From positions 56,015,109 to 56,079,108 of the forward strand of contig NW_027184085.1 in assembly GCF_041296385.1 (NCBI RefSeq): a DNA stretch of 64,000 bases, given 5' to 3'. Made by a program: the position numbers and the translations under genes. Numbering within the stretch: position 1 is the first letter of the stretch; each line of letters starts with the position of its first letter. The stretch comes from Aphelocoma coerulescens. Lineage: Eukaryota > Chordata > Aves > Passeriformes > Corvidae. This document shows positions 1-64,000 of the stretch, in pieces. The notes beneath the pieces are model-generated. The model saw nothing but the letters and a program-made list of their open reading frames with translations, had not been told where the DNA came from and made no database searches.

Positions 1-2980
1 TTCTTGGAAATGAGATCTTGGCAGTTACAAATGAGAGTCTCTTGGAGCATGATGTTTTTATGTCTTATGTATACTGTGTTGAGACAAAGGCATCCAGCTA
101 CCAATGTCTGTCACACAGATGAGCTGACTTATGCAGTGAACAGTCAGGGGAATAAAGTAATTGAATTCAGCTGCTAATTTTGTCTAAATACTCCAGGTAT
201 TAGAAAAATCCAGGAATGTTTCCAAAACTGCCTTGCTTATATAGAAAACTGCAGTTTAGGCTTTTCTTTTCAAGTCTTCCAACTCATTCGGACCTGGCAG
301 CTTGGACCATTTTTGTGAAAACTCCCTGGAGGTGTGAGTTTTCCAACACTCTTTTCTTTGATCCTGTAAGTCTTGTCAAATAAGTTATATATTTTTTACC
401 CAATCTTCTAGTAGCAGCACTTTGGAAAAAAAAGGAATATATGAAAAATAGACAATATCTTCTTCTTAGAATTGCACCTGGACTGATGTTAATACAGCAA
501 TTCTGCCTGCCCAGTCTTCCCTATTTTCTTGTCTGTTTGACGTAATCTGACAGCAGAGTCTTTTTCACTCTTCAAACACCAACATTTGGACCGTATTATC
601 TAGACCCTGTCATTATTCTTTAGAATGTCACTCTGTTCCACCCTCCTCCTTCTTGGCCACTAAATGATAGATTTGGCATTTTTATATACATAGCAAGTTT
701 AATATATGATCTCAGTTCTGTATTATAGGAAATTTATTTTATATTATTTATAGCTTTTGTGTTTGTCTCTTGTAATGTTGACAAAATTTGAACTTACAAG
801 AATGAATACAAGAGAAAATCAGCCAATTGTCAAGGAATCACTCTGGACAAAGGTAAATATGTGACATTTATGACTGACTTGTACTGTCTGATTGTGTTGT
901 GCTTTTCAAAATACTTTGCTTGTGCTGATGCAGTGATTCATTATCCTTTACACTGTCTTCTGTTTTGACTTTTATATAAAGCCTTTACTCCTCCTATTGG
1001 TACTGGTGCTGGTTTTCAAGATGCAAACATCTGTCCTCTGGGAATGGGTTTAGTCTTAGAGCTATTAAACAGCTGTTAGCTGAGAATTATTTCTGTCAGC
1101 AAATCTCCTTTTCTACAGAAAGACCTTTAAAAAATATGAAAGTCTGGTTCTTTGAATTCAATTTCCAATACTGTAAGACTCACCCATAAATACCAATCAT
1201 GTATAATCTTGTTTTAGTTACAGATATTTCCACATTTGAGAAACATTTATAGTAAGAAAAATGCCTTTTAACCAAACTAATTGAATTGAGGCAGTGTGGT
1301 ATTGTGAATTGCTGGAAAAACAGAGAAAACCCAGCATTTTATGTCTGGAAAAATGTTTCAGAAACTTTATTGTCTGGTCTTTTTCTAATTTAAAAAATAT
1401 TAACTCACATCAATCCATCAGAATGTTGTTCAAGTAAAGACATCCAAACCAAAAATGGGTTTATAGATTATCAGCTGAATTTGATCCTCTAAAAGATAAT
1501 TCATGTTCTAGCCCTAATTTATCTGAGTCTCTTAAATGAGTCTGAAGGATAAACTAATTAATCTGCTTTTCACTTACCTTTTTGTTAATGGCATTTCTTA
1601 CAGATGCACCTCCCCCCATCAAAAAAAAACCCAAATCAAAACAAAAAAGCCTCCAGGACTGAAGAATAATTCAGGACTTTAGATCATCTTTTGGCATGAC
1701 CTACAATAGATACTGTTCTGCCCACCACTTCCTGTAAATTACTGAGCTGTCAATCTTCTCTGTTTCTGCCAGTGTAAAAATAATTGTAATTGAAGAAATG
1801 TGGGCCGAGTAAAATGGCAGTAGAGCAATCCGATTCTCAAGATTACTACAGTTTTGTTGTGGGAAAACTGAATATTTTATCAGCTGAATAGCATAAGCAT
1901 GAAGTTTCTAGGTAGATTTTTAATGCACATGAAACCTCTCTAAAATGTCTAGAAAACACTGTATTTTCTTCTTCTCCAACATCCCATGCCCAGGCTGGAA
2001 CATTGTCGAGTATTCAGAAATGTTTGTTGTGTGTGATCATCAGCCTGCTCTTGAGCAGCAAAAAGCAGAATCCTCAAAACTTCTGGGAGTCTGAGTGGAT
2101 GTGTGGTAAAACTAATTTCACAGAGAAAATAAATTCTCTGTGCAGCAGAGTGAGTCTGAACAGATATGCTCATGTCTCACTTTCATCAGTACTGCGTTGT
2201 CCTCCAACATAAATATTAAACCAAAATGTTCGCAATAGAAGTTCACAGTGAATATCAATGCAATAACACATACTTACTTCCTTTATTTTCACCTTTCTTA
2301 TTGTATGTCTGCTCTAACCAGACATTGCACAGTAAATCAAGAATTCTGTGAAAAAAAACATTTGTTTAATGAAATAGCCATTGAGTCTGAAATGTGTCTG
2401 TGCTGAAGTGGGAGGGCAGAAAGAGCTGGAAGGATAAAGAAATTAACTAGATAGCAAATAAAATTGACTCCTTAATATAGACAGAAGAATACAGCGCTTT
2501 CTTCCTTCACTTTATTGTATAAAAATCATTTAATACATTTCCAGGCACTGGGGTTGAATAAATTGATTATAAATAACTTGCCTTCTGAGTTTTTCTTCCT
2601 TCATTACTGGTGAGCTATCAACAAGAAGTTTGTCTATTTCTTGCTGTTTTCAAGGGCAGCTGTCAGGAGAAACCATTTTGCCATGCAAAATGAGCAGGAA
2701 TTGTGCTATATATCCTCGACATGAGCTACAATCTTCTTATCTGTTAGTAACCATAAACAAGCAGGCTGTGGAATGTTTCTGTACAGTTTTCATAACTTAG
2801 GTCACTTGTTGAAAAACTTCTGCAAACACATACCAGTTACTTTTTAGCATCTCATTTTTGAATGTACAAAATTCGATATGTGAGCAATTGATGGGTTCTG
2901 ATTTCTCATCTATATGTCATTAACCTCCAAATCAGAAGTGTAATAGGAATAGCAGAGTTGATAAACTAGGGAGTCCACTC
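1..2980. other. Non-coding host DNA, no recognisable element
   Basis: AT-rich sequence without a recognisable exon, RNA gene or interspersed repeat. The open frames here are at most about 75 codons, overlap one another on opposite strands and show no domain. A short A/C-rich stretch near 1610-1655 could be a degraded A-rich tail, but nothing recognisable precedes it. It could be intron or intergenic DNA; the sequence alone does not decide. Confidence 0.6.
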
Positions 2981-3573
2981 TGTTGTGGTTTGACCCCAGC
3001 CAGCAGCCAAGCCCCAAGGCAGCCACTCGTTCATCCCTTACCAACAGGATCGGGGGAAGGGTAAAAGCTGGAAAACTCAGAAGTTGAGATAAAGACAATT
3101 TAATAGGGCAAGCAAAAGCCACGCACACGCACAAAGCAAGACAAGGAATTAATTCACTGCTTCCCATGGCAGGCAGGTGTTCAGCCATCTCCAGGAGAGC
3201 AGGGCTCCATCACGTGTAACGCTTGCTTGGGAAGACAAACGCCATCACTCCAAATGCTCCCCCCTTCCTCTTTCTTCACCCCAGCTTTATGTGCTGAGCA
3301 CGATGCCATATGGTCTGGATGGTCTGGAAATCCCTTTGGTCAGTTGGTGTCACCTGTCCCAGCTGTGTCTCCTCCCAGCCTCCCATGAACCCCCAACTCC
3401 CTCACCAGTGTGGAAGTACAAACAGCAGAAGAGGCCTTGGCTCTGTGTAAGCCCTGCCCAGCAATAACAAATACAGCTCTATGTTATCAACCCTGTGTTC
3501 AGCACAAATCCAAAACGTAGCCCCATGCCAGAAACTGTGAGGTGGATAGTCTCTACTCCAGCCAAAACCAGCA
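2981..3573 (-). mobile_element. ERVL-type LTR, minus orientation (solo or remnant)
   Basis: Read on the minus strand this is a 593-bp LTR that starts TGCTGGTTTTG and ends CCACAACA. It carries an ATAAA-type TATA motif followed by an ATTAAA polyadenylation-type motif in 'cctattaaattgtcttta'. It is a clear copy of the LTR at 15906-16478 in the opposite orientation. The two share long nearly identical blocks, for example the block around 'tgatggcgtttgtcttccc' and one around 'gagatggctgaacacctgcc'. I see no internal retroviral sequence on either side, so it is most simply a solo LTR. I could not match a target-site duplication: the flanks are cactc and taacc. Assignment to an ERVL-type avian family rests on remembered LTR features and is less certain than its being an LTR. 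Confidence 0.8.
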
Positions 3574-6500
3574 TAACCAGGCATTGAAAAGTAGACTTTA
3601 ACCTAAATGTGTGTGTGTTGGTCTGCAGAACAAGGAGAATGATTCTGTAACTTCACAGTTATAGCAAAGTGATGCATAACAAAGTCCATAAATGTGATTA
3701 TTAGACTTATTTGAAAACTGCTTAAATTTTAACTAAAAGCAACTTCTGGGTTTTAGTTTCCAGAGCAGTAAAATTACAAAGTGTGGTCTATACCTCAAAT
3801 GAAAATATTGAAGGAAATTGCCAATTTTTGCCTGGTTAGAAAGGAAATAACTGATATTTGCAAACATTACTGATCTGTTTTCTCCAAAAATAAGGGAAAA
3901 TTTTTGAGTGATTCTACATATAAAGCGTGGTAGTTAAGTTTCAAAAGAAAGCCACAATAAGAAAATGGAAAATTAAGTGGGTTTTTTTATTAAGACTGTT
4001 TAGAGGAAATTATTTACTTCAATTTTATTATTTTTTTAAGAAATAAAACTAAGTTTCATTCTGTTTTTTAACTGCTCTGAAGTAAAGACAACAGACAAAT
4101 CTACTAGTTGGCTATACTGTGCTTGGATATACTGTCCATTTGCTATGTAATTTCAATTTCAAGTGTTTTGATATTGGACAATCTTAGTGGAGAAATTTAT
4201 ACATATAGTCTATTTTATATATTAAATGACACAAAACATGATGTCATTTTCTAGTCATTTTGACTTACAGTAAATTTTTGTGCAGGATTTAGGGAGAGGA
4301 AGGGGAGACTGCAGCTTTTAAATGCAAACAGAAGCTGCCTTTGTTCATGCTACCTGGGCGGCTTGTGGAAATCTATATTCAGAATGTAAATTTTTGGGGG
4401 TAAGTCAAAGTCTGCCAAGGACATTGCACATTCAGATGGGAATTGACTCATAATCTGGAATGTGGAACCATAACACACAGTTATTTGGATAGGCTGAATA
4501 TTATTTTGGGACTGGTGCTCACATCAAACTCTTAAAGGCCTAAAATAGCACAAAGTGGTTAACCAGAGAAAACTGTCGAAAGGCTGTGTGTTTTCCAGGG
4601 GTGGATTGGTGAAATCTCCTTAGCACCAACAGTTCCACAAATGTTTATCTTAAAAGCCCTTGTTGTCTGTATTGTCCCACCATGCTTTTGGGATAAAAAA
4701 GACTGCTGAAGTCAAGGACTTACAGACCACAGTGAGAAGAAGACAGTCAAAGAAAGGGTTACATGGTTGCATTAATACTGCCTGGGGTTCCAAGCAATCA
4801 CTTGGGGTTTCTCCATCACAATTTCCCAGACTGGAACTAGACATTCTAGTCTGCTGACCATTCTTTTTGGAAATGGAATGTATGTGATTTTTTTTAAAAA
4901 GCATTTCTATACTTCTGTGAAGGTAAGTCTGACTCTAGCAACAAATAAGAAATGACCACATAATGCTATTTTAGAAAAGAAGATGCAGAAAAGATGATTT
5001 CCAGTACATGCATACTCACTAGCCCACAAACATGATAGTCTGAACATTGGGAAAAAAACAATATTATTTTGTGACTCAATGAAAATAGTTTACATCCCTT
5101 GCTATTTATAATCTAGACATCCTGATTCAGTAGGTTGACTTACTGTGTCAGCAAGTACAGGGCGCACACTAATAAATGAGGAGAGAATGTCAACTATGCT
5201 GGCAGGAAATGGCCAGTCATACAGCTGACAGCCAGTCTTGGCAAGGAATATATGTAATGGTTTGGTGCTGCAAGCTGTTTGTAGTTAGCATTACCAAAGC
5301 TGCCAGCCAATTGCCTCATAAGGTCTGCTGACAGGCAGTAATCTAATCTGGCCTCCCATTTGTTCTTTGTTTTTATCTGCTAAACACAACTTCATCTTTC
5401 CCGTGGTTGGCTTGTATGCTATTTAAAATCTGAACATTGCATTCAATCTTGTGGACATGAGAATAGCAGAGGTGTTATAATCAAAATCATATAGAACTGG
5501 GCCTCTGGAAACAATTTTTCATGAAGATATGCTCGGATTTCAAAATAAACTTACTATAAAACAGGAAAGAATGTGGTTGCATTATTTTCTCCATATATGT
5601 CCTGTTTCGAGCTGAAATTTGAAAGTGGGGATGTTTTCCATCATAAGGAATTCCAAATAGATATCAGGGGTAGACTGGAGGGAGAATTGCAGGTACAGCG
5701 GAAAACAGATTCAAGGTTGCTGGCTTGATCAAAACACAGAAATAAGTATGCATTGTGATTGAATAAAGTAACTTACATGTAAAATAAGTAAGGTTATACA
5801 AGGTATGTTCAGATTTGCTGGTTTTATTTCAAGCTATGTGTTAAAAAGCTGCTGGCTTAAGATACATCCCTGAGGAGTCAGTGTGTTCTTATGGCTTTGA
5901 TTGACTTGAAATTTATTATTTGTGGTACAAAAGTACGAATCGAGAATGTCTGTCCATATAAAGTCAGGATGGTCTAGTGGGAAGGGTGCTAAACTGGTGT
6001 AATTTCTTTTCTCCTCCAGAAACTCCCAGTGTGCTGATGGCATATTTGATTAGGACTAGATCAAGATAAGTGCTGCGTATCAAAAAGTGTTTCTAATAAA
6101 CATTAACTGCCTCTGCCTAGCGACTCATTTCTCAAAGCAGCCAGTTTAGTGGAGCCAAGCCTTGCAACTGCCAGTATTTTCAGATACGAATTTCCACTCA
6201 CAGTGTTCTTCTGGCCCTGTGCGTGTGCCCAGATGTGACTTGCTGTGGTCAGCATGTAGCAGCTTGGCATTCATGGCAACATCTCACTGGTATTGCAGAC
6301 CAGGTGTTGTATAACTCTTCCATGCAAAATGAAATGAGCCTATCTGGTTTGTTGTGCTCACCTCTCGCCAAATTATATCTGTGAGGAAGATGTAATCCCA
6401 GGAGATGCAGGGTCATTTCTGTTCCGTAGTGAAGGCAGCTGACTCTGGGTTTTCTCTGATGGCTTCACCTCCCGCTGGTATGGTGTTGTGAGACCCACAC

Positions 6501-9500
6501 TGAAGTGCTCTTTGGAAACCTTGCTTAGGGCCGTGCCTTCCTTCCACCCCGGTCTTCCTCCCTTTCTTTCATAACAACATAAAATCAGAGGATAGAAATG
6601 TTCTGTCTTAAATGAGATCTTGTAAAAACAAAAATTGTGAAAAATTAATCTCTTTAACAGTAGATTCCTGCCTGCCAAAATGTACCTTGGTTTTTATTGT
6701 CTACATTTCTCAAGGCTGGCAGGACAAAATTCATTTTCTTGAAGGAACACAGATGACAAAGGTGTTCAAACTTGGGAATTGTTTTTTCTGTAGTGTCAGG
6801 GGCTTACTAAAAAATCTGAAACTGATACCCAGAATCAGCAATTTTTAAAGCACTGCTGGTAGCGCAGCTTATGACAAGGTTCTTTTTCTTGACTTGGAAA
6901 TATTAAGAATCAGTTGTATGAAGCCTCTGGGCATCAAGGAAAAAGTCTTTTTCTGACAGCACAAATCCTCAGAGAACAAAAATACATTTGCCAAAACCTC
7001 ATTAATATATAAGGATGAAATGATGTACCAAAGTTCATCTCTAAAATAAAAATTATGAGCAATTTATATATTAGAATATAGTTTACATATATCATATATT
7101 ATACACCTATATAACATATTTTTATATTATCTATGCATCAGAACATAAATTATGTAATAACCTAATTTTAACAAGTAAAATACAATGAAACATTACCAGT
7201 GTGATTCATTATTTGTTCCCAATCTATTACTATTGATTACTTAGTAGGAAAATATGAAAGAATTTAATGCAAATCACAAACCAATACCCACATTTTTTTC
7301 CTTTAATTATTTAGTGACAGGTGTCATATGGACGTTTAAGGATCTAAGCAGATATTCAGAATGAAATGCTGAAGAAGAAAGTCCAGTCAGCTCTAGGTAA
7401 AAGTAAAGGTTTTTCGCTCACTGATGGGAAAAGAAGTTTAAGTGGGAATTGATGCTTGTGAGAAGGGAGAAAAAATGAGGTCAACTAGAGGTGTTCTCAT
7501 GGATTTACTAACTGTATTGTGCAAAATGGATAAGGACCGTCTCATCCAGAATTAAAAAGTATTTTTTGTGCAAAGTCCATTAGAAATCTCCTGTTTTGCA
7601 ATTTTCGTACAGTACTGGGACAATAATTAGATTGGCAGCTGGCACAATACTATTTGACCTGTTTACATGATTGATTTCCTTTTTTTTTGCTACAGCTTTT
7701 CTGTTTTCATTCCTAATAGAGGTGGTGGTTGATCCTTCTTGAAAGGACAAGATGTATCTCCCCTCTTCAATGAAGTGCCTGCAATTTCTGCTGCTTCTGT
7801 TGCACCTGCTAACTTCCCTTGCTGTCTCCCTATTTCACAAGATCTCGAGCAAATCAGGCATCGATAAGGAGATTTTCTTGCAATGGAAAGAGTTCCACTT
7901 TTTAGGAGCCTCTCAAAATAAATTAAATCTTCTTTTGTATAATCTGAAACATATTTCTCTGTAGGAATTATTTCTTTTCAGAGTTTATCCCTCTGTTCTT
8001 ACCTCAAAAGGAAAAGCAAACGTCACCAGGCGCAAAAATCACCCAAGCCCAAAAGGACTTGCCTATATTACAGATCTATTTTTCAAAGTACATCAGAACT
8101 TTGCAACAGTAAAATACCAGAAATGGCAACTAAGATGAATGCCTGTAGGTTTTTTCCAATCAATAAAAATATCAAGAGTAAAAAAAGTATGTGTTTGATT
8201 GGAGGAATATGGGGGTTTTTAACTGTTAAAGAAGCTCTACCAAGAGCATTTTAAGATTCTGTCAGTCTTCCTTGTTAAAAAGAAATTCCAAATCAATGCA
8301 TCTGTTTTGGCTTAATATTTGTAATCACAAACCTTTTTGAGAAATGCCAGTATTCTCTCTTGAGATGTGTCCATGCATGATGACCAAGAGAATTCTACAC
8401 AGAAAACAAGAGAGAGAAGGAGCAGAGAGGAAAGAAAGAAAAGTCTACCGAAACAAAATTGTATTTTCTTTACTGATTGTGGTCTGCTTTTCATCTACTT
8501 AAATTTTTCTCATCTCATTTGAGGTTATAGAGTGTAATATACCACAGCTATGAAATTGACATGATGTAAAACCCCAGGGGGAAAGACACTTTTGGGATGA
8601 AGTTTTCAAACAAACTGACTTGAAAAGTAACAGTCGCATTGTTCTTCCCATACTTCATGCTCAAAGGAAAAAATCTGACCCCCGCATCAGTCAAAGAGTA
8701 ATTGCTCATGAAAATGAATTATAAATTTAAAGGGAATAAGTTTCTCTTTTCCATTACATGAAAAACAGGATAGTTGGATCTAAAAAGCATTGAGTAATTC
8801 TTTCAAGTAGTGCAGGACAATACTTATATTTGGGCCTTGATTGCAGTAAAATGTTATCTGTGATCTTGTCCAGATTTTATATTTTTTATTTTGATGATGA
8901 TGGTGATGATGGAGTCATTCTCCAAAATACCACTACAAATCTAGGCTCCAGTAGGAGGCAATAGGTCCAGGGTAGTTACTTAAATTAGAAATGCGTTGAA
9001 TGTAATTGATCTCTATTTGATGACTACTCTAGGGATAGTGGAATTAATACAAGTGTCCACAGCCCGTAATAGATCATCTCATTGTTCTGAATTATTCTTT
9101 GCATGGTATTAATATCACTCTTTTAGTTTTAGTTTGCATACAATGAAGTGACTACAAAATTTACATACTTGTATTAAAATTTGTTTGTGCAGAGATAGAT
9201 TAGAATTTGATTTTTAAAGTGATCCAAATACACTTATGTCTCACCTTGAAAGTGAAAAATTGAATGCTTACCGGTTTTAGCTTCTTAAATTCTCAAATGA
9301 CTAATCAGTTAAAGGAAGAGAAGGGAAGAAAGGAGGGGAAGAGAGGTTTTCAAAACATTTTAAATTGCAAAGCACATTGTGACAGACTGTGATGAGTTTC
9401 AGAAAATGATACAAAGCATTCCCTACTCAGTGTATGATTTTCACTTTCTGTTTGTCTATCACTTTGTCCAGCATTTGTTGCTAGCTTCTACACTGAGAGA

Positions 9501-12500
9501 GAACTTTGAGCTCGAAATTCTACTTTGACTCATGATCTCCTTCAACTTTTGGTATTGAAGCATGTTATCTATAAGGGAAGAGTGAGTTGAGAGGCCTGGG
9601 AGCAGGTTTTAGTTTTTCAAGATGAATTCAGTAAATGAAACAGATATTTTTTCATCATTCCACCACAACTCCCCTCCCCTCCTCTTCCCTTTACTTGCCT
9701 TCCCAGGATGCTTGAGTGCGGTAAGGAAGGAAACATTGGAGAGCACAAATAGATCCCAAGTATGAATAGGAAGCAGTAAGATATTACATATATGTATATA
9801 CATGTTATAAACCAGTTTAAATTGGAAGAAAACCTGATTGGTATGCATCATTCCTTCCATGCTTGGGGTATTTTTTTCTGACTTAGGCTCTGTAGTTCAA
9901 CCATCTCTCTGACATTTTCACTTCTGTCAGGGTTTACACTTATTAGGTTTGTGTTGACTTAATGTCAATCTAGTACAGATGAATATACTGGAGATAGTAA
10001 TAAAAACACAGTGCTCAGCACAAAGGACATGTAAAATATTCGTGGTGGTTTGTATGTCATTGGAGCTGAAGGTGTTCAAAGGATACCTTTGATATCTTGC
10101 ACTGGGAGTGTGTTTACTTTACACAGCAATAAATTTATTTATTATGTTAATTAGATTAGTAGATCCTGTACAGCTGCCATGGGATAAATGAACATTCACT
10201 TATGACTTTTTTTGCTTTACTGGGAGGGAAAATGAGAGAAAGTTTGTTGAGAAGTTAATTTAGAGTGGAACTGCATTGTACAGCACTGGTATCAATTTAC
10301 TGACAATTTAAGTTTTTCTAATAAGAGGTTAACTTTGGAGTTACTTTCATGAGAATATCACATAAGGTAAGCATGCAGTAAATATTACATCTGTTTCCAT
10401 CACTAGTTAGGAGTTTTGTTCTTTTAAAAGTTGACGTTTTGCATGGGAGTAAGTGAAGAGTTGCAAAATAAAAGTATTTTTCCTTAGTTTGCAAATGTCT
10501 GAAGGCCATTCTCATTAGTTCTGGATTCTTTTGAACTGCCATCATTTGGAACAGCTCAGAACTTTAACTCAGCCGTTTGTCAGATGTGATGGAACATCAA
10601 ACAATCAAATGGAAATACATGAAAAACACATGTTTAAAAAAAGCATCCACATGTGCAAAAAACTCCTTTAATGGTGCTCATCATCTCTTATGTAAATCTG
10701 AATGAAACTTACATTTTTTATGTATTTCCACTGCACTATCATATTCAAATCTGGTGGCAACAAATTGATCAACAATAAAAATTTTAATACAGTAGCATAT
10801 TGAACATGACATATTATACTAATTTAGAAGTTCAGTTTTTAATGACTTCAGTTGCCTACTTCCTCTTTTTCTGCCAGCTGAACTTTGAAAAGGGCACTTT
10901 TGACCTTTCTTTTGTGCCCATTCAACACTTCTTTGTAAATTAATTGCATATGTACATTTCTGTGTGCTTTTTGCATGTAAGTGATGTAATGTAAGTGTGG
11001 GAGAGTTCTCTCATGTTTTCATGAAGATGGGGTTTTAGAAATGCAGCCTTGGTACAGGGAATGTATTTGACTGCAAGCTGTTTGATTTGTTTATATACAA
11101 CTTGGAGGAAATGCTTTTAAAATCAGGTGTTGATTCTGTATTGAAAAAGTGTGCAAAACACACCGATAATTTATTTGTCCCAATTTATTTTGGAGAGATT
11201 TGCTTATTTACATTATTCAGTCTTCTGTAAATTGTATCTTTTATTGTGCAGATAGTTGAGCAAGTAAGGGGCAATCTTTGCACCATTTGCAAAATTAGAA
11301 CCTGCATCCTAAAACTTCTTTGTCTTGTTCCTTTTCTTTCCCCTCTTCAGTTCATTGAAAATATCCTAGGTTTTATCAACTAACTGAAATTTACAACTAT
11401 CGTCTTGGAGTCTGTGATTTGGACTCCTTTCTTGGGGATGTGGAAGTGCTGCAAGATCTGTGTTGTGATGTTGTTCTCTCCCCTTGCCCTTCTCCTCCCA
11501 AATGTTTGGAAAGCAAGAATGCAGAGAACTTTAAGACTTACTGTGATTTTGAACATCTTGAGCTCTATTGAAGCTCCCATGGAAATGCAGTATATCATTG
11601 TTAGATTGTTGGCTATTACAAAATTATCTTCCCTCTTAGTTCACTTAAAATAAGCCATACAAAAAAGAATGTTTTAACCACAAAGTCATGGGATCAGGTA
11701 CGAGAAAAGACTAGTCTGAGCATCATGTACCCATACATTCTTATGTTTATTCAAAATTTTTGTGTTTTATAATAAGACTGTTTTCACATTCATCTGGACA
11801 ATTGCTGTTTTTTAGCACTGAAATGCTTTAAGAATAGGTGTTATAGTCCAAATATGCAAAACCATGCTAGTGAAGAGTGCAGATTAGAGGAGCTAACTGA
11901 AGTTGTTAGAATGAAATTCATTTGTGGACATAAAAAGTGTCACGGATATCCACTGCAGTTCTTTGTGGGATTAAATCAATGCAAGTTAGCGTGCTGTGTG
12001 TTCACTGATGGCAATAGAGTGTTATTACTTTCTGGATGTATCTGTTTTATGTGAATCTGACTGCCAGACAGCAAGAAAATCCTTCTATATTCTCTGGATG
12101 TCTGTTTTGTATTAAAAAGAATTCAAAATATTAACTTAAACACAAAACTTCAAAACACAGAAAGAAAACAACAGTTGAAAAAATAGCTATAATATTTAAT
12201 AGCAATTTATTACTTTGTTTGATCATGGAAATTTTAGTCAGGATTATTTTTGTTGCCAAGTCCAAACTATATTTAGCATTAAGGGAGAAAATGATTTGCA
12301 TCATGGTTTTTTGTCTTACATGAAACTGGAGATTTAGTAAGGGTTTCAAAATTGAATTTACTATTTTTTTTCCCCCCAAGGAAATAGATGCAATTTTCCC
12401 ATCAGGATAAAAAGGGTAATTTTTATTTTTTTGAGATCAAAACAGCTTCATTATATATTTGAAAAAGATTAAACAAAGACCTTTTACTTTTGCAGCTACT

Positions 12501-13478
12501 AATTCATCACACCTTATCTTTACACACAAGATTTTACCATAAAAATAGTCATTTCCTTTATCCATCATGTCATATTTTAAGACGGGCTAAAAATAGCACA
12601 ATGAAAGGCAGGATATTGCCACAGTGAAAACATCTTGTGTTTTCAACATTTGGATTATATTAACGTTGCAGTCTCCTTTCATTGCAAAGGTGTCATGTTG
12701 GTTTCCTTAACCTCAGAGCTGTGTTAGAAGAACTGCATCCGAGCTTGGTTACCAGAATAATATAAATACTACTTCATGTCCTTGGAATTTCTTATTGCAA
12801 TTGCTGTAACTTCATGTCAGCTGGGTTGAGGTTTTTGCAATACTGAGCACTGATTGGTCTGCACAGAAAAGTCCCTGTGTTTCACTCTGAACTTTTTATG
12901 CTGTATACAAAAAGACGGCTTTAATTATTTTAAAAAATGTGGACGCATGGTAGCAGGAATTTTCAATAGCCTTGTGTAAAAGTCCTGAGACTAACTGTAT
13001 TATTATGAAACAAAGTGGGAACAGAAATATATTGTAGACAGAAAGAAACAATTTCTTCTTGCAGAGAAACAAGACTTGATCCTTAGCTACATTCTGAAAA
13101 TCACACTGCTGGCTGTGAGTGTATCAGTAGAGGTGGCGAATACGTTGTTACACCCTTGGTCTTAACCTCAGTTTTGGATTTGCTGAGAGTCACCACACAG
13201 AAATCATTTACTGGCTGCTGTCTGTTAGAGCTGCCTGTTGCACACATCTGACAAGCAACCAGGGCTTTCTTGCAGCTCCATTAGACAAAACAGAGGTTTG
13301 CACTTTTGTCTCTGAATCTCAAAGAGTATTAAGGATCCTCTGTGCATCTACTTAGAAAAGAATTTTCATGTGTGTTAATTTAACACAACATTGTAGGTGA
13401 AAAATATTAAGTGAATTGGAATATTTTTTCCCAGTGCATCAGTAGTATGGAGTAAATTTAAATATCTGTGCAATAGTC
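3574..13478. other. Non-coding host DNA, no recognisable gene
   Basis: About 10 kb of AT-rich DNA. It contains an AT-rich stretch at 7061-7165, a small GAT-rich run near 8893-8916 and a purine-rich run near 9310-9350. Short frames on both strands lack domains. Segments near 5150-5420 and 6100-6360 have more even base composition and could be conserved elements or very old repeats, but nothing in the sequence itself proves this. Confidence 0.55.
7061..7165. repeat. AT-rich low-complexity tract
   Basis: Roughly 100 bases consist almost only of A and T in TATA/ATAT-type words. This is simple low-complexity DNA with no coding or RNA-gene signature. Confidence 0.7.
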
Positions 13479-13596
13479 CATGTGTTAATAATGCCAAGGT
13501 CATGGGTTCAACCCCTGTATGGGCCATTCACTTAAGAGTCAGACTCAATTATCCCTGTGGGTCCCTTCCAACTCAGAATATTCTGTGATTCTGTGA
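13479..13596 (+). mobile_element. tRNA-Ile-derived SINE with CR1 3' tail (TguSINE1-like), 5'-truncated
   Basis: The left half matches the 3' half of a tRNA-Ile: a degraded anticodon-loop region ('gttaataatgccaaggtc'), then the B-box-like 'gggttcaacccc', then 'tatgggcca'. It continues directly into a CR1-type 3' end ('gggtcccttccaactcag') and closes with a short tandem of ATTCTGTG. This tRNA-Ile plus CR1-tail structure is the hallmark of the songbird SINE described as TguSINE1. The tRNA A-box half is missing or degraded, so the copy is 5'-truncated; the left boundary is uncertain by about 10 bp. SINEs of this kind depend on CR1 reverse transcriptase, which recognises the shared tail. Confidence 0.85.
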
Positions 13597-15052
13597 ATCT
13601 CTTTGCAAGAAGGTTTGCTCTGATTGCCTGTGTCATGTATCCAGGAGGAGGTACTGATTTGCCCAAAAGGTGATCCAGAAATGTCTTTAACCCATTACCT
13701 CAGAACAAAAAGATACAACTTGAGAAATATAGAAGTAAATCATAGCAGTGAAGAATTGTAGAGCCAACAGAGCCTGTCCAATAGTTAAATGCTGCCAGAA
13801 CTTTTTCAGCAGAAATCTTGAACAGAAAGAAACACACAGTGGATTAAAAATACGCTGTATGATACCACTCTAGGAAACTACATAAAAAATGAAGCAATTT
13901 ATTAATTGCAGAGCAATTTTTTTTCTGATTTGCTTGATAATATGGCTTGCCATAGAAGTGGCAAGATTTCTAGCAGATATTTATGAAATATTGTAATCTA
14001 CTGTCCTGCTTGAAGGAAAGAAGGTGAGACTAAAGCTTAACTATGATCTAGAAGATGAACTATGCACTCATTACCTAGTTTCTTGTGGGAAACTAGAAAA
14101 GGACAGAAAAATATCCCATCCTCTAAACCTCTATAAAATTTGCAATATCTGATGTAATTTTGTGTTGTACTTTACATATCACACACATCAAAGAACTTTC
14201 TATATTGTAAAGCGCTGCAGGTTACCTTGTAGCTCCTCACTTCAAGCTTTTCTCTCACAGTCAGGCCTCATTTATGAATAGATGCAAACACATAGCAAAT
14301 TGTAAAAACAAACTAAAGAGATACAGGTAGATGTATCTGTATCATTTAAATAGAATTTGATTTTCTATAAATAGCATTAGGACACCTCTGGATGATCTTT
14401 GATCCCAACACAGATACATATTGCTGTGATTTCTCTAGTGATGCTCACTGTTGCTTTCTTGTCAGCTTTAACTGGACAGAATAAATTGAAATTATTTATC
14501 CTCTCTGAACATCACAGTCAAAACATATTGTCACAGAAAGAGGTTAGACTTTCTCCTGTACACACAACAGGTTTTTCTTGGAACCAAGTCATGCCTCAAG
14601 GTGTCACTGATACTATTGTGCTTTACAGAAAGACTTTCATGAGGTCACTTCCTCTGCCTGCTCGCTTCCTTTTGCCTCTTCCTCCTTTATTCAGTTAAAC
14701 AGGAACAAATGTTATCCTGTACAGTCTCATCCCATTCTTGCTTAAAGAATATTTTTAAATAGTTGATCTAATACTCTAAGCGAGCAGATTTTATCCTTTC
14801 TGGAAGATAAGAGACTGTTCTCTGTGTTCACTGAAGGGGCAGAAAGGTATTGCTTGAAGATTGAAAGTGCAGAATCTGAGATCAAGCTGTTTCACCTCAC
14901 TCTTTTAGTTTTGAATTCTATCCATGTTTATAGTCCTTCTTTTCTGAAGTTTGTGGGATTTATTTTCTTAAATTAATGCATATACTTATTGCCTACATTA
15001 CATAGAAGTAACTTTCTGTGATGACTTTTAACAACATCAGTGATATAAAAAT
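13597..15052. other. Non-coding host DNA
   Basis: AT-rich sequence without a recognisable exon, RNA gene or repeat. A 99-codon open frame at 14399-14698 has no domain and ordinary composition, so I treat it as chance. Confidence 0.55.
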
Positions 15053-15905
15053 TAACCCATGTTGAAGCAGTTTGTAAAGAACTGCAGCCCATGGGAAGGA
15101 CCAGCGTTGGAGAAGTTGTGGAGGACTTTCTCTCATGGGAGGGATCCTATGCTAGAGCACGGGAAGAGTCTGAGGAGTCATATCACTTGAATAAGGAGGG
15201 GGAAGAGGACCTCAATCATCAGAGCAGAAGTTCCTCTCCAGCACATGGTGAAGACCATGGTGAGAGTGGCTGTCCTGCAGCTCACACAGGTTATTGGGGG
15301 AGATTGTAATGGCAATATCTTTAAATTGTTGTAACCTGTGATTTGAGTTACATGTTATGAAAGCTGCTACAGCAGAAAACCCTTGCTGCAGCTGGACTAA
15401 GAGCAAAGGGAAAAGTTCATTGCAACGTTAAATCCTGTATCCTAGCCCAAAGGGATCAGGTTTGAAGAATGTAATGGAATGAAGAATGTAATGGAAATAC
15501 CTCTAACTTGTTGTAAGCCATGATTTGACTTACGTGTTACAGGACTGGTTTCACAGGAACAACCTGAACCAGTGGAGGACAAGCCTTACAAAAAGCAGTG
15601 CAAGTACAACAGTGACCTGAGATGGCCTTGGTGCCCATGTACTCCAAGAAACACTCCACCTTTCCCTCTTTAAACATTCCACTTTAACAGGTGGAGCCCA
15701 AAGTCATGGACTAAATGAAATCAAAAGACATTTTTGTGAATATTTGTGGGTATTTTACAGACAGTTTGTAGAGGTGGTCCATAGGCTAATGATGTCTGTG
15801 TACTGTATTAAAGAACAGGAAGAGGGAGCATGGTTAATGATGGTGTATTGGATAGTGTGGGACCTGACCATAACATAAGTGGTATGGAATAAGGGTGAGA
15901 TAAAG
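15053..15905 (+). mobile_element. 3' internal segment of an ERVL-type provirus, 5'-truncated
   Basis: This segment lies directly upstream of the plus-strand LTR. It resembles the 3' internal, untranslated part of avian ERVL-type elements. It contains related units built around 'aactgcagcccatggg', 'gttggagaagttgtgg' and 'catgggagggatcc', and runs into a purine-rich stretch ('ggaataagggtgagataaag') just before the LTR, where a polypurine tract belongs. There is no gag or pol, so the element is truncated at its 5' side. An imperfect internal duplication is visible: 15303-15363 resembles 15487-15548. Short frames here (for example 15091-15309) are not recognisable proteins. Family assignment is by remembered pattern. 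Confidence 0.7.
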
Positions 15906-16478
15906 TGCTGGTTTTGTTTATGTAGAGTTAATCTTCTTCATGGTAGCTAGTACAGGGCTATGTTTTGGACTTTTGCTGAAAGCAGTGTTGATTATACAGG
16001 AATGTTTTCATTACTGCTGAGCAGGGCTTGCACAGAGCCAAGGCCTTTTTTGCTCCTCACCCAACCCCGCCAGTGACCAGGCTGGGAGTGCACAAGTAGC
16101 TGGGAGGGAACACAGCCATGACAGCTGACCCCAGCAGACCGAAGGGATATTCCAGACCATATGGTTCATATGTAGCATATAAAGCTGTGGGGACAAGAAA
16201 GAAGGAAAGAGGAGGGAATATTTGTAGTGATGGCGTTTGTCTTCCCAAGCAAGCATTACATATGATGGGGCCCTGCTCTCCTGGAGATGGCTGAACACCT
16301 GCCTGCCATGGGAAGCACAGAATTAATTCCTAGTTTTGCTTTGGTTTCCCTATTAAACTGTCTTCATCTCAACCTGTGAGTTTTCTCACTTTTAATCTTC
16401 TGATTCTCTCCCCAGTCCCAGTGAGGTGAGTGAGTGGCTGTGTGGTACTTGGTTGTCGGCTTGAGATAAATCATGACA
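15906..16478 (+). mobile_element. ERVL-type 3' LTR
   Basis: A 573-bp LTR that begins TGCTGGTTTTG and ends AATCATGACA. It has a TATA-type 'catataaagctg' near 16176-16187 and a polyadenylation-type ATTAAA in 'ccctattaaactgtcttc' near 16350. It is homologous over its whole length to the LTR at 2981-3573, in inverted orientation. The preceding internal sequence and purine-rich tract show that it is the 3' LTR of a partial provirus rather than a solo LTR. Flanks taaag and tggga do not match, as expected when the 5' end of the provirus has been lost. Confidence 0.8.
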
Positions 16479-19400
16479 TGGGAAAAATATTTAGTGTTGT
16501 GAATCTAAAACAGATTAAGGTGATTCCTGAATGCTTGAGAAAAGTATTGATGAGTTGCAAGAGGTACATTTCAGATGCAGCTAACCCATATCTTATTGTT
16601 TCACTCTGATTATCTCAGTCCAGATCCTGATGGGGGTTCTGCTTTTCAGGGGTCCCAACTTCAGTGCCTACCAAGCCTCTTGATGATGATGAATAGGAGA
16701 GATGGGGTTTGCCATATCTAAGATTAGGGTATTTAGGAGTTAGGCATCCCAAAGCCCAGCACTGCAGGCGCTTCTTCTGCACTTCTTCTGGATGTTTCAG
16801 ACTGGAACATTAATGAAACTGAATTCATGTGCAACTCTACAGACAACAGTGCATGATAATTATTGTTCAGGATCAGATGGTTAAGTGGTAAAAAGAAGTA
16901 GTTTCATCATTAGAAATATAATATTGCAGCACAAACCACCTCTGAATCTGAACCTATTTAAACCACTCAAGATACTTCTGTGCTTTAAAGTTCTTGAGAG
17001 TTGATGATCTTGTTTAGTTTAATTACTTTCCATTCAGCTGCTTACTTCTGCTTGTGGACAGAAGATTTTTTGGTCTTTTTTTATGCTTTCATTTTTAATA
17101 GCAGCCATTTACCAATTTCAAACATGTTTACCTAGAATTGTGCCCAGAGGGAAATATACCCAGCTAATTGCAATTAGTGTTTGCTATGCCTGATTAACTT
17201 ATAATAATATGTTAGTAAGGCCATTATTTAATATTAGGATTGACATAAAGAAAGAAGAGTGGGTGACGTAATTTTAATAAAAGACTAATTATTTGCAAAT
17301 GCAATGGGAGGACAACATGAGTAGTATTCCTTCATTGTATGTCTTTGGCAAGGAGAGACTAAATTCTACATGATTTTCTACTGTGTGGTTCCATTCCTCT
17401 CTGAACTAAAGTAGTACACAAAGTAGAGCTAGTACACATAGTGTATGTGCAAATGACTTGTACATTTCGTTTGGTATGGGAAATGGAATGACAATATATC
17501 ATGGTGCCTAAATAATTTTTTCCTGTGTTTATTTTCATAAAACATCATTATTCAGCTATTAATAGTTAATGGGATTACTATGGTTATGTACTGGCAGCAT
17601 ATGGGAATTGTTAAATATTTTAACTGAACTCAAACTTTCCATGTAGAAATTTGTAAGAAGAATGAAGGAGAAAGATCAAGTAACTAAAAGTAATGCATAG
17701 CAACATATTTTAAGTAGTGGCTGTATGTTTGGTGAGATAATTACAATTTGTATTTTATTGATAATGTTACGGTACAACACCGTGGTGTGTTTGCATTGTG
17801 GCTTGCCACAGAGGTAAAACCACTTTTTTATTATAAAGTGGAAAATTTAGTGAACCATGAAGTAATTCAGTTGAGTTTTAGGAAAAAAAAAAAATCTTTT
17901 AAATAATCAATTCAATTTTTTTTTTCTATTAGGAAATTAAAGTTCCTCTGCAAAAAAACTATTACCCTCTGAGTATTGTATGTACTACATGGGTAATGTG
18001 ATAACTAATTGATTTTATTTTCTTAGTTTCAGTGAGATGGCTTATACTGGAAAGGCAGTCTGATAAATGCTCATGAACTGTAGGCTAATATAAATCATTA
18101 AGCAGTCTGATAAAGAATATTTTGTATGAACTTAGGTGAGATTCTGCAAACTTACAGGTAATATTTTTTCTTAAATTGTGTAAAGCCTCACACTGTGCCA
18201 AGTCAAAGTAACTTTCCTAGAAATAATTACTTGCTGTATGAAAATAAATCAGGACTTCATTTTCAGCCAGAACAGTTTTGCACCCCGATAAAGAAACTGA
18301 GCACAAATGAGCAGTTACTTTTTTTGCCCATTGTTTAATGGGGTATCCTGGCTGAACACTCCACAAACCATTTCTGCATTCCAAAACAAGAATATCTTCT
18401 TCTGTGAAATTTTGAAAAGTTCAGTATTCTAAGCTAGGACTGGGAATATGCATTCCTTAATGATATAAATCAGAGTGGCTTGTTTGAAGGCACAGATTCA
18501 TTCATTTTGTAATATCAAACCTGTGATTTTTCAATTATACCATTGTTTCAGCTTTTCTTGCAAGAATTAAATACATGTCCCTGATTCGACTATGGCAGAA
18601 ATTAGATAAGTGCTCTTTGCAGTGTTTCCTTGCTTTGGATGATGTGTTACCTCCATGGAAGAAAGCATTCTTCTGAGCATTAACAAAATTAGTGTAGCTT
18701 TATGACTAGCATGGAAAGGAGTGATAATTCATTTTCTAGATCTCAGAACCAATTCTGCCTTCTGGTATGGCCAGAGCTGACAAACTTGCTGGCAATTTCA
18801 GCCACGATACACTAAAAGAGTGGTCAGGGCAAACACCGGGTCCAGCAGATGATTCCTTCACATCTGGCAGGAGACCTTTTGGTGAGGAGGAGAGCAGAGG
18901 TTGGTAGTACACCTTTTCTGTGTTTAGCAGCAGAGGAAAGTAAATGCTACTTCAGCCTATTACCTTTCCTGTGTTAGATCTGTGGTGACATCTGTGAAGA
19001 GAGGGCTGTGTGAAAATGTGTGGTGGTAATGTGCAGCTCACAGAAAAATATCTCAGCAGACAATCCATGCAGTTGATATTTAAAGAAATCACCAAGCACG
19101 ATGCTCAGTTTATAATGAACTTTTAATTATGTTAGAGTCCACAATCACTTATCCTATGCTTGTCTCACAGTTCATGAAGAAACAACACCTCTAACCATAA
19201 TAGCAGATCATCTCAGGATGCAGGAATCCTTCAAATGTTTCCAGAGTCCTCTTAAAACATGCTTGCATTTGACATAAGTAGGAAATGTTAATTTCCAGTG
19301 CTTTTATGTGAACAGGAGTTCTCTGCAAAAGCAAAAGTAAATGCACACTTGAGTGACTCAGGCCAAATTAGTGGTTTATATGGTTTACTTTGAGTATATT

Positions 19401-22400
19401 TACTATAGTAACATCTAAAAAACCAGCAGTTTGAGTTTGTGCGTGAGATAAATCCACTTATTTACATTTCCAAGATATTTCTGATTCCAACTCTCTTACA
19501 TCCTTCTCACATGAAATTTAGAAAACATACGTCTTGTTCTTAGCCTCCCTTCAGACCCCTTTATTCTTTCCCCTCCTTCTACCCAAGCATATGACACTCA
19601 AATATGTGTCTTTGGCTCATATGATTTTTTTCCAGTGGTAAAAAGAATTATTTTGATGAATCAGGAAAGAAAAATACCTGTACATTTTGCAACAACTCTA
19701 TTTGCTAGAAGTATTCAAAGGAATTAAACTACCGCTTCTCACGGATTTCTTCATTTCTGCTAGCTGATGTTTTCCAGGCAGCTTGCTGTATTAAAAGCAC
19801 GTGTTTGCAATGTTAGTAGTCTGCACTTTATCCCAAGAAAACTGAAAACAAATGTGAGAAAGATGACTTAGCATTCTGTAGCTTCCATGTGGAACAAAAT
19901 GTTGAATGTTTGTGTGTGAGCATAGTACAAAAGTTAGTTCATGTGTTCCTTTTATAGCAAGGAAATAGTTATTGAATATTTTCCATACCAACATAACAGA
20001 GTAATAAGTGTGTTATGTTTAATTGACTGGATATCATTAAAAGTGCTTTGTTGCTGGTAGGAAGTCTTATTCAACTGTTCCCCCATGCAGCCTATTGTTA
20101 AGGACACAATAATATACTCCAGCTCTGTAGTCCGGAGCCACATGCCTAACTCTACCACCCTCAGAAGTAAAGCAAACAACTTTGGATATCAGTGGGAGGG
20201 CAAATAATGTCTTATGCGTTTCTCAGAACTTCTGTCGCAAACGTGAAAAGATGAAAGCTGATTTTGATGATTGCAAGCTGGGGGAATGTCTTCACGTACA
20301 GAAGAAACCATGTATTTTTAGCAATGAATTAGGACCAGATTTTTGAGGGGAATATATGCAGACTGTGTTCACAGAAAGAATGTGTGTGATCTTCTTTTTT
20401 AATGTTTTTTCTTTATCTAACACACAGTCATACTTACAATGTCTTATAACATTTTGGAGAAAAAAAAAGGTGTACACATGATGGGAATAGAGAAAAGAAA
20501 ATATTATTGTTGTCAGAAGTTGTCAAAAATGAGAATGCTCACACTGAAACCAAAACAAAAGCTTTCTACTACAAAAGGTAATGCACATATTTCCTTATAT
20601 AAGAAGACAATATTTACAAGCTATGGTTGTTGCAGGCCTGCATCATGCCCTACACAGGCTTTTTGCTTTCCTAAATCACTTTGAATATTTGAAAGATAAT
20701 TCTAAATGTAATTGCACAAACTTAAAATTTGGGCCTTCTGGTAGCAATCTATAAACACAAATTCTTCCCTCTGTAGGATTTGCATTATTCTCAATCCCAT
20801 AGGTTTGTGTTTTTTTGATGTTAGAATATCTATCCTACAGGTATATCTCCTTTTACATATAGCTGAGAAAATAAAAAATTCTGTTTTCTGAAAGGGAAAA
20901 TAACCCACCTGCTAATTCAGGGTAAACACTTCATGTTCATTTAGAAAACCCCAACTATCACACAGTGAACTCCTCCCTTCTCCTCAGAATAACTCAATAA
21001 TCCAAACTGCATCAATGCTTCAGCTGTCTCCTATTTTCCAGGGGGGTTTTATGTAGTCCCAGTTAAGCTACACTTCCATTTCAGCAGTGATGTGTTTGCT
21101 CAGTAAGTTCAGTTCCTCCTCTAATACACAATATTTTTTTGTCTGATGCTGTCAATTTCCCTTCACCCAGGCTGACTCATAGCACAGTATTTCCTCGGCA
21201 GTGAGAGGTATAGGATCTTCGTTCCTCCAGTTGTGCTCCTCAGCTGTAGGTTTACCAGTATGGGAGAGAGTGTACATAATCACAGTTGCAACCAAGGCAG
21301 TAAACCAAGCCTTTCTGCTTCCATTAGAAAGGCCTTGGTTAAAGTCTATGAAATTTGAGTTCTGAATTACCTTTTGAATATGAATTTTTCTTCTACTCTT
21401 TGTCTTGTATAGATAGAGAAGTCCTCTGACCTCGAGTCATAAAAAGCCTATCAGAAGTGCACACTTAGTTTCCTCTCATTACTTTCATCTTCTGAGGGTA
21501 TCAGGTACCTTGAACAAATGCTTGACTTCTCCTGGCAACTGACTGGTGAATACTTAGGCAGGTTTCCTATGACAGCTGTGCTGCAGACTTAAAAACATGT
21601 GGGAGCCCTAAACCCTGTGTTTCATGGTGCTGGCAATGCAGTCTAGCATGAGCTCAGCTCTACGCTACAAACATTATTCATCTGAACAACCTTCTTATTT
21701 TGTGAACAGCTTGGATGATTTTGTTCAACCAACCTTACAAAAGCCTGGTTAGGGGCTCTACGTTGAGAATAAACATCCAAATCTTGTGAGACAAAAATGC
21801 CCACCAAGAGGATGGTCCATATTTGGCTGTTGAGGTGCAGTATGAAGAGGTATATGTATTAAGAAATTGTGGCAATCTAGAATTTTACATTTTATAATAA
21901 AATTAAAACTAAAAAGTATAGGTTGGTAAATATCAATGTTGCATTTTTCATTTAACATGCTACAAATGCTAAAAAATGTGCAATTTCCATTTAATAAGTG
22001 CTTCACTGCTGAATGAAGCATTATGATAGACATTCATTGATGTTGCAGTGTAATTGATATACATTCCTAAGAAGTATTTAATGAGAAAAAAACAGGTTGT
22101 TGACTGGTTTTGCATCAAACTTGCATTTGTGAGCTGACTCAGTGCAAGATCTGCAACATTACTAAGGAGCCATTTCCCTTGTGTGCAATTCAATATCTGT
22201 GCAAAATTTTGTCTGTGACCTCTGCCACTGGGGGACGGTTGTAGAAGTCATTGTATAATCCAAATTTGGTTCAGGGGATCAGAATAAATCTAATCTAAAC
22301 TAAAAACCTCAAAGACAATATAGGGTAGATGCTGTGTGCTCATGTGAATCAGAAATTTTGTGGTAGATAATGCAAAAGCAAAGGAAAAAGAACTTAGATT

Positions 22401-25400
22401 AATTTTAATGAAATAGTCCAAAAAATGCAGTTTAACTTGAACCTGATTTTTCTGGAATTCACAGAGCCTTATAAGAACAGAGAGGCAGTGCAAGAGTCAT
22501 ATGAATACAGAATGTAGCTATAATCAGACCACATATATGAAGGCAGGAGGATTAGTTCAAGGCGGAACGGGATGAAGTCACACAGGATGGAAGGATAGCC
22601 CGTTTGAACTGTTCATATCTGAAATTCAAAACAGACTTGAGCGAAAAATGAATAAAGCAGAGATCACTGAACTTAAAGTGAACCGAAACAAATGAGATTC
22701 ATATGTCTGTAAGAGCCAGCTGATGAAATCTTTAAATACATGAATGTTCTTTTAAATGTAAGTGCAGCTGTGACTGTTTAGGAGCATGTGGTTTTGCAAG
22801 CTAGCAAGTACTTTGTGCAATGATTGATCTCTACAAATTAATTTGCTAAGAGAAACAAATAACGGAGTAAGTGTTCTCATTTCTCAGGACACAGCCAGTA
22901 TCTCCCTATCGGCTGCTGCCTGAGTCCCTATCCAATGAATCAGTGCAAGGCTAAGGTTAGTGATATAATTAGGTGATTACAATCTTTGGCTATTTTAATT
23001 AAATATGACTTTGTGCAAATATTTTGTCACCAGGCTGTTGAAACTTGCTAGGTACACATTTTTGGAAGCAGCATGTAAACTTAGGAAATGATAGTCTTTG
23101 ATCTTCAAGATTTTCTGTTCTTTGGAGTTTTTCTAAAGTCAATGCAATACAAGTGTTAATTTAATACAGCAGAGTGGAAAAATAAGTCAGGGAGTATTGA
23201 CATACAAAACCTCCTAGCTTTTCATGTGTCTCTTAAATTTAGTAATCCTCCATTTTCTAAAAACAGCTCTCCTAGGAGGTTTTTTTTCCTGAACTATTAT
23301 GAACCCCACAGTCAGCATTTTTTTTACCTGTGTGATTTTAGTTTAGTCTCCTGACTTTCAACCTCCATTTGTTTTTAACCTTTTAGCCCATTTTGAAAGG
23401 TATGTTTTATTCTATACTTAGTGACATTGAAATGATAAATGCTATTTGTTAAAAATTCCTTATGTCTCTATTTATCACTCCTTTCTTCCTGAAGTTTCCT
23501 CTCTGAGACATCTATTGCCATGATTCCAGAGCTTCTCACGATGTTTTCAGTGACCACTTTCATAAATACTATTATGAGACTAGCAAGTATTATTTCCAAT
23601 GTATGAAATGAGGAAGCAAGACCTCTGAATGCAGGGTTTCCAAAGTCCCAAGTTAGAAACTTCAGAGATATTTCACTGCCTTTTTTTTTTTATCTCTCCA
23701 GGTTTGTTATCTTAAAAAAGTTATGTGCATACTTGATTTTTATAGAAATATCTGTGATCTTCTCTAAATTGCAGATATGGTAATACTCAAGTACTTTTTT
23801 AACGTTAAAATTTCTGGGGTACCTCTTGAGCCTGGAAAGCTTCTTTTTCAAGGTATATGTTTATTTAGTCAGGATTTTGAAAGGGCCTGAGGACTAGTGA
23901 GGAGGGTGCAACCTTATGTTTTTCTTATCTTTATACCTGTGTAAAGAATTCATATTCTTTACTACTGAGTGTACTCCATATTGAAATGGTGTTAGGGACA
24001 GAGATATTTATATAGTTATTTTCTCCAACTCAGAGGTTAATGATTTGTGGTGTGGGGAGAACAGAATTAAGCAGACACATTGTTTGGATTGCAGGAAGAT
24101 GCAATACAGAGTGTTCCACTTTCAAGGGGATTTGAAAAAGATGTTTTTCTTCCTACGTAAGGCTAAATGGGTCCTTCACTTTCAAACTATGTCTTGCTGG
24201 AACAAAAAGTACTTGCCCGTAGCTTAGAACAAATAACTGACTGCTGCCTAGTGTGATTCAGTAGGCTGCAGTACCAAGATAGATCCTCTTGCAGTTCTCT
24301 GTTGCTGTCTTTCCAGCAGACAAGTCTGTTTTCATGGCACAAGGCACCACGCTTCTGTTTCGGGGAAAAATCCACACTGCTGGGACTGAAAAGATGTGCT
24401 TCCCTAGATGTGTTTATCAAACCACGTCCAAGCAGCTGCATTTTGAAAAATGTGGCCCTCTAGAGCTAGTGGCAACAACTGCTGACTAACAGTAAGTCTT
24501 CTAAACAGGCTGTGGTACATTATTTTTTTGCTTCAGAATAGTAGTGTCTAAATTTCATTGTAAATACAGTTGAGCTATTACAAACAAGAGAGAGCCTGCC
24601 TCTTTTATAGGAAGGTCCCCGTGTTTGTCCACTGAGTTTTTCCTTCAGAAGAGGGTTTCTTTTCAGATGTAGCCAGAATAAATTGAGTTTGCCCAGTTTT
24701 ACTATATGCTTGTTATATTTTTTTTAAATTTCCTTTTGCTGAATGATGATGACCAGGGCTATCACTTTGTCCTGTAAACTGCATTTTCTATTCTTGCATC
24801 AAATTCATGCCTGGATTTGAAACTGAACAAACTCTTTTGTCATCAACAAATACTTGTTTCTTTTCTCTTAAAGAAAACAGATTAATGAATTGACAGACAG
24901 AGAATTTTGGCAGAAACATTCTTCTAAATCTGATTAAACTGCTGTGTTTTGCCATACAAGTATTGCTAAAAGTATTACATTTTCTGAGTACACCAGTGTT
25001 ATGAGCTACCTTTATGCACTTTCTACATATTTTCATACAAAATGGCGATAAAATCTGTGCAATTGAGGAAATGGAGGGTTTGGAAATAAAAAGGGATGAA
25101 GTAAAAAAGAGAGAGAGCAGGAGAAAAGTCTTTAATTCACCAATTACTTGTATATTCAGGAGCACAGTGTTTAGAAATGCATGAAACAACTTTCCGAAAA
25201 GGTGTCCTGATAGCAAGGCTATTTCTTTCTTGAGATGCCTGACTTTCTCCTGTACTGAAATGCCATTTTGCATCTGAATTAAGCTTCCCCAATGGAAACT
25301 CACTCACAGCTGGGCGTTTTCAAAAAAGCATTTTATTTTAGACAAAGTAATATATTTCTGAAGTAGAAAATTACTTGACTACTACCTGAATAGCTTTACT

Positions 25401-28147
25401 AACCTGGATTTAAAAATTGCTGACCTGGAGTATAGGCTTTTTTTCACCCACCTTGGTATCTAAATATTTACAAGAGAAGATTACATTGACATTTAATGAT
25501 CCACCATGAGATTTTTCTGTCCACTGATATTTACTATATATAGTTAGATGAAATTTTATTGATTACTGCTTGGACAGTTAGGAAGCAGTGGGTTCCTGTT
25601 AACATAGTGTTTCTGGTGTATGCAGTACCTGCATTAGCTTGGTTGGCATCTAGGAATGTGGCTTGCAGGACATGACTGACTATAATGCAATTCTGTGAGA
25701 TAGGCTTTTTTTTTTTTTTCTTGATTCACAATTATTTTTTTTTAACTTGGTGTGTAAATAGTTATATGAGAGAAAGAGTGTGGTCATAAAAATTCATGCA
25801 TCTAACTTTTCTGTTATTTGCAATGTCTCTACATTGTCTGTTTCATCTATTCTTGCACATTTCACTTTCGCCTGGTGCTAGTGTGGAAATTCCCCCATGA
25901 TTCCCGGACAGCTTCCGTAAGTTAGTCACTTTACACAGCATTGTTTAAGTGCTTCAGACAGCTTTAATTTTAGCTCATATACTATTATTGAAATGTTTAA
26001 TTGACTGAAATACTGCATGTTTTAAGAATTAAATGGATTTGATATAAAAACTTTCAACCGTGAGGGCCATGACAGGGAAAGGGTGATTGGCTGGGTAAAG
26101 ATGGTTAACTGAAATTTGTTTCATTTTTCTTCAAGTCTTTTGCAATGATAGTTTAGTGAAGTTCAAATGGCAAAGAGCACGCTTTTATTTGTAAACTAAG
26201 GACTGTCCCTTTTCAGTAATCACCGTTTCCCCCCTAATACATTTCTTGTGTAAAGAAACAGACATAGATTATTTGGGAGAAATAGAATAGAGTTTTCCTC
26301 TATTCTAGCAGGTGTTTTCCAGACGTTAGGGTAGGAAGATAAAATTTTCTTAAAGTGTCCCTGTAAAAGTAATGCTTTTTAATGATGCCTACTACCATTT
26401 GAGATGTCACAGTTTTCTGAGACAACAGTACAGGGATTACATACAAGACACAGGGACTAAGAGGAAGAGTGCTACTCTGGTTGGCATTTGAAGGCTGATA
26501 AAATTATACTGGTATACCTGAAAGGGCACCAAACACGTATGGTTTTGATTTTAAAGGGAACTTCATATCTAAGATTTTATTTACTTAGTGTCTTGCTCTT
26601 TTATTTTAGTGTTTTGATTGACAGAAAAGTTAATAGTTAGATGGCAGTAAGATTTTTGGCACCCTTTGTTATTCATCCAGAAGTAGCTCTGTACTTTGGA
26701 CCTCACTGCAGGAAGAAAAATGCCTGAGCCATAAGGGTGAACCACAAAGTTCCTGGATCCTACCAATATCCAATCCTCTTCTCAAGAGTGACCTGCAGAA
26801 ATTGTCTATATGGGGGTAGGTGGAATGGTGGTATTAGAAACTACAGTTCATTCTTTCCTTTAAACTTTATCTCTTTCCAGAACTCTTCCTTTGAATGCTA
26901 TCTATTAGAAACAAATTTTTCTGTAGTAGAGAAGAATTATTAAAATGTATTTTATCCTTTCTTTAGAGTAATGTGTGTATATTTTTTGGGAATGACAGAG
27001 GCCCAGAGCATTACCTGACTTTAACTGAACAATGGTTTGCCGCTCAGCAGAGATTGATAGTCTCCTGGGATCCAGAGTAGTCAAAAGTGCTAAGGGTAGG
27101 AATAGGCAAAGAAGTGCTAATGTAGTGCTAAATTAGATCCACTAAAAGCTCCTACATATCAGCAGGATATTTTAATGATTACTTCGGGTTTGACATCATA
27201 TGAATGCAGACATTTAGCTTTTTTTTTCTTCAGGCTGCACCTAGACAAATCAACATTGTTTCTGCCCAGCATTTGAGAAAGAACAAGATTGCTTTGGTTT
27301 GCAGTAGACACTGGAAATGTAACCTTTGCTGGCAATGACAAGGCTTCTTTTCTAGAGATATTCTTGCTATGTGAATGTGTTAGCAGTTGACTCGTGGAGA
27401 AATACTTATTGTTGGCTGCAAAGTAGTTTTCAAAATTGAACATGTAACTCCTAAGGATTTTCTGCCTAAAGGCAAAGGTTGTAAAAAGGTCCTTGGGCCC
27501 TGAAATCTCTTTTTGCTGCCTCAAAATAGGAAGTCACTGAAATATTGATCTTGGATTTGCAGTCAGATTTCACTCTTTAGAGAAACGAATTTAATTCCAG
27601 TTCAGAATCTCCCTATGGTGCTACAGTGTAGTCATTCAAGTAAATTAAAAATTAAAATAATGGATTGTGAGTGTTGTTGACTCTTCAGGATTAGGTCACC
27701 TAACAGTGTAACAGGTTAGAGAAAATCATGAAGGTGTCTTGGAATGGAAAGCTGCATAAATGTCCTGATTTATAAGAGACAAAGACAACTCCTCTGGCAG
27801 CTTAATTTAAGATGCATCAATAGTCCTTGGTGTGTGGACAGGTATTGTGTATTCATATCTCCAAGGAGCTGCTCTCAGCATAGGCTATAATTTCCTTGTT
27901 CTTTCATTCTCTTCTGGATGAATTCTTGCATTCTCTGCTGCAAATACTGCAAAGCACTTTTCTGGAGTGAGCTGGGTTTATTAGACACTAATTCACATTT
28001 AAGAGGTTATTTACAATTCTCTATCAATCTGTCCCTGCACCTGAGTCCCCAGTCTGTTAAGTATTGTGGTAGTATTGAATTCAAGGCAAACTGTGACTGT
28101 TAAATATTGAAATATCATTGGAAAGAGTAGAACTCCTCTAAATACTC
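16479..28147. other. Non-coding host DNA, no recognisable gene
   Basis: About 11.7 kb of AT-rich DNA. The longest open frame outside the proviral region, 171 codons on the minus strand at 24788-25303, has no recognisable domain, homologue or repeat relationship. Other frames are shorter and overlap on opposite strands. I see no CR1 tail, LTR edge or SINE box here. An old unidentified repeat may be present near 16600-16800. Confidence 0.5.
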
Positions 28148-28372
28148 ACATTTCCCAGCTGAGGTGCTACGCCAATGCACACGGTAAGGTAACAAACAGG
28201 AGAAGTTGGAAGCTATTGTGCAGCAGTAAAGCTATGGTGCAGCTGCCATCATGGAAACATGATGTGATAACTTCTATGGATGGAGTTCTGCAATGGATGG
28301 TTGTAAGCTATTCAGAAGGGACAGGTGAGGCAGGAGGCATAACTCTGTACAGTAGGGAGAGTTTTCACTGTA
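28148..28372 (+). mobile_element. CR1 LINE fragment (endonuclease domain of ORF2)
   Basis: Translated on the plus strand with frame changes, this stretch resembles the N-terminal endonuclease region of avian CR1 ORF2: an NKQE.LEAIVQQ-like block near 28190-28225, an A-I-x-E-T block near 28245-28260, and an AMDG.KLFRRDR.GR-like block near 28290-28335. Stops and indels make it a dead fragment. It has neither the 5' UTR nor the RT domain. The open frame on the opposite strand (28274-28546) is only its shadow. It could be the upstream part of the same old LINE as the fragment at 30330-31480, which lies in the same orientation. Confidence 0.7.
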
Positions 28373-30329
28373 TGAGGCACGAATGTTAGGACAACTTGAA
28401 TTGAGGTATTGAATGGAAGAAACAGTTTTTGGTTGAGCTGGATTTATACAAATGATAAAACAGAGGTGCTTCTTCATATTATCTGCCATTAATGTGAGCT
28501 CTGTTTCATTTACCTTGTGTACACTGCTTATTAGGTAAGGCTTCATGACACAGGATGTATTTCAACTAGAAAAATGCTGTCTGAAAGGTGTTCCCTGAAG
28601 ACTACATAGACCAGAATTTCAGGATACAGAAGGACAGCAAAGTGGCACGGCCTTCTCAGATTATTCTTTTCTTTGAGTTATGTGTTTGTTTTTTTTCCCC
28701 TATTATTTGTCTATGAAATTAGTTTTGTATGTGAAATAATTATTTTTTCAGTTTTTCAGGACTTTGCTGTTTCTCACTTTTAAGAATCCTTATGGAAATC
28801 ACTTTAAATTTGGTTTCTGACTTCAGCTGGAGAATAGTGAGTTTCATGTCATGAACTACAGTTCTGTATAATAACTGTAAGCCTATTTGATTTCCCCAAT
28901 TTTAGTTGTTATAAATCTAATAAATAACATAAATAATATACTGCTTTTGATCACTTCTATATATTGACTTTCATGTATATACCTGAATGTTCCTTTTATC
29001 AAAACATAGGATACTAAGCATATGTTTATCACCTGGCATGCTTATAAACAAAATTGGCTGAAGGTACGTGGTCAAACAGCTCAGCTGAACACAGGCTGTT
29101 GTTCAGTCAGTGTTCTCCCTCTGTGAGGAAACTTTGTATAAATAACGAGCCTACAGCAACACTACAGTGTGTATAAAACACATCCATACATTTTACTAGG
29201 TTTTAAGTCCTGACACATTTTTTTGATCGTTCTTACTACATGTGCCTTCTTCTGTGCTATACTCCTTGGATAGGAGTAGGGAAGGGAACAGCTCTTGTTG
29301 CCTTACCTCATTAGCATGCATTTATTATTTGTTTTCTGTGTAATTACTGTCCCAGAACAGTACAAAATTAGGTGTTAGCATTCTAAAAGGTGTCACGGTA
29401 AAAACTTCAGCTTATTTATTTCCTTCCGCAGTAGCTGACATTTTGATTGCCTATCACCTGGATCTGCTGCATAAGCCGAGTTATAAGGCTCCTTATAGCA
29501 AGGCCAAGTGATTTTTTAATATCTTAAAAAGAGAAGGGATCTTTCTCATTTCTATTTATTTCTCAAATTTGTTTGCCTGTTACATATAAATTCTGACTAT
29601 GTGTGGTTTTGGAGAAATTAATTTCACCTTGGAAACTCTCAAATTTTTGTCTGATTTTTGTTAAAGTACAGCTTGAATTGGTGTTTGAACGTCTACTTTT
29701 GGATGAAAGGTAGACAACTGAATTTGAATCTTACAAATTTATTGGGAAGTATAATGTCACAAACATTTGGAAATTGTTTTATGTGAAAAGACCACAAGTT
29801 TTGATCTAATCTTTAGAGTGGGGGGGTGGGTTTGGGTTGCAGTCATGTACTGATATAGCTGCTTTATAGTGTCATAGATGTAGAAACACAGTAAAATTAT
29901 CATAAAAAGCAAGAAGTCTTTTTTTTTTCAGAAATTTGAAAATTGTGCCCATAGACAATGGAAGGAATACAAATTATAGAAAGTTATATTTGAAATCACA
30001 TATAATCAGATAATGAAGATTTTTGAATAGGTAGTTGCTCTAGGCATAAAAATACATAATAAAAATGTTGTCAAACATATCAGAAACTGGAAGCCAGTGC
30101 TTGACTCCATAGGGCTAATAGATGGCTGGCATATAGAAATGAGCATTCAGGTTAATACTGATAAAATCTAAATGTTTTCTTTATATTTGTGTCCATTTGT
30201 CTTAAATAGGTACGTTACTGGCAAAAAATATTAGAGCAAAATACGAGAGCAATGAATTTTTGGAGCAAAAGGTTTTACCCAAGGGATCTAGAGTGAGTCA
30301 TTACCAACTTTATGATATAAAACCTGTTG
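28373..30329. other. Non-coding DNA between two LINE fragments
   Basis: Nothing is identifiable with confidence. Because both flanks are plus-strand CR1-related fragments, some of this may be decayed LINE sequence. It includes a G-rich run at 29820-29835. Confidence 0.4.
29820..29835 (+). other. Possible G-quadruplex sequence
   Basis: The run GGGGGGGTGGGTTTGGG-like pattern (seven G, then GGG, then GGG, separated by T and TTT) can supply four G-triplets with short loops, because the first seven G can be read as GGG-G-GGG. There is no neighbouring promoter, so a role is not implied. Confidence 0.35.
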
Positions 30330-31480
30330 CTTGAATCCTGAAGAGAGTAAGGAAGCAAATGAGAACAAGTTTTCAAAAAGGGATTCAAAGGCTATCTGGG
30401 GATCTACAGGCCATTACATCTTACTTCTACATCAGTCATATTGGCAGAAACTATAAGAAGGAATAGATTTAGTTAGTCAGCTGGGAAATAAATATGGCAA
30501 GTCATGTCTTGCATTTCTGCTGGTGTGCTTTAAGTCACACCAGCAAACAGAGATGAGGGCAGCTGGCTGACAGAACACCAGATTTGCAGAAAAATGGTGA
30601 TTAATTACTGAGTTAAAATAAGGAAACCAGTGGTAAATTTTCACTGTGAGTGTATGCTGTCAGTGGTATTCCTTGATTGCCTCTGCAGGCAAAAATCCTA
30701 TTTGATGCTTATCTTCAGGAAACATCTAGAAATGGGGTGAACAATGAGATGACAAGGCTTCAACATTACAACTCTACTCAAGGTACAGAAGAGTTGCAAA
30801 AGATTGTCAATAATCAAGTGAGTAATAAAGTGCCAGCTAATGTCTAATGTCAATAAATATGAAGCAATGCATATGCCAAGACAATCTCGACTGCAGACAC
30901 AATTAATTGTCTTGAAAGTAGTGGTGCCCCATTCCTGAGTCAATATTTGAAGTCACTGTGAACAGCACTCCGAAATACTCATCTCTGTTCTTCACAGCCG
31001 TGAGAAAGGTACATAAGATGTTTAGAGCAGAACAGAAATAGAGAACAAAATATCACACAACTGGCCCATATTCTGTAGACATTTTAAAATGAGCATACTT
31101 CTAGAAATTCAGTCTTAGAAAGGTTTTAATGAAAGTAGTAGAGAATGAAATGGGAATGATCAAAAGTAATCAGATAGTCACTTTACAGAGAAAGGAAAAC
31201 AGTCTAAGTCTTCTCACTGTAGAAAAGAGATGACTGCAGGTGATTTTGATATATGTCCATGTAATCACAAATTGTATGGTCCAAGTGAAAGAGAGTTATT
31301 GTTCCGTTTTTCATTACAACATATATGCAACATCCAGTGAACTTACTCTGCATGCAATAAAAAATAAACTAAATTATTGCTACTGAGGTGTGGAATTAAC
31401 TGCTAAATAAAAGCCTATAAAGCAAGATTTAAAAAGTCATGAAGAAAAATTGTGAAAGAAAATGTCAATCCAAAGGATTG
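30330..31480 (+). mobile_element. Old CR1/L3-like LINE fragment (RT domain to 3' part)
   Basis: A strongly decayed LINE on the plus strand. The first part matches the reverse-transcriptase start of L3/CR1 elements: a 'caaaaagggattc' run, then an YRP-type block near 30407-30416. Near 30790-30870 it matches the region downstream of the catalytic site ('gaagagttgcaaaagat', then 'aaatatgaagcaatgca'). Near 30950-31080 it matches the next conserved block ('agtcactgtgaacag', 'atagagaacaaaatatcac'). It ends near a 'gtggaattaactgc' block at 31391-31404. Stops and indels are frequent, so it is much older than the LTR elements. It directly precedes the env relic. Identification rests on the ordered series of matches to the remembered consensus. 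Confidence 0.7.
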
Positions 31481-31698
31481 TAAACTGTAGCTGATGTTTC
31501 AAACAGATGATTGGAGAGGATGTTGTCAGCGTAAGTGGATTTTTCCTTCTGTCTAATAGGGGTGACCTGCTAGTACTCTCCCCTACAAAAAAACTCTATT
31601 TTCCCTTGCAGCACTCTACAGGACAGCAAGCAAAAATGCTATGCTTGTGTTAGTCCAAACCCTGACAATGCTGCTTCTTCTGCCATGATCTAAAGCTC
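31481..31698. other. Junction between LINE relic and env relic
   Basis: About 220 bases that may hold the decayed upstream part of the env relic. Short Cys- and Pro-containing peptides are visible in two frames near 31640-31690, but no continuous frame can be supported. Confidence 0.3.
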
Positions 31699-32316
31699 AT
31701 GTTAGGTGCACCTGGAGTGTTGGAACACACTCTGATTGCAGAAATTGAAATCTTTCTGCCACTATCAATACTAACCAATATCTCTGCAATTAAATCTACC
31801 TGCTCATCATTGCTGAATACGTGTTATACAGGATGGTTAGCCTGGATACATGGACAAACTCTGTCCTGTCCAAAATTATCAAGGAGAGATGTTTTGACAG
31901 TATATAATGCTTCAGTATACAGTATATACCCTGTAATTGTGCTGGGAAAAAATCACTATAGAAATGTCCTCTATCCATTAGTACATAGATTATGGGCCCA
32001 ACTAAATGGGAGCGAATGACAAACTGTTGGTGTTGATGCAGGGGTTGAATGTGAACAACAGGGATTTATTGGTGAAAATAGTACCATTAAGTCCCAAGAC
32101 ATTTGTCTTGACACTGAGCAATGTTTTTGTCACTTTGAAATACATCCTGATGAAACCCCTGAGACTGTAGTTTTATATATTGGAAATGGATGTGTTTATA
32201 TGAAAACCTTTTGTGATTCTATATTTACAGATAGCACCACTGTAGAAACATGTATTCACCGAAATATCCGTAATTGCAATCTTACTGAAATTGTGGGATG
32301 TGACTGTAACTGTTGA
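31699..32316 (+). pseudogene. Retroviral env relic (surface to transmembrane ectodomain part), class shared with the provirus at 62 kb
   Basis: One frame runs for 206 codons with a single internal stop (TGA at 32017-32019). It is Cys-rich with several N-glycosylation-type sites (NIS, NAS, NGS, NST, NLT). Around 32090-32210 it reads ICLDTEQ, then CHFEIH, then GNGCV, which lines up with ICLDTDQ, CHFEVH and GKGCV in the env of the provirus at 62098-62191. That places it in the same env family. It then continues with a Cys-rich stretch (CIHRN, CNLTE, CDCNC) that the provirus copy lacks. Weaker env-like sequence continues in other frames to 32560, where an LTR interrupts it. There is no gag or pol upstream. 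It belongs to an older insertion and is not expected to make a protein, although the frame is unusually well preserved. Confidence 0.75.
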
Positions 32317-32560
32317 GCTCCTGTCACAATCTACCAATAGCTACAATCTAACTATAGATTGTTTCAAATGTTCCTGCCTATCCCCATTGGAATGAAACTT
32401 ACATTTGTAAGAATACTGTTGCAATATGATCGCTTGAGTACATTGCTCAGAAGAATCCAGAACAGCAGAGTATTCTGATTAACATCTATCTTCACAAAAT
32501 GAAGATACATCACATCCTAGAAAGACTGAAAAGGGATGGGGAAAATAACTGGTGAGACAT
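32317..32560 (+). pseudogene. Continuation of env relic up to the LTR insertion
   Basis: After the stop at 32314-32316 the same frame continues with further stops. It shows a hydrophobic PIPIGM-like block near 32380, and at 32547-32558 an N-W-stop-D codon series that aligns with HWWD just before the membrane segment of the provirus env (62239-62250). The segment ends in GACAT (32556-32560), the first copy of the target-site duplication of the inserted LTR. Confidence 0.55.
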
Positions 32561-33841
32561 TGTCATAGGTTAGCAAGCATAGTCCCGGAAGGGATATCCT
32601 TGCTAAGGGGTGCTTACAGCTTCCTCTGGGACCTGATAGAACCTATCAGCTGGCCAGTTTGAATATGGACAATTCTTTAAGCCACTTAAAGTTGTGACTG
32701 CCTCTGTGATACACACTTAAGAACAGACAAACTCCCCCCCCAAGCTCTCTCTCGTTTCCGGCGCTGGGACAGGTGGCTGCAGGCCCCGTGCAGGGGCCAG
32801 TGGGCCACGGCCAGCCTGGAGCCATGGGCCTGTTCCAGCCATGGAACCCCCCCCACTGCCTTGCCGTGGGCAGCCGGAGCGGCTCGGAACCCCCCCCCTC
32901 TCCACTGCGGCCGAGATTCAGCAAAGCGGCACCTCTGTCCGGCAGAGGTCAGGGGACCAACAGCAATAAGCCACATTCCAGCTGTAAGGCCGAGGTGAGA
33001 TTAACCCTTTTATTGCTGTGAAGAGCTGAAAACCTGAGGGAAGAGAGAGAGGAGATGCTTAAAGCTGAAAGTCTGTTGTGAAGCTATGATATATCAGAGT
33101 ATCCTGTTGTAATTTCATGAAGATATGGGGGGTGGAGTGTTCAACTCATAAGCAGAAGCACCTGCGCTGAGATAGGCAAATGCTGACGCAGCTGTAATTT
33201 CATGAGAAGTTTGGACAGAGAGAGATGAACCAGATGAGGACTTTTTGCTCCAAAGAGGAAAGGAGAAAAACCTCAATTCCTAGAGATGCTTCCAGAGATA
33301 GTTTTAAAGATGAAGATGACCCTTTGCTCCCAGGGAAGGAGAAGGGCCTCTGTTTTTCTTTGTTTCTGAACAGCTCAACCTTAAAATTGTACCCCAGAAA
33401 ACTTTCAAGAGTGGACCTTCGAAAGCAGTTGCGGGAAAAGCTGCAAGTCGGGGGAAGGGACTCACATCGCAAGCAGAGAGACTCCTCTTCCTAAATGGAC
33501 TGAACAATATTTGGAAGTGGGTGGCTGTCTCGGTGTGATACTGTTTTCATAGCATGAGCAAAAAGAGACTTCTCTTTCTAAATGGACTGAACAAGGTTAT
33601 TCTGGAAGTGGTAAACAGACTGAACATCTTAAGGGTTGTCTTTACACTGTCAGTGGGAGAAGGGAGGAAGGTGGGGGGAGGAGGAGAGTTCTAAAGGTGG
33701 TATAATTTTTTTCTTTTCTTCTTTTAGGTCTGTTAATAAACTTCTTTATATTCATTCAAGTTGGTGCCTGCTTTGCATTTCTCCTAATTCTTATCTCACA
33801 GAAGATAAACAGCAATGAGTATTTTAGACCAAACCACTACA
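32561..33841 (+). mobile_element. Solo LTR, 1281 bp, with GACAT target-site duplication
   Basis: It starts TGTCATAGGTTAGC and ends CCAAACCACTACA, so it has canonical TG...CA ends. GACAT immediately precedes it (32556-32560) and immediately follows it (33842-33846), a perfect 5-bp target-site duplication, and no internal retroviral sequence is present. It contains a GC- and CpG-rich segment (about 32750-32960), two 31-bp repeats with two mismatches (33477-33507 and 33564-33594), a TATA-like 'ggtataattttttt' near 33698-33711, and an AATAAA at 33735-33740. Open frames inside it (for example 32646-32976 and 33200-33507) lie on both strands and are products of its GC-rich composition. It resembles a widespread songbird LTR family. 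The 5-bp duplication fits an ERVL or class I element, but I cannot name the family firmly. Confidence 0.9.
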
Positions 33842-33950
33842 GACATCAGCGACAAGAACTGTGAGTCTAATGTTTCATTCAATTGTGATTTTGTTAGCTC
33901 TAACATTATGCTTATTACTTAAAGTAATTTTATATGCAAACGTCTGGTAA
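33842..33950 (+). pseudogene. Env relic, membrane-anchor segment downstream of the solo LTR
   Basis: Directly after the second GACAT copy, the frame starting at 33843 is open for 35 codons to a TAA at 33948-33950. It encodes a strongly hydrophobic stretch (HSIVILLALTLCLLL) followed by KVILYANVW. Position and character match the membrane anchor of the provirus env, where HPIIVLLILV is followed by a second hydrophobic run. The env relic therefore continues on the far side of the LTR, which shows that the LTR inserted into the env gene. A frame change separates it from the part upstream of the LTR. Confidence 0.65.
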
Positions 33951-34208
33951 ATCATGAAGCAAATGCTCCTTATTCATTATGATGAATTCCCTTATTATAT
34001 AATTAATAGTAATATTTTATATTAAGAGCTATTTGCTTACTTTGGATCTGCAAGTGTGCAAACATAGTATATAATTAACATTAATTTTGGTACTTAAACT
34101 AAACAGTTTATCAAGTAACTGGACTCTTACCACTGATCTGTCACATATTTACAGTATAGAGGCAAGAGGTAGCTGTACTATGCCTGTATGAATCAATAAA
34201 GTAGATTA
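33951..34208. other. AT-rich DNA after env relic
   Basis: No recognisable feature. If the relic was once a full provirus, this would be its env end and the untranslated run-up to a 3' LTR. Confidence 0.35.
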
Positions 34209-34715
34209 ACTGTATTTGTGGGGTGATGTGCGACTTGTGGGCTCCACTCCTTAATCAAACTCACAATAGCTGGTACAGGCTCCAAAGGCAGCTCCTGAGT
34301 GGCAGGTGGGCCAAGAAAGCCTCAAAGAAACCTAAAAAGGAGCACAGTGACCTTATGAACACCAATGGATATGAGATTGGAATGCCAATCGAACAGTTAA
34401 GGGGTGGTTTTTCCAAGATTCCTTTATCAAGAAACAAATAAATTTGTGGGTACAGGGAGTTTTACGCACACCCTTCCTATTGTATGCAATTTGACCATGA
34501 GCCAAACACTTTATCCCATAAATAAAATGACCTAAGTGAGCCTTCTTTGAGCTCTCCTTGCTGGTCAGTGCAGCTGCATGGTGGTGGTCTCTCCTGGAGC
34601 TGGGGTGCCTCTCAAGGTTGCTCCTCAAGGCAGAGAGACCTTTTGCCAATGAGATATCTTTGGGTGAGCCCAGTCTGAGTTCTCTCTAACTTGCAACTGG
34701 ACTGCACACCACGTG
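34209..34715 (+). mobile_element. Possible LTR remnant following the env relic
   Basis: Composition changes from AT-rich to mixed at about 34.2 kb and back after about 34.7 kb. The stretch opens with TGTATTTGTGGGG and has an AATAAA at 34522-34527 followed by a GC-richer part ('gagctctccttgctggtc', 'ggtctctcctggagctgggg') that looks like the R/U5 part of an LTR. It lies where the 3' LTR of the env relic's provirus would be. I could not find clean TG/CA ends, a target-site duplication or a second copy in this window. It does not resemble the LTRs at 53.9 and 62.5 kb. It may instead be an unrelated repeat. Open frames here (34223-34441 plus, 34353-34649 minus) are not recognised. Confidence 0.3.
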
Positions 34716-37260
34716 ACTCTCCACTTTAGCCTCAGAACAAAAGAGATGAGGAAAAAGAAATACATTTCAGGCTGCATCTTATCTGTTGTCACTGGGTGAC
34801 TGAATGGCACTGGCCTGGGAGAGAACAGACTTCTTCAGTAGTTTTGTGGGGGTTTTTTGTGCCTGAAAACCACCCTAGAATTTTACAGCATGGGCCAGGT
34901 AATAAAATACCCAATGAAACTGAATTCTGAAATCATGGACTCTTCAGCAACTGGGAAATCAGGTAAAAAACAAATGAAATGTCTTGGAAATAACTCTTTG
35001 AACTGAACAGAAGGTCATAATTTCACTTTACAGCTGCACACATGAATGAGTAAACAGTTAATTTAGATCAGTAGCATGCCACTGAATTTAAGGGCAGTAC
35101 TGCACAGAGCAGTCTGTAGGAGTCAAGTATTATGTTTTTCAACAAGCTACCTCATTAAGTTTATTGAAAAGACATATTGGGAACATACCTTAAAAACTCC
35201 TGCAATGGAGATATTTGGTTTGCCCTAAGAATGAGATTAATTTCATGCTTTTAGTTATATGTTCTCATAATCTGTCACTGTGCTGCATCTAGTATGTTAA
35301 AATTCATATTACAAGCTCCGTAGGATTTTTGTGTTGTAGGCCTATATACTTGTTATGTTCCCTAAAACATGAATCCTTGTTTGTCCTTTTGCAGCCATAT
35401 GAAATAATGCCACAAATCCATCTCTGTAATGATCTCCAAATACCAAGGCCCTATTTTCTTTGCATGAACAATAAAACAACCTGAAAAGAAAACTACAACA
35501 TCTTTTTTTTTTTGTGCTTGATTATAATAAGAAAAACTTGGCTATATTAAGAGCATGGGTGTTCTGAGCTGAGATGAAAAAAATATGGTTGGTTTGAGCC
35601 TCTCCTGAGTCCCTGGGAAACATCTCAATGATGAAAATTTAATGCATTTTTTTTCCAAAAGGATGTGTGCTGATGCTCTTTTCTTCTCTTCCAGGGCTTT
35701 TGAACAGCTGTACAGGTCTATGATAAATGAAGGTCTATTTATTTAATTGCTGTATTACTTGTCAAAGTAACTTAAAGGAAAAAAAGTTACTCTAAGACAA
35801 ACAGGATAAGACTAAATTGCTTAAAGTGATGTGATTTTTGAAAAGTGCTACACTTGCAACGGGCTTTATGAAAACCTTCAAACACGCATGTAAACATTTC
35901 TGTTTCTTGGAAAAAAGTGAAAGTACACTTTCCTACATTTGTTATACCTTTCATATTTCTTTCATATAAGGTATATTGGAAGTAAAGTAACTTTATTTTT
36001 CTGGGATTTTTTCCAGATAGACAGTATAATTTTTTTAAAATCTATATTAACAGTTTTCTTTTGACTTTCTGATTAATTGCTCAATGATTTCACGGAAGTT
36101 TGAAATCTTTCACATACATCTACAATGAGAGAAAGACTCTCTGTAAGTATAGACACAACTGTGTTGCAACACAGATCTTTTTGCTGCCCAGTGAGTCCAG
36201 AGAGGTAGTATCTTCAGGTCAGTGCTTACAATACCCAGATTTAGAAATTGCCACCTCATTCAGGTGTCAGAGTTGACATCAGCAGTATTGTTTTCTTCCC
36301 ATGGACAGTTGAAGGACCTATGCTCCTTAACGAGGTCTATGAAGTTAATTATAAATTTACATATTGTGGTAGTCATATAATAATGAAAGTTATAAAATGG
36401 ATTTGGTCCATGTGAGGTACTATAGCTGCTCCTGAAATTTCAGCCATGGTACAGCTTAATATGCTGTGAATGCTAAGACAGAAATTCATGAAAAGGCTGA
36501 GGAAAATACAGCTAATGTGACATGTTTTAAAAGGGCTAATAAAAGGCAGTGGCATTACTGCTGAGCTTAAAATTCAATGCTCCTTAAATCTCATTATCTT
36601 CAGGTAATGAAGAATATAGGAAAAATTGAAATTTCAGTTAATACTATCCAAGAGTTTGTGGAGCTGTCTATGAGTGTAACTTGCATTTTATTTAAAATAC
36701 TGAGGGAGTATTAATTTTTTTCCTGCAAACTGGTGCTAAATTAAAATTCATTCTACTGTGTGCTTGGTGCTTCACTGAAAATGGCTGGCCATGTCCCAGC
36801 AAGTTTACAGAGAAATCAATGAAACAAAAGTGTTGGGAGGAATATTGTTTTCTACAAGTGTGAAACTACTCTACAAAAGGGTAAGACTATTTCCATAAAT
36901 TTTGGAAATCTCTGTCCTCCCTGTCCCAGATGGAATTCATATATTCCCAGGGCTGAATTTACAGGTCTGAACTCCATTCTAATGCTTGGAATTCTTTCTC
37001 TTTGGCCCACCATATTAAAATTTGGTTGAAGAAATGAAAAAAGTAATTCCTTAAACCAAGACAAATTTCCCTTTGGGACAATTTGACTGTGTGTAATCCA
37101 TCATGTTCCCTGTCTTTCAGAGAAACCATCTAAATAAAGAAGCCTGGACTTTAGAAAGTTAAAGTATTTAGAGGTCCAATGAAATGTAAAGAAATAAGTA
37201 TCTAAAAAAGGTCCTAAAAACATTCAGAAAATTACTGCAGAACCTAAAATTAGACAAAAA

Positions 37261-37299
37261 ACAGAGGGAAGAGGAAGAAGAAGGATGATGATGAAGATG
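37261..37299 (+). repeat. GA/GAT-rich simple tract
   Basis: Purine-rich run of GGAA, GAAGAA and GATGATGAT words. It is a simple-sequence repeat; the minus-strand frame across it is an artefact. Confidence 0.6.
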
Positions 37300-37681
37300 T
37301 AACAAGAAAAACTTGTTTGTGATGTTTCTGTTGGTACATATACATGGATGTTGCAAGGCCTGTTACTTTTATGTTAGTAGTGGGTTTTTCCCCTAGAATT
37401 TCTTAATCAAAAGAAAAATTTCTCTGATGGGGATGCTGGGGCAAAACTTTTCTGCAGCCACAAAATGTCTAATTTTTAGGAGGATAGGTTCCTTGTAAGT
37501 GTTCTTTGAAAGCAAGTTTTAATTTGACTTGTCTCCAGGGTTTTTGCATGCAAAGCAGCATTGTGATCACCACTGCCTTTCAGAGAAAGCTCCTCCAGAA
37601 ACCAAAGTGGATGTTTTGAAGAAAGAATGTATTATAAGTCCATTGTTGGAAAAGATGTTAAATTTCAAAATCTACTGAGGA

Positions 37682-37805
37682 TTTTTTTTTTTTTTGGGGG
37701 AGTGTGTGTGTGTTAGTTTTGGTTTGGTTTTTCTCTTTGGTTTGGTTTGGGTTTTTTTGCTTGACTTTGTTGGTTTTAATTTTTGTTATTTATTTGTTTT
37801 TCCTA
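37682..37805 (+). repeat. T/G-rich low-complexity tract
   Basis: A T14 run, then GGGGGAGTGTGTGTGTG, then repeated GGTTT words and TTTGTT words. A similar shorter T/G-rich tract occurs at 38321-38363 and a smaller one at 41262-41290. Confidence 0.7.
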
Positions 37806-38320
37806 AATAAACTTTTAGTGAAAATATTTCAAACAATTTTAATGGATTTTCTTTTGTTTGTTTGTTTCTTTAAATTATTGCCTGACTGATTCCTTCCAGA
37901 AGGTGATTTATTATGGAATAGGACGTCAATGTCTCTGCAAGTACATGACTGATTGTTTTCCTCTCCAACTGTTGTGCCGTAACAACAGGTTTAATGATGC
38001 CATTTAATTTAGAGTTATTGTGCCACGCAAGTTTAACAAGCCCATTTGCTTGTGGCAGGGAGAACATTGCTTTCATCAGATCTCTAAAATATATATTGCA
38101 TCAAAGAACTGTAATTAATCTCTGCCTTTGGTTCTGGATCATCAAAAGCGTACATTAAGTCTATGGGATCCAAAGAAAATCTAGTTTCAGTTTACTGAGG
38201 TCAGTTAAAATTAATCCTATTCCAATGCTTTGTTATCCCCAGGAAATTTTCATCTCCATTTATTCTGGAATGGAAAGTTAAATTTATATGTGTTTTTAGG
38301 AGATTCTGATCCATCCCATT

Positions 38321-38363
38321 TGTTTGGGTTTTTTGGGGGGATTTTTTGGTTTTTTTTTTCTTT
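38321..38363 (+). repeat. T/G-rich low-complexity tract
   Basis: Runs of T and G (TTTGGGTTTTTTGGGGGG-type words, then T10). Simple sequence with no other signature. Confidence 0.6.
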
Positions 38364-40729
38364 GTCTTGTGGATATGTTATATAGTGCTTGTTACAGCAA
38401 CCATGTAAGGGAAGTATCTGCGCTATGGAGATTTGGGTGCTGGATGTGGTTGGTTCAATCCTTGCTTTACATTGGTCCTGTGAACGTAATGGGTGGTCTG
38501 GAATGAAATTCACACTCATTTTATTCTCAAGACTTACCTGAGAGCATATGTCATGCAAAAGTGGCAGTCATGAAACAGGTTTGCATATTGACAACTGCAG
38601 CACTTAAGTTTAAATAGTCATTGTATTCTAGTTGCATCTTTAAATCATTACCTAAAGATGCATTTATAAAATATTCAATTAGAAGACATGTAATATACAC
38701 TTATCATGAACTGCATGAATTCTAAAATTATGTGTAGTTTATATGTTAAAAAATGTAATCTTTTAAATCAGAATAGTTATACAATGAGGTGTAACATTTG
38801 CACATTTTGGTATTTTGACTTACAGAACAGATTAACACCAGATCTGTGTAAATTACTATGACAGGATATGTCTATAGCTGAAATGTTGCTTTTGTGTACT
38901 TTATGTTATTCACTGTAAACCTCCTAATTGCTAGCTGAAAAGCTTTTGTGACAACATCCTTTACTCTTAAGATAAATTGGGGTTCTGATATTTAAAGTAG
39001 AATAAGTATAAAACAAGCTTTTGCACAACACACATCTTCCTGAGAAACCCCTTATAGCTGTTTCCCATAAAATCAATTCCTGTACAAATGCAACTGTAGA
39101 ATATCTGTGCAGTGTGTATCTCTCCAGGTAAAAGGAAACCCCATGTTTTCCAGATTTTTTTAAGTGTCTATAAATATGTCATGATGTACAATTGCCTGCT
39201 TCAAATACTGAAATTCTCATGGGCACGGGGATTCTGAGGGGTGGCCACTTGGGCGTTTGTCATTAATGAAGAGTACTGCCTATAAACAGAGAAGTGAAGA
39301 ATGGATGTATTGAGGGCTCTGCCATGCAATTGTTTTCGTACCTCATTTACATCCACAAGGATTCCATCTTAAGGATCTTAGTGGGACAACAGATCTGAGG
39401 ATTTCTCTGCTCCTCAGCTGCCCACAGGAGCTGATCAATGTGTAAGCCTTCAGTAACATTTTCGAGGTGATTGTGTCACCTATGAATATTTTTTTAAATT
39501 TCACTTTCAGATGCTTTACTTTGAAAACAATATTACATTTGTGGACTGCGGACAACATCAATGTGATATTTATTTATGCTTCCCACCCAATAAGTCTACC
39601 ACATCATAAAACCTTTATTGCCTAAGTACAAATGCATCAATAATTGAATGCCAGAAAAGGAAAAGGGGGCTAGAGTTTCAGCTATTAATATCAGAGGAGT
39701 TGAGTGTTGTGTAAAGAAGCATATCTCTCTTATATATGGCTTGTGCCTATCACAGTTCTAAAACTGGGATTTGACAACTTTTATCAATACTGGCATTAAA
39801 TAACTGAGCATAAAATTTAGTCATTAGTAAATGAAACCGTGAAACCTGTAATATTTTATGTTCTAGATGTTTTTCCCTCTGGAATATAACTTACCTGGTT
39901 CTGTTTGCTGTAACATATGATGCTCTCTTCCCCAAATTAATTTTTTTTAGGGAGATTTAATAATTTAACTCCTTTTCTCTAGTTATATGCATTTTGATAC
40001 TTTTGTGGTTAAAAATTTCATCTTTGTTGCACTAAGAGCCTTTTTCATTACATTTGGTGGAAGCCATTGAGCTTCAATTCCTAAAGTGTTCTTCAGAATT
40101 GCAAACCATACAAGTTTCAAGTGTCATCTTGCCTGACAACAGTGTTTTAAAATGTTTGTGGGTTCTTCGCTGCCCTGTCCTCTCTTCACTTAAGGGATAT
40201 CATCTTGCACTTCATCTTGTGCACTTCAGTGTGAACTGGACACCTGGCAACCATTACTGGTATCATACATTTTAAACATTTTATTTCTTCTGTTATGACA
40301 TGCAGTTTGCCTGAGTTTTCAGAATTTCTCCAGAAGGACTGTTGCCTCAATCACTTAGAAAAGTTGATATGAACTGCCTTTAGCAGAACTATACATCTTT
40401 TTGTAGCAAAGCCACACTGGTTTGGAAATGCACCATCTAAGAAGTAACATGAGTAAGCTCAGATTTACCCTCTCAGTGCTGGTAGAGAATAAAATTAGCA
40501 TGACTCTATTTGTGTTTATCCATGTCCCCTTGGCATTACTGAAATTACATAATATCATTCAGATGTATACAAGCAGAACATAGAGAGAAACAGGCAAACA
40601 GCAAAATGACAGTGTTGTGTTTTATCAAGGCTCCATGGTGTACCCAGATGCTACACTCTTTTTATTGTTTACTTTGCTCATTATTTTACTGCCCCCATCC
40701 CCTTCAATTTAAAATCCTGATTTCTGTAG

Positions 40730-40744
40730 AAAAAAAAAAAAAAA
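40730..40744 (+). repeat. Poly-A tract (15 A)
   Basis: Uninterrupted run of 15 A. No recognisable retroposed sequence precedes it, so I do not call it a processed-pseudogene tail. Confidence 0.6.
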
Positions 40745-43700
40745 GATTTTTGGTTATTAATGGTCTGTGGTTTGAGCTTTTCTGTGCCTCTATTATATCA
40801 AGGACCATAGTAGTGAGGAAAACGCATTCTTACCCATCACTTCTGCTTAATCATTGAGACCTTGATCTATCTTTCTCTTTGTTTATCACATGCACCTGTC
40901 CTCATTAGAGCAGATTGGAGTCAGGGGTGCTGAAATCTGACTTTTTATCTGTACCAGCTATCTTACATGCCAACTTCACATCGTAGCATTTGAGATCCCA
41001 CTGTGTAAACTCATGAGGTAAAAGAAAAACCTGCATTATTATAGTTTAAGGTTTCTATAAGCACCTATAGAGAGTATTTTCTTGTACTCGAGTGTACAGG
41101 CATTCTGAAGTAACAGACAAAGAAAACACCTTAAATATAATGAAATACTTATCCACCAGTAAATGACACACAAAGCTGAGCCATTTGGGAACAGAATGAT
41201 TACCTGTGTAAAACTAATAAAAAACAGCCTATGTGTTCACCTTGAAGTGTTAATTCCATTTTGTTTTGTTTTGTTGTTTTTTTTTTTCAATTCCTTATGA
41301 AGATTTATTAACAGTCAATCACTCTTGGTGCCAGACTCTGATAAGCTCTTGTCCACACTGTAGTGAATTCAGATGATCAGTGGAATAAATTATAGTTTGA
41401 TTTTCATTCTCTGAGCAGCTCAGTATTTTGTGGGAAGATTTACAGCGAAATGGTTATATAAGAAAATTTAGCAGTCTCATGAATGCAAAGCTAAGCTCCA
41501 CAGGGTGATATTAAATATGTTTTGTAGGGTGAGCTGCTAGGGAAACCCTGCTTTTGAGGAAAGAGAGATTGGTTGTGTTGAATTATGGCATCAAAAAATT
41601 TCTTTTAATGATCAGGAATAGTGATAGAAAAGCTGTAGCTGTGTTTCCTAGAGTGCCTTTGGAGATCACCAGCAAATGGTCTCTAAAAAATTGTCCGCAT
41701 CTCTTTTCCTGTTACTTTGTTTCAGGGTCTCTTTGTACACTGACTCCATTCTAACAGCTAAAGGTATCAGCAAAACTTTCCTAGGTCCTCTGTGATGAAG
41801 AAAGGACTAAGATTGAGTATACTTGTTACATACAAAATTACAGATAAAAACCAATTTCCAAATACAAATAAGCATGTGGAGTCATGTCTCTGTGCCTTGT
41901 CAAGGATCTTTTTAGTGCCTATTAAATCATCTTTCTCTTTCAACTGTGTTGTAATTATAAATAGGTTCACAATGAATTCTCAATTCTGCACATGTAAATC
42001 ATGCCACATATCATTATCTGATAGAGCTGAGTAAGGCTGCTGGGGCACTAAAATATCAGGCCAGGCAGTCAGCTGTATCTCTTAGCAATAACTGCTGTGT
42101 GTTACGAACTAACAGGGAGACAATAAATGAAAAATTTGAAACTTCTCTGAAACCTGGAGCAATACCAAAGATGACTAATGACTTGCTTGAAGTAAAATGC
42201 AGAAAAGAGTGAAAGAGGAAAAAAGAAATCTCAATAAAGGGGTAAAACATCCATTTAATTGTAGACAAAATGTATTTATGACTGACACGTTTACTCCTTC
42301 TTGAGATGCCTAATTTTAATATTACTTTTCTCCATTACTCTTACATGACTCCTTTTAAGAAGATGCAGCTTTAAGGGCTGAATTCAGTATGTTTTATCAC
42401 TAAAGAAGTAGTAGCTGATGAGATTTATTTGTGATAAATTTCCCTTGTGGAGGGTAGCATGCTGGTAAGGGGAAAACCTCCTTGTGTGCCTGGTAACCAA
42501 TGCAGTTTGGTGCAGTTTGTCCCTAAAGGTCAGAACACACATGCTTCCTACCTGCTCATTGACAATATAGACTGTTTTACAATAGCCTTCTTTTTAAAAT
42601 TGAAATGAATTTACTGCTCAATAGAAAAGCCGTGTAGACAACTTTTTTCTTGTTGCAGCCCCTTTTTGTTCGTTATGGGCTGCGAAACAACAAGCTTCTT
42701 TGATACTTTTCTGTGAGATTACTTTTCTTCCCTAGCACTCAAAAAATATAAGTGTGTAGCAACTGAATTAATGTTCCTTTATTCAGAAGGAAAAGCTAAC
42801 TGATTGGAGTTTATAGAAAAATAATTTTCATTTCGTTTGAGTGTTGCTTTATATGCCCAAATTGTGTTTTAATTAACTGTGACATAGATTTAGCTGCTAA
42901 AATTTATTCAGATGAGGTGCAGCATACAATGAAAATGGCAGAATTGAGTGTAACACTATGCTTTTCTATTTTTCCCCTCCCCCAGATTTCCCCTAACTAT
43001 TGTGTTCTTCAATGAAACCAATATTAGGGAGGAAAAAAATCAAGACAGAAGTGAGCTTTTCCATGTCGAGAAAAATATTGTTGATTCTGCTGGCAGAGTA
43101 ATTCACCAGCTCATTTCCATCAGCTTTTATTTCACGGCAATTGTAAAATAAACCACTCGTAGCACATGCTGTTAATCTCTAGTCCCTGGGGTGTAACTGC
43201 TGTTACACAGTATGGGTCATGTGCTAGCTAAAGTGTGCATTTAAAAGGTAGAAATTAATAGTAGTGGATCTGATTCCAACCTAAATGGTATTCAATGGGC
43301 AAGGTAATTCCCTTTATGTCCGCCACCAATAGATTGTCGTGCGTGTTTCTTTTTTTATTCCTGATCTCCTCCATTAACAGAGGAAAAAGCAAAAAAATCC
43401 AGTATCACAGCAAAGTCTAAGGAAAATTCATTCAGGAAAAAGCCTGTGTGCTTATTGTGATGTTCATCTGCCCTCAGTTTCCTTCTTCCCCAGCTCATCT
43501 TGTGCAACTGCAAAAATTTACCGCTAGTGTTAATATGTCAGAATTATATTTCCTATGGGGTTAGTTACGTCACTTAACTTCTTTTCCCAGTTTCAAAACT
43601 TTGGCATAAGATTAGATGTCTATTCAGTGGCTCTCTAATAAAGTGCTCTGCAAGGAAGAATATCCGGGTTTTTTTCTTTCTATAAAATTGTCCACCTATA

Positions 43701-44510
43701 AAATAAGTATTGAACCACTATTAAAAACATACAGGTTACAGAAACTTTTATAGTACTGGATTCTTATTCCATTTTTTTACAATAATCCCCTAATTTTAAG
43801 GTGTAATTAAACCCTTGACAAGAGAAAAACTGCAAAGTAGGAAATAGAGACAAAAATATGTCCACAGAACTGCTATTCTCATTGCATATGTATAAATAAA
43901 TTAAAACTCGAATCTGGGTTTGGAGCACATTGAGAGTCTCAGTAGCACTATGCATATCTTTGAGGATATTGTGGTCTCAGGGATTTGTATTTTGTTATGA
44001 GAATATATTCAAACTTCCTTTCCCAAAGCGTGAAACATCCAATCTAGTTCTTAGTGAAGCAAGTAGCAAAACTGGCATTGATTTCCATGTGGGAAAGGGA
44101 AGATTGGTCCCCAAATGAATCTACCACTTAATGCTAGTTTTATGTATTGTAATACAGGATAAAATGTTCTGAATAAAATAACTCTCTCCTTCTTGCCTAC
44201 TGCACACCTCATGGTACTGCTGAGTTGGCATGTAAAGAAGGAGTGATAAAGAGGAATAATCAGCTACTAGCCTACATTTACATTGACAAAAGCAGACTAT
44301 TTCCCTCCTGAGGCAGAGGAGGCAGCAAGGAAAAATGTGTAGTTCTTAACTATACTGTTTCAGCAGCTGCTCTGTCTCTCTGCAAGGAAGATTAAGTCAT
44401 CATGAACTATTATCTATTACACTCTATAAGGAGTGATTGTTAAAGAACAATAGAGAACTTCAGATGGAAAACCTCCTAAAACAACCATTAAATCCTAAAT
44501 TTGTAATAAC

Positions 44511-44528
44511 TTTTTTTTTTTTTTTTTT
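44511..44528 (+). repeat. Poly-T tract (18 T)
   Basis: Uninterrupted run of 18 T. It could be the tail of a minus-strand insertion, but the sequence following it (44529 on) is not recognisable. Confidence 0.6.
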
Positions 44529-47179
44529 GGCCTGGTCTGTAATAGAATTTCATTGCCATGCCTTTCTACAGATTATTAGTTTAAGCATGGTGCCTCCTTG
44601 ATAAATAGATACATTATGTGTAGTAATGTGCATTTAGGTTTTACTTTGTAGCTTTTTCATTCTGCATTAAAAATAAGGTACCTGGAAGGAAATAATTCTG
44701 ATATAGAATATTCCATATTCTTTAATATTGGAAATACACTGTCCTCTCCCTTTTCTCTAGTGAATTATCATTGTTACAGAGCTGCCTCTAAAAAATACCA
44801 AAATAATGGAAATTTATCATCTTAAATCTTATCACCATAACAGTGTTCTTCTTGTTATTTCTTAAATCCTATAGGAAAAGTATCTAGAATATTATTACTA
44901 CATTCATATACTGCTATCAAACACTTGAATAAATAGGTTGAGAGAAAAGAGATACTTTATATTTAGCAGAAGAATGTATTAGTTATAAATTTTTCAAGTG
45001 TTGAGTGTTTTCAGCAACTTGAAGAAGGTCTGTGATTTTATTGTGCATGTGTTTGACATCTTGCTGTCATTTTTCAGTTGACCTGCTTGACTTAAACAGG
45101 ACTCACGCAATTCAACAGCAATGTTTTATAAGTACAAAGATGTTTGATTTCTCATAAAACACTTTTGACCTCTACATCTATTCTGAGTAGGTCTTTTTCT
45201 TTAATATGCAGGCTCTGTTTCTGTATGACTGGAGAAATGTCAATGTTTCTTGACCTGAGAGAAGCCTTCTAAGACGATTTGTCCTTTTAAGGCAATTGTG
45301 TAACTAAGAATTCACACAGCTGTTTTTGCAGGACTGTGTCAGACCAAGGTTATAGAAACTTGCTTGTGTTTGGATATTACATAAATATGTCTTTAAAAAC
45401 CTTGATTATCATGAGATTGAAGGTCAAACTGTGGTACTTCACTCCATTGTGCTGGTCTTTTCAAGTCAGTGTACAAGTAAAGAATCACAGTATGAGGGGA
45501 GTGTGCATGTAAATGAAATATATCTGCTTTCCCACCACTGGTCTTTGTCTTGGCTTAAATGCTGAATTGTATGAACAGCTGTAACCTCTTGCTAGTTGGA
45601 CTGAATTTATTGGGATTTCCAGGTGTTTGGCTTTTCATAGGAGTTAGAACTTTTAAAAAAAGTATTTTCTAATGAAGTTGAATATAGGGAGGGCAGAAGA
45701 AAGCAAGGGTACTAAAATGTCACTTGGAGAGGTTTACTATTGAAATCAAATACTTGAAATCTGTTTCTTCAGCATTATAGAGATGCTTTACCTAAAGAGT
45801 CCTTTGTTCCAAGGGCTCTGTATCAAGTTACTCACACCATGAGTCTGAGGTGTCAACTGGCACCAATCCACAGGCAAAACATTCACCAGAGGGAAGAGTT
45901 CAAAAGGCCAGTTCTGCTTTCCTCCTGTGGTATGATGCTTTCTAATGTATCTCTCTACTTAAAGACAGAGTGCTTTCAAGATCAAACCAGTAGTGGCAGA
46001 GATGAAAAGATACTTTCTGTTCTAAATGTATTCTGTATTTCTGGCAACAGCACTTGAAATATTCAGATATCTCATTTCAGTATTATTTGGTTAAAGAAAC
46101 CCAGCTGCCAGACCAGCGGGTATGGTCACACAGTCCATGGTGACGGAGAATACAGGAAGTGGAGAAAAATATCACTATTATGTATTTGGCATCCAGAAAT
46201 TTATAGTGTACTTCTTGTACTGTGCATGTTCTGTTACTCATTGGTGATTACATTTAGCTCAATATAGGGTTTTGAATAAGAACTGATTTCTCCATATTTT
46301 TTTCAAAGAATAACAAAATGTGAATTCCATATGAATTCCATATTTGACAATTAAAGTCCTCAGTGTTATACTTTCCAATTACAACATTTTTAAGTGAATG
46401 CTTTATTTTGTGCAAGGTCTACTCAAATGTTTGCTGGATTAGTAGTGGATATCAAGCATATTTCAGTGTAAATTTTTCCATAGCCTTTGTATTTATGTTT
46501 GTTTTTATTTTTTTTCGTTTTGAAAAGAAACCCCTTCATTTATGTTTTTAATACCTTGATTAGAAGACTTAGAAGAAAATTGGAAATCATACCATAAACA
46601 ATCTGGGCTGTGATATGAAGAACACAGCGGAGATGTAGTAAAGAATGGAGATGTAAAATCTTGATGGAGAGTAAAGAATGAGACAAATCGTTCAAACTTT
46701 TTTTTCTTGCTGTATTCTTTGATGTTCCTAAATCCTTCCCACCATTAATACACATTAGGCTTCATCTAATTTCTTTATTAGGCTTGTAATTGTTTTTCTA
46801 ATAAAAAAAGTCATTTATGTTTAGCAAGTGACGAGTGATAAATAATAATGTTGATAAAGACTAATTTGGAATCTGCTTCGGACTCTTACTCTGTTTATGT
46901 ACATGAACGTCATTTTCAAGCACCATCCTTGCTATGTTAGGGTAACTGTGTGTCGTTATCTTTTCTAGAAGAAAGAAGTGCTCCTCAAAACCGAAACAAA
47001 CCAAACAAAAAAGAAAAAACCAAACCAAACCCCCCTCATTTTCTTGCTTGTGCGCATCATTTGTCCACCAAGACAGTGTTAACTTTTTAGTACTGAAATC
47101 AGTCCATCATAAAATGAGCTCTACTGATTACAAGGTTCAGACTCTAGAAGGATTGTTTCTGCTAAACCCTATTATACTC

Positions 47180-47183
<4 letters not shown>

Positions 47184-47212
<29 letters not shown>
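47184..47212 (+). repeat. Poly-A tract (29 A)
   Basis: The longest homopolymer in the window, 29 A, followed by a G/A-rich GAAAGAAGAAAAAG run. I could not recognise a retroposed gene upstream. CR1 and TguSINE-type elements do not end in poly-A, so this is either simple expansion or the tail of a rare processed copy. Confidence 0.65.
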
Positions 47213-47214
<2 letters not shown>

Positions 47215-48425
47215 AAGAAGAAAAAGCTCAGGTATATATAAATAATGCATATTGTACAAGCTTCAGAGGCAGCATCACTGAGTTGATTTGTCAGTTGAAC
47301 ACATCTGACACAATTTTTTTTAAAATGTTGTTAGAGAATGTGACTTATGTTATTAATCCTTTATCTTCTTCTGCCAACTCCCTTAACAAAAAACTGCTGT
47401 TTCTGAGCATGTTTGAAATTGCTAGCATCACATGCTAACACAAGTGGTGCCTAAGAACATCAGATGGTAAATCCAAGCATATTAATTACATCATTAAAAT
47501 AACATTTGGTATACCACTGAGATACATTACAATAACAATAACCTTCATGTGTAATAAGATGCACAGCCAGCACATAATGTGAGAGCTATGTACAACAGAG
47601 ATTCTATTCTATCCTTGCATGGGGTAATTGAATTGACTTGGAAATAAGAAAGAACGCACTGCCTTAAAACTAGCACTGTCCTGCTTTTTATATATGTCTC
47701 TCTGTATATAAGGGGGTGAGTGCATTTGTGTCTGAAAATTGTCACACTCTGAAGGCCAGATAAACTTCTCCAGAGAAGTCAGAGTTGCTTGGTTGCATCT
47801 GTTGAAAACAGTCTGTGCTGTGTATGAGAGCTCATGTCAGTACAGTAATTACCATAGCTGAGATAAAGCCTGTGCTAAATGTCATTTTCAGCTGACAAAC
47901 ACATGTAACCAAGCACCACTAAATGATTCAGTTGTTCTGAGAGTGCTTAGCTCTATGTCTGGGGTAAAATAATTTGTCCTGACTGCAAAATAAATAAACA
48001 AATGCAAAACAAGAATAGAAAGAAACAGCTTAGAGCAGAGGATGGAAAAAAGTCAGTTAATGTACCTAATCAAGCGGAGAGAGAAGTTTGAGAAAGATCT
48101 AGTAGCAATTCCTAACAATTATACTAAACACTTTTTCTTCTGCTACAAATTGTTTAAAGGTCATCAGAATGCAAATTTCCACCCTATTAGCAAGTAGCCA
48201 GAAGAATGTTGCTCCTTAAATTGATAGCAATCTAAATATGCTAACAGCAGCATTTTTTAACAGATTGCCCAAAGATGAGTCATGCACATATTACAAAGAG
48301 TGGAGTGTTGAGAAGTTTTACATCATTGCTAAAATATTCCTAACTGGAGAAAAGAAAAAAGGAAGTAGTTTTCCAAAGCCTTTTGCATTAAAAATAACCA
48401 GTTTTTAAAAATGTAAGAAAAATTA

Positions 48426-48443
48426 GGGGAGGGGGGCAGGGGG
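48426..48443 (+). repeat. G-rich run
   Basis: Runs of four, six and five G separated by A or CA. A weak quadruplex candidate, otherwise simple sequence. Confidence 0.4.
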
Positions 48444-49687
48444 AAGTCAGGTGGCTTTCCTCACAACAAGAAACTGTTTAACTGCAAGCAACACTTTTTC
48501 TCACTGGAAAAATGTTAGATAATTCCCATTGAGCTAGAAAAAGGTTTATTGACTTCAAAAGGTCACTGATGCCAGGTGACATTTACTGAATATTTTATGA
48601 TGCAGGAGAGGAATGTGGTGTAACTGCCTCTGAAATACAGTCACAAGCTGAGAAGTTACTCTAGCTCATGACACAGTGTGATACAGCTCAGAGAACTGAG
48701 CTTGGCTTCCAAAACTAGAGTAAAGGGACTAATACAATGTCATGTTAAAGGTAAAATGTCCTTCCTCCCCACTGTTTGTGCTCTGTTCTTCATCTAGGTG
48801 TGATCCACAGTGATTAAAGCTGGGAAATGTGATGTGTGTATCATCTGTGGGACTTCCTGCATTGTACTTCCAGACCCCTGGCAGAAGCCTAAACTCAGCA
48901 TCCATTGTATTTTATTTAATGTCTTTGAAATCTGGGCTTTAATTATTTTCTTTTTCAGCTTTATTGTAGAAAGGAGAAAAAGTCCTGCTTTTCATTCACC
49001 TTCCTATATAATAGGTAGGACAGGAGGTGTTCTTCCTCTCTGAAGACTTTACAGTATATTTCTTTCAAACACCTTGCCATTTGCAGTCCCTGAGTGCTGA
49101 CTCTCATGTAAAAATAATACCATGCTGTTACACCAGGAAGGGTACTGGAGCTGAACGGTGTGCTGTGAGTACCAGGAGAACTTCAGCAATGACAGAATGT
49201 AGGGAAAAAGACAAGAACATGCAATAAAGGCAAGAACAAGAAATATGAGAATCTAAGGTAGAAGGTAGTTAAAACCTCTTTCTAAATGTCTCTCTTTGTC
49301 CTTCTAAACATTTTGTATGTTGATGAAGGCAGAATGAATGAATTGCAACTTGTGTCACTCATCTTTTCTATCAGTGAGATATAGATATGTATAAATAATT
49401 TATAGTAAATATATGATGTGATGATTAACTGAATTAAAAATTTACCTCAAATTTTACCTGTATGCAAATCCAACCTGGAATGGAGAAGATCAAGAACACA
49501 AAACACATGAAAGATTACAGGATTATACTTTAAAACAGTTTGTTTTAAAGCAGTTTGCAGTTACAAGTATTTGTTTGTAGACAAGACTACATTATTATTT
49601 TTTAGACCATGTTGTTTTTGTCAAGCGTATCAGATATGAATAATTGTAAAATAATAAATTTTCAAATCTCTTTTTACTCATGTAAAC

Positions 49688-49812
49688 TAATCCCTCTAAT
49701 CATCTTCATATCCTGTCCATGGACTTGCTCCAACAGGTGAATGTCCGTCCTGTTCTGGGGACCCCAGAGCAGTACTCCAGGTGGGTCTCACAAGACTGGG
49801 GTTCTTCCCCTG
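49688..49812 (-). mobile_element. CR1 LINE fragment, minus orientation
   Basis: Read on the minus strand this corresponds to the well-conserved 3' coding part of CR1 ORF2: 'gagacccacctggagtact', then 'ctctggggtccccagaacag', then 'gacggacattcacctgttgg', then 'atgaagatgatt'. The encoded blocks (LVRP, then LEYC-like and RVQRRATKM-like remnants) are broken by small deletions. Only about 125 bp is recognisable, with neither the diagnostic 3' tail nor the RT core. The minus-strand frame at 49696-49905 partly overlaps it. Confidence 0.75.
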
Positions 49813-52800
49813 ATGCTCTATGGATGGTTTTCTGTAGGCATGAAAGTAGAATTTCAGATTATGCTGGTAGATAGGATGATGATGATGTAGCTCAGTTCCT
49901 GTCATGAGAAACAGAGGCTTGCAAGTGTGCCATTGTCTTATGACAGCTTAACAGGTCATTGGGGGCACTGCTGGCAAGCTTTTGCTGGAATGTGAAAAGA
50001 AGCACAAGCATCTGCCCTGCCAGTAGCATCAGGAGTGGGAGAAAAAAGAGGACAATGTGGATTGACATTTCCTTGGATCACATTTGTACTCTGCAAAGCC
50101 ATTTCTGTGCTTCTGCAGTACATGCTGACTAGTGAGAAAAGATTGAGCTAGAGGGTTTTGCTGACCAGTACTGGCTGAAAAATATGGTGATGGAAAGTGA
50201 CACTTTTCTGGGATGTGTGCAGAGCTTGGCTCCTGTGACAGAACTTTGACAGCAGAGGGGTTTTTTGTTCAAATTTTTTACCCAGATGATTAATTGTAGG
50301 TAGGCTCTGCTATCAAAATAATGTTTCATGACCAAGGAGTGATGAGGGTTAGTCATAGATTTGCATGCAGAATGAGACTTAGGGAAACATTTTCAATCCT
50401 TCTGCAGTGGGCCTTGTGTTGAATGGGTAGAACGAAACATTTCAGCGCAATATTTCAGTGTTGACAGGTTTTCAAGACACAAAGATATGAAAAGACGTGT
50501 TATACCTGGGGAACTGAGAACTTTAAATGTATTTAAATACTGGACAGCTAAAGAGAGACTATCTTTCATTAGCAATAACCATGAACTCCAGCAGGACTGA
50601 AACTTTTCTTTTTGTATGCGTCCTTGGTTATCATATCCAACTATATGTGGGCTTGGAATGATGATTTTGCCTGATATGATATGATAGTAAGGTTAGGGAC
50701 TCTTTTATTTTACAAGTGCATGGCATCTTGCACAATACCTAAAGTAATCTGTCTGAGATTATAAATGTACAAGCATTTTCTAATTATATGAAAGTAGCTG
50801 GTAAAACAACACATGCAAGAAATGCATTCTGCTGTCATGTGGCCAGGTTAATTTTGTATTTTTATTTCAAGATTAAAAAACTTCTATGCTAAAACAAAAA
50901 TCAATTAATTTCTGAAGATTGTATGTGGTCTTATGTACAGGCATTCAGAAGTACAAAAATATTTTGTGACATTACCTAAAATATAAATGGAATTTAATAA
51001 TTCACTAGTGCTCATATAATTATCCCGCAATATTTCATACAACATTCAAAAAACTCGTGAAATCATATTGCCCCTTATGAAATATTTATGAAATTGTAGT
51101 ATTTTTGGAAACTGTCCTTCCTCATTTAAGAAGCATGGTTTTCATAAAGTTACACTTTCCTTTAATCATGTTTTAGATAATTTAATAATATTTTTTAAAA
51201 AATAGTTTTACTTTTTAAAATAGGAGGGGAAATTGTGTCAAGTTCTGTGATATTTCAATTAGCAACAAGAGAAGTGCGGAAACAGAGCTCAATACACCAA
51301 AGTAGTGCTGTGAGGCCAATCACCAAGAAGTAATGACTGCCCAACTCTCTTCTAACAGGGCACTGTGCAACTTTTTTTACTATCAATTTACAATTGTGTA
51401 TCAATTCAGTCTCTCAGACTTGCCTATTGCCTGACTGCAAACTGTGAAGTAGTTTTGTGCACTCAAGCTCTTTAGAGATAAGAACAACTGTGCTCCAGCA
51501 CATTTTCAAGTAAAAACCTCTGTCTGCTCATGAGCTTTGCATTTCCTGGTTCTTTTTTTAGTTTACAGTGAAGCCCGGTCCTTCCCCTTGTCAGTCCAGG
51601 GTATCTCTTTTTTTTTGTGAAGACTGCTCAGAGTTTTCTGAAGATATCTTCTTTTCTTCTTCTTTTTTTTTTCTTTACCCTCTTCTGTTGCATTTTCCAG
51701 GCACCAAGAGATAGATAAAGCTCCAATCCTTAAAAGCTAGTCAGCCCAATTGCATTGAATCTGGGAGGTGAGGAGAGGAGCAGGCAATTACTGGGTTTTG
51801 TTCAGTTGCCATGGTACCAAATGGAAAACATATTCCATTTCAGTTCGAGATCCTGTCGTTTGAGACTCTTCCCAGTGTTGGCAAGTGATAGCCTATACCT
51901 TGGAGACCCTTCTCTTTTATTTCCTGTGGTTCTGGGAGGATTTGCTCGTTATCAGTGTACAGTGGTATGTGATTGCTTTGCAAGTCTGAGGATCGGGATG
52001 TTGTACGTGGCTTTGAGAGAACACGGGGAGTCAGTGGAGAGTGGAGGGTGAGGGATAAAGAGGACCTGCGAGAACTACTTGGAGAGGAGTAGGTTAGCAG
52101 TAGTACCAGCACCACTGGTGCTTGCTACACTGGACTCCTTTACCAGTATGGAAAAATAAATGTGTCCATTTGTGAAAGCAGAGGCCAGCCTGGAGAGCCT
52201 GGAAACACATTAACAACGTTATTTCTGATGAGACAATAACCAGAACACTTCCCTGTGAGATGTGACACAATTGAAGGAAAATAGCTCCCTGTGCAGGAAT
52301 GAGACGGAGCAGTCTGGCCTTCGAACATTAGATCTCAAATAGAACATTTTTTGATTGTCAAGTTTGCTTTATATCCATTGTAAATGTGTAAAAAGCTCAC
52401 TGTGAATATTTTACAAAGATTATTTGTAATTTTCAGCAACAGTCTGAGTTTATCATCTCACTGGTGGCATATTATCCCTATGCAGCTTCACGTGACACAC
52501 GTTTATCCTGAGAAAATATTTCCTCAGAGGAATTGTTTTCTCTTCTGCCGTACTTCTGTCCATAAGACACATCAATAAAATAATAAAGGTAATAAAATCT
52601 CTTCCAGTATTTTAAGACATAGCTTAACTCTCCATTGTCCCAAAACACAGCTAAACAAATACAAACCTGGTGCTTTAAAATTTTGGCTTTTTACAGTATT
52701 ATTGCTCAGACACTGAGATATTCTTATGTAGATACTGTACAGCTCACTTGTTACTTGATATTGCTCTGACAAGCACTAGTATGGGATAAACTACATAAAT

Positions 52801-53850
52801 ATTATGAATGTGTGTCATGGCATTTTTTCAAATTTCACTTGTAGATTTGGACTAGTAATGATCAAAAGACAGCTAGAGTAGGTGGTAGCCTGGAGGACAA
52901 TGGTGTTCACACACACTTTCAAAGAAACCATGTACTTTATAATTTTTCCTCCTTCTTTCTAGTTCTCAGTTATAATGAGGGTGTGAAATAAAGAATTGGG
53001 GAAAGATAGCTCAGTCTGGTAAATTATTGACAGCTAAATAAATACCTCGTATTGATTACTCTACACTAATTATTAAAACTATTTAGTCACAGTGAAAGTA
53101 GTTTAGGCTGTGGTTTTCCTTCAGGGTTTTCAGATGATGCATGCGCTACAAACATGTGGGCCATTAACCGTTTTATAATTGGAAGAGAACTGATTTACAG
53201 AACAGACCTTTTTACATGAGTCCTTTTCACAGTTTTGCTCCTGAACTGAATACAGTTCTCTGAACTGTGGCAAATATCAGACATCTGAAAAGAGATTCTC
53301 CTGTCATGCTTTGAGTCTGCATAGCCAAGAAATATCTTATTTTACTTTCCTTCAAGATCAATTTCAGTGTCTTCCTTGTTGTTCAGTCCATCCAGGTGTG
53401 ATCTATTTTTACTCTTTATTTGGAGTTTGGTTCACTACATGGTTTATTCTGGTTGTTCATCATGTGCTTCTTGCACATTCACTTGGTGGGGCACAAAGTT
53501 TTGTGACATAAAAACTATTAAGTCAGTTTGTGACTGCAGAGTAGTAGTACGGATGCAACAAGGCTGGCAGGATATAGAATTATGCAGATTCACAGATGAG
53601 TGCAGTGTGAAGCAGAAGTCCTTCTGCATAAACTTTTCTCCTCAGAATTTGATGAACACTACACTTTGCTGATTATCAGAGCATGTATGTCACAGAAATG
53701 TCAAAGCAATGTGTTTAGCCTATGACTAGGTTGCTGTGGTTCACTTCAGAATACACAATAAGATTTGAGAGTTACTGAAAGAGGATAAACCTTAAGTGAA
53801 AAAATTTTGGAGACTCCCATTTTCATTGGTTAGTCCTCAAATCTGAGCCT
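49813..53850. other. Non-coding host DNA upstream of the provirus
   Basis: AT-rich sequence with a pyrimidine-rich run at 51648-51676 (TTC words and T11). No exon, RNA gene or known repeat is recognisable. Overlapping frames near 51755-52115 and 53311-53672 on both strands have no domain. Confidence 0.5.
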
Positions 53851-53854
53851 TTAT
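53851..53854. repeat. Target-site duplication, left copy (TTAT)
   Basis: TTAT immediately precedes the first TG of the 5' LTR and recurs directly after the CA end of the 3' LTR (63249-63252). A 4-bp duplication is usual for gammaretrovirus-like integrases. The match is short, so chance is possible. Confidence 0.6.
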
Positions 53855-54247
53855 TGAAACATAGATTTAGAAGAAACATAAAGATTTTAGTTATAGGCTA
53901 GCTGTGTTGAAATTAGTTAGAATAGGAAGGAATTTGGGCTCAGCTAGAGTTAATTAAAATAGTTAAGAGAGCTGGACCTGAAATGGGTTTTAAGGTGTTA
54001 GTAGCTGATTACCAAATTACTGATGATCTGTCATTTGCATGTTTGCTTAGCTGTGCTTAGAATGAGGAGTAGAAACATTGATAAGTCGGTGTAGGGAACA
54101 AGGCCAATTACCAATTTCCTCCCTTGGTGGGAACCCGTTCAAAAGTCATGCAAGAGGAAACTTAGAGGTCACTAAAGTAACTAGGATTGTTAAAGTTCAG
54201 AGAGGCAAAAAGGTCAAAATGAGGAAGATGAGTTACTTCATCTTTTT

Positions 54248-54285
54248 AAGACCACTGACCCAATTCAAGACCACCGACTCAATTC
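54248..54285 (+). promoter_or_regulatory. U3 tandem direct repeat, candidate enhancer
   Basis: Two adjacent 19-bp units, AAGACCACTGACCCAATTC and AAGACCACCGACTCAATTC. The same pair occurs in the 3' LTR at 62922-62959. Each unit contains ACCAC, a core similar to Runx-type sites found in some gammaretroviral enhancers; binding is inference only. Confidence 0.5.
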
Positions 54286-54402
54286 AGAACACACACTGCG
54301 CATGCTTAATGACATGTAAGCTCATTTCCATACGAAGCGGAGAACGGGAGGTGTTAATGTTATGAATATGCATTTGTATTTTGGATATTCATAATTTTTG
54401 TA

Positions 54403-54411
54403 AATAAAAAG
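54403..54411 (+). promoter_or_regulatory. Core promoter (TATA-equivalent) of 5' LTR
   Basis: AATAAAAAG, about 73 bp before the polyadenylation signal. Gammaretroviral LTRs often use an AATAAAA-type TATA box at this position. Transcription would start about 25-30 bp downstream, near 54430. The 3' LTR has the same element at 63077-63085. Confidence 0.6.
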
Positions 54412-54475
54412 CTTTGCGTTTGCTTGGATCGGGCCCTGTGTCTTAGGGAGCTATCCCACGCAGTGCCTGGCACCA

Positions 54476-54481
54476 AATAAA
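54476..54481 (+). terminator. Polyadenylation signal in 5' LTR
   Basis: AATAAA within 'ccaaataaaacatgg'. It is duplicated in the 3' LTR (63151-63156), where it would be the one used. Its position downstream of the TATA-equivalent fits an R-region signal. Confidence 0.65.
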
Positions 54482-54572
54482 ACATGGACTTTCTAACTCT
54501 AAACTGTTAGAGAGTTTTAGTCCGTCTCAGTTGGATATCGATATTAGATCAATATTCATATTTTGGCAACTC

Positions 54573-54590
54573 TGGTGGGACCCTGCTCTA
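54573..54590 (+). other. Probable primer-binding site
   Basis: TGGTGGGACCCTGCTCTA follows the LTR end and begins TGG, as required for pairing with the CCA end of a tRNA. I cannot match it with confidence to the common retroviral primers (Pro, Lys, Glu, Gln), so the primer tRNA is unassigned. The first T overlaps the uncertain end of U5. Confidence 0.45.
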
Positions 54591-56277
54591 TCTGGCCAAC
54601 GGGCCAGGGGTCTGGGGACACCCCTCAGGCACCCGCCCCACATTTTTGGGGAGCGGGGGCTCCTTGATCCTCTGACACCCCGGGGAGAGACCAGAACCTG
54701 CTGGAACCATAGACAAAGAGGTATGTTTTAAAATTAAAGGGCTACCTTAAAAAGGCAGCTTGTAAGACACAGCGGGACACCCTGTACAAAGCGGAAGCGA
54801 GAGTTTGGGAGAGTTTGGTTGTAAGTGTCTGCAGAAAGTATAGTAATTTTTTTAACTGAGCGGGTAACGGCTCCAAAGGTTCACCTGCCGCAAGGGGAGT
54901 AGAGCTGCCTCTGTTTCCCAGGGAGGGGAACGAGGTACAGGGGCGCTGCTTTGGTTTCTTGTGGAGGAGAGCTGGGCGTGCAGTGTGGGTGGCCGTGCGG
55001 CACGTGTGGCTGCGGAGTTCAAGTGGCTGCAAGAACTCCGGCTTGGTTCGCTCCCGTAGAGGGGAGTGAGGACCACGTGGTTGCACACCGGAGGAGTACG
55101 GATGGTAGCGGCTGGAGCGCCATCAGTTCCGGTCCAGTCAGTGGCTTAAAAGCAGCATTGGCTTGTAGTTTTGGATACGAGTGGTGAACAGAGAGAGAGA
55201 CTAACTTTATTTTGAGTGCTGTGCGCATGCGTTAGAGACGCACCAGAGGTCTACAGGGACCTCTTTGGGTCAAAGAGTAGGGACCCCCGAGGCTGCACAA
55301 ACGGTGTATGGGTATGGTGGCTGGGTTATGCCAAAAGGAACTGTGAATTAACAAACAGTGTGTTGTGTGTGTGTGTTTAGTTTGTGAGAGTTTGTATTGT
55401 ATGTGTTTTGATTTGTGTGTATTTGGAGCAGATTAGCCATGTATTTGTGTGAAAAAGTTATAAAAGTCTGTGTTTAGTGGAGTTGGTGGAAGGATTTTTG
55501 TGCTTGAGAAAGTGAAGAGATTTTTTTGTGTCTAGAGAGTGGGTTGCAAGAAAAGAATTTAGTGTGCGTGAGCTTTAAGTTGTGTGAATGGTGGTGGTGA
55601 AATTTGGTTAAGGTATTGGTGAAAAAGTGGTAATTGTGTGTTTAAAAGTTGTTAAATTTGTGTTTAAAGGAGCAAGCGGAGCTAGTCTGAAACTATGCCC
55701 GGCGTCACTGTGGCAACTGGTGGAGTGATTTGAGTTTGTAGCTTTGGATTTTTGTTTTGTAAGTTTTTAGTATATTTTGAAAAGTTTGATTGCAAGTGAG
55801 TTTACATTTGGTAGTTTGGTGCGGGCTAACATCCAGACCAAGGGCTAATAATTTTAACCTTAGCGGGGAGGCAGAGCAGCGTAGCGTGTAGTGCGGGTCC
55901 AAGGCTAAACCCCCCACTCGCTCAGCAGCGCAAGCGAAGCAGGAGGGGCTAAAGCCCCCCCCTCAGCAGAGTGAGTGAGTGAGGCGGCGGCACAAGCTGT
56001 AACTCGCCAGCTTGCCAGAGTTTAGTGTAGACTTGCGAAACCCCAGCAGAATGTTTGCTCGGGGTTGCGAAAGGCTTGTGGTGGGTTTTATAAGTTAAAA
56101 ATTGTTGGTATAATTGCTTTGAGCGAATTGTTTTAAGCATTTGAATACGTGGAGTGAGTTTTATGTGCTGTGTGAATTTGTTTTAGATTTTAATAAAAAG
56201 GAGGGGTTTTTTTGAGTGGTAGAGTGTGTGAGTGTGTTGTGAATTTTATTAACAACCTTTTTTTGTGAACTTTAAAA
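54591..56277 (+). other. Long untranslated leader of the provirus
   Basis: About 1.7 kb between the primer-binding site and the first gag ATG. It has a good 5' splice-site match, AAGAG/GTATGT, at 54720/54721. The first part (54740-55330) is GC-richer, with many short frames on both strands. From about 55350 to 55850 the plus strand is dominated by G and T (repeated GTGTGTG, TTTGTG words) with little C. A second GC-richer block (about 55850-56060) contains repeats of 'gtgagtgagtgaggcgg'-like words. No protein can be supported. Such a leader would hold packaging and dimerisation signals, but none can be pinned down here. Confidence 0.6.
54721..54726 (+). promoter_or_regulatory. Candidate 5' splice donor in the leader
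   Basis: GTATGT preceded by AAGAG, close to the vertebrate consensus and placed about 150 bp after the LTR, where a retroviral donor for env mRNA is expected. Confidence 0.45.
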
Positions 56278-56517
56278 ATGGGGGCAAACAAAAGCAACGA
56301 GGTTCCTAAGAGTAGCCCCCTGGGATGTGTTTTGACACACTGGAAAAAGATGGTGAATCATAGTGGTGCAGAGACTAAGAAAGAGCTTATTATATTATGC
56401 ACCCAATGGTGGCCGCTTTATAAACTGGAAGGGGGTGCACAGTGGCTGCCTTTTGGTACACTGGATTATGAAACATTACTGCAACTAATGCTTTTTCTTA
56501 GACATGAGCAAAAATGA
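56278..56517 (+). pseudogene. gag: gag, matrix part (truncated)
   Basis: Starts with ATG in an AAAATGG context. Glycine at position 2 suggests N-terminal myristoylation, as for retroviral matrix proteins that bind the plasma membrane. The SPLGCVLTHW block near residues 14-23 and a later WP.YKL block are of gammaretroviral matrix type. The frame is closed by TGA at 56515-56517 after 79 codons, and related sequence continues past it to a second TGA at 56554-56556. Between there and 56608 the coding signal moves to another frame (from frame 1 to frame 0). As it stands only a 79-residue matrix fragment could be made. Confidence 0.8.
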
Positions 56518-56579
56518 TCAGAGATTGTTTATGCAGAATTATTTTTTGCTCTTTGAAATCAACCTGAGAGACAAAAAGA

Positions 56580-57326
56580 GTGTGGGTCAGACCACCCTCT
56601 AATCCCTTAGTATTGGCTTTTGGAAAGGATAACAAAGTTAATAATGAAAAACCTAAGCGATGTTGCGGTGCATGTTCAATAAACCAGAGATGTACCCATC
56701 CCGACAAGGTATATCAGGTTTCTGCCCAAGAACAAGAAGTGGCAGATCTACTTAAGTCACCCCCTAAAAAGGGAGATGGGGGAGGGGTCGCAGGTGATAC
56801 AGAATCAGAGTTACCATCATCTCCATCCCTGAACCCCACTCCACTTTCTATTTCATCGCCCTCTGGGAAATCGATAACAACTAACCTGTACCCACCTTTA
56901 CCAAGTAGTGACAGCAAAGAGGATGAACCACCCTCCCCACAGGGTCCTATAACATTAAGGACCCAGGGGCGAACTAAAAGAAATATACAAGCACCGTTAA
57001 GGGAAGCAGTAAATCATGAAGGGATTCCTACATTAGTTAAAATCCCCTTTTCTATTATAGATATAGAAGCCTGGGAAAAAGTGGCCAGAAATTACCGTAG
57101 TGACCCAATAGGGGCTGCTAAGAAATTTAAATTTATGGTACAGCAACACAATCCTGATTGGGCTGATATTCAGCTACTGCTTGATTCTCTAACTGAATCA
57201 GAAAAGCAGTTAGTTATAAAGACAGCTGCGAATATGGCTGAGGATGATTGCAGGATAACACAGGAGGATGTTAAAAAGGTACTTCCTCTTCAGGATCCAG
57301 AGTGGGGCCCTAATGAGCCAGATTAA
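56580..57326 (+). pseudogene. gag: gag, middle part: linker and N-terminal capsid
   Basis: An open frame without its own proper start; it is the continuation of gag after a frameshift. The first 130 residues or so are rich in Pro, Ser and Lys, with a CCGAC Cys cluster near residue 30 and a PPLPSS run, like the p12-type linker of gammaretroviruses. Capsid begins near residue 150 with VKIPFSIIDIEAW, the conserved entry to the capsid N-terminal domain, and continues with NPDWADIQ.LLDSL. It is stopped by TAA at 57324-57326, inside capsid; the same frame remains open just after it. Confidence 0.85.
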
Positions 57327-57767
57327 ATGGCACAGTTAAAAAGGTACTGGGGATTCATAATAAAAGGGCTAGAAAGAGCAATCCCTAAAGCCATAGACTG
57401 GTCAGCCCTGTATGCTGTTAAGCAGGGTCCCTCTCAAACACCTTCTGAACTTTTAGACAACTTGCAAGATGCAATGCATCGCCATGCCACCTTGGATCCT
57501 GGATCGGAAGAAGGAGTGCAGCAATTGGTAAATTTATTTTTAGGACAATCCACAGGAGACATCCAGCAGAAGCTTCAGAAGATGCAAGGTCCAACAATCC
57601 AGAATCTAGAGACCTTGCTTGATGTGGCATGGAGAGTTTATAGCAATCGGAAAGAGGGATACAAACAGGGGATGCAAAAATTAATAAGGGTGAGAAGAAG
57701 AAGAAGAAGAAGAAGAAGAAGAAGAAGAAGAAGAAGAAGAAGAAGAAGAAGAAGAAGGAAGACGTGA
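57327..57767 (+). pseudogene. gag: gag, C-terminal capsid ending in a poly-arginine run
   Basis: In the same frame as the preceding segment, just past its TAA. It has the gammaretroviral capsid C-terminal domain with the major homology-like stretch: a KAIDWSALYAVKQGP block (residues 22-36), a TLDPGSEEG block (residues 55-63) and an NLFLGQS block (residues 69-75), followed by a charged helix. From codon 123 the frame enters a (GAA)21 microsatellite, read as 21 AGA codons plus AGG, that is 22 arginines, then stops at 57765-57767. The microsatellite lies at the capsid/nucleocapsid border and moves the frame. Confidence 0.85.
57694..57756 (+). repeat. (GAA)21 microsatellite within gag
   Basis: Twenty-one uninterrupted GAA units, bounded by GTGA on the left and GGAAGACG on the right. 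In the capsid frame it reads poly-Arg; in the frame used by the downstream nucleocapsid it reads poly-Glu. Its purity implies recent expansion. Confidence 0.95.
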
Positions 57768-57895
57768 GCAAGGTCCACCAAGACAAGGACCACCCCAGCT
57801 GGGAAGAGACCAGTGTACCTTACGCAAAACCCCCCCAGACACTGGAAAAACCAGTGCCCAGAAAGAAGAAAGGGTGATGAAAAAAAGGAAATATG
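57758..57895 (+). pseudogene. gag: gag, nucleocapsid remnant with broken zinc knuckle
   Basis: After the microsatellite the nucleocapsid signal appears in frame 1: a basic, Gly/Pro-rich stretch (GPPRQGPPQLGRDQ), then Cys at 57814. A single CCHC knuckle, the RNA-binding motif of gammaretroviral nucleocapsid, is expected here. The second Cys position is CGC (Arg) at 57823-57825. A C7 run (57830-57836) shifts the frame before the HW.NQC half (His at 57840, last Cys at 57855). The knuckle therefore cannot fold. The remainder is Lys/Glu-rich. Confidence 0.75.
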
Positions 57896-57944
57896 ACCAG
57901 AGAGGTGCAGGGGTGGTTGCTCATGTAAAAGAAGACTGGGCCCT

Positions 57945-58244
57945 ACCCTAGGGGACCCTCTGGTTATAGTTAAACTAGGGAACAAAGAAAAGAAAGTGGA
58001 CTTTTTAGTAGATACAGGAGCAACATATTCAGTGTTGAATAAAGCTTTGACACCTATATCAAGTGATTATGTTGTAGTGACAGGGGCAACTGGCCAATCT
58101 GAAAAGACATACTTTTGTAAACCACTGAAATATAAGTTGGGAAAACAGTGGGGAATTCACCGATTTTTATATATGCCTAATGCTCCATCTGCACTTTCGG
58201 GCAGAGATCTGCTAGAGCAGCTTGAGGCAAAAATAATATTTTAA
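57945..58244 (+). pseudogene. pro: Retroviral aspartic protease
   Basis: Frame 0, beginning around TLGDPLV. The active-site loop VDTGA (Asp at 58011) followed by TYSVLN is typical of gammaretroviral proteases. A flap-like VTGATGQ block follows near 58080, and the C-terminal GRDLLEQL block near 58200 is the usual Gly-Arg-Asp helix. The segment ends at TAA 58242-58244, in the same frame as the following pol segment, so the stop interrupts pro-pol. How gag joins it (readthrough in gammaretroviruses) cannot be read: an upstream frame ends at TAG near 57949, and the gag frames around it are already shifted. Confidence 0.85.
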
Positions 58245-58259
58245 AATGGGGAAATCAGT

Positions 58260-58688
58260 TTGGCAGTAAAAGACCAAAAATATATAGAGTTGCTGAGCCT
58301 AATGCTAATAACCAAAGAAACTGAAATAGTGAATGAAGAAGAAATTATTAAGAAGATAATGGATCAAGTATTCCCTGGAGTGTGGGCCTCTGGTACCCCA
58401 GGGAGGGCAAAGAATGCCCTGCCAATTCAAATCAATATTAAAGAAGGGAAACGGCCCATAAGAGCCAAGCAATATCCCTTGAAAAGGGAAAACAGAGAAG
58501 GGATCAGGCCAATTATTGAGAGCTTTTTGCAAATTGGATTGTTAAGGGAGTGTCAATCTGATTTTAATACTCCTATTTTACCCGTGAAGAAACCTGATGC
58601 ATCATACAGGTTAGTACAAGATTTGAGGGCAGTCAATAAAGTGACTGAGGCTTTATACCCAGTGGTTGCTAACCTTACACCTTGTTAA
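58260..58688 (+). pseudogene. pol: Reverse transcriptase, fingers part
   Basis: Same frame as protease, after its TAA. It contains the N-terminal RT features: a PIRAKQYP block, a 'LRECQSDFNTPILPV' block with the KKPD turn, and YRLVQDLRAVN (residues 116-126), the conserved entry of the fingers domain. It closes with TAA at 58686-58688. Length and motifs correspond to the first third of gammaretroviral RT. Confidence 0.88.
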
Positions 58689-58787
58689 CTCATTTAACAC
58701 CTGAACCTGGTTTAGTGTTTTAGATTTGAAGGACGCTTTCTTTTGCCTCCGTCTCCATGAAGCCAGCCAGAAAATTTTTGCATTTGC
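58689..58787 (+). pseudogene. pol: RT segment with scrambled frame (first catalytic Asp region)
   Basis: About 100 bp where the RT signal moves through different frames: a LTHLTPE block, then a VLDLKDAFF block carrying the first catalytic Asp, and an HEASQKIFAF block, before returning to frame 0 near 58790. At least two indels and several stops are needed to explain it. The palm domain is thus broken at its first metal-binding Asp. Confidence 0.75.
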
Positions 58788-59630
58788 GTGGGAGAACCCA
58801 AGAGTGGATGCAAAACTCAACTCACATGGTGTGTATTACCCCAAGGGTACAAGAACTCTCCTACTATATTTGGAGAACAGCTTGCAAAGGATCTAGAATC
58901 CTGGGAACCCCCACCAGGAGGAGGACAGCTGCTTCAGTATGTGGATGACCTTTTGGTAGCCACCCAGACCCAAGAGGCATGTATGAACTGGATGGTAAGC
59001 CTCTTAAACTTTTTAGGCTTGCAAGGGTATTGGGTGTCCCAAAAGAAGGCCCAGATAGTAAAGCAAACAGTCATTTACCTGATCTATGAAATAAGTGCTG
59101 GACAAAGAACCCTGGGACAAGAGCACAAAGAAGCAATATGTGAGACCCCGAAACCCCAGACAGCAAAAGAGCTGAGAACTTTTCTAGGTATGACAGGGTG
59201 GTGCAGACTGTGGATTAATGATTATGGATTGCTTGCTAAACCTTTATATGCATTGATTATGGAAGGAAACAAGAGCCTGCAGTGGACAAAGGAAGCAACA
59301 CAGGCTTTCAGCCAACTAAAGAAGGCCCTCATGTCAGCTCCAGCCCTGAGACTTCCAGACGTGAGTAAACCATTCTTTTTGTTTTCTCATGAAAAGCAAG
59401 GGATTGCCTTGGGAATACTGGCACAAGACTTGGGCCCATATTGGAGGGCAGTAGACTACCTTTCCAAACAGCTGGATGCAGCAGCCAAGGGATGGCCAGG
59501 GTGCCTCAGAGCCATTGCAGCAGTAGCAATAAACATCCAAGAGGCACGCAAATTCACCCTGGGCCAGAAAATGACTGTGCTAGTGTCTCATACAGTATCT
59601 GCAGTCCTGGAGGTGAAAGGGGGCCATTAG
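58788..59630 (+). pseudogene. pol: Reverse transcriptase palm, thumb and connection
   Basis: Open for 280 codons in frame 0. It has the LPQGYKNSPTIF block (residues 14-25) and YVDD at 58938-58949 (residues 51-54), the polymerase active site with Val in the second position as in gammaretroviruses. It continues with the 'FLGLQGYWVS' thumb region, an LRTFLGMTGWCRLWI block and an F..SHEKQGIALGIL connection block. It ends at TAG 59628-59630 in a GGH-stop context where family members have Trp; TGG to TAG would be one G-to-A change. This is the longest open frame in the provirus. Confidence 0.9.
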
Positions 59631-59915
59631 TTCTCCCCTCAGAGATTCCTGAAGTACCAGGCCATACTGGTAGAACAAGATGATGTTGAAATTGTGGTGA
59701 TTAACATTGTGAACCCAGCTTCATTCCTCAGTGGGAATCCGGGAGAACCGGTGATCCATGACTGCTGGGAGACCATTGAGGCCACTTACTCCAGTCTCCC
59801 AGATCTGAAGGACACTCCTCTCGAGGGTGCTGAGACCTGGTTCACTGATGGAAGCAGTTATGATATCAGTGGAAAAGACATGCTGGGTATGCCGTTACCA
59901 CCAGCCGAGAGGTAA
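59631..59915 (+). pseudogene. pol: RT connection to RNase H start
   Basis: The same frame (0) continues after the TAG through a QRFLKYQAILVEQDD block. It reaches the RNase H start TWFTDGSSY, whose Asp codon at 59847 is the first catalytic acidic residue. Near 59870-59880, in an AAAA run, the coding signal shifts to frame 2, and frame 0 closes at TAA 59913-59915. Confidence 0.85.
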
Positions 59916-60655
59916 TAGAGTCTGGACCATTGCCAACAAACACCTCTGCACAAAAGGCTGAAATAATTGCTCTAACCCGAGCCTTAGAATTGGCAAAAAG
60001 AAAGAAGATTAATATTTATACTGATTCAAGGTATGCATTTGGGGTGGTTCATGCACATGGAGCCATTTGGAAGGAGAGAGGACTGTTAAACTCACAAGGG
60101 AAGAGTATCGAGCATGCACCAGAAATACTGAAGTTATTGGACACAGTTCAGTTACCTGGGAAGGTAGCTATCATGCACATTAAAGCACACCAAAAAGTGA
60201 GTTCTGAATTGGAAGAGGGAAATATGCTGGTGGACAGAGAGGCAAAAGACGCAGCCAAAGGTGAAGTACCCAATGAAAAGGTAGAGGCAACATTAATACC
60301 AGATGGAAAGATTTGCCTTGAAGGTAGGCCAGAATACAACAGGAAAGATAAGAAACTTATAAAAAAGGAAAATGCAACTTATAATCAGGAGGGATGGGCT
60401 GTAACTAAGGATAACAAGCTTATAGTACCTTCTTATTTGTTGTGGTCACTGGTGCAGAAAGAACATGAGAAAACACATTGGGGAATGGATACTTTGTACA
60501 GTTATTTGAAAGACAGGATTACGGCTAGGAGATTGCAAGGTGCAGTGATACAAGTAACTTGCCAGTGTGGTCTTTGCTTCCGAACTAATCCTAAGAATAT
60601 TCCAAAACCTAAAGTTGGACAAACTGGGAAAGGCTGCGGACCTGGGCAACAGTGA
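59916..60655 (+). pseudogene. pol: RNase H and zinc-binding N-terminus of integrase
   Basis: Frame 2. RNase H supplies the remaining acidic residues: Glu at 59960 (QKAEIIAL), Asp at 60023 (YTDSRYAF) and Asp at 60233 (DREAK). This is the gammaretroviral type with a complete C-helix region. Integrase begins after a linker and keeps its HHCC zinc site: His at 60464 and 60476 (HEKTH) and Cys at 60566 and 60575 (CGLC). It stops at TGA 60653-60655, just before the catalytic core, where Trp is usual. Confidence 0.88.
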
Positions 60656-61471
60656 CAAATTGATTTTACAGAATTACCCAGAAAAGGGGCGTATTGATAC
60701 CTATTGGTATTAACAGATACCTTTTCAGGATGGCCAGAAGCCGTCCCCACTAGGACAGCTAAAGCACGAGAAGTGACCAAAGTGCTGTTGCAAGAAATAA
60801 TACCCCGCTTTGGAGTTCCAGCCACTACGTCTTCAGATAGAGGACCACATTTTATTTCAAAAATTGTGCAACAAATCAGTCACCACCTGGGAATAGATTG
60901 GGAGTTACATACTCGATATAACCCTCAGTCTAGTGGCCAGGTAGAAAAGATGAACCATTTGATTAAGCAACAAATTATAAGCTTGGGACAAGAAGCAAAT
61001 ATGCCCTGGCCCCAGACTCTCCCATTGGCACTAGTGCGAATTCGAACAAAACCCAGAACAAAGGAAAAGTTAAGTCCATTTGAAATTTTATATGGGAGGC
61101 CATATGTGGTTCAGGAGGGAACTTCACCCATTCAGGTGGGACAGGAAAGCCTGCACAGATATATGGTGGCCTTGAATAAAGAACTCCGAGAAATTGAAAC
61201 ATATCTGTCTGGGGCCCAAAGCAGAGAATTAGATGGGCCAGTACATGATGGAGATTATGTGTATGTTGAGTCTTTTGCAGAGAAGACTTTGGAACCGCAG
61301 TGGGAAGGACCGTTCCAGGTGCTCCTCACCACCTTCACTGCAATCAAGATCAAAGAGCAGAAGGCCTGGATTCATCACTCCTGGCTGAAGAAAGCCCCTG
61401 AGGGAGTTTGGGAGGTAATGCCAGGCGATGTCAAACTGAAGCTGAAGCTGACCCGAAAAGGCGATGGATGA
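60656..61471 (+). pseudogene. pol: Integrase catalytic core and C-terminal domain
   Basis: Continues in frame 2 past the TGA and past a second TGA at 60695-60697. The catalytic D,D-35-E triad is intact: Asp at 60662 (QIDFTE), Asp at 60836 (SDRGPHF) and Glu at 60944 (GQVEKMN), with 35 residues between the last two. The C-terminal part has the [11 protein letters not shown] block of the GPY/F type characteristic of gammaretroviruses and related elements. The pol stop TGA at 61469-61471 overlaps the env ATG (61468-61470). In life integrase joins viral DNA to the host genome; here two stops prevent its production. Confidence 0.9.
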
Positions 61472-61728
61472 ATTCAGTTATGATGGACATTATGTGGAAA
61501 GTTGGGACTTTACTAATTATTCTTACAGTCGTATTAAGAGTTAAAGCAGTACCACGCCAGTCTAAAGCAACTGAAATATACCGATGCCAGGGGAAGGCAT
61601 ATGATCCTCACTTTCGGAGGTTTGAACAAAATGCTCAGTCACAAATGCAAGCCTGTGGGAAGGAAGCGATGTTTGAAGATGTGAATATGCATTTGTGCAG
61701 AATAGGTTTCATTACCATCCGCCCATGA
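61468..61728 (+). pseudogene. env: env, signal peptide and start of surface subunit
   Basis: ATG at 61468 overlaps the pol stop. The first 31 residues are a good signal peptide: a short polar/basic start (MWK), a hydrophobic core (TLLIILTVVL) and a likely cleavage after KA. The following about 55 residues are polar with four Cys. The frame stops at TGA 61726-61728 and again at 61768-61770, while related coding sequence probably continues through both. A strong splice-acceptor-like run ('attattcttacag', ending at 61528) lies inside the signal peptide region and may be chance. Confidence 0.75.
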
Positions 61729-62272
61729 AACTTATCTGATTTGGCCCTGGATGCTGTGACAAATGCTTGAGCAATTAAGTTTAGACTCAAAATAGAGGGG
61801 TGTGCAACAGAAGCATATGATGAACAAATTGACCGCAATAAGGAGTGATTTAATTAAATTGCAGCAACCGTTGCAATCCTCCTTGTTGGCCCTGGGTGAT
61901 AACCATTGGAAACTGTCCAAAATATTACCAGATTGGGAACATACAGAAGAACAAGACCATGAATTGGACTGTATTATACCCCTCTGAACTAGAATGTGGG
62001 CACGAGAAATTAAAAGCCAGTGGCAAACCATTAACCTAGTGCTCTGTTCTATGAGGGAACAGTTGGGGTACATATATGGAAGGATTTTACGTGAAGGCAT
62101 TTGTTTGGACACAGACCAACGCATTTGTCACTTTGAGGTGCATTCAATTAACCAAACAATGTGGTTAGTGTTTACTGGAAAAGGTTGTGTCTGCCTCAGG
62201 ACAGGATGTCCCACCATAACGATAGACATTTGTCTCATCATTGGTGGGATGTGCTTTTCAGATGGTCACTGA
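61729..62272 (+). pseudogene. env: env, middle part (surface/ectodomain)
   Basis: Frame 1 signal up to about 61850, then frame 2 from 61802 with a stop at 61985-61987. Frame 2 reads a helical, Leu/Gln-rich part (DLIKLQQPL), a Trp-containing part, and from 62098 the ICLDTDQ, CHFEVH and GKGCVCLRTGC series. That last series matches the env relic near 32090-32210. I do not see the CX6CC or the immunosuppressive-type segment expected in ordinary gammaretroviral transmembrane subunits, so the env belongs to another type or has lost this part. Sequence after GKGCV jumps almost at once to the membrane-proximal HWWD, leaving out about 300 bp that the relic keeps. Confidence 0.7.
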
Positions 62273-62478
62273 CAGCAGCTGGTATATTCAATGCCTTGGT
62301 TCATCCTATTATTGTATTGCTCATTTTAGTAAGTGCAAGTTGGATTTTATCTGTGGTGATGCTTGTTTGGTATTGGAAGATGCTGTGGAGAACAGCAGCA
62401 TTGACATCACTATCCAAAGCGTATAGTTTAGTCTTGAATGAGAAAAAGCCTGACCACATGGCTTGGATAAATGATTAG
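62239..62478 (+). pseudogene. env: env, membrane anchor and cytoplasmic tail
   Basis: Frame 1. It starts at the HWWD block, followed by an amphipathic stretch, two closely spaced hydrophobic runs (HPIIVLLILV and SWILSVVMLVWYW) forming the anchor, then a basic turn (KMLWR) and a tail of about 30 residues ending at TAG 62476-62478. It is out of frame with the preceding env segment. A similar hydrophobic anchor is found in the relic at 33843-33950. Confidence 0.75.
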
Positions 62479-62515
62479 GAATCAGTGTACTAAGTAAAAG
62501 AATTTAGTCACTGTT

Positions 62516-62532
62516 AAAAGAGAAGTGGGGAA
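62516..62532 (+). other. Polypurine tract
   Basis: AAAAGAGAAGTGGGGAA immediately precedes the TG start of the 3' LTR. This is the expected primer for plus-strand DNA synthesis and fixes the left edge of both LTRs. Confidence 0.85.
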
Positions 62533-63248
62533 TGAAACATAGATTTAGAAGAAACATAAAGATTTTAGTTATAGGCTAGCTGTGTTGAAATTAGAATAGG
62601 AAGGAATTTGGGCCCAGCTAGAGTTAATTAAAATAGTTAAGAGAGCTGGACCTGAAATGGGTTTTAAGGTGTTAGTAACTGATTACCAAATTACTGATGA
62701 TCTGTCATTTGCATGTTTGCTTAGCTGTGCTTAGAATGAGGAGTAGAAACATTGATAAGTCGGTGTAGGGAACAAGGCCAATTACCAATTTCCTCCCTTG
62801 GTGGGAACCCGTTCAAAAGTCATGCAAGAGGAAACTTAGAGGTCACTAAAGTAACTAGGATTGTTAAAGTTCAGAGAGGCAAAAAGGTCAAAATGAGGAA
62901 GATGAGTTACTTCATCTTTTTAAGACCACTGACCCAATTCAAGACCACCGACTCAATTCAGAACACACACTACACATGCTTAATGACATGTAAGCTCATT
63001 TCCATACGAAGCGGAGAACGGGAGGTGTTAATGTTATGAATATGCATTTGTATTTTGGATATTCATAATTTTTGTAAATAAAAAGCTTTGTGTTTGCTTG
63101 GATTGGGGCCCTGCATCTTAGGGAGCTATCCCACGCAGTGCCTGGCACCAAATAAAACATGCACTTTCTAACTCTAAACTGTTAGAGAGTTTTAGTCCGT
63201 CTCAGTTGGATATCGATATTAGATCGATATTCATATTTTGGTAAATCA
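62533..63248 (+). repeat. 3' LTR of the provirus
   Basis: A 716-bp copy of the 5' LTR. Differences by eye: a 4-bp GTTA indel, a 1-bp G indel, ten substitutions in the body (several in CpG contexts such as GCGC to ACAC), and three in the final nine bases (TAAATCA against CAACTCT). The tandem repeat is at 62922-62959, the TATA-equivalent at 63077-63085 and AATAAA at 63151-63156. It ends in CA followed by TTAT. It would supply the 3' end of proviral transcripts. The frame at 62752-63039 is LTR sequence, not a gene. Confidence 0.93.
63151..63156 (+). terminator. Polyadenylation signal in 3' LTR
   Basis: AATAAA, identical in context to 54476-54481 in the 5' LTR. This is the copy expected to end proviral transcripts. 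Confidence 0.65.
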
Positions 63249-63252
63249 TTAT
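63249..63252. repeat. Target-site duplication, right copy (TTAT)
   Basis: TTAT directly after the CA end of the 3' LTR, matching 53851-53854. Confidence 0.6.
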
Positions 63253-64000
63253 CACTCACACCCAGTGCTGTGGAGCTGAATGCAGAGAAGAGGAACATTG
63301 AACAGTTATTTTTTCAGATTGCATGTTAGCAGGCACCTAAACCAAGACATCATGCATAACAGGTTAAAAATCCAGCAAGCTCAGCTGTTGTCTGTTATCA
63401 GACAATGCTTTATGAATGGTTACAAAATAAGTTGTTTGCCAGATTACTGAAGCTGTTTGGAATTTCATGCCAGATTTCTGATCTCCCTTCCATGGTGGAA
63501 CTGTTTCATGACAGTTAAAGAATTTTATTTTGAGAGATTGAGCAGGGAAAAAAAAGCTTATAGGAAGGCCAAAGCACAAACAGACAAAGGATACAGTTGC
63601 AGAGTTGGTGGCTGGTAGTACTCAGCAGATTTATTCTCCAACCCCAGAGATTTCCTTATAAAACTCCTTTTCACAAGGATCTTTTACCTTCCACAGGCTT
63701 TCTGACATCCTCAAGGCATATAGGATTAGTGGTAACTACTAACATTTCATATTTGTTTTGCCAATAGGAGTCCATTAATTCTAAATTCATCTCTTTTCTA
63801 GAAGTATTTAACTATAAATTAAATAGCAAATCTATTTTCTTAAAATAAAACTAAATAAAATACTGCAGTGGATGTAACCAAAATGCTAATGCCAAAAATG
63901 AAAGAAAAAGGCAGAAATTAAAATAAACCTAACAAATGCTTGGTGGTATGGACCTAGAGCTGTAAAATTGCTGTTTAATGACTTGGTTTCAGACTCAATT
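63253..64000. other. Non-coding host DNA after the provirus
   Basis: AT-rich host sequence resuming after the integration site. No gene or repeat is recognised; the minus-strand frame at 63364-63579 has no domain. Confidence 0.5.

What the first reader, a model, noticed from the sequence alone, without database searches (positions are those of the whole stretch)
31699..33950. Old env gene split by a solo LTR with a perfect target-site duplication
Seen directly: a 206-codon env-like frame with one stop (31699-32316), further env-like traces to 32560, then a 1281-bp TG...CA element bounded by GACAT on both sides, then a hydrophobic anchor segment in the expected place (33843-33950). The LTR therefore landed inside an already resident env gene, between the W-x-D landmark and the membrane anchor. 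This gives a relative order: env insertion, then LTR element. The preserved frame in an old relic with no gag or pol nearby is unusual and could reflect slow decay or past constraint.
Basis: partly seen in the sequence, partly recalled or inferred. Interest (0 to 1): 0.75.

Follow-up and report, generated by a model that had tools for sequence, protein, structure and literature searches.

The report
Solo LTR inside a decayed env
A broken envelope gene left behind by an old retrovirus was later cut in two by another retroviral element, of which a single terminal repeat remains; this is ordinary genome layering, and no sign was found that the gene had been preserved.

Summary
Env homology runs from about 31840 to 32560 and resumes at 33846-33965. 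Between lies a 1281-bp TG...CA element (32561-33841) flanked by GACAT. Database relatives reach E = 7.9e-38. A gag-pol provirus about 20 kb downstream has homologous sequence after its integrase, which identifies the gene by position. A profile of four database relatives of that provirus's env tail, run on 3471 six-frame peptides, ranked it first, then two left-flank pieces and the right-flank anchor, in env order. No control stretch (1000 simulated, 200 real) reached the anchor's score. The order, env first and LTR second, is well supported.

Unusual preservation is not. Runs of at least 205 codons with one stop arise in 16 of 60 and 19 of 60 simulated 54-kb sequences, although this run is the longest in 1-54000. 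A cysteine present in eight relatives is lost, and later env has stops and a frame change. No homologue was found for 31699-31839. Orthologues, dN/dS and host could not be tested. This is an ordinary nested solo LTR in an env relic resembling, by description only, OVEX1/TERV.

The parts
31666..32019 (+). Env-like open frame, first part (117 codons stop to stop plus closing stop codon region); homology shown only from about 31840 on
   Evidence: P0003 84-85% identity, P0007 from 31840; no Pfam match
32020..32022 (+). Internal stop codon inside the env-like frame
32023..32316 (+). Env-like open frame, second part (97 codons plus closing stop)
   Evidence: 8 relatives of 9 candidates, best E 7.9e-38, 75% identity; tblastx of 31500-32560 to the second provirus env, E 9.1e-10; no Pfam or PDB match
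32317..32466 (+). Env ectodomain trace, same frame, with stops
   Evidence: P0011 48% over 50 residues, E 2.2e-10; P0012 (32215-32463) E 2.3e-13; profile hit at 32341-32475, E 3.9e-7
32433..32560 (+). Env ectodomain trace in another frame, ending at the W-x-D landmark
   Evidence: P0011 E 2.4e-6 over 32433-32570, the last 10 bases of which lie in the LTR; profile positions 66-96, E 0.16
32556..32560 (+). Target-site duplication GACAT, left copy
32561..33841 (+). Solo LTR, 1281 bp, TG...CA, with AATAAA (33735) and TATAA (33701); no second copy in the window
33842..33846 (+). Target-site duplication GACAT, right copy
33846..33965 (+). Env membrane-anchor segment
   Evidence: P0011 34% over 41 residues, E 0.003 in the 3.2-kb region, E 0.066 in the whole window; score reached by 0 of 1000 simulated and 0 of 200 real control stretches

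Best explanation
This is a decayed env fragment of an endogenous retrovirus, of a kind in which the CX6CC loop was not seen and which resembles, by published description, OVEX1 and TERV env. After it had become resident, a second LTR element inserted just past the W-x-D landmark and made a 5-bp target duplication (shown by the interrupted homology and the repeats). Recombination between that element's two LTRs then left one LTR (inferred from general knowledge of LTR elements). Relatives have a few residues between the left and right env matches that have no counterpart here, and counted from the two GACAT copies the matches are in different frames, so env was most simply already broken at the target when the element landed (inferred). 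No present function is indicated for either piece.
For: Protein relatives on both flanks. Homologous sequence some 490 bp downstream of the integrase ORF of a gag-pol provirus in the same window. Colinear ranking of left and right flank pieces in a profile scan of 3471 peptides. Anchor score reached by 0 of 1000 and 0 of 200 controls. TG/CA plus identical 5-bp flanks at the env-defined edges, 46 of 20000 by chance. One AATAAA, and no second LTR copy in the window.
Against: No Pfam env match for the finding's pieces, for three relatives or for the second provirus's own env ORFs, no PDB env match, and no database protein named env; the length rule of the search excludes full-length env proteins. 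Direct tblastx of the right flank against the second provirus env found nothing convincing (best E 3.0), so the anchor rests on database relatives and position, and its profile E-value alone is 0.34. The LTR's family is not named: no other copy was at hand, and one exact 23-base pattern had 0 matches in viral contigs.
Confidence: 0.93

Rival explanations
1. The two flanks are not one env: the left is env-like, the right hydrophobic piece is chance, and the 5-bp repeats are coincidental.
For: The anchor match is weak alone (profile E 0.34; no convincing tblastx match to the second provirus); 823 chance TG..CA pairs with 5-bp repeats of this size range exist in the window.
Against: No control of 1200 reached the anchor's score; it is colinear with the left flank and starts at the repeat; edge fit 46 of 20000.
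Confidence: 0.04
2. The env frame was kept by selection (host use of the env) until the LTR or later mutation broke it. (Not exclusive of the best explanation's anatomy.)
For: Two relatives (P0001, P0003) share subfamily residues with the window, and P0003 is 85% identical over 114 residues; the run is the longest one-stop run in 1-54000; OVEX1 is reported with homologues in many birds and 207 sites under purifying selection (PMC5006616, passages).
Against: Open run within chance; stops, frame change and a lost cysteine shared by eight relatives. Of 7 differences from P0003, 2 fall in 25 invariant columns and 5 in 30 variable ones, too few for a test.
Confidence: 0.04
3. The 1281-bp element is not a solo LTR but another TG...CA insertion or a non-autonomous element. 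(Not exclusive of the env part.)
For: No other copy or internal sequence could be examined; an imperfect repeat (33477-33520 / 33564-33611, 87.5%) lies inside.
Against: Length, TG/CA ends, 5-bp duplication, one AATAAA near the 3' end with TATAA upstream.
Confidence: 0.06

Closest known systems
OVEX1 ORF3 / GGLTR11-int / TERV env of birds (PMC2717909: section 11 read, other passages)
   Same: Env-position gene with a predicted coiled coil and anchor near the C-terminus; that paper says OVEX1 and TERV lack CWLC, CKS17 and CX6CC. CX6CC was found in 0 of 18 pieces here, but only P0011, P0012 and the window's two ectodomain traces cover the part where it would lie.
   Different: OVEX1 keeps long open frames beside gag-pol at one locus; the finding is a broken fragment split by an LTR, with no gag or pol detected beside it. 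No direct sequence comparison was possible. The 2009 paper itself calls the env identity of ORF3 uncertain; PMC5006616 (passages) treats it as a gammaretroviral env.
Env of the second provirus in this window (about 53855-63247)
   Same: The relative P0002 matches both 31951-32226 (67%) and 61955-62218 (41%); direct tblastx E 9.1e-10 in three pieces, the third in another frame.
   Different: That provirus has gag-pol and direct repeats 97.6% identical. Its env is also broken; the ectodomain part of P0012 (residues 3-79) found no match there at E <= 10, while P0012's tail did.
Nested LTR elements in chicken (PMC5006616: seven nested elements, passages) and nested insertions used to order events (PMC2672092, abstract and passages)
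   Same: A younger LTR element inside an older retroviral sequence gives a relative order.
   Different: Nothing of principle.

Membership tests
Retroviral env gene | Homology to a gene located after integrase in a gag-pol provirus | tested here: met
   integrase core and MLV-type integrase C-terminal domain in ORF 60698-61468; env-like homologous segment at 61955-62233
Retroviral env gene | Hydrophobic membrane anchor after a W-x-D landmark | tested here: met
   the two are separated by the LTR. In the relative P0012 the anchor is a predicted helix with block pLDDT 85-88, in a model that is poor overall (mean 47.0)
Gamma-type env | CX6CC loop and CxxC motif | tested here: inconclusive
   CX6CC in 0 of 18 pieces, CxxC in 2 of 18 (P0005; orf1, there upstream of the homologous part); most pieces do not cover the region where the loop would lie
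Gamma-type env | Pfam env family match | tested here: not met
   no env family for the finding's two ORFs, the anchor, P0003, P0006, P0007 or the second provirus's two env ORFs
OVEX1/GGLTR11/TERV env group | Sequence similarity to OVEX1 ORF3, GGLTR11 or TERV | not testable with these tools
   no sequence of theirs was at hand; only the paper's description was read
Solo LTR | TG...CA ends and target-site duplication | tested here: met
Solo LTR | Polyadenylation signal within the repeat | tested here: met
   AATAAA at 33735
Solo LTR | Same sequence as the LTR of a full-length relative | not testable with these tools
   no second copy in the window; 0 exact matches of one 23-base pattern in viral contigs; the host genome tool did not complete
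Co-opted (selected) env | Frame kept beyond chance | tested here: not met
   16 of 60 and 19 of 60 simulations reach 205 codons with one stop
Co-opted (selected) env | dN/dS below 1 among orthologues | not testable with these tools
   no orthologous DNA was reachable

The most novel reading that the evidence does not exclude
P0003 and P0001 are orthologues of this env in other species, and the gene was kept as a host gene in that lineage until shortly before or until the LTR insertion in this species. It would be a lineage-specific loss of a domesticated OVEX1-like env by LTR insertion.
Probability: 0.03. Interest if true: 0.55.

Novelty: new member of a known kind. Interest (0 to 1): 0.15.

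Why it matters
It is a clean example of how the order of two retroviral insertions can be read from one genome: an env relic, then an LTR element. It also marks a locus where related species with and without the LTR could bracket the age of the LTR insertion. It does not point to a new mechanism or to a gene in use.

Tried and rejected
Pfam scans of the finding's two ORFs, the anchor, three relatives and 10 of 35 listed flanking ORFs gave no retroviral match (a few sub-threshold hits to unrelated families). PDB sequence searches gave no env (one weak unrelated hit each). Structure prediction of two fragment alignments gave mean pLDDT 47.0 and 38.0, too poor for a fold search, and none was run. 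Viral-contig scans with three protein queries and one DNA pattern confirmed no relative. Rfam gave no match and tandem repeats bore nothing on the finding. The 'preserved frame' argument was rejected. A count of differences from P0003 was too small to use.

Paper searches. Seen as passages: PMC2717909 (with section 11 in full), PMC5006616, PMC4299795, PMC2672092, PMC4272516. Others were seen only in search listings.

Full report
What is there. Stop to stop it runs 31666-32313, 215 sense codons with one stop. A 1281-bp stretch, 32561-33841, begins TGTCATAGG and ends ACCACTACA, and GACAT stands on both sides at 32556-32560 and 33842-33846.

Is the frame more than chance? By length alone, no. In Markov simulations of 54 kb trained on the rest of the window, a run of at least 205 codons (the length of the named frame) with one stop occurred in 16 of 60 (order 2) and 19 of 60 (order 4) sequences, over six frames. 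Open length is thus no evidence of preservation.

Is it env? Yes, by homology and position. The second half (32023-32313) found 9 candidates in the protein collection, 8 with E <= 10, all at 3.5e-9 or better, best 7.9e-38 at 75% identity. The first half found one, P0003, at 1.2e-24. None carries a name or Pfam domain, and the search's length rule keeps out full-length env proteins. The identity as env comes from the window itself. About 20 kb downstream lies a second provirus with a Gag_p30 match just under Pfam's cut-off (27.1 against 27.4 bits) and RT, RNase H, integrase core and MLV-type integrase C-terminal matches, and direct repeats 53855-54572 / 62533-63247, 97.6% identical. Some 490 bp downstream of its integrase ORF, at 61955-62233, the finding's relatives match it (P0002 E 1.3e-19). 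The finding's left flank matches it directly by tblastx (three linked pieces, one in another frame, E 9.1e-10). The same flank gave nothing better than E 0.061 in 1-31400 and nothing at E <= 1 in 34400-54000. Pfam named no env, for that provirus's env ORFs either. On the left, no relative reaches further up than 31840, so the first 47 codons of the named frame are unsupported.

Does env continue on both sides of the element? The tail ORF of the second provirus (62152-62475) found 4 proteins at E <= 10 among 5 candidates. A profile was built from these four alone and run on all 3471 six-frame peptides of 12 or more residues of the window. It ranked highest the second provirus's tail (E 2.7e-38, expected because that tail found the four), then 32341-32475 (profile 25-65, E 3.9e-7), 32430-32552 (66-96, E 0.16) and 33828-33947 (107-140, E 0.34). 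The last three are in env order on one strand. The third and fourth are weak alone. With tblastn on the 3.2-kb region the third reaches E 2.4e-6 and the anchor E 0.003. Counting matches to the tail part of the profile, the anchor's score (8.4 bits) was reached by 0 of 1000 simulated and 0 of 200 real, half-overlapping 500-bp plus-strand stretches. Against it: tblastx of the right flank directly against the second provirus gave nothing better than E 3.0.

Is the element a solo LTR? TG...CA with 5-bp repeats is common by chance: 823 pairs of 300-2000 bp in this window, six in this neighbourhood. A fit to two given edges within 15 bp each occurred in 46 of 20000 random edge pairs. The element has one AATAAA at 33735 and one TATAA at 33701 and no second copy in the window. 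Its family could not be named. Loss of the internal part by LTR-LTR recombination is the standard explanation and is inferred, not shown.

Order of events. Env homology is interrupted at the repeats, so the env was there first. Relatives have a few residues between the left match (ending in the W-x-D codons, which overlap the left GACAT) and the right match (starting at the right GACAT) that have no counterpart here. Counted from the two GACAT copies, the two matches are in different frames (from the coordinates). As both GACAT copies are intact, this damage most simply predates the LTR; that is an inference from weak end-of-alignment positions.

Constraint. A cysteine present in all eight relatives is lost in the window, and relatives read on at the window's internal stop. 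Of 55 columns shared with P0003 and at least four of six other relatives, 7 differ: 2 of 25 invariant and 5 of 30 variable ones, too few for a test. Nothing found supports past constraint. Orthology of P0001 and P0003 is unknown, as they come without genomic context.

Closest known. OVEX1 and TERV env of birds are described as lacking CWLC, CKS17 and the CX6CC loop (PMC2717909, section 11 read); the same section calls the env identity of OVEX1 ORF3 uncertain, while PMC5006616 treats it as a gammaretroviral env (passages). CX6CC is absent in 18 of 18 pieces here, but only two relatives and the window's two ectodomain traces cover the place where it would lie; CxxC is absent in 16 of 18. This is resemblance by description; sequence membership was not testable. 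Nested LTR elements in chicken are reported (PMC5006616, passages), and nested insertions are used to order events (PMC2672092, passages). Three oscine passerines are reported to carry more ERVs than other birds (PMC4272516, passages), but the host here was not identified.

Verdict. Ordinary nested retroelements, interest 0.15.

Noticed in passing
53855-63247: A second, younger provirus: direct repeats 97.6% identical over 719 columns, gag/pol domains detectable, env broken with part of the ectodomain not detected. I recognised no clear target duplication at the repeat ends by eye.
   Followed up: partly
57693-57762: A run of 23 copies of AGA inside the second provirus's gag-region ORF, read as a long arginine stretch; looks like a microsatellite grown inside a provirus.
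   Followed up: no
3056-3573 and 15906-16400: Two copies of a dispersed repeat in opposite orientation, 73% identical over 524 columns; family not named.
   Followed up: no
31641-31685: A short methionine-led, leucine-rich peptide in another frame just upstream of the env-like frame, signal-peptide-like by eye; not tested.
   Followed up: no
33477-33520 and 33564-33611: An imperfect internal duplication (87.5%) within the solo LTR.
   Followed up: no
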